In this document: positions 1 through 64,000 of the stretch, piece by piece | Layout: each line of letters opens with the position of its first letter | Numbering within the stretch: the stretch's first letter is position 1 | DNA from: Pseudohongiella acticola | Lineage (GTDB): Bacteria > Pseudomonadota > Gammaproteobacteria > Pseudomonadales > Pseudohongiellaceae | Length of the DNA: 64,000 bases | Direction of reading: 5' to 3' | Assembly: GCF_001758195.1 (NCBI RefSeq) | Contig: NZ_MASR01000001.1 | Coordinates: 434,001-498,000 of the forward strand | Made by a program: the position numbers and the translations under genes | The notes under the pieces: model-generated | Told to the model about the DNA's origin: nothing | Seen by the model: the letters and a program-made list of their open reading frames with translations, nothing else | Database searches by the model: none

Positions 1-258
1 GGCACGAATCGCTGCCATTGAACTCATCAGGTTACCGCGCTCAAACGCCAGCGTGTAAGGCAGTCCCAGCTCTTCCATCAACCAGACCAGACGCTCTGAG
101 CGGCGGCCTTCCAGGTGATAGATAGTAAACTCGGGCATCTCCATGGCAGCGCCCTGCGCCGACACGTCAGATGGTGCCAATGCTGCCAGACCGGCTACGC
201 CGACACTCAGCAGACCTGCGAGAATCAATGACCTTGTTGTTTTGCGATTGCTTTGCAT
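1..258 (-). CDS. Exported glutathione S-transferase-like protein, N-terminal part (runs off the left edge)
   Basis: Eighty-six codons are visible before the window ends. Residues 1 to about 35 form a signal peptide: basic start (MQSNRKTTRS), hydrophobic core, then an Ala-rich stretch ending near VSAQG. From about residue 42 the sequence (FTIYHLEGRRSERLVWLMEE) matches the start of a GST thioredoxin fold, with an S-E-R segment where GSTs carry the catalytic Ser/Tyr and an L-M-E-E-L-G-L-P-Y helix-strand. The ATG at 258 has GGAG about seven bases upstream on the minus strand. GSTs are normally cytosolic, so the leader is unusual; an internal start at the MEMPEF codons would give a normal cytosolic GST. 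The C-terminal half is outside the window, so substrate cannot be inferred. It lies 111 bp downstream of the GNAT gene on the same strand. Confidence 0.75.
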   Translation of the reverse strand, partial: MQSNRKTTRSLILAGLLSVGVAGLAALAPSDVSAQGAAMEMPEFTIYHLEGRRSERLVWLMEELGLPYTLAFERGNLMSSMAAIRA

Positions 259-369
259 CTTGGTGCTCCGATTTTTTGCGTTTTTATGGGTGTCAGGTTG
301 CCCGGACCACTGTCACGGACAATCCAAAAGTGCAACGTGTATCCTAGCCCACTCGATGTCAAGATACCA

Positions 370-939
370 TCAAGTTGCCTGGCCCTCCGTCGATTCGGCA
401 AACGCTGCCAGTGAGGCCAGCGCGTCCCCGGTCAGGCGTTGCACCGTCCACTCATCCATGGGCTCGGCGCCAATGGAACGATAGAAGTCAATTGCCGGTG
501 TATTCCAGTCCAGCACTGACCATTCCAGCCGACCACATTGCCGGTCCCGGGTGATCCCGGCGAGATGGCTCAACAGTGCCTTGCCGATGCCTTTGCCGCG
601 CATGTCCTCCTGCACATACAGATCTTCCAGGTAGATACCGGGGCGACCGAGAAAGGTTGAGAAATTGTGGAAAAACAACGCAAAGCCCACCGCCTTCTGT
701 TCCCATTCGGCGATAATCACTTCTGCCACCGGGTGTTTGCCAAACAGATACTCACTGAACAGCGCCTCGGTCGCCACAACTTCGTGTAGCAGCTTTTCGT
801 AGATGGCCAGTTCACGCACAAAACCCAGAATAACGGGCACGTCATCGATTTCTGCTGGCCGGATGGTCAGTTTTTCATTAATTTTTTTCACGTTTTCAGG
901 CTCTCTTACAGGTACAGTCGTAGTAATAGCAACAACCAT
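370..939 (-). CDS. GNAT family N-acetyltransferase (diamine/thialysine acetyltransferase-like)
   Basis: A single GNAT domain of about 165 residues. The core begins at KLTIRPAEIDDV and includes YLEDLYVQEDMRGKGIG, which holds the acetyl-CoA pyrophosphate-binding motif (R-G-K-G-I-G), followed by the LEWSVLDWNTPAIDFYRSIGA segment typical of SSAT-like enzymes. Such proteins acetylate amines using acetyl-CoA. The ATG at 939 begins only 9 bp after the stop of the ABC exporter, so it is probably the last gene of the FAAL/ACP/exporter operon. A GTG at 891 (VKKINEKL) is an alternative start that would remove a poorly conserved 16-residue head. Whether it acts on the exported product or is a generic polyamine acetyltransferase cannot be told from sequence. 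Confidence 0.85.
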   Translation of the reverse strand: MVVAITTTVPVREPENVKKINEKLTIRPAEIDDVPVILGFVRELAIYEKLLHEVVATEALFSEYLFGKHPVAEVIIAEWEQKAVGFALFFHNFSTFLGRPGIYLEDLYVQEDMRGKGIGKALLSHLAGITRDRQCGRLEWSVLDWNTPAIDFYRSIGAEPMDEWTVQRLTGDALASLAAFAESTEGQAT

Positions 940-948
940 ACCACGACT

Positions 949-3021
949 TTAACCAAGACGGATTATACGATCAGCAATCTCCAGCGGGGCCGGGCGATGC
1001 GTGACAAAGACGATGGTGGCATCAAGCTTTCGCAACTGCTGCAGTATCCTGGCCTCGGTGTCAGCATCCAGATTGGCCGTGGCTTCGTCGAGAAAAACAA
1101 ACGGCGCCTGTTTGTAGAATGCTCTGGCCAACAAAATGCGCTGGCACTGACCGGCAGACATCATGGAGCCCATGTCGCCAATCAGGCTGTTGTACCCCAT
1201 GGGCAGTCGGCTGATCAGATCAGATATGTCTGCCATGTCGGCCACACGTGCCAACCGGTCCTGGTCAACACGTTCAGCAAACAACGTTATATTATCGGCT
1301 ATGGAACCCGAGAGAAGCTGATCGCCCTGTAGTACACCAGCACAGCTATCACGGAACTGGCGCAAACCCAGTTGCCGAATATCAGTACCATCGACACTGA
1401 TCGTGCCCGCGTTCGCTGGCAGCAATCCGGCCATGAGTTTCATTAAAGTCGATTTGCCACAACCGGACGGGCCAGCGATTGCAATAAGCTCGCCAGGCCG
1501 AATAGCGACAGACAAATCGCTAAACACGAATTCTTCGGTCCCGGGATAGGCATAACTGACGCCGCACAAACGCAACTCTCCATCCAGTGGCCGACGCACA
1601 ACCGGCAACTGCAAGGTGTCAATTTCTTTCTCAGTGCAGGTAATATCCGAGACTCGTTCCAGCTGCAGCCTTACCAGGCGGATCTGTACCAGCTTTTCTA
1701 CAAAGGAACGGATAGAGGCTGAAAAATTTCCCTTCAATGCGATAAAGGCGGTCAGAAACCCGAGTGTAATCTCACCACCGAGCACCAGTCGCGCAGCGAG
1801 ATAGATTACCAGAATATTTTCCAGCGCAAACAGCAAGCCATAAACGGCGTCCAGGCCGATGGTAAACCGAGTTAACGCAACCTGAGCGTTAATCTGTTCT
1901 GCATATGCATTACGCCAAAGGGTCATTCGTTGCAGTTCACGACAATAAAATTTTATGATTTCAATTGTGCGCATATTTTCCATCAGGCTAGTGCTGGTTT
2001 TTGCTTCCGCCACAATAATCTGTTCCTGCATCGCTTGAATCTTCGGAACAAGGACCAGTTTTAGCACCGTAACCACACCAACAAACACTAATACCACCAG
2101 TGCCAGCATTGCGCTAAAATAGAGCATAACGGCAAGGGTAATCAGCGCGAACACACCATCCAGCACAACTGTTATCAGGTCTTCGGTGATGATGCGACGA
2201 ATTTCCCGAACCGAACCAAATCGGGACACCAGGTCACCGACATGGCGTCTGCCAAAAAAGTCCACTGGCAAACTCAGCAAATGCTGAAAAACGTTGCCAG
2301 CCATTTGAAAGCCTAGCTGGTTAGAAAAATACAATTGCGCTGTTGAACGTGCAAACGTCATGGCAACACTACATAAGGCAAGCATAAAAAATCCGGTAGC
2401 CAGAACTGCTATGATATCCCGGTCCTGCTTTGCTACACCTTCATCGATAACCAGTTGCATATAGAAAGCACTACCAATGGACGCCAATTGTAGAAACAAT
2501 GACAACATCAGCAACTGCCCAATGGTCCGATAAAAGCCGGGATACGTCCGAAAAAGATCAGTTAATCGCGACCGCAGCGTATGCGTTCTGGCAGCGAACT
2601 CAAGACCGGGAACCATTTCCAGAGCAATGCCCGTGAAATGACGGCTCGTTTCCGCCAATGTATAGCGGCGTACTCCAACCGCAGGATCATGGATATCCAG
2701 GCCTTTACGAGTGACACGTTTGAGAACCACAAAATGCGTCATGTCCCAGTGCAATATCGCTGGTAACTGTAAATGGCGCAGATCGTTGAGCTCCAGTTTC
2801 AGTGGCCTCGGGTCGAGCTGCAACCGACGCGCAATACTCATGATCTCTGAAAGGTTAGCTCCCCGACTCGACACCGTAAAATCTCGACGCAGACTATTTA
2901 GATCCGTTCGGTAGCCAAAGTAAGAGGCTATCATCGCGACACACGCCAACCCGCACTCTGTTCGCTCAGCTTGCAGTACCACTGGGAGGGTTCTGCCCCT
3001 ATCAAACAATTGCCTGATCAT
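949..3021 (-). CDS. Peptidase-containing ABC exporter (C39 protease, membrane and ATPase domains; CvaB/RaxB type)
   Basis: About 690 residues in three parts. An N-terminal C39 peptidase (about 1-125) has an apparently complete catalytic set: Gln17, Cys23 in T-E-C-G-L-A-C, His96 in T-H-F-V-V-L and Asp112 in H-D-P-A. A six-helix exporter membrane domain follows (about 150-430), then an ATPase with Walker A (GPSGCGKST), Walker B (FVFLDEATANLD) and an H-loop (VTHRP). The signature is MSAGQ rather than LSGGQ. Family members cut double-glycine leaders from peptides and export them through HlyD and TolC-like partners. The ATG at 3021 overlaps the hlyD stop as ATGA, indicating translational coupling; a longer reading from 3066 would intrude into hlyD. 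No double-glycine precursor was found nearby. Confidence 0.93.
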   Translation of the reverse strand: MIRQLFDRGRTLPVVLQAERTECGLACVAMIASYFGYRTDLNSLRRDFTVSSRGANLSEIMSIARRLQLDPRPLKLELNDLRHLQLPAILHWDMTHFVVLKRVTRKGLDIHDPAVGVRRYTLAETSRHFTGIALEMVPGLEFAARTHTLRSRLTDLFRTYPGFYRTIGQLLMLSLFLQLASIGSAFYMQLVIDEGVAKQDRDIIAVLATGFFMLALCSVAMTFARSTAQLYFSNQLGFQMAGNVFQHLLSLPVDFFGRRHVGDLVSRFGSVREIRRIITEDLITVVLDGVFALITLAVMLYFSAMLALVVLVFVGVVTVLKLVLVPKIQAMQEQIIVAEAKTSTSLMENMRTIEIIKFYCRELQRMTLWRNAYAEQINAQVALTRFTIGLDAVYGLLFALENILVIYLAARLVLGGEITLGFLTAFIALKGNFSASIRSFVEKLVQIRLVRLQLERVSDITCTEKEIDTLQLPVVRRPLDGELRLCGVSYAYPGTEEFVFSDLSVAIRPGELIAIAGPSGCGKSTLMKLMAGLLPANAGTISVDGTDIRQLGLRQFRDSCAGVLQGDQLLSGSIADNITLFAERVDQDRLARVADMADISDLISRLPMGYNSLIGDMGSMMSAGQCQRILLARAFYKQAPFVFLDEATANLDADTEARILQQLRKLDATIVFVTHRPAPLEIADRIIRLG

Positions 3022-4262
3022 AACCTTCTCGTGACCCCGCGTAGTGGAGACGTGAGTTTTTCCCACACAGTCTGTTCGCCTGTCACTATATCAGCGGAGA
3101 ACTGCAGGCCAGGCCTGAAACGCTGTGTTGATTCTGACGAAGGCCCCTGGTCTGCAATATGTGCCTTAACCAGGTAAACCGGTTCACGAACATCCACAGG
3201 AAACAGAAACTCTCGTGGGTCCATGACTGAATCTGCAACACTGGTGATTTGTGCCGAGAAGCTGCCATAAGTCTGGTAGGGATACGCATCATAGGAGATC
3301 ATTACAGGTGTTTCTTTGCCGACATTAGCAAGAGCTCTAGACGGTAAATAGAGCAAGGCCTCGAGCTTTGTGTCAGGGTCAAGCAATGTCACCAGCGGTT
3401 CACCGGGATCAACTACATCCCCCTCTCGCAACACGAAATTGCTGACAATGCCATCTCGTGTGGCGGTAATAGTGAAACTGCGCTGGAAATGTAGCTCATG
3501 TTGACGAGCCCGCAACTTCGATATCGCGTTATCCAATACAAGATGTTCCTCCTGAGCAAGTAGCGGTATTATCAACAGTTGCTGTTCCGCTTCAGCCATA
3601 GCCTGGCGATGCTGTTCAATAGCCAGATCACCCGCTTTTACCTGCTGCTGCAACTGATAGAGTGTTGACGCAGACTGGCGGAAGGTACGTTCTGAGATAG
3701 TACTGGCCCGGTGGAGTTTATCGCTTGCCTGAAAATCCTGTTCGGAAAGCTGAACGCGGAGCTGTCGAATACCCTGCTCTTCTTTAAGCAGGTTCAGCGT
3801 ATTTTGCATGCCAAGAAGTTGGATGCGAATTTTCTGCAGCTGCGCATCAAACCTTTCTGTCAAGACAACTTTTCGATGCTTCAATTGATTCAGCTGAGTT
3901 TCTGTTTGCTGCAATGCCTGGTCCGGCATTCGCTGACCATATTGGTCGTGATGCGTACCGGCCAGTGTAGCCAGAATATCTCCAGCGCTCACGATGTCAC
4001 CGTCTTTGACAGCAACGTCTGTCACTATTCCGGATTTCCCGCCATATACCTTGACCTCGCCGCCATTCGCAGTCAGAACACCACGAACCTGCTGTGTCTG
4101 CTTTATTTCAGCAGTACATATAAAGGCCAGAAAACCGACAAATACCAACAGAAGAAACGAAACCATTAAACGAACCGTTAATGGTTGATAGAAAATAGCT
4201 TCACCAAACTGGGCACCTTGCTGTGCGTACAGAATTTCAGTACGGAATAACTTTTCATTCAT
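3018..4262 (-). CDS. HlyD-family periplasmic adaptor of the exporter
   Basis: About 414 residues. A short cytoplasmic head (MNEKLFRTEILYAQQG) is followed by one membrane segment (about 31-50), a first half-lipoyl/beta-barrel stretch (VYGGKSGIVTDVAVKDGDIV), a long Gln- and Leu-rich coiled coil (about 105-265), the second half-lipoyl stretch (FTITATRDGIVSNFVLREGD) and a C-terminal barrel. This is the layout of adaptors that link an inner-membrane ABC exporter to an outer-membrane TolC channel; no TolC gene is in the window. The ATG at 4262 lies 1 bp after the acyltransferase stop. A TTG at 4280 would overlap that gene and is less likely. The 3' end overlaps the exporter gene by 4 bp. Confidence 0.93.
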   Translation of the reverse strand: MNEKLFRTEILYAQQGAQFGEAIFYQPLTVRLMVSFLLLVFVGFLAFICTAEIKQTQQVRGVLTANGGEVKVYGGKSGIVTDVAVKDGDIVSAGDILATLAGTHHDQYGQRMPDQALQQTETQLNQLKHRKVVLTERFDAQLQKIRIQLLGMQNTLNLLKEEQGIRQLRVQLSEQDFQASDKLHRASTISERTFRQSASTLYQLQQQVKAGDLAIEQHRQAMAEAEQQLLIIPLLAQEEHLVLDNAISKLRARQHELHFQRSFTITATRDGIVSNFVLREGDVVDPGEPLVTLLDPDTKLEALLYLPSRALANVGKETPVMISYDAYPYQTYGSFSAQITSVADSVMDPREFLFPVDVREPVYLVKAHIADQGPSSESTQRFRPGLQFSADIVTGEQTVWEKLTSPLRGVTRRL

Positions 4263-4263
4263 A

Positions 4264-5475
4264 TCAACAAGCGGCCTCAAAGTATGCGGGTAAATTGCTG
4301 AGATATTTCCATTGCGCCGGCCATCTACTGATCCAGTTCTCTGCCAGTGCCACCAGTGCCTGGGTTATTCGCTCCGTTGCCTGTTGCAGGTCTTCGTCTG
4401 GCCAAACACTGGCATCGATTACCGGTGCCATTTCAATGCAGTTTCGACCATGGTGCTCATAACAAACGAAGGGATAGATTGGACTCCGACCAAGTATCGC
4501 CAATAGTGCCGGCCCCTTGACAAACTTTGAGCGACGCCCGAAGAAATTGACCGTCACTGTACTGCCAAAGTCTTCCTTCAAATCAAATAGAGTCGCCAGG
4601 GTATGACGCCCTCGCCGCAATGCACTGACAATTGTGGTCGACGTATTTTGATGATGATAAATTACCTGATGAGCAACGCGATCGGCGGAGAAGTTCTGCA
4701 TGCCATGATCGGAGCCTGGCTCGCGTCGCAATGAAATCGCAGCCCGCCCTGCATCAGAGACTGATGACAGTGCCCGAAATCCACCAAAAAAATCTCCCAT
4801 ATGAATAGTCACGAGGACACGCGAACCAGCATTATTCTGTATCGCTTGCTGGTAATCGGCCTTGTCTGGCCAATAAAAACGCTCTAGATAACGGCTGCTC
4901 TCGTGTCTGTTCTCCAGATGTATCAGGCGTCGCGCATAATTTAAGTGATACCAGAATGTGTATTCACGCCAAATCGATCTGACTCGAGACTCTGGCTCAT
5001 GTAAAAGACAGGCCATCACTGTACGCTGAGTGTTCATGAATTCGCCATACCTGCCCTGCTGTTGAAAGTACAACTTTGCCCAGGACAGCATCGAAAAAAT
5101 TGTGCGTTTATGGTTATCCCTGAGCCCGGATTTCATGCAAGACCTCAAAATTGAGCTGACTTTCACTTCGGCGCGCTCAAAAAATGACATGTGAAGCTGA
5201 GCGTCAGTGAGTGTCTCTATTAATGACAATAGTAACTCGCATTGAAGTCGGGCTCCGTCGCTTGAACAGTCACGCACTGCCAGTGTCAACCCAGCCTCCG
5301 AACGCACCACCCAGACACCAATATCCGTAGTTGAATGCTTGCGCATAACGTCAATGACAAAGTACTCACTACTCGATGCCATTACTTCCTCAAGAATTTC
5401 ACGCAACAATAGCAAGGTCTGCTTACTGTTGGCTTTTTCAGTTGCGCTTTGGACTCTTTCGTCAAACGTAGGCAT
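4264..5475 (-). CDS. LpxL/HtrB-like acyltransferase with an altered catalytic motif
   Basis: 403 residues. The C-terminal 190 residues resemble late lipid A acyltransferases: a strand running into IHMGDFFGG (His225), the FFGRRSKFVKGPALLAILG block that in LpxL binds the acyl donor, then IYPFVCYEH. LpxL enzymes use H-x4-E; here the acidic position is Phe230, and Asp228 is the nearest acid. The first 200 residues match nothing I recognise and replace the LpxL membrane anchor. It begins 4 bp after the ACP stop and ends 1 bp before hlyD, so an acyl-ACP made by the upstream ligase is the likely donor. Acceptor unknown. The missing Glu means activity is uncertain, or the enzyme has a shifted mechanism. 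Confidence 0.75.
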   Translation of the reverse strand: MPTFDERVQSATEKANSKQTLLLLREILEEVMASSSEYFVIDVMRKHSTTDIGVWVVRSEAGLTLAVRDCSSDGARLQCELLLSLIETLTDAQLHMSFFERAEVKVSSILRSCMKSGLRDNHKRTIFSMLSWAKLYFQQQGRYGEFMNTQRTVMACLLHEPESRVRSIWREYTFWYHLNYARRLIHLENRHESSRYLERFYWPDKADYQQAIQNNAGSRVLVTIHMGDFFGGFRALSSVSDAGRAAISLRREPGSDHGMQNFSADRVAHQVIYHHQNTSTTIVSALRRGRHTLATLFDLKEDFGSTVTVNFFGRRSKFVKGPALLAILGRSPIYPFVCYEHHGRNCIEMAPVIDASVWPDEDLQQATERITQALVALAENWISRWPAQWKYLSNLPAYFEAAC

Positions 5476-5479
5476 GTAA

Positions 5480-5791
5480 CTAATTTTCCTGACAGTCTAC
5501 GTTCTCACAGTCACGCGCCGTTCCCAACGCTTCCATTGGAATGGACAACTCTGTGGAAAAAAGAGCGATCAGGTCGCCAACTTTCTCCAACTCAGAAAGA
5601 CGTTCTTCATCTACATCCAATTGGTAGAAGCTTTCCAGCTGATACACAATCTCCACCAGTTTCAGCGAATCCAACCCTAATTCTGCCAGAGGTTGTTGGA
5701 CTGACAGTAGAGATGTATCCCCGGTAATCCCCTTTGCTTTCGAAATTTCAAAAGACACTTTTTGCCATACGTCATTATCGTATTCCTTCAT
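5480..5791 (-). CDS. Stand-alone acyl carrier protein
   Basis: 103 residues with the carrier-protein signature L-G-L-D-S-L-K; Ser42 should carry 4'-phosphopantetheine. The fold continues with LVEIVYQLESFYQLDVDEE, the helix II-III region of type II ACPs. The ATG at 5791 has a very strong ribosome site (AAGGAGG, 5 bases upstream) and overlaps the ligase stop as ATGA. A longer reading from 5839 has no such site. The C-terminal tail after about residue 85 is acidic, with two Cys. Placed directly after a fatty-acyl-AMP ligase, it is the natural acceptor of the activated acyl group, and the next gene is an acyltransferase that could unload it. Confidence 0.92.
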   Translation of the reverse strand: MKEYDNDVWQKVSFEISKAKGITGDTSLLSVQQPLAELGLDSLKLVEIVYQLESFYQLDVDEERLSELEKVGDLIALFSTELSIPMEALGTARDCENVDCQEN

Positions 5792-7428
5792 CTTTTCCTC
5801 CTTACCTGCTTCACTCGTGTCAGATATATATCCGGACACAGATGCCTTCTAATTTTGCCGCTACTGGTCAGCGGCAATGTGTTTGCAGGCAATACACAAA
5901 CATCATCGGGCACGACATCAATCGCGGCAACCACAACGGCGGTAGCGCGAGACGCCAGTTTCTGGTCGGAGAGTGAATTTTCACATTCGCCTTTCGTTGT
6001 GCTTTTCTTTGCTCTTTCCAGGATAACAACAAGGCCCCCGCTGTCGGGTTCATTCGTCTCGAATGCAACACATCGTGAAATTATCTGAGCACTAAGTTCA
6101 CGCTTCATTTCGGCCTCTATATCTTCTGCATGAATACTGCGCCCTCGTCGTTTGATGACGGTCTTGTACCTGCCCAGCAGGAACAGCTTCCTGTTCCGAA
6201 TGAACCCACGATCGCCAGTTCTGCAATAGTATTTCCCGTACTCTCTGATACGATTAAAGGTCTTTCTGCTGGCAACTGAATCCCCATAGTACGAGGAAGC
6301 CACAGAAGGAGAGCTAATACAGACTTCACCGATCTCTCCTTCGGCTACTTTCCGACCGGTGTTTCGATTGACGATAATGATTGAGGTATCTGGCTCTGGT
6401 CTCCCCAGACACACGCTGGCACTGATATTTTCAGCCTGAACCGGAGATTGTATCGAGATGCCGTGTTGACCACTGACGAACAGGGTCGATTCAGCAAGTC
6501 CATAACAGGGAAAAAACGATGCAGGTTCGAAAGCGATTGTTGAAAATTTTTGTGCAAATTTTCTGAGCGATTCGGGCCTTATTTTTTCAGCACCACAGTA
6601 CGCCAGACGCCATTTCTTCAGCGACAGATCGGCCAGTTCGTGCTCGCTTATTCTGGCTGCCGCCAATTCAAATGCGAAGTCAGGACCGCCACTAAGGGTC
6701 CCGCCAAACTGCGACATTGCACGCAACCACCTGACCGGATTGGCCAAAAAATCGACAGGACTGATAAAGTAGTTATGCAACCCTGCATACAGAGGTTCTA
6801 TCACATGTCCGATTAGTCCCATATCATGATGAAACGGCAGCCAGGACACACCAATATCATTCTCGTTGCATGTAAACGCTTTTTGAATCTGGGCCGCATT
6901 GTGCATGACATTGTCGTGGCTGATGACAATCCCTTTGGGTGACGAAGTAGAGCCGGAGGTATACTGAATAAATGCGGTATCGCTACCCGAAAACGTCGGC
7001 CTCTTATATATTTCACCGCGACTGCGGATTTCATCAACCAACAGTACCTGGACCCCGCTGCTTGTCATCGCCTCTGGCAATATACCCGCACGGCGGGAAG
7101 TGGTAACGACAGCGAACGCGTTACAGGCACTGATCAGTCTGTCCAGTCCATTACGGGCCCGTGTAATGGGCACCGGCCATGCGCCAGCAGCTATGCAGGC
7201 AAAAAAGGCAACAATGAACGTCGGCCCATGCGGGCAATACAACAGAACAGGTCTACCCGCGCATTGCTTACTTTGCAGCACAGCAGCAAACATGATTGCT
7301 TGCTCATACACATCCCGGAAACTCAGGGTTGAAATGATTTTTGAATTTCGATCCAGAAAGGAATACACCGGTCTATTCGCATCTATAACCGCCCTGTTTT
7401 CCAGAAGGTCCAGCAAAGTGCCATCCAT
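5788..7428 (-). CDS. Fatty-acyl-AMP ligase (FAAL)
   Basis: About 546 residues of the ANL superfamily. Motifs: P-loop YTSGSTSSPKG (156-166), LPFHHDMGLIG (197-207, the FAAL/FACL H-H-D-M-G-L block), CYGLAEST and YCRTGDRGF. The HHDMG and FPCYGLAE forms are characteristic of FAALs, which make acyl-adenylates and load them on carrier proteins rather than CoA. The ATG at 7428 (MDGTLLDLLEN) has GGTGG upstream; reading from 7500 adds a basic head with no support. First gene of the operon; its stop overlaps the ACP start by 4 bp. The FAAL-specific insertion that blocks CoA use was not verified here, so the ligase/CoA distinction rests on motifs and the ACP neighbour. Confidence 0.92.
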   Translation of the reverse strand: MDGTLLDLLENRAVIDANRPVYSFLDRNSKIISTLSFRDVYEQAIMFAAVLQSKQCAGRPVLLYCPHGPTFIVAFFACIAAGAWPVPITRARNGLDRLISACNAFAVVTTSRRAGILPEAMTSSGVQVLLVDEIRSRGEIYKRPTFSGSDTAFIQYTSGSTSSPKGIVISHDNVMHNAAQIQKAFTCNENDIGVSWLPFHHDMGLIGHVIEPLYAGLHNYFISPVDFLANPVRWLRAMSQFGGTLSGGPDFAFELAAARISEHELADLSLKKWRLAYCGAEKIRPESLRKFAQKFSTIAFEPASFFPCYGLAESTLFVSGQHGISIQSPVQAENISASVCLGRPEPDTSIIIVNRNTGRKVAEGEIGEVCISSPSVASSYYGDSVASRKTFNRIREYGKYYCRTGDRGFIRNRKLFLLGRYKTVIKRRGRSIHAEDIEAEMKRELSAQIISRCVAFETNEPDSGGLVVILERAKKSTTKGECENSLSDQKLASRATAVVVAAIDVVPDDVCVLPANTLPLTSSGKIRRHLCPDIYLTRVKQVRRKR

Positions 7429-7693
7429 GGCAACACCACCCTTGAGTTTTTGAAACGTCCGGTATGTATTTAGCGGATTTGAACGCCTTCGTTTTGGCAA
7501 TCAAACGCACAAAAACGAATCTGTGAGCCAGCGCACAACTCCGACAAAAAGTCCCGGTAATGAGCAAAATACCCACGCAAAAAAGCTATTTTTGCTGTAA
7601 AAAGCACAACACGTTGCTGGGCGAAGCCTTCATCGACAGACAGGGAGCAGCACCGGCAAGTAGGACATACCGCAATCATCAGGGAACGATGTC
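7429..7693. promoter_or_regulatory. Divergent intergenic region between the FAAL operon and the diiron oxygenase
   Basis: 265 bp separate the FAAL start from the oxygenase start and must hold both promoters if the units are divergently expressed. I see no convincing -35/-10 pair. A minus-strand reading frame at 7679-7470 (69 codons) fills most of it, ending 41 bp before FAAL. It starts with a Cys-rich head (CPTCRCC) but has no ribosome site and no classical double-glycine leader, so I do not call it a gene. The oxygenase start at 7694 has AGGGA eight bases upstream. Confidence 0.4.
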
Positions 7694-8632
7694 ATGAACA
7701 CACCAACCGCCAGCGGTTTTATTACGCAACTGCACGGACATATCAACTGGGACTATGCCGCCACCAGAACTCGCGTTCACAGTCTTTATGAACTGGCCAA
7801 AAACCGCGTCTGGAAAACCAGTGAGGCGCCGTGGGAAACCCTGACGGACAGACGTCTGCCACCTAGTCGCCACCAGTTTGAACCGCTGGCCGGCTTTGCC
7901 CCGTTTGATGCCCTGCCCCGGGATAAAAAGAACGCGTGCAGCTGGCACCGCCACGCACTGGAGATCAGTGACATCCTGCACGGCGAACAGGGAGCGTTGC
8001 TGGTGTCATCACAATTGGTGTCGAGTATGCCGACGGTTGAGGGCAAACTGTTTGCCAGCTCTCAGGTCTCTGACGAGGCCCGACATGTGGAATTCTTTTC
8101 GCGTTACCTGCTGGAAAGCACGGGCGAGGTCCACCCACCCAGCGAGGCGGTGGCCAACCTTATCGAAACCATGGCCAATGACTCGCGCTGGGACTACAAA
8201 TTCATTGCCTGTCAGATACTGTTGGAAAGCCTGGCACTGGCGCGCCTGCAGGAAATCCGTCGCGCCACGCTGGTGCCGGTACTGGCTTATGCCATTGATT
8301 TTATTAACGCTGATGAAGCACGGCACGTCAAATTCGGTACCGAAATACTGAGCCAACATCTGGCCACACTCAACGCCGATGAACTGCAGGCGCGCAGCGA
8401 CTTTGTTGTCGACCACCTGTTGGGCCTGAGCAATGCCATGAATATCTATACCCGGTTAGCGCAGGCATTTGACTGGGATGATCGGGAACTGCGCTGCCAT
8501 TTGCGGCAAAACCGGATCAGACATCCACAGCCGCGATATGACCTGTTCCGGCAACTGACGCTGAATATGAAAACGGTGGGATTGCTGACGCAGAAGACTG
8601 AACAACGCCTGAGCTCGCTTCGCGAACCGTGA
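7694..8632 (+). CDS. Ferritin-like diiron protein, probable oxygenase/desaturase
   Basis: 312 residues, all-helical by appearance. It carries a four-helix diiron ligand set: Glu98 in H-G-E-Q-G, Glu128 and His131 in D-E-A-R-H-V-E-F-F, Glu179 in L-L-E-S-L, and Glu208 and His211 in D-E-A-R-H-V-K-F. Two E-x-x-H helices, each paired with a Glu helix, are the hallmark of the ribonucleotide reductase R2/ferritin-like oxidase superfamily; several members hydroxylate or desaturate carrier-bound or free acyl and amino substrates. The start has AGGGA upstream. It is divergent from FAAL and ends 16 bp from the convergent 2OG oxygenase. Membership in the acyl pathway is inferred from position only. Confidence 0.8.
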   Translation: MNTPTASGFITQLHGHINWDYAATRTRVHSLYELAKNRVWKTSEAPWETLTDRRLPPSRHQFEPLAGFAPFDALPRDKKNACSWHRHALEISDILHGEQGALLVSSQLVSSMPTVEGKLFASSQVSDEARHVEFFSRYLLESTGEVHPPSEAVANLIETMANDSRWDYKFIACQILLESLALARLQEIRRATLVPVLAYAIDFINADEARHVKFGTEILSQHLATLNADELQARSDFVVDHLLGLSNAMNIYTRLAQAFDWDDRELRCHLRQNRIRHPQPRYDLFRQLTLNMKTVGLLTQKTEQRLSSLREP

Positions 8633-8648
8633 GGTTCTGCTAAGCCAG

Positions 8649-9269
8649 TTAAGTCAGCCGAATATTCAGCTGATTGGAAAATTCTTCGCGCCCGATTTCA
8701 CCGGAGAAAAAGGTGTTGAACGACAGGCTGACACGGTCGACCTGCTCTGTCACCTCACTGACGCCGTGGCGGACATTGGACGGAAACAGGATGATGTCAC
8801 CCATACCTGTCTGCACAAAATAACGCGACGCATTGTAGTAAGTGTCCTGCTGGCGAAGCAGTTCGTACCAGACGTTATCATCGTTACGATAAAAATTAAT
8901 GCCATCGGTGGGTGCCAGATTGATATATAGCACGCCACTGACAACACTGTTGGGATGGGTATGGGTGTGGTGTGCATCACCTTTTTGGGAACGCGTCAGC
9001 CAGGACTGGGTTATCTGCAGTGACACATTGTTGCTGGTGTTGAAGGTGATTTTGAAATACTGCTCCAGATGAGCCTGCAGTGCCGCGCGAATGGATTTCA
9101 TTGCCGCGGCATCCAGTACCTTCTTGTTGGCCGAGGCATAATTGGAAATCGCCTGCACCGGCTCGCTGAGCTCGGCTTTGAAGAATTGCATTTCCTCAGC
9201 CGTGAAGTCTCTGCCCAGTGCCCCGCGGTAAAGGGGCACTGCGAACATGTTCATCATCTGGTGTTCCAT
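8649..9269 (-). CDS. 2OG-Fe(II) oxygenase-like protein (TIGR02466-type)
   Basis: About 206 residues with the double-stranded beta-helix pattern of small bacterial 2-oxoglutarate/Fe(II) oxygenases: SWLTRSQKGDAHHTHTHPNS (metal-binding His cluster), SGVLYINLAP, then GDIILFPSNVRHGV (distal His) and an Arg ten residues later (V-D-R-V-S-L-S-F) that would bind 2-oxoglutarate. This is the layout I recall for the TIGR02466 family, whose substrates are mostly unknown. I start at the ATG at 9269 (MEHQMMNMF), preceded by AGGGGCAG; reading from 9374 would run back through the argG hairpin. It is the next gene after argG on the same strand and convergent with the diiron gene. Confidence 0.8.
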   Translation of the reverse strand: MEHQMMNMFAVPLYRGALGRDFTAEEMQFFKAELSEPVQAISNYASANKKVLDAAAMKSIRAALQAHLEQYFKITFNTSNNVSLQITQSWLTRSQKGDAHHTHTHPNSVVSGVLYINLAPTDGINFYRNDDNVWYELLRQQDTYYNASRYFVQTGMGDIILFPSNVRHGVSEVTEQVDRVSLSFNTFFSGEIGREEFSNQLNIRLT

Positions 9270-9299
9270 CTGCGCCCCTGCCTTTTCCCGGTGACACAA

Positions 9300-9323
9300 T
9301 TGCCAGGTGTTGCCACCTGGCAA
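9300..9323 (-). terminator. Perfect hairpin just after argG
   Basis: TTGCCAGGTG / loop of four / CACCTGGCAA: a perfect 10-bp stem starting 5 bases beyond the argG stop. No T-run follows on the minus strand, so it may be a weak terminator or an mRNA 3'-end stabiliser between argG and the oxygenase gene. Confidence 0.6.
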
Positions 9324-9327
9324 CACG

Positions 9328-10542
9328 TCAGATCTTGCGACCCTTGTTGGCGGCGATGCGCAAACGCAACGCATTCAGCTTGATGAAGCCGCCTGCGTCT
9401 GCCTGATCGTAGGCACCGGCGTCGTCTTCAAACGTCGCAATACTGGCATCGAACAGGGAATCGGCTGATTCGCGGCCAACAACAGCGACACCGCCTTTGT
9501 ACAGCTTGAGCCGGACCGTACCGTTAACGTACTGCTGGGAGTAATCAATCAACGCCTGCAGTGCCTGTCGCTCTGGCGAGAACCAGTAGCCGTTGTAGAC
9601 CAGCGTCGCGTACTTCGGCATCAGCTCATCCTTCAGGTGCGCCAGTTCACGGTCAAGCGTGACCGATTCAATGGCACGGTGACCCTTCAGCATGATGGTG
9701 CCGCCGGGGGTTTCATAGCAGCCACGCGACTTCATGCCGACATAACGGTTTTCCACGATGTCCGCGCGGCCAATGCCATTGGCGCCGCCGACTGTGTTCA
9801 GATGGGCCAGCACTGTGGCTGGTGACATTTTTTCGCCGTCAATGGCAACGATGTCACCCTTCTCGTAGGTCAGTTCGATGTAAGTTGGTGTGTCTGGCGC
9901 CGTTTCCGGTGACACCGACCACAACCACATGTCTTCTTCCGGCTCGGCGCCGGGGTTTTCCAGGATGTCGCCTTCATAGGAAATATGCAGCAGGTTGGCG
10001 TCCATGGAGTAAGGCGACTTGGTGCCGCGCTTCTTCTCCACCTGGATACCGTGTTGCTCGCAATAAGCCAGCAACTTGTCGCGTGAGTTGAGGTCCCACT
10101 CACGCCAGGGGGCGATCACGCGAATGCCCGGTTTCAGCGCATAGGCGCCCAGCTCAAAACGCACCTGATCGTTGCCTTTGCCGGTGGCGCCGTGAGAGAT
10201 GGCATCGGCGCCGGTTTCGTTGGCAATCTCTACCAGTCGCTTGGCAATCAATGGACGGGCAATCGAGGTGCCCAGCAGGTACTCGCCTTCATACAGGGCA
10301 TTGGCCCTGAACATGGGGTTCACAAAATCACGCACAAACTCTTCGCGCAGGTCTTCAATGAAGATTTCCTTGATGCCCATTGCCTTGGCTTTGGCACGCG
10401 CCGGTTCAAGCTCTTCACCCTGACCCAGATCTGCGGTAAAGGTTACCACTTCACACTGGTAGGTCTCCATCAGCCATTTGGCAATCACTGATGTATCCAG
10501 GCCACCGGAATAGGCCAGCACGACTTTATTGATGCCCGACAT
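9328..10542 (-). CDS. argG: Argininosuccinate synthase
   Basis: 404 residues, the normal length for the short (type 1) family. It joins citrulline and aspartate using ATP to make argininosuccinate, the penultimate step of arginine synthesis in the cytosol. Visible motifs: the N-type ATP pyrophosphatase loop [10 protein letters not shown] at residues 9-18, [15 protein letters not shown] (citrulline/aspartate site) and a conserved [17 protein letters not shown] stretch. The ATG at 10542 has GGAG five bases upstream. The pathway partner argF is 4 kb away in the same block, separated by motY-like, pyrC, rnt and grxD, an order I recall from Pseudomonas. Confidence 0.98.
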
Positions 10543-10634
10543 GTTTGCTCCTGTCTGCGAGTCTGTAAAAAGGCGGTTATTGTACTCGTTCCGTCAGGCA
10601 AATTCGACAGGAAGCATCAAGACCTGAACAGGAC

Positions 10635-11528
10635 TCACTCGCGCAGCAGGCGAACGGTCACGCGGCGGTTGCGGTCACGATCGGCCGCTGAGCGTTCATT
10701 CTCAACAATACGGAACTGGGGAGCAGAGCCGAAGAAGCGGGTATTGAGCATATCCTCATTAACACCCTGATCCACCAGATACTGATGAACAGCAAATGCC
10801 CTGATCCTGGATAGCTCAAAATTTTCCCGGGGGTTGCCGGCACCGTCGGTGAAACCATTGATTTCAAATCCGTAAACAGCAGGGTCGGCTTCTATATAGG
10901 TGACAATGTTATCCAGCTGAGCCTTCATATCCTCGTCCAGTTCCTGCTGATTGGTCTGCCAGAACACCGTGGAACGTTCAATTTGCCCAAAATTGACAGG
11001 TAACAGAGATGCCGTGCAGGTGTGATACTGGGAATAGGCGCCGCCAAAATGCACGGGCGACAGACCCACATGCACTGATTCCTGATCATTGAACCAGGCT
11101 CCCCGCATCAGCGTCGGCACCATGCCCCGCTCCAGTTCGGCCATCAGCATGCGGCTGCGCTGGGCGGTCAAGGTGACCGGCCGCTTGCTGATCTCAACAT
11201 CCACATAACCCAGGTCGCGCACCGCAAGTTCCTGGCGCCAGACCGGAGGCTGCGAGGTCAGCAATGCCCTGCCCGCCTGCATCGGCGAATCGGGTGTCTG
11301 CAGATAAAAGCGTAGCGATTCGCCAGCCTGATGGTAAAATACAGCCTGACCGAAGCCGGGAATCTGCTGAGTCAGCAGACATTCGAATACCGAGCCATCA
11401 ACCTGCCAGCCAGCCACGTCTATGTCGGCATAGTAAGAAGAAACCGAACCGGCCGGCGCCATCGGTGCGAACAGCGTCACACAGAGCATCGAGAGCCAGG
11501 ATAAGGTAAACTTACATCGCTTTTTCAT
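10635..11528 (-). CDS. motY: MotY-like OmpA-domain periplasmic protein
   Basis: About 297 residues with a signal peptide (MKKRCKFTLSWLSMLCVTLF, cut near APAGS). The N-terminal 150 residues resemble the MotY-specific domain (YYADIDVAGWQVDGS, then a Y/F-rich sheet). The C-terminal OmpA/Pal peptidoglycan-binding domain contains EINGFTDGAGNPRENFELSRIRA and ends RDRNRRVTVRLL. MotY forms the T ring that holds sodium-driven stators in the flagellar basal body. Start taken at 11528 (MKKR); the longer reading from 11573 has no signal-peptide logic. No motor or flagellar gene is nearby. The same neighbour order (argG, motY, pyrC, rnt) is known in pseudomonads, which supports the name. Confidence 0.82.
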   Translation of the reverse strand: MKKRCKFTLSWLSMLCVTLFAPMAPAGSVSSYYADIDVAGWQVDGSVFECLLTQQIPGFGQAVFYHQAGESLRFYLQTPDSPMQAGRALLTSQPPVWRQELAVRDLGYVDVEISKRPVTLTAQRSRMLMAELERGMVPTLMRGAWFNDQESVHVGLSPVHFGGAYSQYHTCTASLLPVNFGQIERSTVFWQTNQQELDEDMKAQLDNIVTYIEADPAVYGFEINGFTDGAGNPRENFELSRIRAFAVHQYLVDQGVNEDMLNTRFFGSAPQFRIVENERSAADRDRNRRVTVRLLRE

Positions 11529-11697
11529 ACTCTGGATATGGATTCCGTCGTCAACAAAGAGTTTATTGAGCACTTGATGGAAGCTCGTCTCCTGTATTGA
11601 TCGGCCACGTGCCAGTAAACTTTACCGACAAACCGTTATCCAACAGTGCGGCCAAGGGCAACACTGACGAATCAACCAGCACAGGTATACCCGCCCC

Positions 11698-12747
11698 ATG
11701 ACAGTACAAACCCTGACTCTGACCCGGCCCGATGACTGGCATCTGCACTTGCGTGACGGCAAGGTATTAAGCCAATTGGTGGCACACACCGCCAACACGT
11801 TCCGCCGGGCCATTGTTATGCCCAACCTGAAACCGCCGGTCACGACGACGCAGGCAGCGCTCGCCTATCGCCAGCGTATTATCGACAGTCTGCCGGCCGG
11901 GCTTGATTTTGAGCCACTGATGACGCTCTATTTAACGGACACGCTGTCATCCGACGAGATTCGTCTGGCGCATGCTTCCGGCCATGTGCACGCCGTCAAG
12001 TATTACCCGGCTGGCGCCACTACCAACTCCGACAGCGGCATCACCGCCATCGAAAACGCGTTTCCGGCACTGGAAACCATGGTCGAACTGGGCATGCCTC
12101 TGCTTGTTCACGGTGAAGTCACGGATAGCCATGTGGATATCTTCGACCGGGAGAAAGCTTTTATCGAGCAGACCCTGCTGCCACTGTGTGCACGATTCCC
12201 CACCCTTAAAATGGTTTTTGAGCATATCACCACAGCCGATGCGGCAGAGTTTGTTACCGGCGCCAGTGACAATGTGGCCGCCACCATTACGCCGCAGCAT
12301 CTGTTATATAACCGCAATCACCTGTTGGTGGGCGGAGTCAGGCCGCACCTGTATTGTCTGCCGGTCCTTAAACGCAATACCCACCAGAGCGCCCTGATTG
12401 CAGCAGCGACCAGTGGCAATAAAAAATTCTTTCTGGGCACCGATTCCGCGCCACACGCCCGGCCCGGCAAAGAGACTGCCTGTGGCTGCGCCGGTTGTTT
12501 CAGCGCCCATGCCGCACTGGAGCTGTACGCTGAAGCCTTCGATCAGGCCGGCGCGCTGGACAAACTGGAGGCTTTTGCATCCTTTTATGGTCCGGATTTT
12601 TACGGTTTGCAGCGCAACACAGATACCATTACCCTGCACCGCGAAAGCTGGAATGTGCCGGCACACTATCCGTTTGATGACAGTACGCTGGTGCCGCTGC
12701 GTGCAGGAGAACAAATTCACTGGCGGATTAAAGGGGTCACTGCCTGA
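11698..12747 (+). CDS. pyrC: Dihydroorotase
   Basis: 349 residues, class II dihydroorotase size. It closes carbamoyl-aspartate to dihydroorotate, the third step of pyrimidine synthesis. Zinc-site motifs: [12 protein letters not shown] near the N-terminus (His pair), the carboxylated lysine in [14 protein letters not shown], and the catalytic Asp in GTDSAPHA. The stop overlaps the start of rnt (TGATG), so the two are translationally coupled. The start ATG has only a weak AGG upstream. pyrB lies 18 kb away in this window. Confidence 0.97.
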
Positions 12748-13391
12748 TGTACGATTATGATGATGACGATGCCAGCGAAAGTATTATGGCATCCCGCTTT
12801 CGGGGTTATTTGCCGGTGGTGGTCGATATCGAATGCGGTGGTTTTAACGCCAGCACCGATGCCATTCTGGAAATAGCTGCCGTCATCCTGGGCATGGACG
12901 AAAAGTCCCAGCTGGATGTTGAGCAGACCTACTTTCATCGGGTTATTCCGTTTGAAGGCTCCAACATCGAGGACGCGGCACTGAAATTTACCGGCATTGA
13001 CCCCTGGCATCCGCTGCGAGTGGCACGCGGCGAGCGGGACGTGTTTCAGGACCTGTTCAAGGTCATTCGCTCGGCGATGAAAGCCAATGGCTGCAAGCGC
13101 GCCATCCTGGTGGCACACAATGCGCATTTTGACCACGGTTTCATCAATGCTGCCGTTACCCGCCACGATCTCAAGCGCAACCCCTTCCACCCCTTCTCCA
13201 GCTTTGATACCGCCACCCTGAGCGGACTTGCCTATGGGCAGACGGTACTGGCCAGAGCCTGTGACGTTGCCGGCATTGCGTTTGACGGCAATGAGGCACA
13301 TTCAGCGAAATACGATGCAGAGAAAACCGCGCAGTTATTCTGTGGCATTGTTAATAAATGGCAGAAACTCGGCGGCTGGCCGCTGCGCTAG
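12747..13391 (+). CDS. rnt: Ribonuclease T
   Basis: 214 residues, a DEDD-family 3' exoribonuclease that trims tRNA and stable RNA 3' ends. Exo motifs are visible: VVVDIECGGFN (D-x-E), LVAHNAHFDHGFIN, and AHSAKYDAEKTAQLF near the C-terminus with the final catalytic His/Asp. The head before SRFRGYLPVV is unusually acidic (YDYDDDDASES). It shares one base with pyrC, so expression probably depends on pyrC translation. Two hairpins downstream separate it from convergent grxD. Confidence 0.96.
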   Translation: MYDYDDDDASESIMASRFRGYLPVVVDIECGGFNASTDAILEIAAVILGMDEKSQLDVEQTYFHRVIPFEGSNIEDAALKFTGIDPWHPLRVARGERDVFQDLFKVIRSAMKANGCKRAILVAHNAHFDHGFINAAVTRHDLKRNPFHPFSSFDTATLSGLAYGQTVLARACDVAGIAFDGNEAHSAKYDAEKTAQLFCGIVNKWQKLGGWPLR

Positions 13392-13399
13392 TCAGCGGC

Positions 13400-13465
13400 A
13401 CCGGGCGACACAGAGGGTGTGTGCCCGGTCAGTTCGATGCCCGGCCTGATGGAGTTCAGGCCGGG
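13400..13465. terminator. Two hairpins between convergent rnt and grxD
   Basis: First hairpin 13400-13429: ACCGGGC with ACAC paired against GTGT and GCCCGGT. Second 13440-13465: CCCGGCCTGA, six-base loop, TCAGGCCGGG, a perfect 10-bp stem. Neither has a clear T-run, but their place between two converging genes suits termination in both directions. Confidence 0.6.
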
Positions 13466-13473
13466 CCGTAGCA

Positions 13474-13824
13474 TTACGCCTGGTCAGCAGGTGCTGCCGC
13501 GGCGGAGGCATCAATCATGGTTTTAAGTTCGCCCTTGTTGTGCAGGTCCGTGATGATGTCACAGCCACCGACCAGCTCGCCGTCAATCCAGAGCTGAGGA
13601 AATGTTGGCCAGTTGGCAACGATCGGCAGTGTGGAACGAATTTCCGGATTCGCCAGAATGTCGACGTAGGCAAAACGCTGGCCGCAACCCATCAGACACT
13701 GCACAGCCTGAGCCGAGAATCCGCATTGCGGCTGATCCGGTGATCCTTTCATATAAAGAAGGATGTTGTTGGCGCTGATCTGGTCACGAATGGTCTGTTC
13801 AATGCTCGACTGTTCATTACTCAT
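13474..13824 (-). CDS. grxD: Monothiol glutaredoxin (Grx4 type)
   Basis: About 116 residues with the C-G-F-S active site (Cys34 in P-Q-C-G-F-S) and the glutathione-binding residues around WPTFPQLWIDGELVGGCDI. CGFS glutaredoxins bind a [2Fe-2S] cluster with glutathione and BolA and pass it to iron-sulfur proteins. The ATG at 13824 (MSNEQSSIEQT) has AGG upstream; the longer reading from 13881 has no support. The Ala-rich C-terminal tail is typical. Its place between rnt and argF matches the pseudomonad order. Confidence 0.95.
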   Translation of the reverse strand: MSNEQSSIEQTIRDQISANNILLYMKGSPDQPQCGFSAQAVQCLMGCGQRFAYVDILANPEIRSTLPIVANWPTFPQLWIDGELVGGCDIITDLHNKGELKTMIDASAAAAPADQA

Positions 13825-14124
13825 AATGGCATTACCTGTCCTGAAACTACGGTGGAATGTCGGGACCGCGTTGACTGTCATCGTTGACGAATATCAGGGC
13901 CCCGGGTTAATCGATGGCATATTCTACATGATTAGCGCCTGTTATCCGATAATTGCCCGCATCCTGTAAAGTAATATAAGATAGGGCGCTTGGTCAGAGG
14001 GTAGCAGACGCTGCCCTTTTTTAATTTTCGCCAGGTGTTGAGAGAATCAATTGACAACCCCAGCCTTGGCTCGTCGCCGGTTGCACGCAGCCGTGACCAC
14101 GTTCCCCGGGAAACACGTACCGAT
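13825..14124. other. 300-bp divergent region between grxD and argF
   Basis: Holds the promoter of grxD to the left and a leader of argF to the right. A -10-like TATAAG near 13973 with TTGCCC 16 bases upstream could start a transcript that meets a hairpin and T-run at 13999-14022. No reading frame here has a ribosome site, and I recognise no RNA gene. Confidence 0.5.
13999..14022 (+). terminator. Intrinsic terminator-like hairpin in the argF leader
   Basis: GGGTAGC, loop AGAC, GCTGCCC (one G-U pair), then TTTTTT. It reads along the argF direction about 100 bp before the argF start, and no plus-strand gene lies upstream for it to terminate. Attenuation of argF or a very short RNA are both possible. 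Confidence 0.65.
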
Positions 14125-15027
14125 ATGGCAACAAGACATTTTTTGACCTTGCTGGATCTCAGTCCGGTCGAGCTTCACGACATTATTCACCGTGCAATTG
14201 CGCTCAAAAAAAGTCCGGCCTTGCGCGAAGAGACTCTGAAGAACAAAACGCTGGCAATGATCTTCGAAAAATCATCGACCCGAACCCGTGTGTCGTTTGA
14301 AGTCGCCATGAATCAGCTCGGTGGCAGTGCGCTGTTTCTTTCCCCGTCTGACACCCAGCTGGGACGCGGCGAGAGCATCGAGGACAGCGCTAAAGTTCTG
14401 TCACGCATGGTCGATGTCATCACGATCAGGACCTTTGAACACGAAAAGCTTGAGCTGTTCGCGCGCCACAGCAAAGTGCCGGTCATAAATTCATTGACAG
14501 ATGACTTTCACCCCTGCCAATTACTTGCTGATATGCAAACGTTTTTTGAGCACAGAGGCGATATCGCCGGACACACGGTAGCCTGGGTGGGTGATGGCCA
14601 CAACATGTGCCAGTCCTACATTAATGCCGCCCGCCAGTTCGATTTTGAACTGGTCATTGCCTGTCCTGAAGGCTTTGATCCTGAAGACAGGATACTGCAG
14701 GCAAACAAAGACCGGGTTCGTATTGTGCGAGATCCAGCCACCGCCGTTGCCGGCGCCAGCCTGGTGGCAACGGATGTCTGGGCCTCCATGGGCCAGGAAG
14801 AGGAGCGCAGACTGCGCATCCAGAAATTCACCGGCTACGAAGTCACACCGGAACTGATGTCACGGGCAAAATCCGACGCCCTGTTCATGCATTGCCTGCC
14901 TGCGCACCGCGGTGAAGAAGTCAGTGCAAAAGTGCTTGATGCTGAAGAAAGCGTCGTCTGGGATGAAGCTGAAAACCGACTGCATGCACAAAAAGCGTTA
15001 CTTGAGTTCTTGTGCGCAACAAGCTGA
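14125..15027 (+). CDS. argF: Ornithine carbamoyltransferase
   Basis: 300 residues. It carbamoylates ornithine to citrulline in arginine synthesis. Carbamoyl-phosphate site [16 protein letters not shown], ornithine-site residues in DDFHPCQ, and the C-terminal [12 protein letters not shown] with the catalytic Cys. The start is the ATG at 14125 ([13 protein letters not shown]), the usual beginning of the family; reading from 14035 adds a head without homology that crosses the leader. A hairpin with T-run precedes it. A PAS-GGDEF-EAL gene follows 63 bp later. Confidence 0.97.
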
Positions 15028-15090
15028 AAATAAAATAGTTATTTCAGGTTTGCTGCGTAAAATACATAGTTACCGGAATACAATCGAGCC

Positions 15091-16959
15091 ATGAACAGCT
15101 GGACTCAAGGGTTTTTTGATCAAGGATTAGCAGTCATCGCCCTGTCTGTGGCGGCAATCGCACTGCTATTGATATGGCGCTCTGGCTGGCGCCCGGCTGC
15201 ACTGGAACAGCAGCGTCAGCGAGCCCGGCTAAATGATCAGTCTATGCGCATTCTGTCCAGCGCAGTAGAGCAAAGCCAGAGCGGCGTCATTATCGCCGAT
15301 TGCTCTGGCGTCATTGAGTACGTTAACCCGCGCTACACTCAAATCACCGGCTACAGCAAAGATGACGCCGTCGGTCGGGTGGCCGAACTGATCAATAATG
15401 AAGAATTGACCGATGTTAATAACATCAGCCTGCAGGAGGCACTGTTGCTGGGCGTACGCTGGGAAACCTTCATGGTCAGCAAGCGCAGGAACAGCGAACA
15501 TTTCTGGCAACAGGTGACGGTATCTCCCATTCTGGACGATCTGGGCGCCCTCACCCATATTGTACTCAATATAGAAGACATCAGTGATCGCGTCGAAACC
15601 CAGGCACAAATGGAAAAGCTGGCGTTTTATGATGCGTTGACCGGACTGGAGAATCGCCGCCTGTTCCGGGATCGCCTGGAACAGGGGCTGAAACATGTGC
15701 GCCGCAGCAAGCAGGCAATGGCGCTGCTGTTTCTTGACCTTGATCAATTCAAGCGCATCAATGACACGCTGGGTCATGACGCCGGTGACGAACTCCTGTG
15801 CACGGTGGCGCAACGCCTGCGCGCATGTGTGCGGGAAGAGGATATCGTCGCCCGGCTCGGAGGTGACGAGTTCACCATTTTGCTGTCCAACATTGCCAGC
15901 GCCGATGACGCGGGCCTGGTTGCCCGCAAAATTCTGAAATCGCTGCTGGACCCGGTTACGCTAAGCACACAGGAAGTGACCGTCAGCTGCAGCATCGGCA
16001 TCACGGTAGCGCCGGAAGACAGCCTGAATGCCAGTGTCCTGATGCGTAATGCAGATCTGGCCATGTACCGCGCCAAAGATCAGGGCCGCAATAACTTTCA
16101 GTACTTTACCGACGATATGAATATCGAGTCGCTGGCCCGTATGTCGCTGGAGAATGAACTACGCATAGCAATCACCAACGAAGATTTTGTGGTGCATTTT
16201 CAGCCCCAGATGGATCTTTCCCAGGCACGCGTGTGTGGTTATGAAGCACTGGTGCGCTGGCGTCATGAACAGGTTGATGTCATTCCTCCTGACCGCTTTA
16301 TTCCGGTCGCTGAAGAAACCGGCCTGATCATTCAATTGGGCGAAATCGTACTTCGGCAGGCCTGTTTGCAGATGAAAGCGCTGCAGAGTTCCGGTATCAG
16401 TGACCAGTCGGTCGCCGTCAATCTGTCTGCGCGTCAGTTTCGCGACCGAAATCTTGTTCCCATGGTCCGCAGGATCCTGAGTGAAACCGGACTGGCGCCG
16501 CGCTGGCTGGAACTGGAAATAACCGAAAGCATGTTGATGGACAATATTGAGCAGGCCATCAGTATTCTGACCGAACTCAAGTCCATCGGAGTGGCCATCG
16601 CTATTGATGATTTTGGCACCGGTTATTCATCACTGAGCTACCTCACGCAACTGCCTGTGGACAAGCTCAAGGTAGACCGCTCTTTTGTCAACAAACTGCC
16701 TGATTGCCCACGCCACACGGCCATTACCACGGCCATCATCGCAATGGCGCAACGGCTGAATCTGCAGGTGGTTGCTGAAGGCGTCGAAACTGAACCACAG
16801 GCCAGTTTCCTGTCCAGCCACCAATGTAATATCCAGCAGGGCTACCTGTTCTGTCATCCCGTCAGTGCCGCCGAGCTACCGGCACAAATGATACGCATGA
16901 AAAGCCATCTTGCGTCGGTGACCTACCCCCAGGCGACGCCGACGGCGATCACGCACTGA
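15091..16959 (+). CDS. Membrane-bound PAS-GGDEF-EAL cyclic-di-GMP protein
   Basis: 622 residues. One membrane segment (about 13-30), a PAS domain (about 50-170), a GGDEF domain with the intact active loop L-G-G-D-E-F and an RxxD inhibitory site five residues before it (R-E-E-D), and an EAL domain with Y-E-A-L-V-R-W, ELEITES and DDFGTGYSSL. Both domains keep their catalytic signatures, so it could make or degrade cyclic-di-GMP; in such hybrids one activity often dominates. The PAS domain would sense an unknown signal. It lies 63 bp after argF on the same strand, but a shared transcript is not implied. Confidence 0.95.
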   Translation: MNSWTQGFFDQGLAVIALSVAAIALLLIWRSGWRPAALEQQRQRARLNDQSMRILSSAVEQSQSGVIIADCSGVIEYVNPRYTQITGYSKDDAVGRVAELINNEELTDVNNISLQEALLLGVRWETFMVSKRRNSEHFWQQVTVSPILDDLGALTHIVLNIEDISDRVETQAQMEKLAFYDALTGLENRRLFRDRLEQGLKHVRRSKQAMALLFLDLDQFKRINDTLGHDAGDELLCTVAQRLRACVREEDIVARLGGDEFTILLSNIASADDAGLVARKILKSLLDPVTLSTQEVTVSCSIGITVAPEDSLNASVLMRNADLAMYRAKDQGRNNFQYFTDDMNIESLARMSLENELRIAITNEDFVVHFQPQMDLSQARVCGYEALVRWRHEQVDVIPPDRFIPVAEETGLIIQLGEIVLRQACLQMKALQSSGISDQSVAVNLSARQFRDRNLVPMVRRILSETGLAPRWLELEITESMLMDNIEQAISILTELKSIGVAIAIDDFGTGYSSLSYLTQLPVDKLKVDRSFVNKLPDCPRHTAITTAIIAMAQRLNLQVVAEGVETEPQASFLSSHQCNIQQGYLFCHPVSAAELPAQMIRMKSHLASVTYPQATPTAITH

Positions 16960-17035
16960 TTGCCAGACTGGCCAACTGTCATAATTCCTGACTGGCGATC
17001 GGTTACACTAGCGTCGATACTGCGCTCCAACCCGA

Positions 17036-17051
17036 CTACTATATATAGTGG
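17036..17051. promoter_or_regulatory. NrdR box upstream of nrdA (distal)
   Basis: CTACTATATATAGTGG matches the NrdR consensus (ACAC, W, ATATAT, W, GTGT) at 13 of 16 positions by hand alignment. NrdR represses ribonucleotide reductase genes. Confidence 0.7.
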
Positions 17052-17075
17052 TCAAAATACCCCGATACACACATC

Positions 17076-17095
17076 TTATCCACAAGCTATCCACA
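17076..17095 (+). promoter_or_regulatory. Two DnaA boxes upstream of nrdA
   Basis: TTATCCACA (17076-17084) is a perfect DnaA box. CTATCCACA (17087-17095) differs by one base and lies 11 bp further on in the same orientation, one helical turn. E. coli nrdAB has a comparable pair used for cell-cycle control. They sit 130 bp upstream of the nrdA start. Confidence 0.75.
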
Positions 17096-17153
17096 CAAAA
17101 AGGGCTTGCAATCCACTCCATAGCGCACTATCTTGTGCCTTGTCCGCAAAAAC

Positions 17154-17169
17154 CATCTATATATTGTAT
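17154..17169. promoter_or_regulatory. Second NrdR-like box upstream of nrdA (proximal)
   Basis: CATCTATATATTGTAT matches the NrdR core (C-T-ATATAT-T-GT). It lies 118 bp after the first box, about eleven helical turns. Weaker than the distal site. Confidence 0.5.
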
Positions 17170-17216
17170 TTCCACGGCGCTCGCACGGGATTAATGACAA
17201 CATCATGGAGAATCCG

Positions 17217-20066
<2,850 letters not shown>

Positions 20067-20091
20067 AACTTAATACTATCAGGGGATTACA

Positions 20092-21540
20092 ATGATATCT
20101 TGGGATGAGTTCCACGACGACCCGACACTGGATGCTGAAGCAAGCAGTGGCGGCCGGACCGCTCCGCCACAAAAAGCGAGCCACAGTACGGCTCCTTCTG
20201 GTGCAGTGGCGCAACCGATGCAGGCAGAAGCATCATCTGCGTCGCTGCGGGGACCGGATTCTGCCAATAACGGTGCCACACTGGGATCTGCGCAGACTGC
20301 CATGGCAGCGCAAGCTGCGCAGGCGGAAGCAGCCAAAGCAGAAAAAAGTTACAACGAAGCTGTCGCTGCAGCCCAGAGCGACTATGCCGCGGAACCCTCC
20401 GTCAGCCGCAATGCACCTGAAGCGGCTGCTGAGGAGGTGAACAACCAGATCATGCAGCAGGCCGCCAGCCAGCTGGAAGACCTGGATATCGAAGTGGCTC
20501 AGCAGGAAGTCGGGGAATGGACCGAGCGTGTGACGGTAGACGACAAACGCATGATCAATTGCCGCGCCGACCTGAACCAGCTCGTGCCCTTCAAATATGA
20601 CTGGGCCTGGCAGAAATATCTGGATGGGTGTGCAAATCACTGGATGCCGCAGGAAGTCAACATGAATGCGGACATCGCCTTATGGAAAAGTGCCAATGGC
20701 CTGACGCCTGATGAACGCCTTATCGTCAAGCGCAACCTGGGTTTCTTCTCCACGGCTGACTCTCTGGTTGCCAACAACCTGGTATTGGCATTGTACCGAC
20801 TGATCACCAACCCCGAATGTCGGCAGTACATTCTGCGGCAGGCGTTTGAAGAAGCCATTCATACCCACGCCTATCAGTACTGTATTGAATCTCTGGGCAT
20901 GGATGAAGGCGAAATCTTCAACATGTATCACGAGATCCCTTCAGTGGCGAAAAAAGCGTCCTGGGGCCTGAAGTACACCAAGGAACTGAATGACCCCAAC
21001 TTCGACACCGGGACACCGGAAACCGACAAGGCTTTGTTGAAGAACCTGATCGCGTTTTATTGCTGCCTGGAAGGTATCTTCTTCTATTGCGGCTTTACCC
21101 AGATTCTGTCCATGGGTCGGCGCAATAAAATGACCGGCACCTCGGAACAGTTCCAGTACATTCTGCGTGACGAGTCCATGCATCTGAATTTCGGTATCGA
21201 TACCATCAACCAGATCAAGATCGAGAATCCGCATTTGTGGGACGACGCCATGAAGCGTGAAGCCACACAGATGATTCTGCAGGCCACCCAGCTTGAAATT
21301 GAATACGCTCGCGATACCATGCCGCGCGGTGTGCTGGGCATGAATGCAGTGATGATGGAGGAATACCTGCAATTCATCGCCAATCGTCGCCTGGTGCAGA
21401 TCGGATTGCCCGAACAGTTCAAGGGTGTGAAAAATCCATTCCCGTGGATGTCGGAAATCATGGACCTGCGCAAAGAGAAAAATTTCTTTGAAACGCGCGT
21501 GATTGAGTATCAAACCGGTGGTGCCCTGACCTGGGATTAA
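20092..21540 (+). CDS. nrdB: Ribonucleotide reductase small subunit with a long Ala/Gln-rich N-terminal linker
   Basis: 482 residues, longer than the usual 375-415. The conserved head [11 protein letters not shown] is followed by about 130 residues rich in Ala, Gln, Ser and Glu with no recognisable fold. The radical/diiron core then starts near residue 150. Ligands and the radical Tyr are visible: Asp in [11 protein letters not shown]-x-x-H and Tyr in [15 protein letters not shown], then Glu in EGIFFYCGF and E-S-M-H-L-N-F. The C-terminal GGALTWD should dock into NrdA. The linker could be a flexible tether or a regulatory element. Read in one operon with nrdA. Confidence 0.96.
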
Positions 21541-21594
21541 ACTCCCACCATCACAAACAGCACAGTGTTGCTGATATGCCCGGAGCGGTTTCCC

Positions 21595-22173
21595 ATGACA
21601 ACCGGAGCTATACTGCTGGCGGCTGGCTTCAGCCGCCGCTTTGGCAGTATCAAGCTGACTGCAATGTTGCCTGGCAATACCACGGTACTGGCAAGCACGA
21701 GCCGTTTATTGCAGAACAACGTCGATGAACTGATCGTGGTGACACGCCCGGCGTTGTTTGACGCTGACGTTTTTGCCAGCACCGACATCCCTGAACAGCA
21801 GATCGTATTGTGCCCGGACGCCGAGCTGGGTATGGGCCACAGTCTTGCCTGCGGTATCCGCGCCCTGCCTGCGCACTGGGATGCCTGTCTGGTTTGTCTG
21901 GCCGACATGCCATTCATCAAACCATCGACTTTGCAGCAGATCTGCAGTCGGGCCGACAGAAGCCGTATCGTCATTCCTGCCTACCAGGGCCAACGAGGCC
22001 ATCCAGTCTGTTTCGGACGCGACTTTTTTACTGAACTGGCCCAAAGCCAGGGTGATACCGGTGGCCGTGACGTGATAAAAAGCCATCCGGAGCAACTTGA
22101 CCTGCTGGAGATGGATGATGCGGGTATCCTGCAGGATATTGATACTCCGGAAGACTTGCCAGCTTGCCAGTAG
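21595..22173 (+). CDS. MobA-like nucleotidyltransferase (MocA-type molybdenum cofactor cytidylyltransferase)
   Basis: About 192 residues of the NTP-transferase fold. The nucleotide loop ILLAAGFSRRFGSIKL is followed by CPDAELGMGHSLACGI, VCLADMPFIKP (metal Asp) and GQRGHPVCFGRDFF, the MocA-type pattern. MocA joins CTP to molybdopterin for xanthine-oxidase-family enzymes. The ATG at 21595 has CGGAGC upstream; an earlier start at 21565 lacks one. No molybdoenzyme gene is in the window, but an orphan xdhC at 40 kb belongs to the same maturation pathway. Cofactor specificity (CTP or GTP) is not settled by sequence inspection. Confidence 0.8.
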   Translation: MTTGAILLAAGFSRRFGSIKLTAMLPGNTTVLASTSRLLQNNVDELIVVTRPALFDADVFASTDIPEQQIVLCPDAELGMGHSLACGIRALPAHWDACLVCLADMPFIKPSTLQQICSRADRSRIVIPAYQGQRGHPVCFGRDFFTELAQSQGDTGGRDVIKSHPEQLDLLEMDDAGILQDIDTPEDLPACQ

Positions 22174-22248
22174 AACGTGGCTTACCTAGAATGGGCAATC
22201 GATGCACGCACCGCATTCTGCGGTGTGCCTTAGACAGGACCTGATCGT

Positions 22249-23184
22249 GTGACCCGTATCAATCCGCTACCGCTTGTCAGCCTGCTATTTGTTAATCTGC
22301 TGTGCGCGCTGATCCTGACCACAACCAGTTCCATTGCCGGGGCACAGGGCACCTCGTCCGTCACTTCCCAAACCTCAAGCAATGCCAGCCAGACCGGTCA
22401 GACGCCATCATCAGGCATCCAGGCGAGCATGGAAAATCCACGCAACCCGCTGGTGCTGATCGATACCAGTCAAGGTGAAATTTACATCGAACTGTTGCCC
22501 GAGGCCGCGCCGCTGAACGTGCAGCGCTTTCTTGATCTGGCGGAGGCACAATTGCCAGTGCCAGGCGTTAATGGCGGCCCGGACGGCCCACGCAATTATT
22601 ATGACGGCCTGACATTCCACCGTGTCATCAGCAATACACTGATACAGGCAGGAGCGCCTGAACGCGCCAACCGGCAACGACCGGCACAAACGGTGCCTGA
22701 CGAGATTAATGCCCGGGGCCTGGGCCTGGAACAGCAAAGCGTACTGGATGCCAGCGGCAAACCTCATCCCTGGCTCAACATCGGCGGTGCAGACGACTTC
22801 AAACAAACGGTGCTGGAGCCACTCTACCGTGAGATGGGTATCCGCAATGACAACGACCTGCTGACCAGACAGGGTGATGTCCTCCAGCGCCTGCAAAGCT
22901 TGAACCTGTTGCAGCTACATGAACTCATGGGTTATCGCTATGACGGCCGTTTGCCATCACGTCGCCCCGGTCGCGGCAGTGTCATCATGGTCAACCGGGG
23001 CCCCGGCAGCAACGACGGTGAGTTTTTTATTGCCCTGGACAATACACCGTGGTTGACCGGCACCAGTACGGTTATTGGCCGGGTGGCATCAGGCATGCCC
23101 GTGGTCGAGCAGATAAGTCGCAATGCCGCTGCCAGTACCCGTATCTATCGGATCAGACAGACCAACCGTCCATCAGGAGAGTGA
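22249..23184 (+). CDS. Exported cyclophilin-type peptidyl-prolyl isomerase with a large internal insertion
   Basis: 311 residues, about twice a minimal cyclophilin. GTG start with AGGA seven bases upstream. A signal peptide (about 1-33) is followed by a Ser/Gln/Thr-rich linker. The isomerase begins at VLIDTSQGEIYIELLPEAAPLNV, with YYDGLTFHRVI and IQAG marking the active site. Roughly 85 residues, including an EMGIRNDNDLLTRQGDVLQ helix, then separate that half from SVIMVNRGPGSNDGEFFIAL. The usual substrate-pocket Trp region reads PWLTGTSTVIGRV. It should fold periplasmic proteins; activity towards prolyl bonds is uncertain given the insertion. The next small gene starts 4 bp later. Confidence 0.88.
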   Translation: MTRINPLPLVSLLFVNLLCALILTTTSSIAGAQGTSSVTSQTSSNASQTGQTPSSGIQASMENPRNPLVLIDTSQGEIYIELLPEAAPLNVQRFLDLAEAQLPVPGVNGGPDGPRNYYDGLTFHRVISNTLIQAGAPERANRQRPAQTVPDEINARGLGLEQQSVLDASGKPHPWLNIGGADDFKQTVLEPLYREMGIRNDNDLLTRQGDVLQRLQSLNLLQLHELMGYRYDGRLPSRRPGRGSVIMVNRGPGSNDGEFFIALDNTPWLTGTSTVIGRVASGMPVVEQISRNAAASTRIYRIRQTNRPSGE

Positions 23185-23188
23185 CCCC

Positions 23189-23416
23189 GTGGCCAGAACT
23201 GCCCGTAAAAAACCAACAAAAAAAAGCAGACGCAACGTTAAACCTGTCAGTGTCATGGCCTTGTGCGTAACAGCAGGCTTTTTCCTCGGTTTCGGACTGG
23301 GGGCGCTGATGGATAATCTGTTGCTGATTATTGCGCTGGGGCTCATCGCCGGCGCAGCAACCGGCTACTATTTCGATAAAAAGAACAATATTCCCTACAC
23401 ACGCCGTAACCACTGA
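23189..23416 (+). CDS. Small two-helix membrane protein
   Basis: 75 residues from a GTG at 23189 preceded by AGGAG nine bases upstream. A very basic head (RTARKKPTKKSRRNVK) is followed by two hydrophobic segments, about 25-43 and 45-62, separated by M-D-N. The tail FDKKNNIPYTRRNH is polar. The second segment (AGAATGYYFDKK) recalls small AtpZ/AtpI-like or Gly-zipper proteins, but I do not assign a family. It begins 4 bp after the cyclophilin stop and is probably cotranscribed. Confidence 0.65.
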   Translation: MARTARKKPTKKSRRNVKPVSVMALCVTAGFFLGFGLGALMDNLLLIIALGLIAGAATGYYFDKKNNIPYTRRNH

Positions 23417-23434
23417 GCGCCTGTGCTGCGGGCC

Positions 23435-25663
23435 TCAGGCTGAAGCGGGTAACTGCAGGCGCTCGGGGAAAATATCACGGCTGAAAGGCGGCAATGACGC
23501 CAGGATCGATTTACCATAAAACTTACTGATCACGCGTTCATCAAACAGCGTGATACGTCCGGTGTCGGTTTCACTGCGCAGCAAACGCCCGCTGGCCTGC
23601 ACCAGGCGAAACGCTGCTTCGGGTACTGACAAGGTCATAAAAGGGTTTCTTCCCTGCTGCTCCAACCACTGCGCCAACGTGGCTTCAATGGGGTCATTGG
23701 GCACAGCAAACGGTATCTTGGCAATCAGCACATGCTCACAGTATTTGCCGGGCAAATCCACGCCTTCAGCAAAACTCGCCAGACCAAAAATGACACTGGG
23801 CTCACCCTGGTCAATACGCTTGCGATGAAATGTTATTAATTGCGCCTTCTGGTAGTCGTCCTGGCACAGAATGATCCGTCGCCACTCATCATCCAACCCT
23901 TCCAGTACGTCCTGCATCTGCCGACGTGAACTGAACAACATCAAAGACGCTTCCCGCTTGTCCAGCAGTTGCGGCAACAGAGCAATAATCGCTGCGGTAT
24001 GTGCCCGGCTGTCTGATGGGTCGCAGCCCAGCCTGGGCACAATCAGCGTGGCCGCGTTGGCATAATCAAACGGGCTGCTGATACGGTGATAGACAGTGCG
24101 CTCGGGCAACCCGGCACGCATGGCAAGCACATCAAATTTTTCCAGTGCCGACAGGGTGGCCGATGTCAGCACTGCGCCGGCGCAACGTTGCCACAAATGC
24201 TCCGTCAAGGTCTGCGCTGCCAACACCGGACTGCAACTGAGCACGATATCGTGAGCGTCCCCCTGCTCCAGCTGACTCAACCACCGCGCTGACGGCGCCT
24301 GGTCAGCGACATCCTGGCTGGCAAACGCATGCCAGAGCTTTTCGCCGGCTTCCGAACGGCTCGCCATGCTGCCCAACAGCGGAAACCATTGCTCCGCATG
24401 CTGGCGACCGGGCAATGAATCAGCCTCCTCCATTTGCCGACGCAGAACCACACAGATTTCTTTTAGTCCTCGCGTCAACCGGTAGAACCGGGAGGCAAGC
24501 TGAACCGCCTGCTCGCGCAATTCTGACGGTACCACGCCCAGTTCAAACGTCATCGCCTCACCACTCTCCGCCCGGCCATGGCTGGAGCGTGCGCCTTTGT
24601 TTGCATCACGCTGTGCATCCGCCTGCAGCATCGGTTCAAGCAATAACAGTGTTGAACCCAGTTGTTCGGCGAGCTGCCTGAACAGGGGTTTGATCTCGGC
24701 CTGTTCACGGGCGATAACCCCGTTGTCATTAAGCACCGTATCAGCTGCCAGCCGAGCAACCGTTTTTGCACTGGTCTCCAACCACTGTATGGTCGCCCGC
24801 AGGCGGGTGGATGAGGAAAAATGCTGATTGGTCTTGGCAGGCAGGTGATGCGCTTCGTCAAATATATAAATGGTGTCCTCGGGCGCTGGCAGAATGGCAC
24901 CACCACCCAGCGCCAGGTCAACCAGAACCAGATCATGATTGGCTACAACACAATCAACTTTCTGTACCTGTTCACGCGCCTGGTAGAAGAAACATCGACT
25001 GTAATTACTGCACTTCTGTCCCGAGCACTGCCCTGCCTCCACTGTGACTGGGGCCCAGTCAGAGTCCCGTAGCACGCCGTCCCAGTCATCACGATCTCCA
25101 TGCCACTCACCGCGACTGATCTTGTCCAGCATGGTTTCATACAGCGCTCTGTCGTCAGGCGTCTGTGTGCTCAACTGCGCGACATCTTCACCGAACAGAG
25201 CCAGCATGGCGTTTTCACTGTCATTGCCCTGCAATATCTGATCGAGTCGTGACAGACACAGGTAGCGTCCTCGCCCCTTGGCCAGGGTATAACTAAAGCT
25301 GAGACCACTGTGCTTGGCGATATCCGGCAGGTCTCGCAATGTGACCTGTTCCTGCAGCGCGACCGTCGCCGTGGCCAGCACCACTTTTTTCCCCAGATGT
25401 TTTGCCAACGGCAATATGCCCAGGATATACGCCAGCGTTTTTCCGGTGCCGGTGCCCGCTTCAATGACACAAACAGGACCAGCGCCGACGCCACCGTCTT
25501 CATCTGAAGCGTTTTCAGTCGCCTCCTCAGACTCAATCACCGAGAGCGCACGAGCAATTTCGGCTATCATCAACCGTTGACCATAGCGTGGCCGCAGGGA
25601 CTTGCTGGACAGAATCTGCTTGTAAGCCTGTTGAATTTCTTCTTTAATCGGGTCGGGGAGCAT
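23435..25663 (-). CDS. dinG: DinG-family ATP-dependent DNA helicase
   Basis: 742 residues, superfamily 2 XPD/DinG type. Motif I is EAGTGTGKTLAY, motif II is FDEAHHLP, and motif VI (VQASGRLLRSETDTGRI) is near the C-terminus. Four cysteines in GQCSGQKCSNYSRCFFYQ and V-D-C-V-V-A-N-H are placed like the [4Fe-4S] ligands of DinG. Such helicases unwind D-loops, R-loops and RNA-DNA hybrids in DNA repair. The related YoaA is an alternative name. It is divergent from the DUF349 gene and converges with the small membrane-protein gene. Confidence 0.9.
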   Translation of the reverse strand: MLPDPIKEEIQQAYKQILSSKSLRPRYGQRLMIAEIARALSVIESEEATENASDEDGGVGAGPVCVIEAGTGTGKTLAYILGILPLAKHLGKKVVLATATVALQEQVTLRDLPDIAKHSGLSFSYTLAKGRGRYLCLSRLDQILQGNDSENAMLALFGEDVAQLSTQTPDDRALYETMLDKISRGEWHGDRDDWDGVLRDSDWAPVTVEAGQCSGQKCSNYSRCFFYQAREQVQKVDCVVANHDLVLVDLALGGGAILPAPEDTIYIFDEAHHLPAKTNQHFSSSTRLRATIQWLETSAKTVARLAADTVLNDNGVIAREQAEIKPLFRQLAEQLGSTLLLLEPMLQADAQRDANKGARSSHGRAESGEAMTFELGVVPSELREQAVQLASRFYRLTRGLKEICVVLRRQMEEADSLPGRQHAEQWFPLLGSMASRSEAGEKLWHAFASQDVADQAPSARWLSQLEQGDAHDIVLSCSPVLAAQTLTEHLWQRCAGAVLTSATLSALEKFDVLAMRAGLPERTVYHRISSPFDYANAATLIVPRLGCDPSDSRAHTAAIIALLPQLLDKREASLMLFSSRRQMQDVLEGLDDEWRRIILCQDDYQKAQLITFHRKRIDQGEPSVIFGLASFAEGVDLPGKYCEHVLIAKIPFAVPNDPIEATLAQWLEQQGRNPFMTLSVPEAAFRLVQASGRLLRSETDTGRITLFDERVISKFYGKSILASLPPFSRDIFPERLQLPASA

Positions 25664-25847
25664 AAAACTGACCTGGTGCCTGCTGTGTATGTGCGGGTGA
25701 CCGTTTTGAATGTGAGTTGAATGTGGGTTGAACGCAAGTTAAAAGTAGATAATTACCGTTGAAACCAGAGACTGGCGAAAAAACCTCTGCTGTGATTATA
25801 GCACCTGTCTGCTATTATACGTGGCCGAGTAGGGAGAGCAGTGACAT

Positions 25848-27935
25848 ATGACATCGTCGACAACACCGGAAACCACCGAAACCGTGACGCAGAGCGCTTC
25901 GCCGACCGCATCAGAACCCCAGCAGACAGACGCAGACCAGGTAGCAGAGCCGCAGGTCGAAGCCTCAGGCGAGTCTCACCTCCCGACTGATGCCGAAAAA
26001 CCTGTTGCCGGCGACACTGCAGAGCCCAAACCAGAGGTGGCAAAACTGTCGGAGAAGGAAAAATTACAGAAAGCTGCATCGGTAACGTCCTATAAGGATT
26101 TACCGACCCTGTTGTCATTGCAGAAGCGCCTGCAACGACTCATGGCCCCGGCTGACGAAACCAGCGCCGAATCTGCCCACGAATCCGCAGAGCCGACTCC
26201 GGAAAACTCTGCCCAGGCCGTGACCGAAACGCCGCCTGCCGCGGATGCTCATACCCCAAATACCGATAAAGAGCTGGTTGCCATCGCAGCACAGTTGCAG
26301 GCGCTGATTGACGAACATCAACAGTGGCAGGAAAAGCTTGGTAAAGAAGTCGAGCAATCCATCGTCACCATGACCGCCTATATTGCCGACGGACGTGTAC
26401 GCGAAACACAAAGTCTGTGGGATCGAAGCCAGAATTCCATCAAGCGTCTCAATCCCGACGAGCAGGAACGCCTGCAGGCACAACTTGCACCTCTGAAACT
26501 GGAATTGAACAAGCTGCTGGACTGGAAAAAATTTGCATCGTCAGAAAAGAAAAAAGAACTGATCGACAAGATGCAGGCGCTGACCACTGATGACACGGCA
26601 CCGGCACAGAAAGCAAAGCTCATTCGCGCCCTGCAGGACGAATGGAAGCTGCTCGGACATTCAGACGACAATGATGATCTCTGGACACGCTTCAGTGACC
26701 TTGCCAAAGTCGCGTTCGAACCCTGCAAAGTCTACTTCAAAGAGCGCAAGGAAAAGCAGGCCGCCAATCTGATTGCCCGTAACAATATCTGCGAGCAGCT
26801 GGAAGCCTATGCCGGGACCATGGATCCAGAAGCAGTCAACCTGGCCGAGGTCTCCAAACTGGAAAATCAGGCACGCGAAGACTGGAAAAAATATGCACCT
26901 GTCGCGCAGGCGAAAATCAAAAATTTGCAAAAGCGTTTTAATACAGTGCTCAGCGACCTGCGCCAGAAGAAACGTCAGGCCTTGCAGGCACACAACGCAC
27001 AGAAACAGGCATTGATTGACCAGGCACGGGCATTGCTGGAGCAGGAAGACCTCGCCGCGGCCATTCAGCAGGCAAAAACCCTGCAGCAGGACTGGAAAGC
27101 CCTGGGCGCCGGCTCATTCAAAGATGACCGTAAACTGTGGACTGACTTTCGGGCAGCCTGCGATGCCCTGTTTGCTCGCCGCGATGCCGTCAGCAAGGAA
27201 CAAAAACAGCAACAACGCCAGGTCTCAAATGCAGCGCGCGACACGCTCAGAAAAATTGCCGCGCTGCTCAGCCTGAGTGATGAAGACTTCAGCCAGTCGC
27301 GTGGCCAGTACAACGCGCTGGTACAGGCGTTTCGTGCGGCGCTGACACCGGACATGAAAGCCGAACGCAAGAGCCTGCAGGATCAGTTCAATCAATTGAG
27401 CCGAAAGTATGAAGCCAGACTTCGCACAACCCCGGACAAAAAAGAACTGCAACTGATGCAGCAGGTTCAGGCCAAAGCAGACCTTTGCCAGGCACACGAA
27501 GAGACGCTGCTGGCGGATAACGTACCAGAGGTGACGGCGGATGCACTGGAAGCGGCCTGGTCCGAGCTTGATCGTATCAGCAGCGCGGATATTGAAAAGG
27601 CTATGAAAAAACGCTTCACGCAGTTGCTACAACACCTGACCAAACCAGCAGACTGGCCCGCCATGGTAGACAAACAGGAAACCAGAGCGCGTGAGTTATG
27701 CGTGGCCGCCGAAATCATGAGCGGTGTAGACACCCCCGCCGCTGATAAAGCGATCCGCATGCAGCAGCAACTGAATCAACTGCAACGTGGACTGGGCCGA
27801 ATGCCGCAGACACAGAAAGACAAACTGCAACAGATGCAACAAACAGAGATGGAGTTCCTGTGCCTCGGACCATTGTTGCCGCTGACGCGAAGCACCTTGC
27901 AGAACCGGTTGCAGCACATACGTCAGAAAATCTGA
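25848..27935 (+). CDS. DUF349-repeat coiled-coil protein
   Basis: 695 residues of unknown function. The first 140 are acidic and Pro/Thr/Glu-rich, likely disordered. The rest is helical, with at least three DUF349-type units marked by a Trp in L-x-x-x-W: LQDEWKLLGH, REDWKKYAP and LQQDWKALGAG, each followed by a long charged helix (for example LWTRFSDLAK, LWTDFRAACDALF). Gammaproteobacterial homologues are widespread but uncharacterised. ATG preceded by AGGGAG. Divergent from dinG and convergent, 12 bp apart, with the acyltransferase gene. Confidence 0.85.
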   Translation: MTSSTTPETTETVTQSASPTASEPQQTDADQVAEPQVEASGESHLPTDAEKPVAGDTAEPKPEVAKLSEKEKLQKAASVTSYKDLPTLLSLQKRLQRLMAPADETSAESAHESAEPTPENSAQAVTETPPAADAHTPNTDKELVAIAAQLQALIDEHQQWQEKLGKEVEQSIVTMTAYIADGRVRETQSLWDRSQNSIKRLNPDEQERLQAQLAPLKLELNKLLDWKKFASSEKKKELIDKMQALTTDDTAPAQKAKLIRALQDEWKLLGHSDDNDDLWTRFSDLAKVAFEPCKVYFKERKEKQAANLIARNNICEQLEAYAGTMDPEAVNLAEVSKLENQAREDWKKYAPVAQAKIKNLQKRFNTVLSDLRQKKRQALQAHNAQKQALIDQARALLEQEDLAAAIQQAKTLQQDWKALGAGSFKDDRKLWTDFRAACDALFARRDAVSKEQKQQQRQVSNAARDTLRKIAALLSLSDEDFSQSRGQYNALVQAFRAALTPDMKAERKSLQDQFNQLSRKYEARLRTTPDKKELQLMQQVQAKADLCQAHEETLLADNVPEVTADALEAAWSELDRISSADIEKAMKKRFTQLLQHLTKPADWPAMVDKQETRARELCVAAEIMSGVDTPAADKAIRMQQQLNQLQRGLGRMPQTQKDKLQQMQQTEMEFLCLGPLLPLTRSTLQNRLQHIRQKI

Positions 27936-27947
27936 GTGGACTGACGC

Positions 27948-29114
27948 CTACTCCTGTTTGTTGTCGGAAAAACGGCTGAGCACAGGATTGGCATACATCA
28001 GTCGCACCTGATTCTGTACACCGACTGGCATGGCGGCCAGGCGAGCATTGAATTTTGCCAGTGTCGCCGGATCTGGTCGCAGATTCAGCAAGGCCTGCCG
28101 ACCTTCCTCAGTCAGCGCCGGCACTAACTCAGGAGACGTTTCCTGCAATTGTTGCAATGCCAGCAGATTGGTCTGCTGAAGCAGGTAGTTGTTAATGATC
28201 TGATGGTCTATCTGCGCTGCAATCGCTTCATCATTCATGGCAGCATCCAGCGACAGCTCGTCACCAAACGCGACGTGAACATGCCCTTTAAATCCCACCA
28301 TCCCAGCGACGATGCTGTTAATGTCACTCTGTTCATCTTTCTGATATGAGCCCGTGCTCAGTTTCTGATGCAGTTCATCACCTTTAAGCCCATCACAGGG
28401 ATCGAATTCATAGGAAATCGATACCGGCACTATATGCAGCGCATTGAGTGCGTCACCCAGTGACTCCGGCCGGCGCGCCATACCCAGCATCTTCAGCAGC
28501 GCGGTATCGGTTCGATCAATACCATTTTTAGCTCTGCCCTCGCGCTGGGCAATCCAGACATTACGATTGATATCAACGCAATGATGAATGTACTCCGACA
28601 ACTGTTTGGATGATTTCAGCAGATCACGCCCTTTTAGCGAGCGCCTGACAATAAAGCTTTTGTTGAGCCGCATCAGGTCGGTGACAAACGGTCGTTTGAG
28701 CAGGTTGTCACCGATGGCAATATACAGCGTGTCGAAACCAGCGTGATACAACATGTAATTAACAAATGCCGGATCCATGGCAATGTCGCGATGATTGCTG
28801 ACAAACAAATAGGATCTGTCGTGGCTGAGATTCTCCAGACCACTATTGGTCAGCCGCGAGGTCGTGCGCTCAATCATCTGATCCATGTAACCGGCAATGA
28901 CATCCTGCATGGACTTGACGTTGTTGACGTCTTTCAATTGTGCCGCCAGCCGGCGTCGGGTCAACTCAGTCAGCAATCCCGGTAGCCAACGATACAGGCG
29001 TGGATGACTGAAGCTGGCAATACTGCGGATAAAATCGCGGTCCTGCAACAACGCATCCAAAACCGGGCGAATCTCTTCGTCATGGTATGGTCTGATATCC
29101 TTGAATGGGTCCAT
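27948..29114 (-). CDS. Glycerolipid acyltransferase-like protein with a non-canonical motif
   Basis: 388 residues. The central part resembles PlsB/PlsC acyltransferases: SYLFVSNHRDIAMDPAFVNY in place of the usual N-H-x4-D block, FIVRRSLKGRDL (motif II, R at the phosphate site), VWIAQREGRAKNG (motif III, E-G-R) and IVPVSISYE (motif IV). In PlsC the motif I His and Asp are separated by four residues; here the spacing is two (H-R-D) or six. The acyl acceptor cannot be predicted. The N-terminal third is predicted helical without membrane segments. Probably an alternative lysophospholipid acyltransferase. Confidence 0.8.
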   Translation of the reverse strand: MDPFKDIRPYHDEEIRPVLDALLQDRDFIRSIASFSHPRLYRWLPGLLTELTRRRLAAQLKDVNNVKSMQDVIAGYMDQMIERTTSRLTNSGLENLSHDRSYLFVSNHRDIAMDPAFVNYMLYHAGFDTLYIAIGDNLLKRPFVTDLMRLNKSFIVRRSLKGRDLLKSSKQLSEYIHHCVDINRNVWIAQREGRAKNGIDRTDTALLKMLGMARRPESLGDALNALHIVPVSISYEFDPCDGLKGDELHQKLSTGSYQKDEQSDINSIVAGMVGFKGHVHVAFGDELSLDAAMNDEAIAAQIDHQIINNYLLQQTNLLALQQLQETSPELVPALTEEGRQALLNLRPDPATLAKFNARLAAMPVGVQNQVRLMYANPVLSRFSDNKQE

Positions 29115-29275
29115 ATTCAGTTAACCGCCTGGGTGGATTAATAGAGTCGCCTGAGCGAGTGCGTTGAGCAAATGGCCTGAATGACTGACCTGCCTGAATG
29201 GCCTGATCGAGTGGCGTGTCGGTATGACCTGTCCGAGCGAGCTGCATAAAATGCGCGCGATTCTAACCATTTTCA

Positions 29276-30745
29276 TCAAAGCTGGCAAACCTCGTCCCGC
29301 CATTGCTGCAGATCCTGCAACAATGGCGACTGAACCTTAGCGGAAGAAGTTTGCTCCAGGTCAGCCAGTGCGTTATCAAAACTTGCCAGGTCGGGACCGG
29401 CACCCGGAATATCGGCGCTGCGGGTCAACCGTTGCTGGCAGAACTGCCGCCATCTAAGCTGCTCAGTTGATGATAATGATGGCGGGAAATTTCGCGCCCG
29501 GTAGCGAAACAACATTTCGGGCAGACGCGCATCATTGAACTGCGATGCCAACTGCCCGGACTCATCTGCCAGTTGCTGCGCACTCATTTCGCGCACCTTT
29601 GCCATCAACCTTTTGTCGGACGCGCTGAAAAAACCGCCCGCGTACAACATAAAATCCGGATCCACAGGCGCGACAAACCCGGGCCGATCAGCGAATGCCT
29701 CAACCACTTTTTTGATAAAGTCGGGATGCGCCTGAATCGTCTGCCAGTGCTCACGTGACTGCTCCATGTCAATCTGCAGCTGCTGCCCCCGTTCCGCCTC
29801 CAGCGCGGCCGGAGATGCAATCATCGGGCTGCGATTGCTGTGAAGCACCTTGACGGGCAGGCGCTGCTGATCGTCTGCCATTTCCGCGCGGGGACGAAAC
29901 AGACTTTCACGCAACTGTTGCGCCGTCATTTGCAGCCAGGGCGCGGGATCAACCCTGAGGTCATACAACAGCACACCATTACTATCAACCGGATGCGCGG
30001 CCAGTGGCATGGTCAATGCCAGACAACCCAGCCGCGCCGGATACATTGACGACACATGCAAAACCGGCGTATGTGCCGCCACGTCCAGCAACTCATTAAC
30101 GCGGTGTTTGCTGCGCAAGCCGAAAGCATAGTCAAACAGACGCGGTTGCTGAAGTTTTACCAATTTCGCCATGGCAATGGTTGCGCGAACATCCGACAGC
30201 GCATCGTGGGCATCCTGATGGGCAATGTCATTGGCAGCACTGAGTTCTTCCAGTCGAAATGACACACTGCCATCTTCTTTTTTCGGCCAGACAATTCCGT
30301 CCGGGCGCAACGCGTAACACAACCGAAGGACATCAATCATATCCCAGCGCGAATTGCCGTTTTTCCACTCTCGCTCGTAGGCGTCATAAAAATTCCGATA
30401 CAACAACTGCCGTGTCAACTCATCATCAAAGCGAATGCTGTTATAACCAGCGACACAGGTCTTTGCTTGCGTAAACTGCGCGTGGATCTGACGAATAAAC
30501 TCGGCTTCGGGCAGGCCGCGCTGACGCGCAATCTGCGGTGTAATACCGGTGATCAGACAGGCCTGGGGATGCGGCAGCATATCCACGGACGGCTGACAAT
30601 AAATCACCAGCGGCGCATCGATTTCATTCAGCTCCATATCGGTACGGATACCGGCGAACTGGGACGCCCGATCGCGCCTGGCATCTGCACCAAAGGCTTC
30701 GTAGTCGTGCCAGTAAATAGTTGCCGCCCTGCCCTCGTTTGCCAT
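29276..30745 (-). CDS. sbcB: Exodeoxyribonuclease I
   Basis: About 489 residues, the family length. A processive 3'-5' single-strand DNA exonuclease in mismatch repair and recombination. DEDD-type motifs: YWHDYEAFGAD at the start (D and E ligands), AGYNSIRFDDELTRQ (exo II) and QDAHDALSDVRATIAMAKLV (exo III). An SH3-like and C-terminal helical region follow. Start taken at ATG 30745 (MANEGR) with GGGTG seven bases upstream; the in-frame GTG at 30760 and ATG at 30757 are possible. Divergent from pyrB, with 145 bp between. Confidence 0.95.
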   Translation of the reverse strand: MANEGRAATIYWHDYEAFGADARRDRASQFAGIRTDMELNEIDAPLVIYCQPSVDMLPHPQACLITGITPQIARQRGLPEAEFIRQIHAQFTQAKTCVAGYNSIRFDDELTRQLLYRNFYDAYEREWKNGNSRWDMIDVLRLCYALRPDGIVWPKKEDGSVSFRLEELSAANDIAHQDAHDALSDVRATIAMAKLVKLQQPRLFDYAFGLRSKHRVNELLDVAAHTPVLHVSSMYPARLGCLALTMPLAAHPVDSNGVLLYDLRVDPAPWLQMTAQQLRESLFRPRAEMADDQQRLPVKVLHSNRSPMIASPAALEAERGQQLQIDMEQSREHWQTIQAHPDFIKKVVEAFADRPGFVAPVDPDFMLYAGGFFSASDKRLMAKVREMSAQQLADESGQLASQFNDARLPEMLFRYRARNFPPSLSSTEQLRWRQFCQQRLTRSADIPGAGPDLASFDNALADLEQTSSAKVQSPLLQDLQQWRDEVCQL

Positions 30746-30890
30746 GTTGTCACCCATCACATCAGTTTCGCCTGCACTCGTTTGGCAATGACTATAACAC
30801 AGACAAAATTTGCCTCGGCAGTCGGCGACTGCCGCCCAGATGGTGTACTATCTGCAGCATCTGTTAAAGCCCAACCAAAGGATCAGCCTT

Positions 30891-31904
30891 ATGCGTTTTC
30901 CCGGAGCCCATGTATTGAGCGTATCTCAATTCGAACGCAGCGACGTCGAGCGGATTTTTGAGGTTGCCGACAGTATGAGACCTTATGCCCACCGGGAACG
31001 CATGACCAAGGTGCTTGATGGCGCCATCATGGGCAATATGTTTTTTGAGCCCAGCACCCGCACCCGTGTCAGCTTTGGCTGCGCCTTTAATCTGCTCGGT
31101 GGCGAAGTACGCGAAACCACGGACATCAAGGCCAGCTCGCTGACAAAAGGCGAGTCCCTGTATGACACCGGTCGGGTCATGAGTGGTTACAGCGACATCA
31201 TTGTCATGCGTCACCCGCAGGCAGGGTCAGTGGCAGAGTTTGCCAAGGCCAGTCGGGTGCCGGTCCTCAATGCCGGCGACGGACCCAATGAACATCCCAG
31301 TCAGGCATTGCTGGACCTATACACGATCAAAAAAGAACTGAAGTCGCGGCAGCAAAATATTGACGGCATGCATATAGCCATGATCGGTGACCTGAAGCAT
31401 GGTCGCACTGTGCATTCGCTCTCCAGGCTTGTCAGCCTGTACTCAAAGGTAAAGTTCACTCTGATATCCCCCAGAGAACTCGCCATGCCGGAAGCCATTG
31501 TTGAAGACCTGCGCACCCGTGGTCATCAGGTGGTGGAAACTGAAGACATGGAATCGGGTCTGATCAGCAATGACATTGTTTATCTGACCCGGATACAGGA
31601 AGAGCGTTTTGCCAGCAAACCTGAGGCTGATCTGTACCGGGGCCGCTTCCGCCTGAATCAGTCTATCTACACGCAATACTGCCAGCCCAACACCGTTATC
31701 ATGCACCCGTTGCCCCGCGACTCACGCGAAGAGGCCAACGAGCTCGACAATGACCTTAACCAGCACCCTAGTCTGGCGATTTTCCGTCAGACTGACAACG
31801 GTGTGCTGGTGCGTATGGCATTGTTCGCCCTGACACTGGATGTGTGCGAACAGGTCGACAAATCATCACGCGAAGTTAACTGGTATACAGAACGTCGTTT
31901 CTGA
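30891..31904 (+). CDS. pyrB: Aspartate carbamoyltransferase catalytic chain
   Basis: 337 residues. It condenses carbamoyl phosphate and aspartate in pyrimidine synthesis. Carbamoyl-phosphate loop [27 protein letters not shown] (80s-loop Lys), GDGPNEHPSQALLD, and the aspartate loop HPLPRDSREEANE. Start at ATG 30891 (MRFPGAHVLSVSQF), which has AAGGA nine bases upstream; earlier codons to 30810 overlap the sbcB promoter. No regulatory chain (pyrI) and no adjacent pyrC; pyrC is at 11.7 kb. The C-terminus is longer than E. coli PyrB. Confidence 0.96.
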   Translation: MRFPGAHVLSVSQFERSDVERIFEVADSMRPYAHRERMTKVLDGAIMGNMFFEPSTRTRVSFGCAFNLLGGEVRETTDIKASSLTKGESLYDTGRVMSGYSDIIVMRHPQAGSVAEFAKASRVPVLNAGDGPNEHPSQALLDLYTIKKELKSRQQNIDGMHIAMIGDLKHGRTVHSLSRLVSLYSKVKFTLISPRELAMPEAIVEDLRTRGHQVVETEDMESGLISNDIVYLTRIQEERFASKPEADLYRGRFRLNQSIYTQYCQPNTVIMHPLPRDSREEANELDNDLNQHPSLAIFRQTDNGVLVRMALFALTLDVCEQVDKSSREVNWYTERRF

Positions 31905-31946
31905 ACACGGTCCAATTATCGCAGCACAACAAGCAGGAGCCGGAAA

Positions 31947-33059
31947 ATGCAACTCAAGGATATGTTAAACGCCATGGTGACGCTGGAAGGCTCTGATCTT
32001 TTCCTCACCGCCGATGCGGCACCGATGATCAAGATGTTCGGGCAATTAAAGGCGCTTGATGACCATGTCATGAGTAACCGAGACGTAGAGTCGGCGGCGT
32101 TCTCTCTTATGTCTACTGACCAGCGTAAGCACTTTGACCTCGAACCAGAGCTCAATCTGGCCATCAGCGAGCCTGGCATCGGCCGCTTTCGTGTCAATAT
32201 TTACCGCCAGCGTGGTCAACTGGCCATGGTGATCAGGCATGTCAAAACCGAGATCCCTCAGCCCGAAACACTCGGGCTACCTGATACCCTGAAACAATTG
32301 ATGGCGGAGAAACGTGGGCTGGTGCTGTTTGTCGGCGCTACGGGTTCAGGCAAGTCCACCTCGTTGGCGGCGCTGATTGACTACCGTAATCAGACCTCCG
32401 ACGGTCATATCATTACCATCGAAGACCCGATTGAGTTTATACACCCTCATAAAAAATCCATTGTCAGCCAGCGCGAAGTTGGCCTGGACACAACAAGTTA
32501 TGAGGCGGCCCTGAAAAACACGCTGCGTCAGGCACCTGATGTCATTCTGATTGGGGAAATTCGCAGCCGTGAAACCATGGAGCATGCCCTGGCATTTGCC
32601 GAAACCGGTCACCTGTGTGTTTCCACACTGCATGCCAATAACGCCAACCAGGCCTTGGACCGCATTATCAATTTTTTCCCTGAAGAACGACATAAACAAT
32701 TGTTTATGGATCTGTCACTGAATCTGCGCGGACTGGTTTCACAACGCCTGATACCGTCATCCGATGGCAAACGCGCCGCCGCCTTCGAAATCCTACTGGG
32801 CACACCCCGAGTCTGCGATCTCATCAAACAGGGCAAAATAGATGAAATCCGTGAAACCATGGAGAAATCTGCCGATCAAGGTATGTCCACATTCGATGGC
32901 GCGCTGCTGGAACTCTACCAGACCGGACGTATCACGCTCGATGATGCACTCAAGAACGCTGACTCGAAAAACAACCTGCGCCTGAAAGCCCAGTTGACAC
33001 AAGGGTCGACGACAGCACAGGACACTGAGTCCGGTCTGTCATTACGCCCCAAAGACTGA
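31947..33059 (+). CDS. pilU: PilU-type retraction ATPase of type IV pili
   Basis: 370 residues of the GspE/PilT family. Walker A GATGSGKST, Asp box EDPIEFIH, Walker B DVILIGEIRSRETMEHAL and His box CVSTLHANNANQALDR. The head M-V-T-L-E-G-S-D-L-F-L-T and the extended polar C-terminus after residue 340 fit PilU better than PilT (PilT lacks the tail). PilU assists PilT in pilus retraction, surface sensing and DNA uptake. ATG has AGGAG seven bases upstream. No pilT lies beside it, unlike in Pseudomonas. Confidence 0.9.
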   Translation: MQLKDMLNAMVTLEGSDLFLTADAAPMIKMFGQLKALDDHVMSNRDVESAAFSLMSTDQRKHFDLEPELNLAISEPGIGRFRVNIYRQRGQLAMVIRHVKTEIPQPETLGLPDTLKQLMAEKRGLVLFVGATGSGKSTSLAALIDYRNQTSDGHIITIEDPIEFIHPHKKSIVSQREVGLDTTSYEAALKNTLRQAPDVILIGEIRSRETMEHALAFAETGHLCVSTLHANNANQALDRIINFFPEERHKQLFMDLSLNLRGLVSQRLIPSSDGKRAAAFEILLGTPRVCDLIKQGKIDEIRETMEKSADQGMSTFDGALLELYQTGRITLDDALKNADSKNNLRLKAQLTQGSTTAQDTESGLSLRPKD

Positions 33060-33127
33060 TTGCGCAATTACCGCACACGCCGATCAGATTGCACCCCGGC
33101 TTAGTGTGATTATGCCGGATATTCGGC

Positions 33128-33133
33128 TATAAT
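33128..33133 (+). promoter_or_regulatory. Perfect -10 element just before the diguanylate cyclase start
   Basis: TATAAT lies seven bases before the ATG at 33140, so a transcript from it would begin at about the start codon itself. No good -35 is seen. Confidence 0.5.
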
Positions 33134-33139
33134 CCCGAA

Positions 33140-34333
33140 ATGGTCGATACAAAAATCAACAATTTCGCAATTTCGCGCTGGCGCGCCGAGTTTGTCGACC
33201 CGGCGATGGAACGTGCATACCACCTGCATGTTGAAGCCGATGTTGCCCAGTTTCTGGCTCGGGCGCTCAAACTGTGGGCTTTGTTATTGACTGTATTTGC
33301 CTGGGCGGATTGGCTGCAGCTAGGCAACAGCCCTGGTTTTTATATATTGTCTGGATTGAGAATGGCTCATGTCTGCCTGCTCTTGTGCCTGGCGTTTGTA
33401 TTGCCTCTGAAACCGCACTGGGCCACCTGGGGCTGGCCGGTCACGATTGTCGCCATCGCGGGCTATCCGTTGTTTTTCGCCTACCCCTATATTATGCCTG
33501 ACACGGGCGCAATGGGTCTGGCGATCATGATGATGATGCTACTCAGTGTTTATGTATTTGTACCCAATCGACTGGGTCTGACCAATCTGGTTGCTCTGAT
33601 CGGGTTCGCCATGGTCATTTTTAACAGTATTATCGCGGGAGCAACATTGTCCCAGCTCATTCTCGTTACCATTGTTCTGGCCTGGCCGGTGTCGATAGGT
33701 TACGCCGCCGCACACCGGATCAATACCGGTAACCGCAAAGCCTTCAGAGCATTGCGACTGGCTGAGAATACAAATCTAGAGCTGGAAGAGGAAATGACCC
33801 GCCGCAAAACCCTGGAAGTGGAATTACAGCGCCAGGCGTTGACTGACCCGTTAACCGGCCTCAGTAATCGTCGCCAGTATGAGTTATTGTTCCGTCGTGA
33901 ACTTGAAAGACATCGTCGCCATGGCACCAGGCTGGCAATGGGCATGATTGATCTGGATCACTTCAAACGTATCAACGATGAGCATGGGCATGAGTTTGGC
34001 GATCAGGTGCTCAGGACCGTTGCCGAAACTTTACAGGAGCCGCTGCGCAGCTGCGATATTCTGGGTCGATTTGGCGGCGAAGAATTTATCCTGATTCTGC
34101 CGGAAGCCAGCCTTCAGCAAGGGATAGAAGTTGCCGAGCGCATGCGCAAGGCACTTCGTTCAGCTGCCGTCATCAAAGATGGCAAAACCATCCACATTAC
34201 CGCAACCTTTGCCATAACCGAAGTCTGCGACAAGGACGAGAACATCAGCGACCTGATTCGCCGCGCAGATGAAGCCCTTTACGAGGGCAAGCGTGACGGG
34301 CGTGATCGGGTCATGGAAGCGGCCGCAGCCTGA
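33140..34333 (+). CDS. Membrane-bound diguanylate cyclase
   Basis: 397 residues. Residues about 45-195 form roughly six membrane helices of unassigned sensor type. A short coiled coil (LELEEEMTRRKTLEVELQRQ) leads to a GGDEF domain with R-F-G-G-E-E-F and an RxxD inhibitory site (R-S-C-D) five residues ahead, so cyclic-di-GMP synthesis with product inhibition is expected. The ATG at 33140 has no ribosome site. The nearest alternative, ATG at residue 23 (MERAYHLH), has none either. It lies 80 bp after pilU and may be its own unit. Confidence 0.9.
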   Translation: MVDTKINNFAISRWRAEFVDPAMERAYHLHVEADVAQFLARALKLWALLLTVFAWADWLQLGNSPGFYILSGLRMAHVCLLLCLAFVLPLKPHWATWGWPVTIVAIAGYPLFFAYPYIMPDTGAMGLAIMMMMLLSVYVFVPNRLGLTNLVALIGFAMVIFNSIIAGATLSQLILVTIVLAWPVSIGYAAAHRINTGNRKAFRALRLAENTNLELEEEMTRRKTLEVELQRQALTDPLTGLSNRRQYELLFRRELERHRRHGTRLAMGMIDLDHFKRINDEHGHEFGDQVLRTVAETLQEPLRSCDILGRFGGEEFILILPEASLQQGIEVAERMRKALRSAAVIKDGKTIHITATFAITEVCDKDENISDLIRRADEALYEGKRDGRDRVMEAAAA

Positions 34334-35497
34334 TCAGAGATCGCGTGCAATCAGCAGCTTCATGATCTCGTTGCTGCCACCGTATATTTTCTGAATGCGG
34401 GCATCAATGTACATCTTCGCAATCGGGTACTCCATCATGTATCCGTAACCACCAAAGAACTGCAGACACTCATCAACTATTTCGCATTGCTTCTGTGTTG
34501 TCCACCACTTGGCCATGGCTGCCGTCGACGCATCCAGCTTGCCTTCCAGCAATTTCATGGCACAGTCATCGACAAACACGCGCGCAATTTTTGCTTCGGT
34601 CAGACGCTCCGCCAATTTAAACTGTGTGTTCTGGAAATCAGCAATACGTTTACCAAACGCCTTGCGTTCTTTGACGTACTCACGGGTGTAGTCCAGCGCC
34701 CTTTCCATGGCAACACAGGCGCTGACCGCAATAATCAGGCGTTCCTGTGGCAACTGCTCCATTAACTGGACAAAACCCAGACCTTCCGATTCTCCCAACA
34801 GGTTGCCTTCCGGTACAAATACGTTATCAAAAAATGCTTCCGACGTGTCCTGCGCCTTCAACCCGATTTTTTCCAGATTGCGCCCGCGCTTAAAACTGGC
34901 TTTGGCTGCGTCTGACTCGGTTTCCAGCATCAACAGAGATATGCCCTTGCTACCGGCATCGGCATCTGTCTTCACCACCACACAAATAAGATTGGCCAGC
35001 TGCCCATTGGTCAGAAATGTTTTCTGACCATTGATGAAGTAGCCGCCCTGCGATTTGATCGCGGTTGTTGATACCGCCTGTAGATCCGAGCCAGTGCCGG
35101 GTTCGGTCATGGCAATGGCGCCAACCAGTTCACCACTCGCCATTTTCGGTAACCAGCGCTGCTTCTGCTCTTCGGATCCGTAGTTAAGCACGTAGTGTGC
35201 AACGATGCCTGAATGCACGGAATTGCCTATACCGGTTACACCAGCACGTGCCATTTCCTCTTCGATGACCATTTCGTGCCGAAAGTCACCGCCGCCTCCG
35301 CCGTACTCCACGGGTATGGAGGCGCAAAGAATACCGGCCTCGCCTGCTTTCAACCAGGCCTCTCTGTCGACCATGCCCTGCTCATCCCAGCGTTTTACGT
35401 GAGGCACAAATTCGCGTTCAAAAAAGCGCGCAATGTGCGAGCGCATGATATTCAGTTCTTCATTCATCCAGGGTGGCGTGTGCTCATAATTGCTCAT
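34334..35497 (-). CDS. Acyl-CoA dehydrogenase
   Basis: About 387 residues, the typical length. It oxidises acyl-CoA to 2-enoyl-CoA with FAD. Recognisable blocks: AIAMTEPGTGSDLQAV (FAD/substrate), LNGQ-like FINGQKTFLTNGQLAN, FGKRIADFQNTQFKLAE, QFFGGYGYMMEYPIAKMYIDARIQKIYGGSNEIM with the catalytic Glu in G-S-N-E-I. The substrate is likely a short or branched chain, to judge from the neighbours. Start at ATG 35497 (MSNYEHTPP). It follows the SDR gene after 11 bp on the same strand. Confidence 0.95.
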   Translation of the reverse strand: MSNYEHTPPWMNEELNIMRSHIARFFEREFVPHVKRWDEQGMVDREAWLKAGEAGILCASIPVEYGGGGGDFRHEMVIEEEMARAGVTGIGNSVHSGIVAHYVLNYGSEEQKQRWLPKMASGELVGAIAMTEPGTGSDLQAVSTTAIKSQGGYFINGQKTFLTNGQLANLICVVVKTDADAGSKGISLLMLETESDAAKASFKRGRNLEKIGLKAQDTSEAFFDNVFVPEGNLLGESEGLGFVQLMEQLPQERLIIAVSACVAMERALDYTREYVKERKAFGKRIADFQNTQFKLAERLTEAKIARVFVDDCAMKLLEGKLDASTAAMAKWWTTQKQCEIVDECLQFFGGYGYMMEYPIAKMYIDARIQKIYGGSNEIMKLLIARDL

Positions 35498-35508
35498 CAA
35501 CAAATCTC

Positions 35509-36279
35509 CTAGCGCGCAGCCATACGAATGGCTGCATCCAGCCTGATGACTTCACCGTTCAGGTACGAACTGCTGACAATATGGCACGCAAGATCAGCAA
35601 ACTCTTCAGGCAGTCCCATGCGTTTGGGGAACTGAATCATGTCCACCAATGCGTCTTTGACTGGTTGCGGTGACGCCTGCATCAACGGTGTCGCAAATAT
35701 ACCCGGCGCCACTGTCATGACACGAATGCCATCGCGAGCCAGATCTCTGGCTATGGGCAGGGTCATGGCAGCAATACCGCCCTTGGAGGCGCTATAGGCA
35801 GCCTGTCCCATCTGCCCGTCATAGGCAGCGACAGACGCCACGTTGATGATGACACCGCGCTCGCTGTCGTCGGTTTGCGCGTCGTTCTTTTGCATGGCGG
35901 CGGCGCATAGGCGCAAGACATTAAAGGTGCCCAGCAGATTTACCCGGATGACACGCTCAAACTGTGACTGCGGCATAGGGCCATCGCGGCCGACAGTTTT
36001 TGCCGCTGCGCCGATCCCGGCACTGTTTACATTGACATGCAGGCTGCCGAAGGTAGCCAGTGTCTTTTGCACGGCGGCCTCTACCTGTGATTCGTCGCTG
36101 ACATCGCCGGCTGACCAGCTTGCCCGGCTCCCCAGTTCTGAAGCAACCGCCTGCGCCCGGTCAGCATCCAGGTCAAACAACATGACATTGGCCCCTTCGG
36201 CGATGAAACGCTGTGCCGCTGCCAGGCCAAGACCTGAGGCGGCTCCCGTGATAAAGGCTGTTTTTTCTTTTAATTGCAT
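35509..36279 (-). CDS. SDR-family 3-hydroxyacyl-CoA dehydrogenase-like protein
   Basis: 256 residues. Nucleotide loop ITGAASGLGLAAA and acidic residue after FDLD (NAD preference). Catalytic Ser in NVASVAAYDG, and Y-S-A-S-K. The set matches type II (HSD17B10-like) hydroxyacyl-CoA dehydrogenases, which oxidise short 3-hydroxyacyl-CoAs, including branched ones. ATG 36279 has GAGG seven bases upstream; readings from 36486 have no support. First gene of a two-gene unit with the acyl-CoA dehydrogenase, divergent from the CoA transferase. Confidence 0.92.
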   Translation of the reverse strand: MQLKEKTAFITGAASGLGLAAAQRFIAEGANVMLFDLDADRAQAVASELGSRASWSAGDVSDESQVEAAVQKTLATFGSLHVNVNSAGIGAAAKTVGRDGPMPQSQFERVIRVNLLGTFNVLRLCAAAMQKNDAQTDDSERGVIINVASVAAYDGQMGQAAYSASKGGIAAMTLPIARDLARDGIRVMTVAPGIFATPLMQASPQPVKDALVDMIQFPKRMGLPEEFADLACHIVSSSYLNGEVIRLDAAIRMAAR

Positions 36280-36379
36280 GGTAAAACCTCGTGCACCGGT
36301 CTGTTTGTCATCAATAAGTTGGCAAGAATGGAAGATCACGGGCCTAAAATCAATAACAAAATGAACGAATTCATTAAAC

Positions 36380-37477
36380 ATGAGCGGACCACTGCAAGGT
36401 TTTAAAATTATCGAAATGGCGGCGATCGGACCGGTTCCGTTCTGCGGCATGATGCTGTCGGACATGGGAGCGGACGTCGTCCGCATTGATCGTCGGGGCA
36501 GCCCCGTTGCACATCAGGGCAACCCGGTGAACCGGGGCCGGCGCTCGATAGCGCTGGATCTTAAACAACCGGGTGACATCGACATCGCATTGAGCCTGAT
36601 CTCGGCAGCCGATGCGCTGCTGGAAGGTTTCCGGCCGGGTGTCATGGAACGCCTCGGGCTGGGTCCCGATCGCTGCCTGCAACACAATCCGCGTCTGGTA
36701 TACGGCCGCATGACGGGCTGGGGACAGACCGGACCCCTGGCGCAGGCAGCCGGTCACGATATCAACTACATTGCCCTGACCGGCGCTCTGCATGCAATGT
36801 CGCGCGATGGTCAGCCACCCTCTCCGCCGCTCAATCTGATCGGCGACTACGGCGGCGGCGCCATGCTGCTGGCGTCCGGTGTGCTTGCTGCCCTGCTGGA
36901 AGCATCCCGCTCAGGTCAGGGCCAGGTCGTTGATGCCGCCATGACCGACGGATCTGCCAGTCTGATGAGTCTGTTCCACGGTCTGCAGGCGGAAGGGATG
37001 TGGCGGGATGAACCCGGCACCAACATGCTGGATGGCGGCGCACATTTTTATAATTGCTATGTATGCGCCGATGGCAAATTTATCAGCATTGGCCCTATCG
37101 AGCCGCAATTCTATGCCAGCCTGCTGCAACTGTGTGACATTAACGATGCCGACTTTTCCGCACAGATGAACACAGCCCAATGGCCGACTCTAAAAAACCG
37201 GCTAAGCGAGCTTTTCAAGACCCGGACACGAGACCAGTGGTGTGATCTGCTGGAAGGCAGCGACGCCTGCTTTGCGCCGGTGCTGGATACAAAAGAAGCT
37301 GCCATGCATCCACATAACATGGCGCGACAGACCTTTGTCAGCCACAACGGCATTAACCAGGCAGCTCCTGCGCCCCGTTTCAGCAGAACGCCTGGCGCCA
37401 TCGGTAACGCGCCCGCAGCCGCTGACGAACATCGCGACGCCATTCTGAAGGACTGGATCAAGGACACCACATCATGA
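36380..37477 (+). CDS. CaiB/BaiF family III CoA transferase, alpha-methylacyl-CoA racemase type
   Basis: 365 residues. Blocks [40 protein letters not shown] and [13 protein letters not shown] with GDYGGGAM. The last two carry the His and Asp that act as the racemase acid/base pair in alpha-methylacyl-CoA racemase; [18 protein letters not shown] is also racemase-like. The enzyme would convert 2R to 2S methyl-branched acyl-CoA so that dehydrogenases can act. The stop overlaps the amidase start (ATGA). Confidence 0.88.
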
Positions 37478-38913
37478 TGACGATTGACGAATATACTCAG
37501 CTTGATGCTGTCGCCATGGCAGACTTGCGCCAGTCTGGCGAGGTCAGCGCCGGTGAATTACTCGAATGCGCCCTGCTTCAAACCGACAGGCTCAACCCGC
37601 AGCTGAACGCCATCGTGCATCAGGACAGGGATAGCGCCCGTGAGCGCGCACAAAAACTGGATCAGTCCGCATCTGCGGATGATTCCTCAAAGGTCGCTGG
37701 TCAGCTTGCCGGCGTGCCGTTCCTGATCAAAGAAGTCAATGCGGTTGCGGGTTGGCCGCATACTCGCAGCACTGCCCTGTACAGGGACCATATTGCCAGC
37801 CAGGACAGCGCCATCGTTCAACGCTATCGCGAAGCTGGACTTGTTGCCTTTGGCAGCACCAACACGCCGGAGTTGTGCCTGACCATCAGCACAGAGTTCT
37901 CTCTGTTTGGTAGCAGCCGTAACCCGCACAACCTGAACCACAGCAGCGGTGGTTCCAGTGGCGGCGCCGCAGCAGCCGTGGCAGCCGGTATTGTACCGGT
38001 AGCGGATGGCAGCGATGGTGGCGGTTCTATTCGTATACCTGCCGCGTGTTGCGGACTGGTGGGATTAAAACCCAGCCGCGGGCTCAGTGTGGTTGAACCG
38101 GATTTTGGCAGCGCCTGGAGCGGCATGAGCGTTGGTCATGTGTTAAGCCGCTCGGTACGTGACAGTGCCGCGTTTCTTGATCTGCTTCGCTTGCAGCAAC
38201 CGGGACTGTTTCCGCTCCCTGCCTACGGCGAATCCTATTTTCAGACCTGCAACCACGACCTGCCGCGACTCAGGATTGCAGTGCAGCGACAGCACCCGGG
38301 CGGACTGGATGTGCACGCGGATTGCCAGCATGCGGTTGATCTTGCCGCAAGTCAGTGTGAAAGCGCGGGGCATGAGTTGGTAGACGCAGCGCCGCCGGTA
38401 AATTACGCCAGCGTCAGCAAAGCCATGTCGACGCTGATCAACGTACATATCGGCCAGATTATCAGTGCCGGCCTGGAGGCACGAGACACAACAATAGACA
38501 ACGCAGAACTGGCAGAATCCACCCGGCGCATGGCCAGTCACGGTATCAATACCACGGCAGCAAGCTACCTGACGGCACTGGATACGGTGAAACAGGCAGA
38601 GCGCGAGATGGCTGAATTCCACAAACATCATGATCTGGTTTTGTCTCCGGTGTTAGCGTTGCCACCGGCGGAACTGGGATGGCTGGACATGAACGCAGGC
38701 GACATACGCGAATACGCACGCCGTTACGCTGCCTACAGCCCGTTTACAGCGTTGTACAATGGAACCGGGCAGCCCAGCATTTCCTTACCCCTGCACCAGA
38801 ATGCCAGTGGCTTGCCTATCGGGGTCATGTTCAGCGCCGCCTGGGGTCAGGACCATGTCCTGCTACAACTGGCAAATCAGCTATTACCCGGCATCGTGCC
38901 GATCGCTGCATGA
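37474..38913 (+). CDS. Amidase-signature hydrolase
   Basis: 479 residues. The Ser-cisSer-Lys triad is visible: Lys in FLIKEVNA, cis-Ser in [14 protein letters not shown] and nucleophile Ser in [20 protein letters not shown]. Substrates of such enzymes range from aryl amides to fatty amides; none is suggested directly. It is translationally coupled to the racemase-like gene by a 4-bp overlap. Alternative ATG codons exist at 37474 and 37477. A hairpin terminator follows. Confidence 0.93.
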
Positions 38914-38931
38914 TCGCCCTGCATGTGTGAC

Positions 38932-38967
38932 AAAGCCGACGCTGCAATACAGCGCCAGATCGGCTTT
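38932..38967 (+). terminator. Hairpin after the amidase gene
   Basis: AAAGCCGA paired with TCGGCTTT, with an inner CGCTG/CAGCG stem. It lies 18 bp beyond the amidase stop, between that gene and ppa. Confidence 0.7.
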
Positions 38968-38993
38968 CGCGCCTACACATCAGCACAGGCTGT

Positions 38994-39002
38994 TGTTATA
39001 AT
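38994..39002 (+). promoter_or_regulatory. Extended -10 promoter of ppa
   Basis: TGTTATAAT is a perfect extended -10 (TGnTATAAT) about 64 bp before the ppa ATG. The -35 region (TACACA) is poor, as is usual for extended -10 promoters. Confidence 0.6.
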
Positions 39003-39065
39003 GCGCCGCTTTTAGCATCGCAGCATTCTCCAACAGTACGAACCGTCAACAGGATCCCAATACTC

Positions 39066-39689
39066 ATGAAACAGACCCCCTCGTTCTCTCGCTGGCGTCC
39101 GCATCCCTGGCACGGCCTGGAAGTAGGCCCCGATCTGCCTCGCGTGGTTAACGCCTACATCGAAATCAGCCCATTTGATCAGATGAAGTATGAGATCGAC
39201 AAAGACACGGGTTACCTGTGCATTGACCGTCCGCAACGCACCTCAGCGCAGCAGCCCACGCTGTACGGTTTCATTCCGCGCACCTACTGTGGCAACCGTG
39301 TTCGCGACCTGATGCCGGGCACTGAGTGCGGTGACGGTGACCCGCTGGACATCTGCGTGATCAGCGAGCGCCCTATTGATCGCACCGAAATTCTGATCAA
39401 GGCCAAAGTCGTGGGCGGCCTGCCCATGAACGATGGTGGCGAAGCCGATGACAAGATCATTGCCATTGTTCAGGATGATCCGGCGTACGGGCACATGAAC
39501 GACATTTCCGAGCTGCCACCGATTCTGGTGGAGCGGATTGCCCACTATTTCAATACCTATAAAATGGTGCCCGGCAAAACCAACAAGGTCTCCATTGGTC
39601 CAGCCTATGGTTTTGATCACGCACAGACGGTACTGGCGGCGTCCATGGCCGACTATGACGAAGACTACGGTCACCTGCTGGAAGACTGA
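39066..39689 (+). CDS. ppa: Family I inorganic pyrophosphatase
   Basis: 207 residues. It hydrolyses pyrophosphate to pull biosynthesis forward. Metal and substrate residues: [34 protein letters not shown] (the D-x-D-P-x-D signature) and DDKIIAI. It ends in the helical region [10 protein letters not shown]. Slightly longer than E. coli Ppa (176) through N-terminal residues. It has its own extended -10 promoter and terminator, so it is monocistronic. Confidence 0.97.
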
Positions 39690-39711
39690 TTAAGCTACTG
39701 ACGAAAACCAG

Positions 39712-39751
39712 AACGGCGCAGGGTTCGGTGTTACCGGGACTCTGCGCCGTT
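39712..39751 (+). terminator. Terminator of ppa
   Basis: AACGGCGCAG paired with CTGCGCCGTT across a 20-base interior that itself holds CGGT/ACCG pairing; followed by TCTATTTG. Also positioned to stop the convergent xdhC gene. Confidence 0.75.
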
Positions 39752-39780
39752 TCTATTTGTGCGACAATGCTGACTCGAAA

Positions 39781-40752
39781 CTAAGCGTGTGAATGCCGGA
39801 CCGCGGTCAGTTCGGCCATGATGGAGATCGCAATTTCCGCGGGTGTTTTACTGCCAATTGCCATCCCGATGGGCGCATGCAGACGGGCAATTTCATCTGC
39901 ACTCAATCCCAGTTCAGGCAAACGTAAACGACGATTGGCCGACGTGCGTTCAGATCCCATCGCGCCTATGTAAAACGCACTGGTTTTTAAGGCTTCCATC
40001 AAAGCCATGTCATCGACGCGCGGATCATGTGCCAGTGCGACAATACCGCTGTAAGGATTGCTGAATTGATCTCGCACGACATCGTCAGGCAGATCCGCCG
40101 TCAAATGCACGCCGTCAACCTGCCAATTATCCAGATACGATGGTCGCGGGTCACACAGCGTGACTTCATAATCCATGATCAAGGCCAGCTCTGCCACATA
40201 GCGCGCTACATCTCCCGCGCCCAGCAGCAATAACCGGTAACGCGGACTCAGACTGTGCAGCATTTCCCTGTCATCAAGTGTCACTGCCTCGTCAGAGGAA
40301 ACCTCACGTGTGCTGACAGTTCCGGTCAGCAGATCAACATGCCGGCTGATACGTTGGTGATCATTCAACGCTGCTCCCAAGGCCGAGAACACGTCCCGCA
40401 TCTCCGGCTCCGGTGCAATAAATTCCACCAGTACATGCAATTGTCCGCCGCAGGGTAGTCGCAGCCTGGCCTGTTCTTCCGCAGATACGCCATATTGCAC
40501 GATAAAGGGCCTGCCTTCGTTCTGGTACCGCTGCTTGAGACTGCCATCGCGTAATTGCGCAATAAAATCCTCTTCAATGCATCCGCCGGAGATCGAGCCC
40601 ACCATCTCGCCAGCCAGAGTGCAGGCCATCATGGCGCCGACCGGGCGCGGCGACGACCCCCAGGTCTTTAAAATCGTGCACAACCACACCGGTTTATCCT
40701 GAGTCAGCCACGCTGACACACTGGTGATAATATGATGCTGACTACTTTGCAT
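39781..40752 (-). CDS. XdhC/CoxI-family molybdoenzyme maturation factor
   Basis: 323 residues. The N-terminal XdhC domain has TWGSSPRPVGAMM and GSISGGCIEEDF. The C-terminal Rossmann domain has LLLLGAGDVARYVAELA and LAHDPRVDDMALMEALKTSAFYIGAMGS. XdhC proteins carry the sulfurated molybdenum cofactor to xanthine-dehydrogenase-family enzymes. The ATG has AAGGAT six bases upstream. No target enzyme genes are adjacent; the only related gene is the MocA-like transferase at 21.6 kb. It may serve an enzyme encoded elsewhere. Confidence 0.92.
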   Translation of the reverse strand: MQSSQHHIITSVSAWLTQDKPVWLCTILKTWGSSPRPVGAMMACTLAGEMVGSISGGCIEEDFIAQLRDGSLKQRYQNEGRPFIVQYGVSAEEQARLRLPCGGQLHVLVEFIAPEPEMRDVFSALGAALNDHQRISRHVDLLTGTVSTREVSSDEAVTLDDREMLHSLSPRYRLLLLGAGDVARYVAELALIMDYEVTLCDPRPSYLDNWQVDGVHLTADLPDDVVRDQFSNPYSGIVALAHDPRVDDMALMEALKTSAFYIGAMGSERTSANRRLRLPELGLSADEIARLHAPIGMAIGSKTPAEIAISIMAELTAVRHSHA

Positions 40753-40794
40753 TGTTATCCTTCTACGTTATAGCTGCGGGTACCAGTATGTCGA

Positions 40795-42195
40795 TCATAA
40801 GGATCGTCGCTTCCATCCTCCCCGCATAAACAGGTAGGTGCCGATGATGCCCATGGTCAGGTCCCCGATAAAGATGGACCAGTATACACCCTCGGCACCC
40901 CATCCGGCTGCCATGGCCAGTGTCCAGGCCAGCGGTATCTGCACCAGCCAGAAACTGAATGCATTTATCCAGGTAGGTGTCATGGTATCGCCGGCGCCAT
41001 TAAAGGCCTGTGTCACCACCGAGCCAAGCGCCAGGAAAACAAAGCCGTAACTGAGTATGCGCAGGCTTTGAATGCCATTGGCGACCACATCAGGGTTCTC
41101 GCTGAAAAAACCCATCACCCAGATCGGGAAAAAAATCAGAACCAGAGCGACCAGCAACATATAACTGACGTTGTAGCGAACGACCTGCCAGACGGTACGC
41201 TCTGCCCGCTCAGGCTTGGCCGCACCCAGGTTCTGCCCGACCAGCGTGGCTACCGCGTTGCTCAAGCCCCAGGAAGGCAGGATCACAAAAATGATGACGC
41301 GAATGGCGATGGTGTAACCGGCGACTGCTTCGTTGCCAAAATTGGATACCAGACGCATCAGAAACACCCAGCTTGCCGTCGCAATCAGAAACTGGGCAAT
41401 GCCACCGACCGAAATGCGTAGAAGCTGAGCCACAATGGTCAGACGCATAACAAGATCAGATAGCGCCAGTCTGATACGGCGATTATGCGAACAGAGGTAA
41501 TAAAGCTGGTATGCAACACCGATGCCGCGACCGATGTTGGTAGCCACCGCGGCCCCGGTCAAACCCATCTCAGGAAACGGCCCCCAGCCATAGATCAATA
41601 CCGGGTCCAGCACGATATTGATGCCATTCGCCAGTATCAGCGCGCGCATGGCAATACTGGCATCACCGGCACCCCGGAAGATGGCATTATTCAGAAACAG
41701 AAACACAATGGTGAACGAACCCGAAAACATGATTCGGGTATAGGTTTCCCCAGTCGCCAACACAGCAGCGTCTGCCCCCATCAGGCTAAGAATTTTTCCG
41801 GCGTAAAAAAAACCGACAGTACCCACCAGCACAGACACCGCAACGCCCACCCAGAGCGCCTGCCCGGCGACGACAGCGGCAGCCTGTGGGTTGTTTTCAC
41901 CAATGCGTCGGGCGACCAGCGCTGTTGCTGCCATGCTCAAACCAATGGCAATGGCGTACAGCAGCGAAATCACCGCTTCAGTCAGGCCCACCGTGGCCAC
42001 GGCCTCCGCCCCCAGTCCGGCCACAAAAAAGATGTCCACGATGGCGAACACCGACTCCATGGCCATTTCCAGAATCATGGGCACTGACAACAGGAATGTC
42101 GCCCGCGCAATCGATCCCTCGGTGTAATTGATAGTAGCGCTGCCCACCAGCGCCTGTTTAAACAGGCTCAGGCCCGATCTTATTTTTCTTAACAT
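40795..42195 (-). CDS. MATE-family multidrug/sodium antiporter
   Basis: 466 residues, twelve hydrophobic segments in two halves (about 20-225 and 245-455). MATE features: SVPMILEMAMESVFAIVDIFFV near the start and PSWGLSNAVATLVGQNLGA in the second half. It probably exports organic cations in exchange for Na+ or H+. Start at ATG 42195 (MLRKIRSGLSLF); the longer reading from 42243 is unsupported. It is the upstream neighbour of xdhC on the minus strand, with 42 bp between; a functional link is not evident. Confidence 0.93.
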   Translation of the reverse strand: MLRKIRSGLSLFKQALVGSATINYTEGSIARATFLLSVPMILEMAMESVFAIVDIFFVAGLGAEAVATVGLTEAVISLLYAIAIGLSMAATALVARRIGENNPQAAAVVAGQALWVGVAVSVLVGTVGFFYAGKILSLMGADAAVLATGETYTRIMFSGSFTIVFLFLNNAIFRGAGDASIAMRALILANGINIVLDPVLIYGWGPFPEMGLTGAAVATNIGRGIGVAYQLYYLCSHNRRIRLALSDLVMRLTIVAQLLRISVGGIAQFLIATASWVFLMRLVSNFGNEAVAGYTIAIRVIIFVILPSWGLSNAVATLVGQNLGAAKPERAERTVWQVVRYNVSYMLLVALVLIFFPIWVMGFFSENPDVVANGIQSLRILSYGFVFLALGSVVTQAFNGAGDTMTPTWINAFSFWLVQIPLAWTLAMAAGWGAEGVYWSIFIGDLTMGIIGTYLFMRGGWKRRSL

Positions 42196-42575
42196 ATGAC
42201 TAACCCCGGTAACCGGTCGGCAGGCACAACAATGACTACCCAAAACATCAGAGCGCAGTTCGTCAACGCAATAGAGCTGACTGTGCGACCGGTAAACTAA
42301 ACTGAATAATTAAAAGGCACCCGATCAAAATACTCAGGGCCAGTGATGGAACTGGAAAAGAGACTTATGTCGTCAACCTTCGACGATGTCTCAAGCGGCT
42401 TTGGGAAAGCCTGAGGTTAGTAACTTCATGGACCTGCGCTCCTGCAGTGGGATGCTCGGTAGCATCAAACGGGCAAGGCAGTATAATCTGCAAATTATGC
42501 TTTGTCTGCATGTTTAATTGTCACAATGTGTTACAATGCAGCCTGAATACACTGAGCAATCTGGAAGCAATACGC
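42196..42575 (+). other. 380-bp region with a structured leader upstream of the response-regulator gene
   Basis: Contains no supported reading frame. Stem-loops on the plus strand: 42340-42355 (CCAGT, loop GATGGA, ACTGG), 42370-42386 (TCGTC/GACGA, flanked by AGAC/GTCT), 42390-42415 (CTCA, GGCTTT, GGG, AAAGCC, TGAG) and 42451-42466 (GATGCT, CGGT, AGCATC). Several GGA triplets occur, one in a hairpin loop, as in CsrA/RsmA targets. I see no cyclic-di-GMP (GEMM) riboswitch core. Confidence 0.5.
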
Positions 42576-43604
42576 GTGACTTTAGCGGTACTGATTTGTG
42601 ACGACTCCGGTCTGGCAAGACGCCAGATGGCTCGATCCCTGCCGGCAGGCTGGGATATAGAGGTCAGCTTTGCCGAAGATGGCAAGCAGGCGATAGATGC
42701 CATACTGCAAGGCAAGGGCGATGTATTGTTCCTCGATCTGAATATGCCTGTGATGAATGGTTATGAGGTACTGGAGCGGATACGGCAAGACGATCTGCCG
42801 ACCATGGTACTGGTAGTCTCCGGCGATATTCAGGCAGAAGCCCGCAACCGGGTCATGGCCGCTGGCGCGCTGGATTTTCTGAAGAAACCGGTTGCCCCGG
42901 AACAGATCTCTGACGTGCTGAAACGCTATGGCATTTTATCGCTTGCCAGCTGCGATCCTGACACAGCACCCGAATCGCGAGATTTAGACCTGCCCAGCCC
43001 CGATTTTCAGCCAGCCCTGCGCGAGGTTGTGAACATTGCCATGGGTCAGGCCGGTAATCGACTCAGCGAACTGTTGGGTACATTTATTCAGTTGCCGGTG
43101 CCCGATGTATTTACCGGACCCTATAATAAAATCACACAACACCTTCCCTATGATGACGGCTCCGCCATGAGCGCTGTCTCTCATGGCTTTAGCGGCAACG
43201 GCGTTGCCGGTGAAGCCGTCGTGATGATGCGTGCCGACGGCTTTGCCGATCTGGAGTCATTGGTGTCGCTTGATATGCCCGAAGGCAGCAACTCGGAAAC
43301 CGGCATTCTGACGGACCTGTCGGAGTTACTGGTGGGTTCCTGCCTCAAAGGTATCAGCCACCAGCTCGACATCGAATTCAATCACAGCTATCCGGCAGTG
43401 CTCGGCCATGGTCAGGAATGCTCAGTGCTACTCGATTGCGAGGCTAACGAACAGAACGTGCTTGCAATCAATATTTCTTACAACCTGTCGACGCCAGACA
43501 TGGATTGTCACCTGCTGCTGTTATTAACCGAGGATTCAATACCGGCACTCAAGTCCAGAGTTGACATGTTGATGCAGGATTCAGGAGCGGATACTTCATG
43601 CTGA
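42576..43604 (+). CDS. Response regulator fused to a CheC-like phosphatase domain
   Basis: About 342 residues from a GTG at 42576 (a GGAAG lies nine bases upstream). Receiver domain 1-120: acidic pair Asp9/Asp10, phospho-acceptor Asp54 in L-F-L-D-L-N-M-P, Ser82 in V-S-G, Lys in F-L-K-K-P. A linker (about 121-145) leads to a CheC/CheX-like region whose first E-x-x-N catalytic motif is Glu150/Asn153 (EVVNIAMGQAG). The matching second site (SELLVGSCLKG) keeps Glu but has Gly for Asn. CheC domains remove phosphate from CheY-like proteins, so it may act on itself or partners. It overlaps the PAS-GGDEF gene by 7 bp. Confidence 0.88.
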   Translation: MTLAVLICDDSGLARRQMARSLPAGWDIEVSFAEDGKQAIDAILQGKGDVLFLDLNMPVMNGYEVLERIRQDDLPTMVLVVSGDIQAEARNRVMAAGALDFLKKPVAPEQISDVLKRYGILSLASCDPDTAPESRDLDLPSPDFQPALREVVNIAMGQAGNRLSELLGTFIQLPVPDVFTGPYNKITQHLPYDDGSAMSAVSHGFSGNGVAGEAVVMMRADGFADLESLVSLDMPEGSNSETGILTDLSELLVGSCLKGISHQLDIEFNHSYPAVLGHGQECSVLLDCEANEQNVLAINISYNLSTPDMDCHLLLLLTEDSIPALKSRVDMLMQDSGADTSC

Positions 43605-44563
43605 GCCCTACAACCACTGGCAATGATATGGACAGCCTGCACCAGGTCATGCAGCTGCTGCAAACGCTGGACAACGGCCTGGTGCTGCTGGATGCAGATT
43701 ATAATGTGCAGATGTGGAACAGCTTTATGGAGAATCACAGTGGCATTGCCATCAGTGACGCCAGGGGAAAGAATCTGTTCGATCTGTTTCCGGATTTGCC
43801 CAAAACCTGGCTCAGACGAAAAATCGACTCCGCCTTCAGCCTGCAAAGCCGTGCTTTTTGCACCTGGGAGGAACACCCTCGCCTGTTCAATTTCAAGAGC
43901 ACTCGCCCATTAACGGGACGCTCAGCGATGATGTACCAGAACATTACCCTGATACCACTGACGGGTCTCAACGGAGCCATAAACAGTGTCTGCCTGCTGG
44001 TCTATGATGTGACTGAGATTGCAACGCGCAAGCAGGACCTGGAATCGGCCAACAAAACTCTGCAAAAAATCAGTCGAACTGACAAATTGACCGGACTGTA
44101 CAACCGGGGTTATTGGGAAGAGTGCCTTGAGCAGGAATTCAAACGCTGCCAGCGCAGTAAAAGGCCATCAGCACTGATTCTGTTTGATATTGATCATTTC
44201 AAAACATTTAATGACACGCATGGCCATACCGCTGGTGATGAGGTCTTGCGAGCTGTTGCCAGAGCCATCAAAGAGACGCAGCGCTCAACCGACATCTCAG
44301 GCCGTTACGGTGGCGAAGAGTTTGGCCTGGTATTGCCGGAAACAACCCAGAGTCAGGCTATGCTGGTAGCAGAAAGACTACGTGAAACTATTGCAGCGGC
44401 AACGGTGGAATGGGATTCTACAACCCTGCAGGTTACGGTCAGTATCGGCGTTGCAGAATATTCCGACTCATTGAAAGATCATCAAAATTGGCTTGAGGTT
44501 AGCGATAAAGCCTTATACAGGGCCAAGGAAGATGGTCGCAATTGCACTAAGGTGCCCGAGTAG
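43598..44563 (+). CDS. PAS-GGDEF diguanylate cyclase
   Basis: 321 residues without membrane segments. A PAS-like domain (about 15-145) includes NGLVLLDADYNVQMWNSFME. The GGDEF domain has R-Y-G-G-E-E-F with an RxxD inhibitory site (R-S-T-D) ahead and a normal LTGLYNRGYWEE start. Active cyclic-di-GMP synthesis is expected. The start overlaps the response-regulator-CheC gene by 7 bp, so the two are coupled and probably one signalling unit. The gene converges with ogt across 15 bp. Confidence 0.93.
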   Translation: MLSPTTTGNDMDSLHQVMQLLQTLDNGLVLLDADYNVQMWNSFMENHSGIAISDARGKNLFDLFPDLPKTWLRRKIDSAFSLQSRAFCTWEEHPRLFNFKSTRPLTGRSAMMYQNITLIPLTGLNGAINSVCLLVYDVTEIATRKQDLESANKTLQKISRTDKLTGLYNRGYWEECLEQEFKRCQRSKRPSALILFDIDHFKTFNDTHGHTAGDEVLRAVARAIKETQRSTDISGRYGGEEFGLVLPETTQSQAMLVAERLRETIAAATVEWDSTTLQVTVSIGVAEYSDSLKDHQNWLEVSDKALYRAKEDGRNCTKVPE

Positions 44564-44578
44564 TGCCGTAACGAAACC

Positions 44579-45076
44579 TCACTGCAGACTGAATGGCGTA
44601 TGCGCCTGCTCCAGAGCCAGCAAGTGCTTTTTGCAGGCCAGTCCACCACCGAACCCTGTCAGATCACCCTTGCTGCCAATCACCCGGTGGCAGGGAATGA
44701 CAATCGGCAGCGGATTCTGTCCATTGGCCGAACCCACCGCACGACTTGCTTCCGGTTTTCCAACCAACGCAGCGATATCACCATAACTTCTGGTTTCGGC
44801 GTAAGGTATCTTGCGCAACGCCTGCCAGACCTGGCATTGAAAATCGGTACCGATGGGTCTTAAAACCAGATCAAACTCTGTCAGCTCGCCAGCAAAATAT
44901 GACGCCAATTGCCGTTTCACTGGCAAAAACAGTTCATTGCGACGCAGCCAGTCGGGAGCCGGTTGTCTTGCCGCTTTACCGGTAGGGAAACTGATCAGCG
45001 TCAGTGCACTATCGTCACCCGCCAGCAACAGCTTGCCAACGGGTGATTCATAGTAACTGTAAAACGTTTCGCTCAC
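44579..45076 (-). CDS. ogt: Methylated-DNA--protein-cysteine methyltransferase
   Basis: 165 residues. It repairs O6-alkylguanine by suicide transfer to Cys129 in the I-P-C-H-R-V motif. The helix-turn-helix stretch SYGDIAALVGKPEASRAVGSANGQNP and GGLACKKHLLALE complete the family pattern. The start is a GTG at 45076 that overlaps the stop of the PQQ dehydrogenase gene (GTGA), so its translation is probably coupled to that of the dehydrogenase. The length fits Ogt rather than the longer Ada. Confidence 0.95.
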   Translation of the reverse strand: MSETFYSYYESPVGKLLLAGDDSALTLISFPTGKAARQPAPDWLRRNELFLPVKRQLASYFAGELTEFDLVLRPIGTDFQCQVWQALRKIPYAETRSYGDIAALVGKPEASRAVGSANGQNPLPIVIPCHRVIGSKGDLTGFGGGLACKKHLLALEQAHTPFSLQ

Positions 45077-47232
45077 TGAGATTCAAGCAAAGCGTTTGCA
45101 CGCGCGATCACATACTGCAGAACCGCCTCTGCATCAGACTCTTCCAGTTGTTCGGAGAAGGACACCATGCCCCCAGAGGCAAGTTCGCCACCCAGTACAA
45201 CCGAATTCCAGTCTTCAATATCATGCAGGCGATCTGTATATCGCAGATCAGGGAATACGCCAGCACCATCGCTGGCGGCATTGTTACCATGACAGACACT
45301 GCAGTACTGGCCGTATACCTGCTCGCCATGGGCCAGCATTTCATTGTTGGCCAGCAGCGGCGGCGGGTTCAGTTCACGGTCCTCGGCCACTGCAACTTCC
45401 GTTGGCAATGCGTGATCGCCACCCAGTGTGTATACCAGCAGTCGCGAATTATTACTGGATTCACGCGTCGTGGAGCCGATGGCACCTGGCCCGACCTGCG
45501 GCAGTGCACGCGACCCTGTCAACACCGCAACATATTGCTGGCCATCGATACTGTAGCTGACCGGAGCCGCTACCGTATGGGACTGGGTAATGCCACTCCA
45601 CAGACGCTCACCATCGCTGTCCCGATAAGCAACAAATTCACCAGCCGCGTTACCCTGGAACACCAGCCCACCTGCCGTTGACATCACACCGGCTGCTGCC
45701 GTGGGTGACAACTGCGGTTGACGCCAGACTTCCTGCTGAGCAATCGGGTCCCAGGCCAACAGATAGGCTTTACGTTCGGGCGCTGCATCACCTGCAGCCG
45801 CTACCAGTCGCGCACCTTCGGCCAGATCGGTTCCGGTATTCCAGCCACGATCGGATCTTTCAAAAGACTCCTGAGCATGGTATCCCATGTAGTTTTCGGT
45901 CGCCGGCAGGTACACCAGATTGGTGTTCTGGCTGAATGACATGGGATACCAGTTGTGTCCGCCCAGCGCGCCCGGCTGCACAATAATCGGCTGTTTGGTC
46001 ACGTCATAACGCGCCTCGGGTATTTCCACCGGACGACCGGTCTCCAGATCGATATGGGTGGCCCAGCTCACAGGGACAAAGTTTTCCGCTGACAACAGAC
46101 GACCGGTCAACGCGTCCAGTACGTAGAAAAATCCGTTCTTGGGCGCCTGCATGACCACTCGACGATCTTCGCCACCGATGTTCAGGTCAGCCACAATAAT
46201 CTGCTGCGTTGCCGTGTAGTCCCAGGTTTCACCCGGCGTGGTCTGATAGTGCCAGACGTAGCTGCCATCATCGGGATTGATGGCAACAATCGAAGTCAAG
46301 AACAGGTTGTCACCGCCGCCCGGGCTTCGCAGCGTCTGATTCCAGGGCGAACCATTACCAACACCGATATACATCAGGTTGGATTCCGGGTCATAGGCCA
46401 TGGAGTCCCAGACCGTGCCACCGCCACCCATGGCCCACCATTCACCGGTCCAGGTTTCCGCCGCCATTTCCAGCTCAGGTTGCTCAAATCCATTTTCGGG
46501 ATTGCCCGGTACTGTATAAAAACGCCAATGCTCTTCACCCGTATCAGCATCGTAGGCAGTAATATAACCACGCACGCCGTATTCACCGCCGCCATTGCCT
46601 ATAATGACCTTGCCATCTACGATGCGCGGAGCACCCGTGATGGTATAGGGTTGCGACTGATCGGTAGTTACTACACTCCACAATTGCTCGCCAGTGCTGG
46701 CGTCCAGCGCAATCAGCCGGCCATCAAGCGCGCCAAAAAAGATTTTACCGTCCCACGCGGCCACGCCCCGATTGACCACATCACAACAGGCATCGACGCC
46801 ACGCGCCCGGTCCACTTCCGGGTCGAATTCCCACAACAGGCTGCCATCTTCGGCATCAAATGCTTTCACCATGCTCCAGGCAGTCGTGATGTAGATTGCA
46901 CCATCCACGACAATGGGTGTCGCTTCCTGACCGCGACTGGTATCCAGGTCTGCCGACCAGGCCAGGCCGAGCTGGTCAACAGTATCCTGATTGATCTGAT
47001 CCAGAGGACTGAAACGTTGCTCCCAGTAATTGCGACCAGTAGACATCCACTGCCCGGGCTCCGCATCGGCTGCCACCAGCCGTTCAGTGGTGACTGACGC
47101 ACTGTATTGCGGCATCGCAGTCGGCGCAGCAGCTGCCGGCGCACTGACAGCCGTATCCGACTGCTCTGCTGGTCCACATGCGGCCAACAGCGCCGCGGCC
47201 GCCAGCATTGGGAGGTGTTTGCTAATCTTCAT
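45073..47232 (-). CDS. PQQ-dependent alcohol dehydrogenase lipoprotein with C-terminal cytochrome c
   Basis: 719 residues. A lipoprotein signal (L-L-A-A-C, Cys19) precedes a PQQ eight-bladed propeller (about 60-590). Features: ATPIVVDGAIYITTAWS, adjacent Cys149-Cys150 (vicinal disulfide at the PQQ), catalytic Asp/Ca site in ETWDYTATQ, and W-blade repeats. The C-terminal 90 residues hold a heme c motif C-S-V-C-H, and Met in GGMVSFSEQL is a possible axial ligand. It oxidises alcohols in the periplasm and passes electrons to its own heme. The ribosome site is AGGGG seven bases before the ATG. It is followed by ogt and preceded by another PQQ protein. Confidence 0.93.
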   Translation of the reverse strand: MKISKHLPMLAAAALLAACGPAEQSDTAVSAPAAAAPTAMPQYSASVTTERLVAADAEPGQWMSTGRNYWEQRFSPLDQINQDTVDQLGLAWSADLDTSRGQEATPIVVDGAIYITTAWSMVKAFDAEDGSLLWEFDPEVDRARGVDACCDVVNRGVAAWDGKIFFGALDGRLIALDASTGEQLWSVVTTDQSQPYTITGAPRIVDGKVIIGNGGGEYGVRGYITAYDADTGEEHWRFYTVPGNPENGFEQPELEMAAETWTGEWWAMGGGGTVWDSMAYDPESNLMYIGVGNGSPWNQTLRSPGGGDNLFLTSIVAINPDDGSYVWHYQTTPGETWDYTATQQIIVADLNIGGEDRRVVMQAPKNGFFYVLDALTGRLLSAENFVPVSWATHIDLETGRPVEIPEARYDVTKQPIIVQPGALGGHNWYPMSFSQNTNLVYLPATENYMGYHAQESFERSDRGWNTGTDLAEGARLVAAAGDAAPERKAYLLAWDPIAQQEVWRQPQLSPTAAAGVMSTAGGLVFQGNAAGEFVAYRDSDGERLWSGITQSHTVAAPVSYSIDGQQYVAVLTGSRALPQVGPGAIGSTTRESSNNSRLLVYTLGGDHALPTEVAVAEDRELNPPPLLANNEMLAHGEQVYGQYCSVCHGNNAASDGAGVFPDLRYTDRLHDIEDWNSVVLGGELASGGMVSFSEQLEESDAEAVLQYVIARANALLESQ

Positions 47233-47260
47233 CTTGTGTCCCCTGAATCTACGTCAGTTT

Positions 47261-49087
47261 TTAATTGTTCAACTTGAATACCAGAATCGCGTTGCCCGGC
47301 ATCTGACCAAACGTTGCATACCCGGTATTAACGATCATGTAATTACCCGAAACCACAGGGCCGGTGGCGTCCAATGAACCACCGCTGGCTTCAACACCAT
47401 TAATAGTGTCGTAGCTCTGCACCGTATTGTACTCCCAGAGCAGTGCTCCGGTCTCGGGGTCATGTGCAAACAGGTAACCACTGAGTGAGCCAGCAAGGAC
47501 CAGATCATCCGTTACTGTGATGGGTGCGGAGTAAGCATCCATGCAGCCACGCTCGCCGGCGCAACGCTCAGGCACGGGTGCATACCAGAGCACATCACCG
47601 GTTTTCATGTCGATAGCGTGCAGACCTGGTTGGCGGGGCTCGCCCTCATCAGTGATGCCGCTGCGATCAGAGACCGGCACGTAGACGACATCGCCATGAA
47701 AGGACATGCCCCAATGTACGCCGCCCAACGCGCCGCCACGACCAACGCGAGTACGCCAGAGCACCTCGCCATCGGCAGCAGGATCAAGCCCGTACACCTC
47801 GGCACCCTTGGTGCCGGCAACAACAATGTCCTGCCCGTTCGACAGTGTCGTTGTCACAATGGGAGCGCCGATATCCAGGTCCGGACCCGGATCCGGGCAA
47901 TTGGGGTGCGCGCCATCAGGCCGGCAACCCATAACAAACTGATCCTGGCCAGTGGTCTGGTAAACCCACTTCATCTCACCGCTATCCATATCAAAAGCAA
48001 TCACCGAATCACTGGTGGTGCTGGCTGGCCGACTGTAGTTCTGACCGGATCCGGCGTAAACCAGGTTGCGCTCGGGGTCGATACTGGGGGCCTGCCAGAT
48101 AGGTGCACCGGAGGGCGCATAGACCGGATTGCCGGCACTGTTGACGCCGACCTGCGTGGGCTCATCCATAATATAGGTATGCCAGAGCCTGGCACCGGTA
48201 TTCAGATCAAACGCTGCCATATTGCCCCGGAAGGTGCAGCAATGGTGATCCGGGCGCCCGGCCGCAGCAACTTCAATGGAGGATACAGGGACAAACACCT
48301 TGCCCTTGTGAACGACTGGCGAGCCAGTACTGCGAGCAAAAGGGTTGTCATCGACTTGTACATCCCACAAATTCTCACCCGTATTGGCATCCACCACGTA
48401 AATATGATTCGTGTTTTCCGCGATTACCGCGAGGTATCGATCCAGCTCTTGTGAATAAGCTACCGTCACCGCAGCCCGAACCTCGCCTGGCACCGCAATA
48501 TTCCAGTAAGCGCAGCCAGACGCGATGTCCATGGCGTAGACACTGCCCGATGGACTGCCCATGAACACGGTATTGTTGATCACGGTGGGTTGAGCACGCG
48601 CGGCAGTGGAGTTCTCCAGCCCCATCACCCAGGCCAGTTCCAGTTGATCAATATTGCTGGCATTGATCGCAGTGCCCTCAGCCGACTGGTAGCGCTCGTT
48701 ACTCAGGCCATTGCCCCAACCGTTCCAGTTGCTGTCCAGCGCCAGATCAAGAGGCGGCATTGCCTGCGTGCAGCGTTGCAGCCCTGCCACCGCATCAGCC
48801 TGCATACGATCGCCAGTCAGATACTCTGCCAGCGCTATTTTTTGTGTACTGGTCAGCGCTGCGGCCTGAGCCTGCATGATGCCGTCCGTTAATGCGCTAT
48901 GAAGGCTGTTTGCGGTATATGCGGCCAGGGCCTCACGATTGGGTGTACGCACATCCTGAGGGTCGGCATGGCAGCTTGCACAATATTGATCATACAGACT
49001 GGCGCCATCCAGATTTTCCGCTGCCAGCGCCAGACCCGCCGAACTGCCGATTGCCAGCCCGACCAGCATGCTTGTTAACTTTTTCAT
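47261..49087 (-). CDS. PQQ propeller protein with N-terminal cytochrome c (PVA-dehydrogenase-like)
   Basis: About 608 residues. A signal peptide (1-23) is followed by a heme c domain (about 25-110) with C-A-S-C-H at 36-40, then a PQQ-type propeller of WD-like blades (AYWNIAVPG, GARLWHTYI, GEMKWVYQT, GEVLWRTRV, GALLWEYNT). A vicinal Cys pair in H-H-C-C-T is present. Polyvinyl-alcohol dehydrogenases have the same order: heme first, propeller second. Start at 49087 (MKKLTSMLVG); the reading from 49141 is longer without support. It is 28 bp upstream of the other PQQ gene on the same strand and likely in one transcript. Confidence 0.88.
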   Translation of the reverse strand: MKKLTSMLVGLAIGSSAGLALAAENLDGASLYDQYCASCHADPQDVRTPNREALAAYTANSLHSALTDGIMQAQAAALTSTQKIALAEYLTGDRMQADAVAGLQRCTQAMPPLDLALDSNWNGWGNGLSNERYQSAEGTAINASNIDQLELAWVMGLENSTAARAQPTVINNTVFMGSPSGSVYAMDIASGCAYWNIAVPGEVRAAVTVAYSQELDRYLAVIAENTNHIYVVDANTGENLWDVQVDDNPFARSTGSPVVHKGKVFVPVSSIEVAAAGRPDHHCCTFRGNMAAFDLNTGARLWHTYIMDEPTQVGVNSAGNPVYAPSGAPIWQAPSIDPERNLVYAGSGQNYSRPASTTSDSVIAFDMDSGEMKWVYQTTGQDQFVMGCRPDGAHPNCPDPGPDLDIGAPIVTTTLSNGQDIVVAGTKGAEVYGLDPAADGEVLWRTRVGRGGALGGVHWGMSFHGDVVYVPVSDRSGITDEGEPRQPGLHAIDMKTGDVLWYAPVPERCAGERGCMDAYSAPITVTDDLVLAGSLSGYLFAHDPETGALLWEYNTVQSYDTINGVEASGGSLDATGPVVSGNYMIVNTGYATFGQMPGNAILVFKLNN

Positions 49088-49311
49088 CGTGTTAAAAACC
49101 TCTACTGTGTTGCAAGGAACAGCCAGGGAATCTTGGCTCAAAAAACAAGAAGACCGATGTTAACCGAATCGTTACTCAAAACGAACCGCCTATGCGTCAG
49201 AACACCACCTGCGTAGACAAGACGCTAGCCTGTACTGGCCGTGACATGCCGCTTTGGTGTATAGTTCGCGAAAATAAAGTTCCCGCCCAACATAGCATTA
49301 CGGACATTGTC

Positions 49312-50991
49312 ATGAGTGATAAAAAAACCCGAAAATACTCCAGCCAGGTTGTTGATGGCGTCGAACACGCAGCCAGCCGGGCCATGTTGCATGCGGTCGG
49401 TTTCTCCGATGCTGATTTTAAAAAACCACAAATAGGCATAGCCTCGACCTGGAGCATGGTGACCCCGTGCAACATGCATATCAACAAACTGGCAGAGGAC
49501 GTCAACCGGGGCGTGGATGCAGCGCAGGGCAAGGGCGTCATTTACAATACCATCACCATTTCCGACGGTATCTCCATGGGCACAGAAGGTATGAAATACT
49601 CTCTGGTGTCGCGTGAAATCATCGCTGATTCGATCGAAGCGGTATCTGGCTGCATGGGCCACGATGGCATCATCGCCATTGGTGGCTGTGACAAGAACAT
49701 GCCCGGCTGCCTGATGGGCCTGGCTCGACTGAACCGCCCCTCCATTTTTATCTACGGCGGCACCATTCAGCCCGGTAAAAATCACACCGACATCGTATCC
49801 GTGTTTGAAGCTGTTGGCGGTCACGCCGCCGGCACTGTGTCTGATATTGAATTAAAAAACATTGAAGAAACCGCCATTCCCGGCCCTGGCTCATGCGGCG
49901 GCATGTACACAGCCAACACGATGGCCTCAGCCATTGAAGCACTGGGCATGAGCCTACCCAACAGTTCGGCTCAGGACGCAATTTCGCAGGAAAAAGAAGA
50001 CGATTGCGTGCGCGCTGGCGATGCCATCATGAACCTGATCCAGAATGACATTAAACCGTCAGATATCATGACCCGGGCTGCTTTCGAGAACGCCATCAAG
50101 GTTGTTATTGCCTTGGGTGGATCCACCAATGCGGTACTTCACCTCATCGCCATGGCGCACACCATCAATATCAAGATTACCCTGGATGACTTTACCCGCC
50201 TGGGCAAGACCACACCCATGCTGGCGGATCTGCGCCCCAGCGGGCGCTTTCTGATGTCGGAGCTGATCAAGATTGGCGGCATACAGCCACTGATGAAAAT
50301 GATGCTGGATGCCGGCATGCTGGATGGCTCCTGCCTGACGGTGACCGGTAAGACGCTGGCAGAAAACCTGGCAGACGTGGCCCCCTACCCTGAAGGCCAG
50401 GAAATCATTCGCGGCTTCGATGACCCCATCAAAGCGGACAGCCACCTCGTCATCATGCGTGGCAACGTCGCACCACAGGGCGCAGTCGCCAAAATTACCG
50501 GCAAAGAAGGCCTGCGATTCACCGGTAAGGCTCGGGTATTTCATTCCGAAGAAGAATCCATGAAAGGCATTCTCGATGGCACTGTTGTTGCTGGCGATGT
50601 CATTGTGATTCGATACGAAGGCCCGAAAGGCGGACCAGGCATGCGTGAAATGCTTAGCCCGACATCCGCCATCATGGGCCGGGGCCTGGGCAAGGACGTG
50701 GCACTGATCACCGATGGCCGGTTCTCCGGCGGCAGTCACGGTTTTGTTGTGGGTCACGTGACACCTGAAGCATTTGACGGGGGTCCGATTGCCATCATTG
50801 AAAACGGTGACGAAATCACCATTGATGCTGAACGCCAGCAGGTCATGCTGCATCTTGATGACGCTGATATCGCTGACCGACTGGCGAAATGGCAACAACC
50901 GGCGCCCCGCTACACTCGCGGCGTGCTGGCAAAATACGCCAGAACGGTAGCATCCGCATCTGAAGGTGCTGTCACCGACAGCGATAGCTAG
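49312..50991 (+). CDS. ilvD: Dihydroxy-acid dehydratase
   Basis: 559 residues. It dehydrates 2,3-dihydroxy acids to the oxo-acids of valine, leucine and isoleucine. Iron-sulfur Cys ligands: Cys53 in T-P-C-N-M-H, Cys in [10 protein letters not shown] and Cys in [14 protein letters not shown]. Also [10 protein letters not shown] and [14 protein letters not shown]. Reading from 49192 adds a non-conserved head; ATG 49312 ([11 protein letters not shown]) is the family start. The gene stands alone, divergent from the PQQ pair; the other ilv genes are not here. Confidence 0.95.
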
Positions 50992-51084
50992 AGACCGGCT
51001 TATTGCGCCTGCGATGTGCAGCAGCAGACAATGTAAACACACGTTCTGGTCACATCAGGACAGACAATACAGGCAGGGCTTTGT

Positions 51085-52035
51085 ATGCTGATTCGTTATC
51101 AACTTGATGACCAGAAGTACCTGGTTTCCACCCAGGGCGAGATCACCAACGAAGCATTGGCGTCCGCCATGTGGCTCGACCTGGTCAACCCTGACGCTGA
51201 TGAGCGGCAACTGGTGGAAAGTCTCTACAGTCAGCCGCTACCGGAAACTGAGGACGTTGAAGAGATTGAGGCCAGCGCGCGCTCCTATCAGGACGAAACT
51301 GGCCTGCACGTCCACTCACTTTTTCTGCATAAAGTGGATGAGCGGCACCGCAACAGCAGTGTCGCGTTTACACTCACTGACAACCAGCTCATCACCCTGC
51401 GTGAACGCGAAATCCCGGCTTTCCGGTTGATGCGAATGCGCGCCCGTCGCTTACATGGCCTGGTCGAAGATCCGGTCACCATTGTACTGTCGCTGTTCGA
51501 GATCAAGATTGATGACCTTGCTGACACGCTGGAAGAAGTGTATACCCAACTGGAAAATACCAGCAATCAGGTACTGGAAGACAACGACAGTCCAATTGAA
51601 GACGCTCTTGATGAACTGGCACGCCAGGAAGACACTAACGGCAAGGTTCGCCTGTGTCTGATGGATACGCAGCGCGCACTGAGCTTTCTGCTGCGTCGTG
51701 GCAAAATGTCTGCCGACCACGCTGAAACCGCGCGTGAACTGCTGCGCGATATCGATTCGCTGTTGCCGCACAACAGCTTTGTTTTCGACAAAATCAACTT
51801 CCTGATGGATGCGGCTCAGGGTTTTATCAGCATTCAGCAAAATAAAATCATCAAGATTTTTTCGATTGCTGCGGTGGTGTTTTTACCGCCCACTGTGATT
51901 GCCAGTATTTACGGCATGAACTTTAACACCATGCCGGAACTCGGCTGGCAACTGGGCTACCCATGGGCGCTGGGACTGATGTTCATGTCAGGCGTTGCGC
52001 CTTATGTCTTCTTCAAAGTGAAGGGCTGGCTGTAA
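51085..52035 (+). CDS. corA: CorA magnesium/cobalt channel
   Basis: 316 residues. A long cytoplasmic N-terminal domain of coiled helices (about 1-250) is followed by two membrane segments at the C-terminus. The selectivity motif G-M-N lies in ASIYGMNFNTMPELGW between them, and FFKVKGWL ends the chain. This is a passive Mg2+ channel. AGGCAGGG precedes the ATG. It follows ilvD after 93 bp and converges with the outer-membrane barrel gene. Confidence 0.96.
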   Translation: MLIRYQLDDQKYLVSTQGEITNEALASAMWLDLVNPDADERQLVESLYSQPLPETEDVEEIEASARSYQDETGLHVHSLFLHKVDERHRNSSVAFTLTDNQLITLREREIPAFRLMRMRARRLHGLVEDPVTIVLSLFEIKIDDLADTLEEVYTQLENTSNQVLEDNDSPIEDALDELARQEDTNGKVRLCLMDTQRALSFLLRRGKMSADHAETARELLRDIDSLLPHNSFVFDKINFLMDAAQGFISIQQNKIIKIFSIAAVVFLPPTVIASIYGMNFNTMPELGWQLGYPWALGLMFMSGVAPYVFFKVKGWL

Positions 52036-52067
52036 CCACTAACCGTCAGCCTGCCCTCACCACTAAA

Positions 52068-53189
52068 CTAGAAATCAATGGTCGCGATCAGTGACAGATT
52101 GTTGCGCGAACGCGTACCTCGGGCATGCTGGTACCGGTCATACTGCAGATGCATACGTTTACCCCGGGCAAGCTGACGCACGATCCCCGAACTCAGCGTA
52201 ACCGCAGTGCGATCATCAATGGGGAAATTCATGTTGGTTTCCAGTTCGTAGTCCAACGCTATCTCGCCAAACACACTCCACGAACCACTACTACCAAGCG
52301 GATACCCCAGGTTTAGACTTGTGCTGAGAACACTCAGGCGATTTTGTTCACCAAAAGGTTCTGCCACAGCCTGACCCAGACTATTGGTTGTCGGTTCGTT
52401 GTGAATGTGCAGGTGCCTGAAGCTATTGGCCCACCTGAGCATGACCCTCTCCGGCAGCCAGGGCAATGTCGACTGATTGAACCGCGCCATCGCATCCAAC
52501 TGTAGATAACGGCGCTGGTATTCCACATCACGCGTGATGTTCAGCAAACCGGCGCCAGTCACGACTGACACCTCGTTATTACCATCAAACTCTAAATAAT
52601 CTGCACGAATGCCCACGGCCCATACCGGGCCCAGCACCAGACCCGCATCAAACCGTGGCCCCCAGGCCTCGCCACTGGTTTCACCGGTCACATAAAAAAT
52701 ATCAGCCTGGGTAAGTTCACCAGCCAGTCCAAAACTGACAAAGGAACGGGTTGAGGGGGCGTAGACAAGACCGAGGTCAAGCCGATCGTTGCGACTGTCA
52801 ACGCGTGCATCCTCGCTCCGTCCGGCAGAGCGCACAAGCGTCCGAACGAACAACGGTCGTTGCACCGAGTCGGCCACCGGTATCAGAGAATCAGACTGCA
52901 GGACCCAGGTGTCCGAACGCGACCGCATATCCTGTGGTCTGGTTGCAGGCTGTCGGCTATAAACACGCTGCGCAGTCTGGTAGCTGACAACGCGATTTAC
53001 CATTTCACCCAGATCGCTGCCAGAAGCAAAGAAGCCGCGCAGACCGGATTCGCCCATAGCGCCCATCCACTGCCCCCTGTCAGCTGGCGTGGCAGCGTGC
53101 AGGGAAGCGCTCACGGAAACAGAAAGATACGCGACTGATATCAATGCCAAAGCAAAGCTTCGGCATTGATTTGAGGTTATCACAAACAC
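52068..53189 (-). CDS. Outer-membrane beta-barrel protein, autotransporter-like
   Basis: 373 residues. A signal peptide (about 1-32, ending S-A-S-L-H-A-A) is followed by a short helical head and then about twelve amphipathic strands with alternating hydrophobic residues. The chain ends in A-T-I-D-F, a terminal Phe typical of barrels inserted by BAM. No passenger domain of size is present, so it is a bare barrel or a porin-like protein. The GTG start at 53189 has GGAG seven bases upstream. Function unknown. Confidence 0.7.
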   Translation of the reverse strand: MFVITSNQCRSFALALISVAYLSVSVSASLHAATPADRGQWMGAMGESGLRGFFASGSDLGEMVNRVVSYQTAQRVYSRQPATRPQDMRSRSDTWVLQSDSLIPVADSVQRPLFVRTLVRSAGRSEDARVDSRNDRLDLGLVYAPSTRSFVSFGLAGELTQADIFYVTGETSGEAWGPRFDAGLVLGPVWAVGIRADYLEFDGNNEVSVVTGAGLLNITRDVEYQRRYLQLDAMARFNQSTLPWLPERVMLRWANSFRHLHIHNEPTTNSLGQAVAEPFGEQNRLSVLSTSLNLGYPLGSSGSWSVFGEIALDYELETNMNFPIDDRTAVTLSSGIVRQLARGKRMHLQYDRYQHARGTRSRNNLSLIATIDF

Positions 53190-53238
53190 AAAACCGCTCC
53201 ATGACCGCGATCCGTTGACACCGGACCATACTGTTTGT

Positions 53239-54378
53239 CTATAGTTTTTTCAGTAACAGACTGCCAATTGAATAACCGGCACCAAACGAACACAGTACAC
53301 CGATGTCACCCGACTCCAGATCCTGATGATAGAGAGACAGCGCTATAACAGAACCCGCTGAAGCTGTATTGGCATAACGGTCCAGCACAATGGGCGCCTC
53401 ATCCGTATCCGGCAGACGGCCCAGCAGTTTTTTTGAAATCAGCTGATTCATGTTGATATTGGCCTGATGCAGCCACCAGCGCCTCACATCAGTTGGCGTC
53501 AGTCCGTGCAGCGCCAGGTGGTCCGACAAGTGCTCAGCGGCCATCGGACAGACTTCCTTGAAGACAGAGCGCCCTTCCTGATGAAAAAGCTTATCCGCCG
53601 CAAAGGGGTCGGTACCAAAGGCTCTGGACATATAGCCAAAATTGGAACGGATATTATTGGAGTACAGTGTCTTCGCCTGGGTACCAAGGATTTCAAAAAC
53701 ATGATCACTGCTGGCTGTCTCGGCACGCTCGATAACAACAGCTGTGGCTACGTCGCCGAAAATAAAATGACTGTCACGATCACAGTAATTTACCTGAGGC
53801 GAAACCAGCTCCGGATTTATCACCAGCACTGCGCGGGCGGAGCCGGACTTGACCATTTCCCAGGCACGATGCAAGGCAAACGTTGCCGCTGAGCATGCCA
53901 CCAGCATGTCAAAACCGAACCCGTCTATACCCAGAGCACTCTGCACCTCTATTGCCAATGCCGGATAAGCGCGCTGAGTGTAGGCGCAGCTGACGATAAC
54001 TGCATCAAAATCTTCAGCCTTTTTATTGGCAGAGGCCATTGCACTGCGTGCGGCATGCAATGCGATTTCAGCCTGATGGCTGAGTTCATCGTCATCGCGC
54101 TCTGGAATCAGGGGGCGCATATGCTCAATGTCCAGAATGCCGTCTTTGACATAGACATGGCGCTGTTTAATGCCACTCGCTTTTTCAATAAATTCGGGAT
54201 CAGACTTCATGACCGGTTCTACATGACCGGCCTCAATCGCTGCCTGATGCGTCAGATTATATTTGTCGGCATAAGCGTTTAGCGCCTGCACCAGTTCTGT
54301 ATTCGTTACGACGTGATCCGGTGTCCAGAGGCCAACGCCACTGATAACGACACGGTCACCTGCCTGATGCAAACGCAT
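53239..54378 (-). CDS. Beta-ketoacyl-ACP synthase III-family protein
   Basis: 379 residues, longer than FabH (317). Triad visible: Cys162 in M-L-V-A-C-S-A-A-T, His in WWLHQANINMN and Asn in RYANTASAGS. The longer N-terminus (SDPEFIEKASGIKQRHVY) and sequence style recall Pseudomonas PA3286-like KAS III enzymes, which shunt beta-oxidation products into fatty acid synthesis; that analogy is from memory. AAGGA precedes the ATG. It stands 62 bp downstream of a beta-lactamase-like gene. Confidence 0.88.
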   Translation of the reverse strand: MRLHQAGDRVVISGVGLWTPDHVVTNTELVQALNAYADKYNLTHQAAIEAGHVEPVMKSDPEFIEKASGIKQRHVYVKDGILDIEHMRPLIPERDDDELSHQAEIALHAARSAMASANKKAEDFDAVIVSCAYTQRAYPALAIEVQSALGIDGFGFDMLVACSAATFALHRAWEMVKSGSARAVLVINPELVSPQVNYCDRDSHFIFGDVATAVVIERAETASSDHVFEILGTQAKTLYSNNIRSNFGYMSRAFGTDPFAADKLFHQEGRSVFKEVCPMAAEHLSDHLALHGLTPTDVRRWWLHQANINMNQLISKKLLGRLPDTDEAPIVLDRYANTASAGSVIALSLYHQDLESGDIGVLCSFGAGYSIGSLLLKKL

Positions 54379-54440
54379 GACTGTTTCCTTCTCTCCCCAT
54401 TTCTATTATTAGCTGGCTCTTTACAAAACCCAGCGACCTG

Positions 54441-55721
54441 TCAGTCGACGATGGCGCCATAGGCCAGCGCTTTGAATGTGGCACGCAACGGCACCTGAAC
54501 ATTCATGTGTTGAATCATTACCACACCTATCAATTCTTCAACCGGATCAATCCAGAATATGGTGCCGGCAGCGCCGCCCCAATAATACTCACCTTCCGAA
54601 CCGACACCTCCTGCCGCCGCCGGATCTTCAATTACCGCAAAACCCAGACCAAAGCCGGTGCCGTCTACAAAACCTGGCAATGTATCGGGCGAATGCTGGC
54701 CATTGTCACCAAAGATTCCCGGCAAATGATTCTGTGTCATATATTCAAGTGTCTTCTTGCCAATAATACGGACGCCGTCAAGCTCGCCGCCATTGAGCAC
54801 CATTTGACTGAACTTCATGTAGTCTTCAGCCGTTGACAGCAAACCGCCGCCACCAGACTCAAATGTCTGACGATTAACGAAGTTGCTGGCATTGGGGTTA
54901 TCGCTGACTTCCAGTGTGTCGGATTGCGGGTTATAGGTATGGTTGGTGCCAAAGCGGTTGAGCTTGTCCGCGGGTACCTGAAAAAATGTATCATCCATTT
55001 CCAGCGGGCCAAATATGCGCTGCTGGAAGAATTCACCCAGAGACTGTCCGGACACTGCTTCTACCAGCGCACCCAGCACGTCGGTTGAAACGCTGTAATG
55101 AAAGCGTGTGCCAGGCTGATACTGCAAAGGTATTTGCCCAAGTCGTTCAATAAAGGTATCAAGGTCAGGGCTGACCATGACATTACCATCGCGGTATTGA
55201 CGGTCGACCATGGTGTCGCCAAACACACCGTAAGTCAGACCCGAACTGTGTGTCATCAACATCTGAACGGTCATGGGTCGGTCCGGCGCTACCAGAGAAC
55301 CTCCTGGGCCGGCAACACGGGCATTGGCGAAGGCTGGCAGGTAGCGCTCGACCGGATCGGTAAGCTGCAGCTTGCCCTCTTCGTACATCATCATGACGGC
55401 AAGTGTAGTGATGGGTTTTGTCATGGAGTAAATACGAAACAGGCTGTCTTTCTCCAGAGCCTGACCGGTATTCTTGTTCAGGTTGCCAAATTCTTCAAAA
55501 TGCACAACTTCACCGCGACGTGCCAGCATACTCACCACACCGACGAGCTGACCTTCGTCAACGTAGCGCTGCAAAACCGGGCCAATTCGCTCCAGCCGCT
55601 CCGAGGACATACCCACCGCCTCTGGCGAATCGTAGGACAGATCCTGTGCGGAAGTCTGCGCCACCAGACCTGTCAGGGCCGCAGCGAGCACCAGCGTTGA
55701 TCGCAATGATTTGAAATGCAT
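54441..55721 (-). CDS. Serine beta-lactamase/penicillin-binding-protein-like esterase (class C fold)
   Basis: 426 residues with a signal peptide (1-26). The nucleophile is Ser99 in Y-S-M-T-K (S-x-x-K). The Tyr of the second motif is in FHYSVSTDVLG, and the third motif region reads YYWGGAAGT rather than KTG. The family contains esterases, D-amino-acid peptidases and few true beta-lactamases, so resistance should not be assumed. GGGAG lies eight bases before the ATG. It shares the strand with the KAS III gene and is divergent from the cold-shock gene. Confidence 0.9.
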   Translation of the reverse strand: MHFKSLRSTLVLAAALTGLVAQTSAQDLSYDSPEAVGMSSERLERIGPVLQRYVDEGQLVGVVSMLARRGEVVHFEEFGNLNKNTGQALEKDSLFRIYSMTKPITTLAVMMMYEEGKLQLTDPVERYLPAFANARVAGPGGSLVAPDRPMTVQMLMTHSSGLTYGVFGDTMVDRQYRDGNVMVSPDLDTFIERLGQIPLQYQPGTRFHYSVSTDVLGALVEAVSGQSLGEFFQQRIFGPLEMDDTFFQVPADKLNRFGTNHTYNPQSDTLEVSDNPNASNFVNRQTFESGGGGLLSTAEDYMKFSQMVLNGGELDGVRIIGKKTLEYMTQNHLPGIFGDNGQHSPDTLPGFVDGTGFGLGFAVIEDPAAAGGVGSEGEYYWGGAAGTIFWIDPVEELIGVVMIQHMNVQVPLRATFKALAYGAIVD

Positions 55722-56144
55722 CGAATTACTCCCTTGTGATTATTAGATTTGTCCGGAATGATAACTCAGCCCCAATGATAATGTAATAGCTACCAGAGCC
55801 ACCAAAAAGCGCTCGCCTGCTCGGACGCAATCAAGCGCCGACCCGCTTACTGCAGCGCCTGGCCAGGCGATAACTTATAGTCCGCCTGATGATGCTCTGG
55901 CAAATAGCCGTTGACTTGGCCTACGGTTACTGTAGACTGCGCGGCAAGCCAGAATACCGGCTATATTTATATCTGCAATACGAAGTGCCGCAAGTAGACC
56001 CTCGTCGTGTAAATGTATTTGTAATCGTATTTTTCTGCTTACCGAATGTTGGTATGTGGCACTGTTGCACCAGAAATTCTGGTTCAAACAGCCCGCTCCC
56101 GCATACGGTGCATATTTAATTTTAGTAATTTCAAGGAATATTCT
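55722..56144 (+). other. Leader and promoter region of the cold-shock gene
   Basis: 423 bp without a supported reading frame. TTGACT at 55911 and TAGACT at 55933 with 16 bp spacing make a good sigma-70 promoter, placing the transcript start near 55945 and giving a leader of about 200 bases. A palindrome ACCAGAAATTCTGGT occurs at 56069-56083. Long leaders of this kind control cold-shock mRNAs by refolding. Confidence 0.6.
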
Positions 56145-56351
56145 ATGTCTACAGTGACAGGTCAGGTTAAATTCTTCAACGAATCCAAAGGCTTCGGCTT
56201 CATCCAGCAAGACGGCGGCGCCGATGTATTCGTACATTACAGCGCAATCAAATCTGCAGGATTCAAAACTCTGGCAGAAGGCCAGCGCGTTGAATTTACC
56301 GTGACTAAAGGCGCTAAAGGCCTTCAGGCGGAAAACGTTATTGGTCTGTAA
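56145..56351 (+). CDS. Cold-shock protein (CspA family)
   Basis: 68 residues, one cold-shock domain. RNP1 is K-G-F-G-F-I-Q (15-21) and RNP2 V-F-V-H-Y (28-32). It binds single-stranded RNA and DNA and melts mRNA structure. AAGGA lies eight bases before the ATG. The gene stands alone with a strong terminator downstream; several CspA paralogues exist in most genomes, so no specific letter is assigned. Confidence 0.97.
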
Positions 56352-56400
56352 GACTGCAACGTTTGAAATCGCCGCGCTGCTAAGCTAACGCGAATTCAAA

Positions 56401-56436
56401 AAAAAAGGGCTGTCACCTGGGTGACAGCCCTTTTTT
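56401..56436. terminator. Bidirectional intrinsic terminator between csp and the TonB receptor gene
   Basis: A-run, GGGCTGTCACC, GGTGACAGCCC, T-run: a near-perfect 10-11 bp stem flanked by six A and six T. It works in both directions and sits between the converging csp and receptor genes. Confidence 0.95.
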
Positions 56437-56460
56437 CATGCCATTTATTATGACGCAGGC

Positions 56461-59331
56461 TTAGAAGCCTGGACGCCAGTCAACTGACAGCCAGAACTGA
56501 CGGCCCCACGGGCTGTGCAGACGGCTTTCAAAACCACCAAGAATAGGCAGTCGCTGTGGCAGTTCGTCAAACACATTGCTTATCCCGGCACTCAACGTGA
56601 TCTCGCTGTCGAAGTACTGGTCCATCAGATAAGTGTACTGTGCATTAACAATACCCTGCGAACGGATTCGGCCATCTTCAGGCGGTGGCGTTCCGGTCAG
56701 CGCGTTGTTGACGTTATCATCGAACTCAACATGATGCTGATAGTTCCAGCTCGCCGAAGCGCTGTGCTTGTCGCGAATCCAGCTCAGGCGAGCCTGACCC
56801 TTGATCTTGGGAACAGGCGCAACGATACCGGTGCGACCGTTCTGCTTGCCCAGTGCGTCAACCACTTCACCGCCATCTGCATACTCGTACTTGGTATTGT
56901 AGGTAGCATTCAGTGATGTCGTAAACGAACCCCAGTTATTGGTGTCCATGGTGTAGGTGGCACGCGCATCAAACAGGTCTACCCAAACGGTAGACACGTT
57001 CTGTGCCTGACTGACAACCCGGGATACGCGCTGATTGTCACTGCTGTCACGTGTCACATTGGAGAGTCCGCCCGCTGCGACCCATGCGTTGGCAGCTTGC
57101 CGGGTTGCAGAACCTGGTGTCGGATCGTAGGCCTCCGGTGTTGAACCAATTGCGGCCAGCATTTCTTCGAACTCAATGGCAACAATGTCCAGCGTACCCA
57201 GCGTACGGATACGGTCGGTGTACTCAATCGATTGATAATCCATGCTCAGGGTCAGGTCGTCCAGCGGCTCCCAGGTGAAGCCAACGTTCCAGATGTCAGA
57301 CGTTTCCGGAGACAGTTTGGGGTTACCCGAGGAACAGGTCGCACCACCGTTAAGTACCCCGCCTGTGATCGGGTCGCTACCAAAGAAGATCTCACCACAA
57401 TTTTCGTTGGGATCGAATGGGCGGGCATCTGCCGGCGTTGGAGCCAGAAAACTTTCACCAACCGAGGCACGAATTGCCAATTCAGGCAGTGCTTCCCAGC
57501 GCAGCGCAATCTTGGGTGTTGTCGTTTGCAGGTCATAAGTGGTGAAATTTTCATGCCGGACAGCTATCTGGGCATCCAGAGTATCCAGCAATGGCACTTC
57601 AAACTCCAGATACGCTGCCTGCACACGGCTACCGTAGTTGCGGCTTGTCGGTGGTGTATCAATGATACTGGTGTTGTAGTCCAGACCCGCTGCAGACAAG
57701 GGGTTAGCGTAATCCCACTCATCTATGTCACGCATCTGATAACCAATCGCCATCTGCGCCATACCGGCAGGCAGTTCGTAAAGGTCACCGGTCGCGTTGA
57801 CTTCAAACACCGTCAGCTCGCGCTGTGATGTGCGGAAAGGTACGGTAGGAGCGATCCAGTCGATCAACGCCTGGCTGTTGGCCGTTGTGGCAGCATCATA
57901 AAACGGCGAACGCACATCGGCAGAACCAAAGGGGTTGAACCACTCATTACCATTAGGACCGCCCTGCCCGATCAAGGCCGCTGCGATATTCGGCATATTG
58001 ATCATACGTGCAGTGTAGTCGCGGTGCGTGCGCTGCCAGGAGTACGACGAATTCGCAGTCCAGGAGTTGGTCAGGTCAAAGCGGGCACCCACTTTGTAGC
58101 GCTGAATGGTATCGTCATAGGTCTGCTTGCGTGCACCCGTTTTCAGGTCAGTATAGCTTGGCAACGTACCTGCTGCGGCAAACGGACGCCAGGTCCAGGG
58201 ACCGACATCCATACCGAACGGGTTGGCAGGATGCGATTCCGGCACCACCAGACCTTCCCGGTTATTGGCATTAAGCTGGTACGACAGGGTATTGTGGTTT
58301 TCGCTTTCCCGGTTGGCCAGGGACATCTGAGCTTCCAGCTGCACGCGATCACTGACATCAAAAGTCATGTTCTGGAAGATGTTGTACTCGGTTTTGCCCT
58401 CTGCCAGTGGCCATTGCGCATTGTAGTTAAAAAAGCAGTTGTTGCCGGGGCGGGGAATGCCCGATGGGTTGTTATTCGCGGCACCAAAGTCTGTCACTTC
58501 ATTAAAGGTGCCACAACTTGGATCGACCAGATTACCGCCAACCAGGTCGCCACCATGAACCTTTCCCGGGTTTGCGGTGGCGCCATCCAGTTCACGCCAG
58601 ACCCCCGGGTTTCCTGAGTTTGCCCAGCCGTAGGCTGCGCGCAACGTACGTGGACGCTCGTACATCATCAGCGGTGTCGTGCGGGCATAGTCCGCAGCAA
58701 AAACATAGTTGATGCCGTTGCTGAAGTTGCGACCAAACATGACGCCAATCTTGTTGTCTTCAAAGTCCTGAGGCTCATCAAACTGGTGATACAGACGCAC
58801 CCTGAAACCATCAAAATCTTTCACGGGTATCAGGTTGACGACACCGGCGACCGCGTCCGAGCCATACAGAGCCGAACCGCCATCCAGCACTACTTCCAGG
58901 CGGTCAATGGCAATTTCAGGTAACAAGGTATTGATACCGGCATCAACCGAGCGCGTACCATCCATCAGCGTCAGGGTGCTGTTCTCACCCAGCCCACGCA
59001 GGTTGAAGGTGGTGCCTACACTGGATTGGGAACCGCTGTTGCCAGCGTTAACATTGGCAACCGTATTGGTATTCTGTGTGTAAGGCAGGTCGCGGATATA
59101 GTTACCCATACTGGCGGCGCCGGACTCCAGGATATCGCTCTGGGTCACGGTATCAACCGGGTTATTCTGGGCGAAGGCGCTGTTCCGGATAAAGGAACCG
59201 GTAACAACAACCTCTTCCACGGCAGGGGTGTCATCCTGCTGTGCGAAAGCGGCCATAGGCACTAGCAGCGAACCGCTCACACAGGCGTGAATCATGTGCC
59301 TGAGGTAGTGTTTTGATTTATTGACAGACAT
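56461..59331 (-). CDS. TonB-dependent outer-membrane receptor
   Basis: 956 residues. A signal peptide (about 1-30, cut near A-F-A-Q-Q) precedes the TonB box region (AVEEVVVTGSFIR) and a plug domain with GLGENSTLTLMDG and YGSDAVAGVVNLI. A 22-stranded barrel follows, ending in W-R-P-G-F (terminal Phe). Its ligand is not predictable; the long barrel with no nearby siderophore genes may point to a carbohydrate or peptide. GGAGAG lies about 11 bases before the ATG. It converges with the cold-shock gene. Confidence 0.93.
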   Translation of the reverse strand: MSVNKSKHYLRHMIHACVSGSLLVPMAAFAQQDDTPAVEEVVVTGSFIRNSAFAQNNPVDTVTQSDILESGAASMGNYIRDLPYTQNTNTVANVNAGNSGSQSSVGTTFNLRGLGENSTLTLMDGTRSVDAGINTLLPEIAIDRLEVVLDGGSALYGSDAVAGVVNLIPVKDFDGFRVRLYHQFDEPQDFEDNKIGVMFGRNFSNGINYVFAADYARTTPLMMYERPRTLRAAYGWANSGNPGVWRELDGATANPGKVHGGDLVGGNLVDPSCGTFNEVTDFGAANNNPSGIPRPGNNCFFNYNAQWPLAEGKTEYNIFQNMTFDVSDRVQLEAQMSLANRESENHNTLSYQLNANNREGLVVPESHPANPFGMDVGPWTWRPFAAAGTLPSYTDLKTGARKQTYDDTIQRYKVGARFDLTNSWTANSSYSWQRTHRDYTARMINMPNIAAALIGQGGPNGNEWFNPFGSADVRSPFYDAATTANSQALIDWIAPTVPFRTSQRELTVFEVNATGDLYELPAGMAQMAIGYQMRDIDEWDYANPLSAAGLDYNTSIIDTPPTSRNYGSRVQAAYLEFEVPLLDTLDAQIAVRHENFTTYDLQTTTPKIALRWEALPELAIRASVGESFLAPTPADARPFDPNENCGEIFFGSDPITGGVLNGGATCSSGNPKLSPETSDIWNVGFTWEPLDDLTLSMDYQSIEYTDRIRTLGTLDIVAIEFEEMLAAIGSTPEAYDPTPGSATRQAANAWVAAGGLSNVTRDSSDNQRVSRVVSQAQNVSTVWVDLFDARATYTMDTNNWGSFTTSLNATYNTKYEYADGGEVVDALGKQNGRTGIVAPVPKIKGQARLSWIRDKHSASASWNYQHHVEFDDNVNNALTGTPPPEDGRIRSQGIVNAQYTYLMDQYFDSEITLSAGISNVFDELPQRLPILGGFESRLHSPWGRQFWLSVDWRPGF

Positions 59332-59647
59332 TGGCAGTTTCTCTCCTGTTATTTTTTTTAGACCTTATATGCCATGGATTCGCCTTTTTCGGCGAAACAA
59401 GGGCATATGCGGCGGAGTGTACTGCCAGCCGGGCTTGACGCCGTTGTGAAAACGACAAACTATTATGATAAGTCACAACTTTGTAACTATTCGGGGAGGA
59501 AAAAAGTAGGTTTACAGGAGGACTGACTGTCGATGAAAGACGTGTTTTCTGCGGTATTCTGAAAATTTCTGTAAGCGCGACACGGCAGCCATCAGTCAAT
59601 GTTCCCACTGACTGACGGTGACAGGTTGTTACAACTCGTGGGCTCGG
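59332..59647 (-). other. 316-bp promoter region of the TonB receptor
   Basis: No supported gene; a 96-codon minus frame at 59318-59608 has no ribosome site. On the minus strand a CATAAT hexamer (59462-59467) is a possible -10 element. A hairpin TTCGCC/GGCGAA occurs at 59379-59396, inside the presumed leader. I see no clear Fur or other operator. Confidence 0.5.
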
Positions 59648-61438
<1,791 letters not shown>

Positions 61439-61489
61439 AAACAATAACCTGTTAATCGTCAGTTTGGCCGCTCACTCGCAGGCCCAAAT

Positions 61490-62122
61490 TCAGGGTTCAA
61501 TGGAATTGGTCAGCATCGAGATGGTGTATTTAATCAGTTCGCCACCCTGCGGATAGTCTGTTTGTGACGATTTGGCGCTACGGGTCTGCATGATCACACC
61601 ATGCAAGGCACCCTGCAGATAGAACGCAGTCTGCAACGGGTCTTTAATGTATGTTTCGCTCAGACTGCCGTCACTCAGGCCGTTGCGTAACGCTTTTACC
61701 ATGAGGTCATTGACACATTCCCGGCAGTGGTCCAATGCCAGCAACTGGCTATCGCTTTCATCAGGGCCCGGAAAGGTTGCCATACTCGTCAGAACATCAA
61801 AGTAATTCGCTTCGTCGACCGAAAACGCGTGGTAGGCGTGACCGATGCCCTCTATTTGCGCAACGCCTGTCTTTCCAGCTTCCAGGGCTGCCTCAAAGCG
61901 ACGTTGCAGGGACTGTGCTGCCCGCAACATGACACCGCGCATGATTGCGGCTTTGTCCTTGAAATAGACGTATAACAAGGCACGGCTGAGTTGCGCGGCC
62001 CTGGCGATATCATCCATTGAGGTTTGTTCATAACCTTTGTCAAAAAAGGTCAATTCCGCAGCATCGAGTATTTCATCATGCCGTTCCTGTTTTTCCTTTG
62101 CCCGTCGTCTGCGTACTGTCAT
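61490..62122 (-). CDS. TetR-family transcriptional regulator
   Basis: 210 residues. N-terminal helix-turn-helix (about 20-62: ILDAAELTFFDKGYEQTSMDDIARAAQ then LYVYFKDKAAI) and a C-terminal ligand-binding half. Divergent from an RND efflux operon across 164 bp that contains two palindromic sites, so it likely represses that operon and perhaps itself. The acyl-CoA dehydrogenase gene lies downstream on the same strand, so lipid-like ligands are possible. The ATG is close to its AAGGG; a GAGG lies 11 bases upstream. Confidence 0.93.
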   Translation of the reverse strand: MTVRRRRAKEKQERHDEILDAAELTFFDKGYEQTSMDDIARAAQLSRALLYVYFKDKAAIMRGVMLRAAQSLQRRFEAALEAGKTGVAQIEGIGHAYHAFSVDEANYFDVLTSMATFPGPDESDSQLLALDHCRECVNDLMVKALRNGLSDGSLSETYIKDPLQTAFYLQGALHGVIMQTRSAKSSQTDYPQGGELIKYTISMLTNSIEP

Positions 62123-62227
62123 TCCCTTGGAAGCCTCGGTCTCGATTCATGCATCAGTGAATTCTCCAGCATAGTGACAGCTAATGCCAGTGTTGGTTGC
62201 TGAAGACAGATTCAGTCTTAAGCATTA

Positions 62228-62260
62228 TTGACATTTTGTCAATTAATGACATTATGTCAA
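62228..62260. promoter_or_regulatory. Tandem palindromic operators overlapping the efflux promoter
   Basis: TTGACATTTTGTCAA (62228-62242) and TGACATTATGTCA (62247-62259) are two nearly identical inverted repeats with TGACA/TGTCA arms, centres 18 bp apart. The first arm reads TTGACA, a consensus -35, so repressor binding would block transcription of the efflux genes. The adjacent tetR gene is the natural source of the repressor. Confidence 0.8.
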
Positions 62261-62286
62261 CAAATTAGTATGCACGGAGATTTACG

Positions 62287-63411
62287 ATGCCTGTCCTACC
62301 TCGCCTGCCATCAGCAGTACTCCCGCTATTATTGTTTGTCATGATCACAGCGCTGCCTGCCTGTGGCGAAGAAAGTGGCGATACTGAAGCTGAACAAGGA
62401 ACCGCTGACAGCAACAATACGCCTGCTGTGCCGGTGCGTATTGCCCGGGTCAGCCAGCGTAGCGTCGACGACAGTCTGCGTTTTGCTGGCATCAGCCGGG
62501 CTCGCCAGCGCGCAACATTGACATTTCAGGTTGGCGGTACGCTTCAGACACGTGCTGCTGATATTGGCGAATCAGTGAAACAGGGACAGGTCCTTGCGCA
62601 ACTGTATAACCCGCAGCTCGAACCGTCACGCGATGCTGCGCAGTCGCGACTCGAGCAACTGCTCACAGACATTGCCCAGGCCAGACGCGATCAGGTGCGC
62701 ATTGAGCAGCTACATGAACGAGGCGTATCGCCTTTGTCTGACCTGGAACAGCAACGTGCCAGGGTCGACAGCCTGCAGGCCGCGGTCAGTAATGCCGAAG
62801 CATCGCTTCAGCAGGCCCAGCGCCTGTTGGCAGAAAACACGCTGAGAGCTCCCTTTGCCGGTAGTGTTGAGGCTGTCCTGCTGCAACCGGGAGAATTCGC
62901 CCAGGCCGGCCAGCCCGTTATTCGCATCGCAGCCCGGGATGGAATGGAAATCGAAATCCGGGTTCCGGCTTACCTGCTGCGCGAAATCAAGCCAGATCAG
63001 ACACTGCCCGTCTGGTCCAGCCTGACCGGCATTAAAGGCAGTGGTAACGTGTTGGAAATTGGCACCTCCAGTTCGGGCAGCAACACATTGTTCCCCCTGG
63101 TCGTCAGCCTTGACGGCAACGGTATCCATGCGGGTGAAGCCTATGAGGTTGGTATCCCCCGGCGCAGCGAAGCGGCTCTGGTCATACCCGTCAGCGCAGT
63201 GATGCGCTCCGCCGGTGGACTGACTGTATTCCGCTTCAGTTCGGGTCATGACCAGAACCTGGGGACAGTGAGTCGGGTCGCTGTACAGATAAGCGAACTG
63301 CTGGGCGAACATGCCGTACTCGAAGGGGATGGCCTGAAGCCAGCGGATGCCGTCGTGTACGCTGGCCTGACCCGTCTTGCCGACGGTGACATAGTCAGGG
63401 TATTGCCATGA
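62287..63411 (+). CDS. RND efflux periplasmic adaptor (membrane fusion lipoprotein)
   Basis: 374 residues. Lipoprotein signal with L-P-A-C (Cys26). Then a half-lipoyl stretch (VGGTLQTRAADIGESVKQGQVL), a coiled-coil hairpin (about 110-190), the second half (LRAPFAGSVEAVLLQPGEFA), and beta-barrel and proximal domains. GGAG lies eight bases before the ATG. The stop overlaps the permease start (ATGA). It would link the inner-membrane RND pump to a TolC-type channel. Confidence 0.94.
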   Translation: MPVLPRLPSAVLPLLLFVMITALPACGEESGDTEAEQGTADSNNTPAVPVRIARVSQRSVDDSLRFAGISRARQRATLTFQVGGTLQTRAADIGESVKQGQVLAQLYNPQLEPSRDAAQSRLEQLLTDIAQARRDQVRIEQLHERGVSPLSDLEQQRARVDSLQAAVSNAEASLQQAQRLLAENTLRAPFAGSVEAVLLQPGEFAQAGQPVIRIAARDGMEIEIRVPAYLLREIKPDQTLPVWSSLTGIKGSGNVLEIGTSSSGSNTLFPLVVSLDGNGIHAGEAYEVGIPRRSEAALVIPVSAVMRSAGGLTVFRFSSGHDQNLGTVSRVAVQISELLGEHAVLEGDGLKPADAVVYAGLTRLADGDIVRVLP

Positions 63412-64000
63412 TCACTGATATGTTATTAAAACCGCGACTGATCCTGATGGTAGTCATCATGCTGACGCTGGCAGGCCTTGCTTCATTCGGCAACATGGCG
63501 CGTCAGGAGGACCCAGTGTTTCCGGCCCGCAACGGCCTGATTACAGTGTTATATCCCGGTGCCACCGCGGATGCCCTTGAGCGCCTGATTCTTGAACCCT
63601 TGCAGGATGAGATTTCTCAGGTTGAAGAGGTACTGGAATACTCAGCTATTGCTCGCAGCGGCGTCGCACTGCTGAATATTGTCCTTCAGGATAATCTCTA
63701 TGACACCGACCCCGCCTGGGAGCGGGTGCGTCAAGCCATGGACCGGGCCCGACTTGAGTTTCCTGCAGGCGTCAGGCAGATGGAACTTGATGACCGTGTG
63801 ACCTCGAATCCGGCCGTGGTACTGGCGCTGGCAGGCGACCCATCAGTGGTGGCACTGTCACTGGCAGCCGAGCGGCTAAAACGGCAATTGACCGACCTGC
63901 CCGGTCTGTCGCGTATCGAAATTGAAGGCGATGTCGAAGAACAGATTACCATCGCCATTCAGGATGCAGAACTCAACCGTCTGGGTATCAGCCCGGCGTA
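63408..64000 (+). CDS. RND efflux permease, N-terminal part (runs off the right edge)
   Basis: About 197 codons are visible. The first membrane helix (about 10-30, PRLILMVVIMLTLAGLASFG) is followed by the PN1 periplasmic domain: DPVFPARNGLITVLYPGATADALERLI, then RLEFPAGV and DLPGLSRIEIEG, all typical of AcrB-like proton-driven pumps. The conserved first-loop pattern of hydrophobe-exporting (HAE1) pumps fits best. The start overlaps the adaptor by 4 bp. Export substrate unknown. Confidence 0.92.
   Translation, partial: MITDMLLKPRLILMVVIMLTLAGLASFGNMARQEDPVFPARNGLITVLYPGATADALERLILEPLQDEISQVEEVLEYSAIARSGVALLNIVLQDNLYDTDPAWERVRQAMDRARLEFPAGVRQMELDDRVTSNPAVVLALAGDPSVVALSLAAERLKRQLTDLPGLSRIEIEGDVEEQITIAIQDAELNRLGISPA

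Follow-up and report, generated by a model that had tools for sequence, protein, structure and literature searches.

On balance, we favor reading a compact minus-strand gene set in the window (the whole 64 000-nucleotide stretch analyzed) as the operon for modification and export in a class II microcin-like peptide system. With it, this marine bacterium probably attaches a fatty acid to small microcin-like (bacteriocin-like) peptides, most likely at a serine that forms their last residue, and then exports them. We put forward more tentatively that the products are microcin-like bacteriocins with an O-linked, possibly oxidized fatty acyl group on the C-terminal serine, made by an LpxL/PatA-fold acyltransferase from lipid metabolism that is fed by a dedicated ligase and carrier protein, acts on dispersed precursors, and is coupled to C39 export.

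The original prediction had claimed a coupled FAAL-ACP-AT-HlyD-C39-ABC operon, and re-reading of the sequence bore this out, with all of these genes closely packed on the minus strand. The genes and their surroundings are as follows:

5788..7428, minus strand: fatty acyl-AMP ligase-like AMP-binding enzyme (FAAL), assigned by similarity (PF00501, 1.2e-57)
5480..5791, minus strand: stand-alone acyl carrier protein (ACP) with an LGLDSL phosphopantetheine site (PF00550, 1.9e-8)
4264..5475, minus strand: LpxL/PatA-fold acyltransferase (AT), proposed peptide O-acyltransferase (PF03279, 2.1e-9)
3018..4262, minus strand: HlyD-type membrane fusion protein (PF13437, 5e-15)
949..3021, minus strand: C39 peptidase-containing ABC exporter, C39-ABC (PF03412, 6.9e-34; PF00664; PF00005)
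370..939, minus strand: adjacent GNAT acetyltransferase, judged outside the system (PF00583)
7429..7693, no strand: divergent intergenic region, presumed from position only to be the control region of both transcripts
7694..8632, plus strand: divergent AurF/R2lox-type diiron oxidase, conserved member of the unit (PF11583, 2.8e-9)
8649-9269: 2OG-oxygenase gene, judged outside the core from its adjacency count

FAAL and ACP overlap by 4 bp, as do HlyD and C39-ABC; gaps of 4 bp, 1 bp, and 9 bp separate ACP from AT, AT from HlyD, and C39-ABC from GNAT. Pfam gathering scores were passed for AMP-binding, PP-binding, Lip_A_acyltrans, HlyD_3, Peptidase_C39 with ABC_membrane and ABC_tran, and Acetyltransf_1. 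A promoter and terminator scan of positions 300-9400 returned sites no more numerous than in shuffled sequences, and none in 7429..7693.

A search for the same gene order elsewhere, as the original prediction had proposed, recovered AT-HlyD-C39-ABC in identical order in all 19 g1/g5 loci fetched besides the window. FAAL and the divergent AurF-like gene each occur in 18 of these (the latter as a 30-residue piece only in L040 and as two frames in L042), and tblastn located ACP in 17; one locus, L044, ends at a contig boundary. Because this order is kept while many flanking genes differ between loci, the grouping exceeds what chance would produce. GNAT and the 2OG-oxygenase gene each adjoin the operon in only three of the 19 loci (L033-L035 in both cases), and both were therefore rejected as members of the unit. 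Of the gene set first proposed, FAAL through C39-ABC stands and the unconserved GNAT falls away; the conserved diiron oxidase on the opposite strand had been overlooked, together with the unlinked precursors and their C-terminal serine.

Within one family, Pseudohongiella and its kin, roughly half of the genomes sampled carry AT; at the thresholds applied, samples from elsewhere in that family's order and class had none. A contig scan with a single-sequence query found no relative, and one with an alignment query found 16 loci. Incomplete homologous clusters do exist, both as operons without FAAL and AurF in genus g4 and as exporters without AT, which served as our controls. AT absence corresponds to three changes on the exporter tree; in one such locus (L214, genome G057), the stretch between FAAL and HlyD contains neither ACP nor AT. 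In genus g4, AT, ACP, HlyD, and C39-ABC stay grouped despite different flanks, next to waaA-, hldE-, and lpxL-like genes (names assigned by eye). Gene sizes had suggested an aryl polyene cluster there, which was rejected on reading locus L057 by eye; a link to aryl polyenes, named beforehand as adverse, was not seen in what was read, and ketosynthases were absent from the window proteins scanned (Pfam) and, by eye, from L057. One AT-carrying locus, L040, is a real exception in that AT directly follows FAAL with no ACP frame in between; this locus, and genus g4 with its lack of FAAL and AurF, are counterpoints to an acylation reading.

The encoded enzymes retain their catalytic signatures. FAAL matches NCBIfam fatty-acid--AMP ligase models at scores below their cut-offs, and its PDB matches include FadD23 (8hd4), Fatty Acyl-Adenylate Ligase (3pbk), and FadD32 (5hm3) at 5e-64 to 8e-54, the best being 7r7e-g, labelled Polyketide synthase. 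The serine of the DSL-type site (preceded by D, E, or G) is present in all 25 ACP frames called. The AT structure model (pLDDT 89.8) matches PatA (5f2z, E 5.9e-11) and LpxM (5kn7, 1.8e-7), and the motif histidine is kept in 31/31 sequences. AT has an aspartate three residues after this histidine rather than the HX4(D/E) motif of LpxL, a point against the acylation reading. Enzymes of the LpxL/PatA type acylate hydroxyls. The exporter combines a C39 peptidase-ABC protein with a membrane fusion protein, and its Cys/His/Asp triad is intact in 34/34 aligned sequences, so a cleaved double-glycine substrate is expected. The diiron oxidase model matches R2lox, CmlI, and AurF, the latter two titled arylamine oxygenase and N-oxygenase in their structure entries, and two EXXH motifs are invariant in 14 sequences.

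Small double-glycine peptide genes, which the original prediction had suggested seeking, were indeed found: relatives have them close to the operon, and the window's own genome has candidates at other positions. In 7 of the 19 g1/g5 loci, microcin-like precursors with 15-18 aa double-glycine leaders are found close to the operon. Those of L036, L039, L042, and L044 directly follow the exporter on its strand, and those of L049-L051 lie downstream of AurF on the AurF strand. Two linked precursors score above cut-off with TIGR03949, the NCBIfam model for class IIb bacteriocins, and that of L049 gave a weak MccV Pfam match below cut-off; a TIGR03949 search of the own genome returned nothing above cut-off. 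The own genome carries one AT and one exporter of the operon's kind, and six leader-profile matches, three of which start frames of 63, 89, and 72 aa. These three candidate precursors also have leaders of this kind and are all unlinked to the operon; one has VSAA instead of GG, and one (L070) contains a Gly/Ser-rich stretch. A regex scan of window positions 1-16000 found no precursor, and matches of the genome-wide leader-profile search, which included positions 16001-64000, lie elsewhere. Of two regex scans, the first had a single convincing candidate, which lies in L042; a frame in L002 from the second was unconvincing. Small proteins near g4 operons, namely YbjQ (Pfam) and DUF1330-like and MAPEG-like proteins (by eye), were weighed as possible precursors and set aside. 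Small ORFs that might be immunity genes, their products apparently membrane proteins as judged by eye, follow the own-genome precursors and those of L039, L042, and L044.

The central evidence for peptide modification comes from the last residue of these precursors, which were selected by leader and frame length, the C-terminus playing no part. Leader matches numbered 147 by a manual sum, and 119 candidates were extracted. Filters on leader score, length, and a closed frame retained 114 of them, and the five removed, each with a score <26, end in S (G039), C, R, R, and A. Other leader matches were left out as unfetched, among them those of G080, G082, and G098 (E values of some unfetched matches run from 3e-5 to 4e-4), or as failing the leader filter, and G052, with a weak AT match (2e-8), was excluded from the AT-positive genomes. 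A terminal serine ends 68/87 precursors in AT-positive genomes vs 7/27 in AT-negative ones (Fisher p 1.4e-6); it ends 45 of 427 large genes, and serine makes up 8.0% of AT-positive core residues. In genomes with a homologous exporter and an intact locus without AT, terminal serine was found in 0/7 precursors (p 6e-5), and adding three genomes with cut exporter contigs (G053, G025, and G048) gave 1/11 (p 1.3e-5).

When cores were clustered at 40% identity, serine was the majority ending in 21/33 AT-positive vs 3/16 AT-negative clusters (p 0.005), and the correlation may derive in part from shared ancestry of genomes and precursors. The serine spike is confined to position -1; at -2 the commonest residues are Asp (17) and Ser (16). 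Within one precursor family recognized by eye, AT-positive members end in ..WWDPAGYYSRS or GYYNRS and AT-negative members in ..WWDPAGYYD and ..WWDPAGFYSSCGGGGGR. Terminal serine is missing from 19/87 AT-positive precursors, among them the linked precursors of L049-L051, ending ACR, GSH, and GSH; those of G018 and G030 end in ..CSM. The seven serine-ending precursors of AT-negative genomes belong to G001, G011, G041, G053, G064, G073, and G083; an AT profile search of the G053 genome gave no match, and its operon is not assessable because its exporter contig begins within HlyD.

From these patterns we infer an order of steps that would end in a lipidated peptide with a presumed bacteriocin function. 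The carboxylic acid that FAAL would activate and load onto ACP is probably a fatty acid, and the diiron oxidase would probably oxidize the acyl chain or its precursor. AT would then move the acyl group from ACP onto a ribosomal precursor peptide, most likely onto the hydroxyl of its C-terminal serine, after which HlyD and C39-ABC, with an assumed chromosomal TolC, would cut the double-glycine leader and export the lipidated core. A single operon would probably serve several unlinked precursor genes.

Among the alternatives, AT might acylate the precursor elsewhere, at its new N-terminus or internally, with the C-terminal serine serving recognition, uptake, or immunity. We consider this unlikely, given the restriction of the spike to the final position, the absence of terminal serine from the seven precursors whose genomes' intact exporter locus lacks AT, and the acylation of hydroxyls by the enzyme family, even though the linked AT-positive precursors of L049-L051 lack the serine and known lipidated RiPPs such as selidamides bear their acyl groups on side chains of Lys or ornithine (PMC9505594).

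Slightly less probable still is that a separate lipid, such as a lipid A variant or secreted glycolipid (e.g. for self-protection), is the product of FAAL, ACP, and AT, which would only be co-transcribed with an exporter of unmodified microcin-like peptides. The membership of AT in the lipid A/PIM acyltransferase fold family and the waaA-, hldE-, and lpxL-like neighbors of the g4 operons would suit such a role, but it leaves unexplained why AT presence goes with the final residue of peptides most of which are unlinked, and the intact ABC peptidase and the persistence of AT, ACP, HlyD, and C39-ABC as a group under different flanks also argue against it.

We regard as quite improbable a class IIb-like microcin whose C-terminal serine carries a non-fatty acid moiety (e.g. 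a siderophore-like or aryl acid), activated by the AMP ligase and oxidized by the AurF-like enzyme. The siderophore attachment site of class IIb microcins is indeed a C-terminal serine (PMC10233263), the diiron model also matches CmlI and AurF, and L070 has its Gly/Ser-rich stretch; the ligase nevertheless resembles fatty acyl-AMP ligases, the AT fold resembles PatA and LpxM, and Pfam matches to glycosyltransferase or esterase families were absent from the operon proteins.

A selidamide-type system with GNAT as acyltransferase, the analogy of the original prediction, is scarcely credible: GNAT lies close behind the exporter and, of the NCBIfam models, matches HaaN, a RiPP N-acetyltransferase, best (53.7 bits vs cut-off 250), but it adjoins few other operons, where a selidamide cluster would be expected to conserve it, and its remaining NCBIfam matches are small-molecule, RimI-type, and general acetyltransferases, all below cut-off. 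The HaaN match means that GNAT may yet have a role in the window itself; as the acyltransferase, the LpxL/PatA-fold AT is the better candidate. Among the nine linked precursors, only that of L051 matched an NHLP/proteusin-type model (leader_NHLP, 12.3 bits vs cut-off 50.9). What survives of the original reading is the coupling of a FAAL-ACP-acyltransferase module to a C39 exporter.

Acylation at the terminal serine, our preferred reading, could well define a new kind of ribosomal lipopeptide, although we hold this with reserve; no description of a FAAL-ACP-AT-diiron oxidase combination with microcin-like export was found in the literature searched. If true, it would be a new route to ribosomal-peptide lipidation, in which an acyltransferase of the lipid A type acts on a hydroxyl, and the siderophore-microcin design, a dressed C-terminal serine with C39 export, would have a counterpart built from different enzymes. 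Marine Gram-negative bacteria might then deliver peptides to rivals with a lipid replacing the siderophore. A genome-mining rule would follow (double-glycine leader, terminal serine, and LpxL-like AT beside a C39 exporter), and relatives with the exporter but without AT provide natural controls.

PatA and LpxM, whose fold the AT model matches, act on PIMs or lipid A, a description taken partly from structure entry titles; the AT gene here instead adjoins a peptide exporter and ACP. Selidamides, goadvionins, and lipolanthines share a ribosomal peptide bearing an acyl group (here proposed only), and are made with GNAT enzymes or polyketide hybrids according to PMC9505594, whereas here an LpxL/PatA-fold enzyme would work with FAAL and ACP on a proposed serine acceptor. 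Class IIa microcins (MccV/CvaAB) have the same exporter type and short double-glycine precursors, but are unmodified except for disulfides (PMC10233263). Class IIb microcins such as MccE492/MccH47, as portrayed in PMC10233263, resemble this system in their double-glycine leader, C39 PCAT and membrane fusion protein exporter, modification at a C-terminal serine (here proposed), and one machinery for several precursors. No siderophore-attachment genes were found among the operon proteins scanned (Pfam, NCBIfam); the co-encoded enzymes here are FAAL, ACP, an LpxL/PatA-fold AT, and a diiron oxidase, a long Gly/Ser tail is missing from most cores, and the operon is carried by Pseudohongiella relatives, not by enterobacteria.

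The six-gene arrangement in the original prediction was confirmed when coordinates and junctions were re-read, with each assignment backed by a Pfam match; junctions, in the order listed, are −4, +4, +1, −4, and +9 bp.

7428–5788, minus strand, FAAL, similar to fatty acyl-AMP ligases
5791–5480, minus strand, acyl carrier protein (ACP)
5475–4264, minus strand, LpxL-like acyltransferase (AT)
4262–3018, minus strand, HlyD
3021–949, minus strand, C39-ABC exporter
939–370, minus strand, GNAT

AT was detected in 46 of 99 sampled genomes of the host's family with a single-sequence query and in 48 with a profile query, one of the 48 being a weak match. We compared 34 loci, 19 from genera g1 and g5 (among them L044, which ends at a contig boundary) and 15 from g4. 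The g1/g5 loci share one gene order, a divergent AurF-like diiron oxidase gene followed by FAAL-ACP-AT-HlyD-C39ABC: AT, HlyD, and exporter are each present in 19/19, FAAL in 18/19, ACP in 17/19 (tblastn), and AurF in 18/19, reduced to a 30-residue piece in L040 and split into two frames in L042. GNAT and a 2OG oxygenase gene adjoin the operon in just 3/19, which argues against the predicted membership of GNAT. The 2OG-Fe(II) oxygenase-like gene of the window (8649–9269; PF13759; 56.8 bits for TIGR02466 against a cut-off of 62.5) adjoins the diiron oxidase only there and in L033–L035. The L040 operon (genome G066, AT-positive) looks damaged, decaying or misassembled, because FAAL runs directly into AT without ACP between them (region 8500–8900); its AurF piece lies at 10558–10647, and the sole counted G066 precursor peptide ends in Asn.

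Within g4, AT, HlyD, and exporter occur together in 15/15 loci and ACP was seen in 14, while FAAL and AurF are missing from all 15. A FAAL elsewhere in the genome (E up to 1e-40) was found in 1/15, as a FAAL-like domain inside a 3748-residue open frame, probably NRPS/PKS (L259, G070:C25:47017–48633). Fatty acid synthesis may load the ACP in g4. A search for AurF at 1e-15, run without a positive control, found none in the 15 g4 genomes or in six AT-negative g1/g5 genomes. A protein of ∼190–260 aa follows the exporter in 14/15 g4 loci; the L057 copy (14152–14832), without a Pfam match at 0.01, is reminiscent of a REP-associated tyrosine transposase lacking its HUH motif.

When the best few candidates per genome were scored, AT was found at 1e-30 in 8/390 sampled genomes of the order, all within the family, and at 1e-20 in 1/369 of the class, the window's own. 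Named relatives comprise four Pseudohongiella records, eleven Gammaproteobacteria records, and one Actinomycetota-labelled MAG (L200), whose distant AT relative (30% over 178 residues) carries an IHMGDFF motif and neighbours labelled by eye as an ABC exporter, ACP, MacAB-like pair, and TolC-like protein; acyltransferases of this type are perhaps more widely paired with exporters.

Catalytic motifs are intact. C39 Cys, His, and Asp, Walker A Lys, and Walker B Glu are retained in 34/34 aligned exporters (33 loci plus the window), and the ACP Ser in 25/25 frames. LpxL enzymes carry an HX4(D/E) motif and acylate hydroxyls; the AT His is retained in 31/31 sequences and an Asp three residues later in 29, the remaining two having N and E. 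The predicted AT model (pLDDT 89.8) matches PatA (12 chains; best 5f2z, E 5.9e-11) and LpxM (two entries, best 1.8e-7), and no other structure at E 0.001. The AurF-like protein has two EXXH motifs invariant across 14 sequences, and its model (pLDDT 81.2) matches R2lox (1e-4), CmlI (1.2e-3), and AurF (2.1e-3).

Precursors were recovered in 7/19 g1/g5 loci by scanning for short frames that carry a double-glycine (GG) leader; small GG peptide genes of the kind to be looked for lie near the operon in these.

L036 and L044, one precursor each, downstream of exporter, exporter strand
L039 and L042, two tandem precursors each, downstream of exporter, exporter strand
L049, L050, and L051, one precursor each, downstream of AurF, AurF strand

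The tandem peptides (L039:5539–5872, L042:5650–5983) directly follow the exporter and precede a small membrane-like protein; the first of each pair exceeds the TIGR03949 cut-off (class IIb bacteriocin, lactobin A/cerein 7B family), and the pairs are possibly two-peptide bacteriocins. The precursors L050:5675–5932, L051:4009–4266, and L049:8182–8463 have long N-terminal extensions before the GG motif and lack terminal Ser. Searched with leader profile A1 (20 columns), the window's 3.6-Mb genome, in which the window spans C1:434001–498000, yielded six matches. Three of them open short frames, and after each of these frames lies a small ORF apparently encoding a membrane protein.

C1:2780026, plus strand, 63-aa candidate, E 0.005
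C1:2099946, minus strand, 89-aa candidate, E 0.087
C1:1404232, plus strand, 72-aa candidate, E 1.99

Profile A2, which includes these candidates, matched in 74/99 family genomes, low E-values of training peptides being circular.

The leader profile spans the leader and five core residues, and therefore does not select the C-terminus. Among 114 precursors kept (87 from AT-positive and 27 from AT-negative genomes), 68/87 versus 7/27 end in Ser, counts for which simple Fisher tests are inflated by kinship of genomes and precursors; by core cluster (40% identity), Ser majorities number 21/33 versus 3/16 (p 0.005). At least one Ser-terminal precursor occurs in 34/39 AT-positive genomes having precursors. 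Large genes of the same loci end in Ser in 45/427 cases, Ser content of AT-positive cores is 8.0%, and the Ser spike is confined to the last position. Counting against the Ser link, 19/87 AT-positive precursors lack terminal Ser, among them the operon-linked ones of L049, L050, and L051 (ACR, GSH, and GSH) and those of G018 and G030 (..CSM).

Homologous exporters that lack AT provide the most telling control, and 21 chosen genomes were searched with the exporter. Seven (G005, G013, G024, G047, G010, G035, G057) have exporter loci long enough to show that AT is missing; the seven precursors scored from them (G024 contributed none) have D, D, D, Y, C, R, and N as last residues, giving 0/7 with Ser (p 6e-5). 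In G057, HlyD lies ∼270 bp after FAAL, with ACP and AT frames absent between. Exporter contigs of G025, G048, and G053 are cut near HlyD, so here it is the whole-genome profile that indicates AT absence; the four precursors of these genomes have D, M, H, and S as last residues, bringing the count to 1/11 (p 1.3e-5). On the exporter tree, which has some long branches, AT absence maps to three changes (a g3/g8 outgroup, a g5 subclade, and G053/G057 inside g1). Also counting against the Ser link, Ser-terminal precursors occur in seven AT-negative genomes, G053 and G001, G011, G041, G064, G073, and G083; because the latter six gave no such exporter at 1e-100, their precursors may be orphans or served by other machinery.

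We propose that FAAL, ACP, and AT acylate the precursor before export. Judging from protein families, an acid would be activated and loaded onto ACP, and the diiron enzyme may carry out an oxidation. Gene coupling and the Ser correlation suggest that the acyl group is moved onto the peptide, probably at the terminal Ser. An intact triad and GG leaders argue strongly for leader cleavage and core export, and the product would be a bacteriocin.

This gene combination had no description in the full-text literature searched, which covered few subscription journals. In published accounts, FAALs transfer fatty acids to holo-ACPs, not CoA (PMC8460268), selidamides are acylated on Lys or ornithine by GNATs (PMC9505594), and a class II microcin survey deals with Enterobacterales (PMC9746304). 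Class IIb microcins, as PMC10233263 describes them, have a C-terminal Ser joined to an enterobactin derivative, and a single exporter and modification set serves several microcins. Outside the host's family, the order yielded 15 leader-positive peptides, of which three end in Ser, from two genomes of one genus in another family (L236, L244, and L251 in G292 and G272); these GG-type precursors have Gly/Ser-rich class IIb-type tails, ending DGDS, ARDS, and DGGS, and resemble class IIb siderophore microcins.
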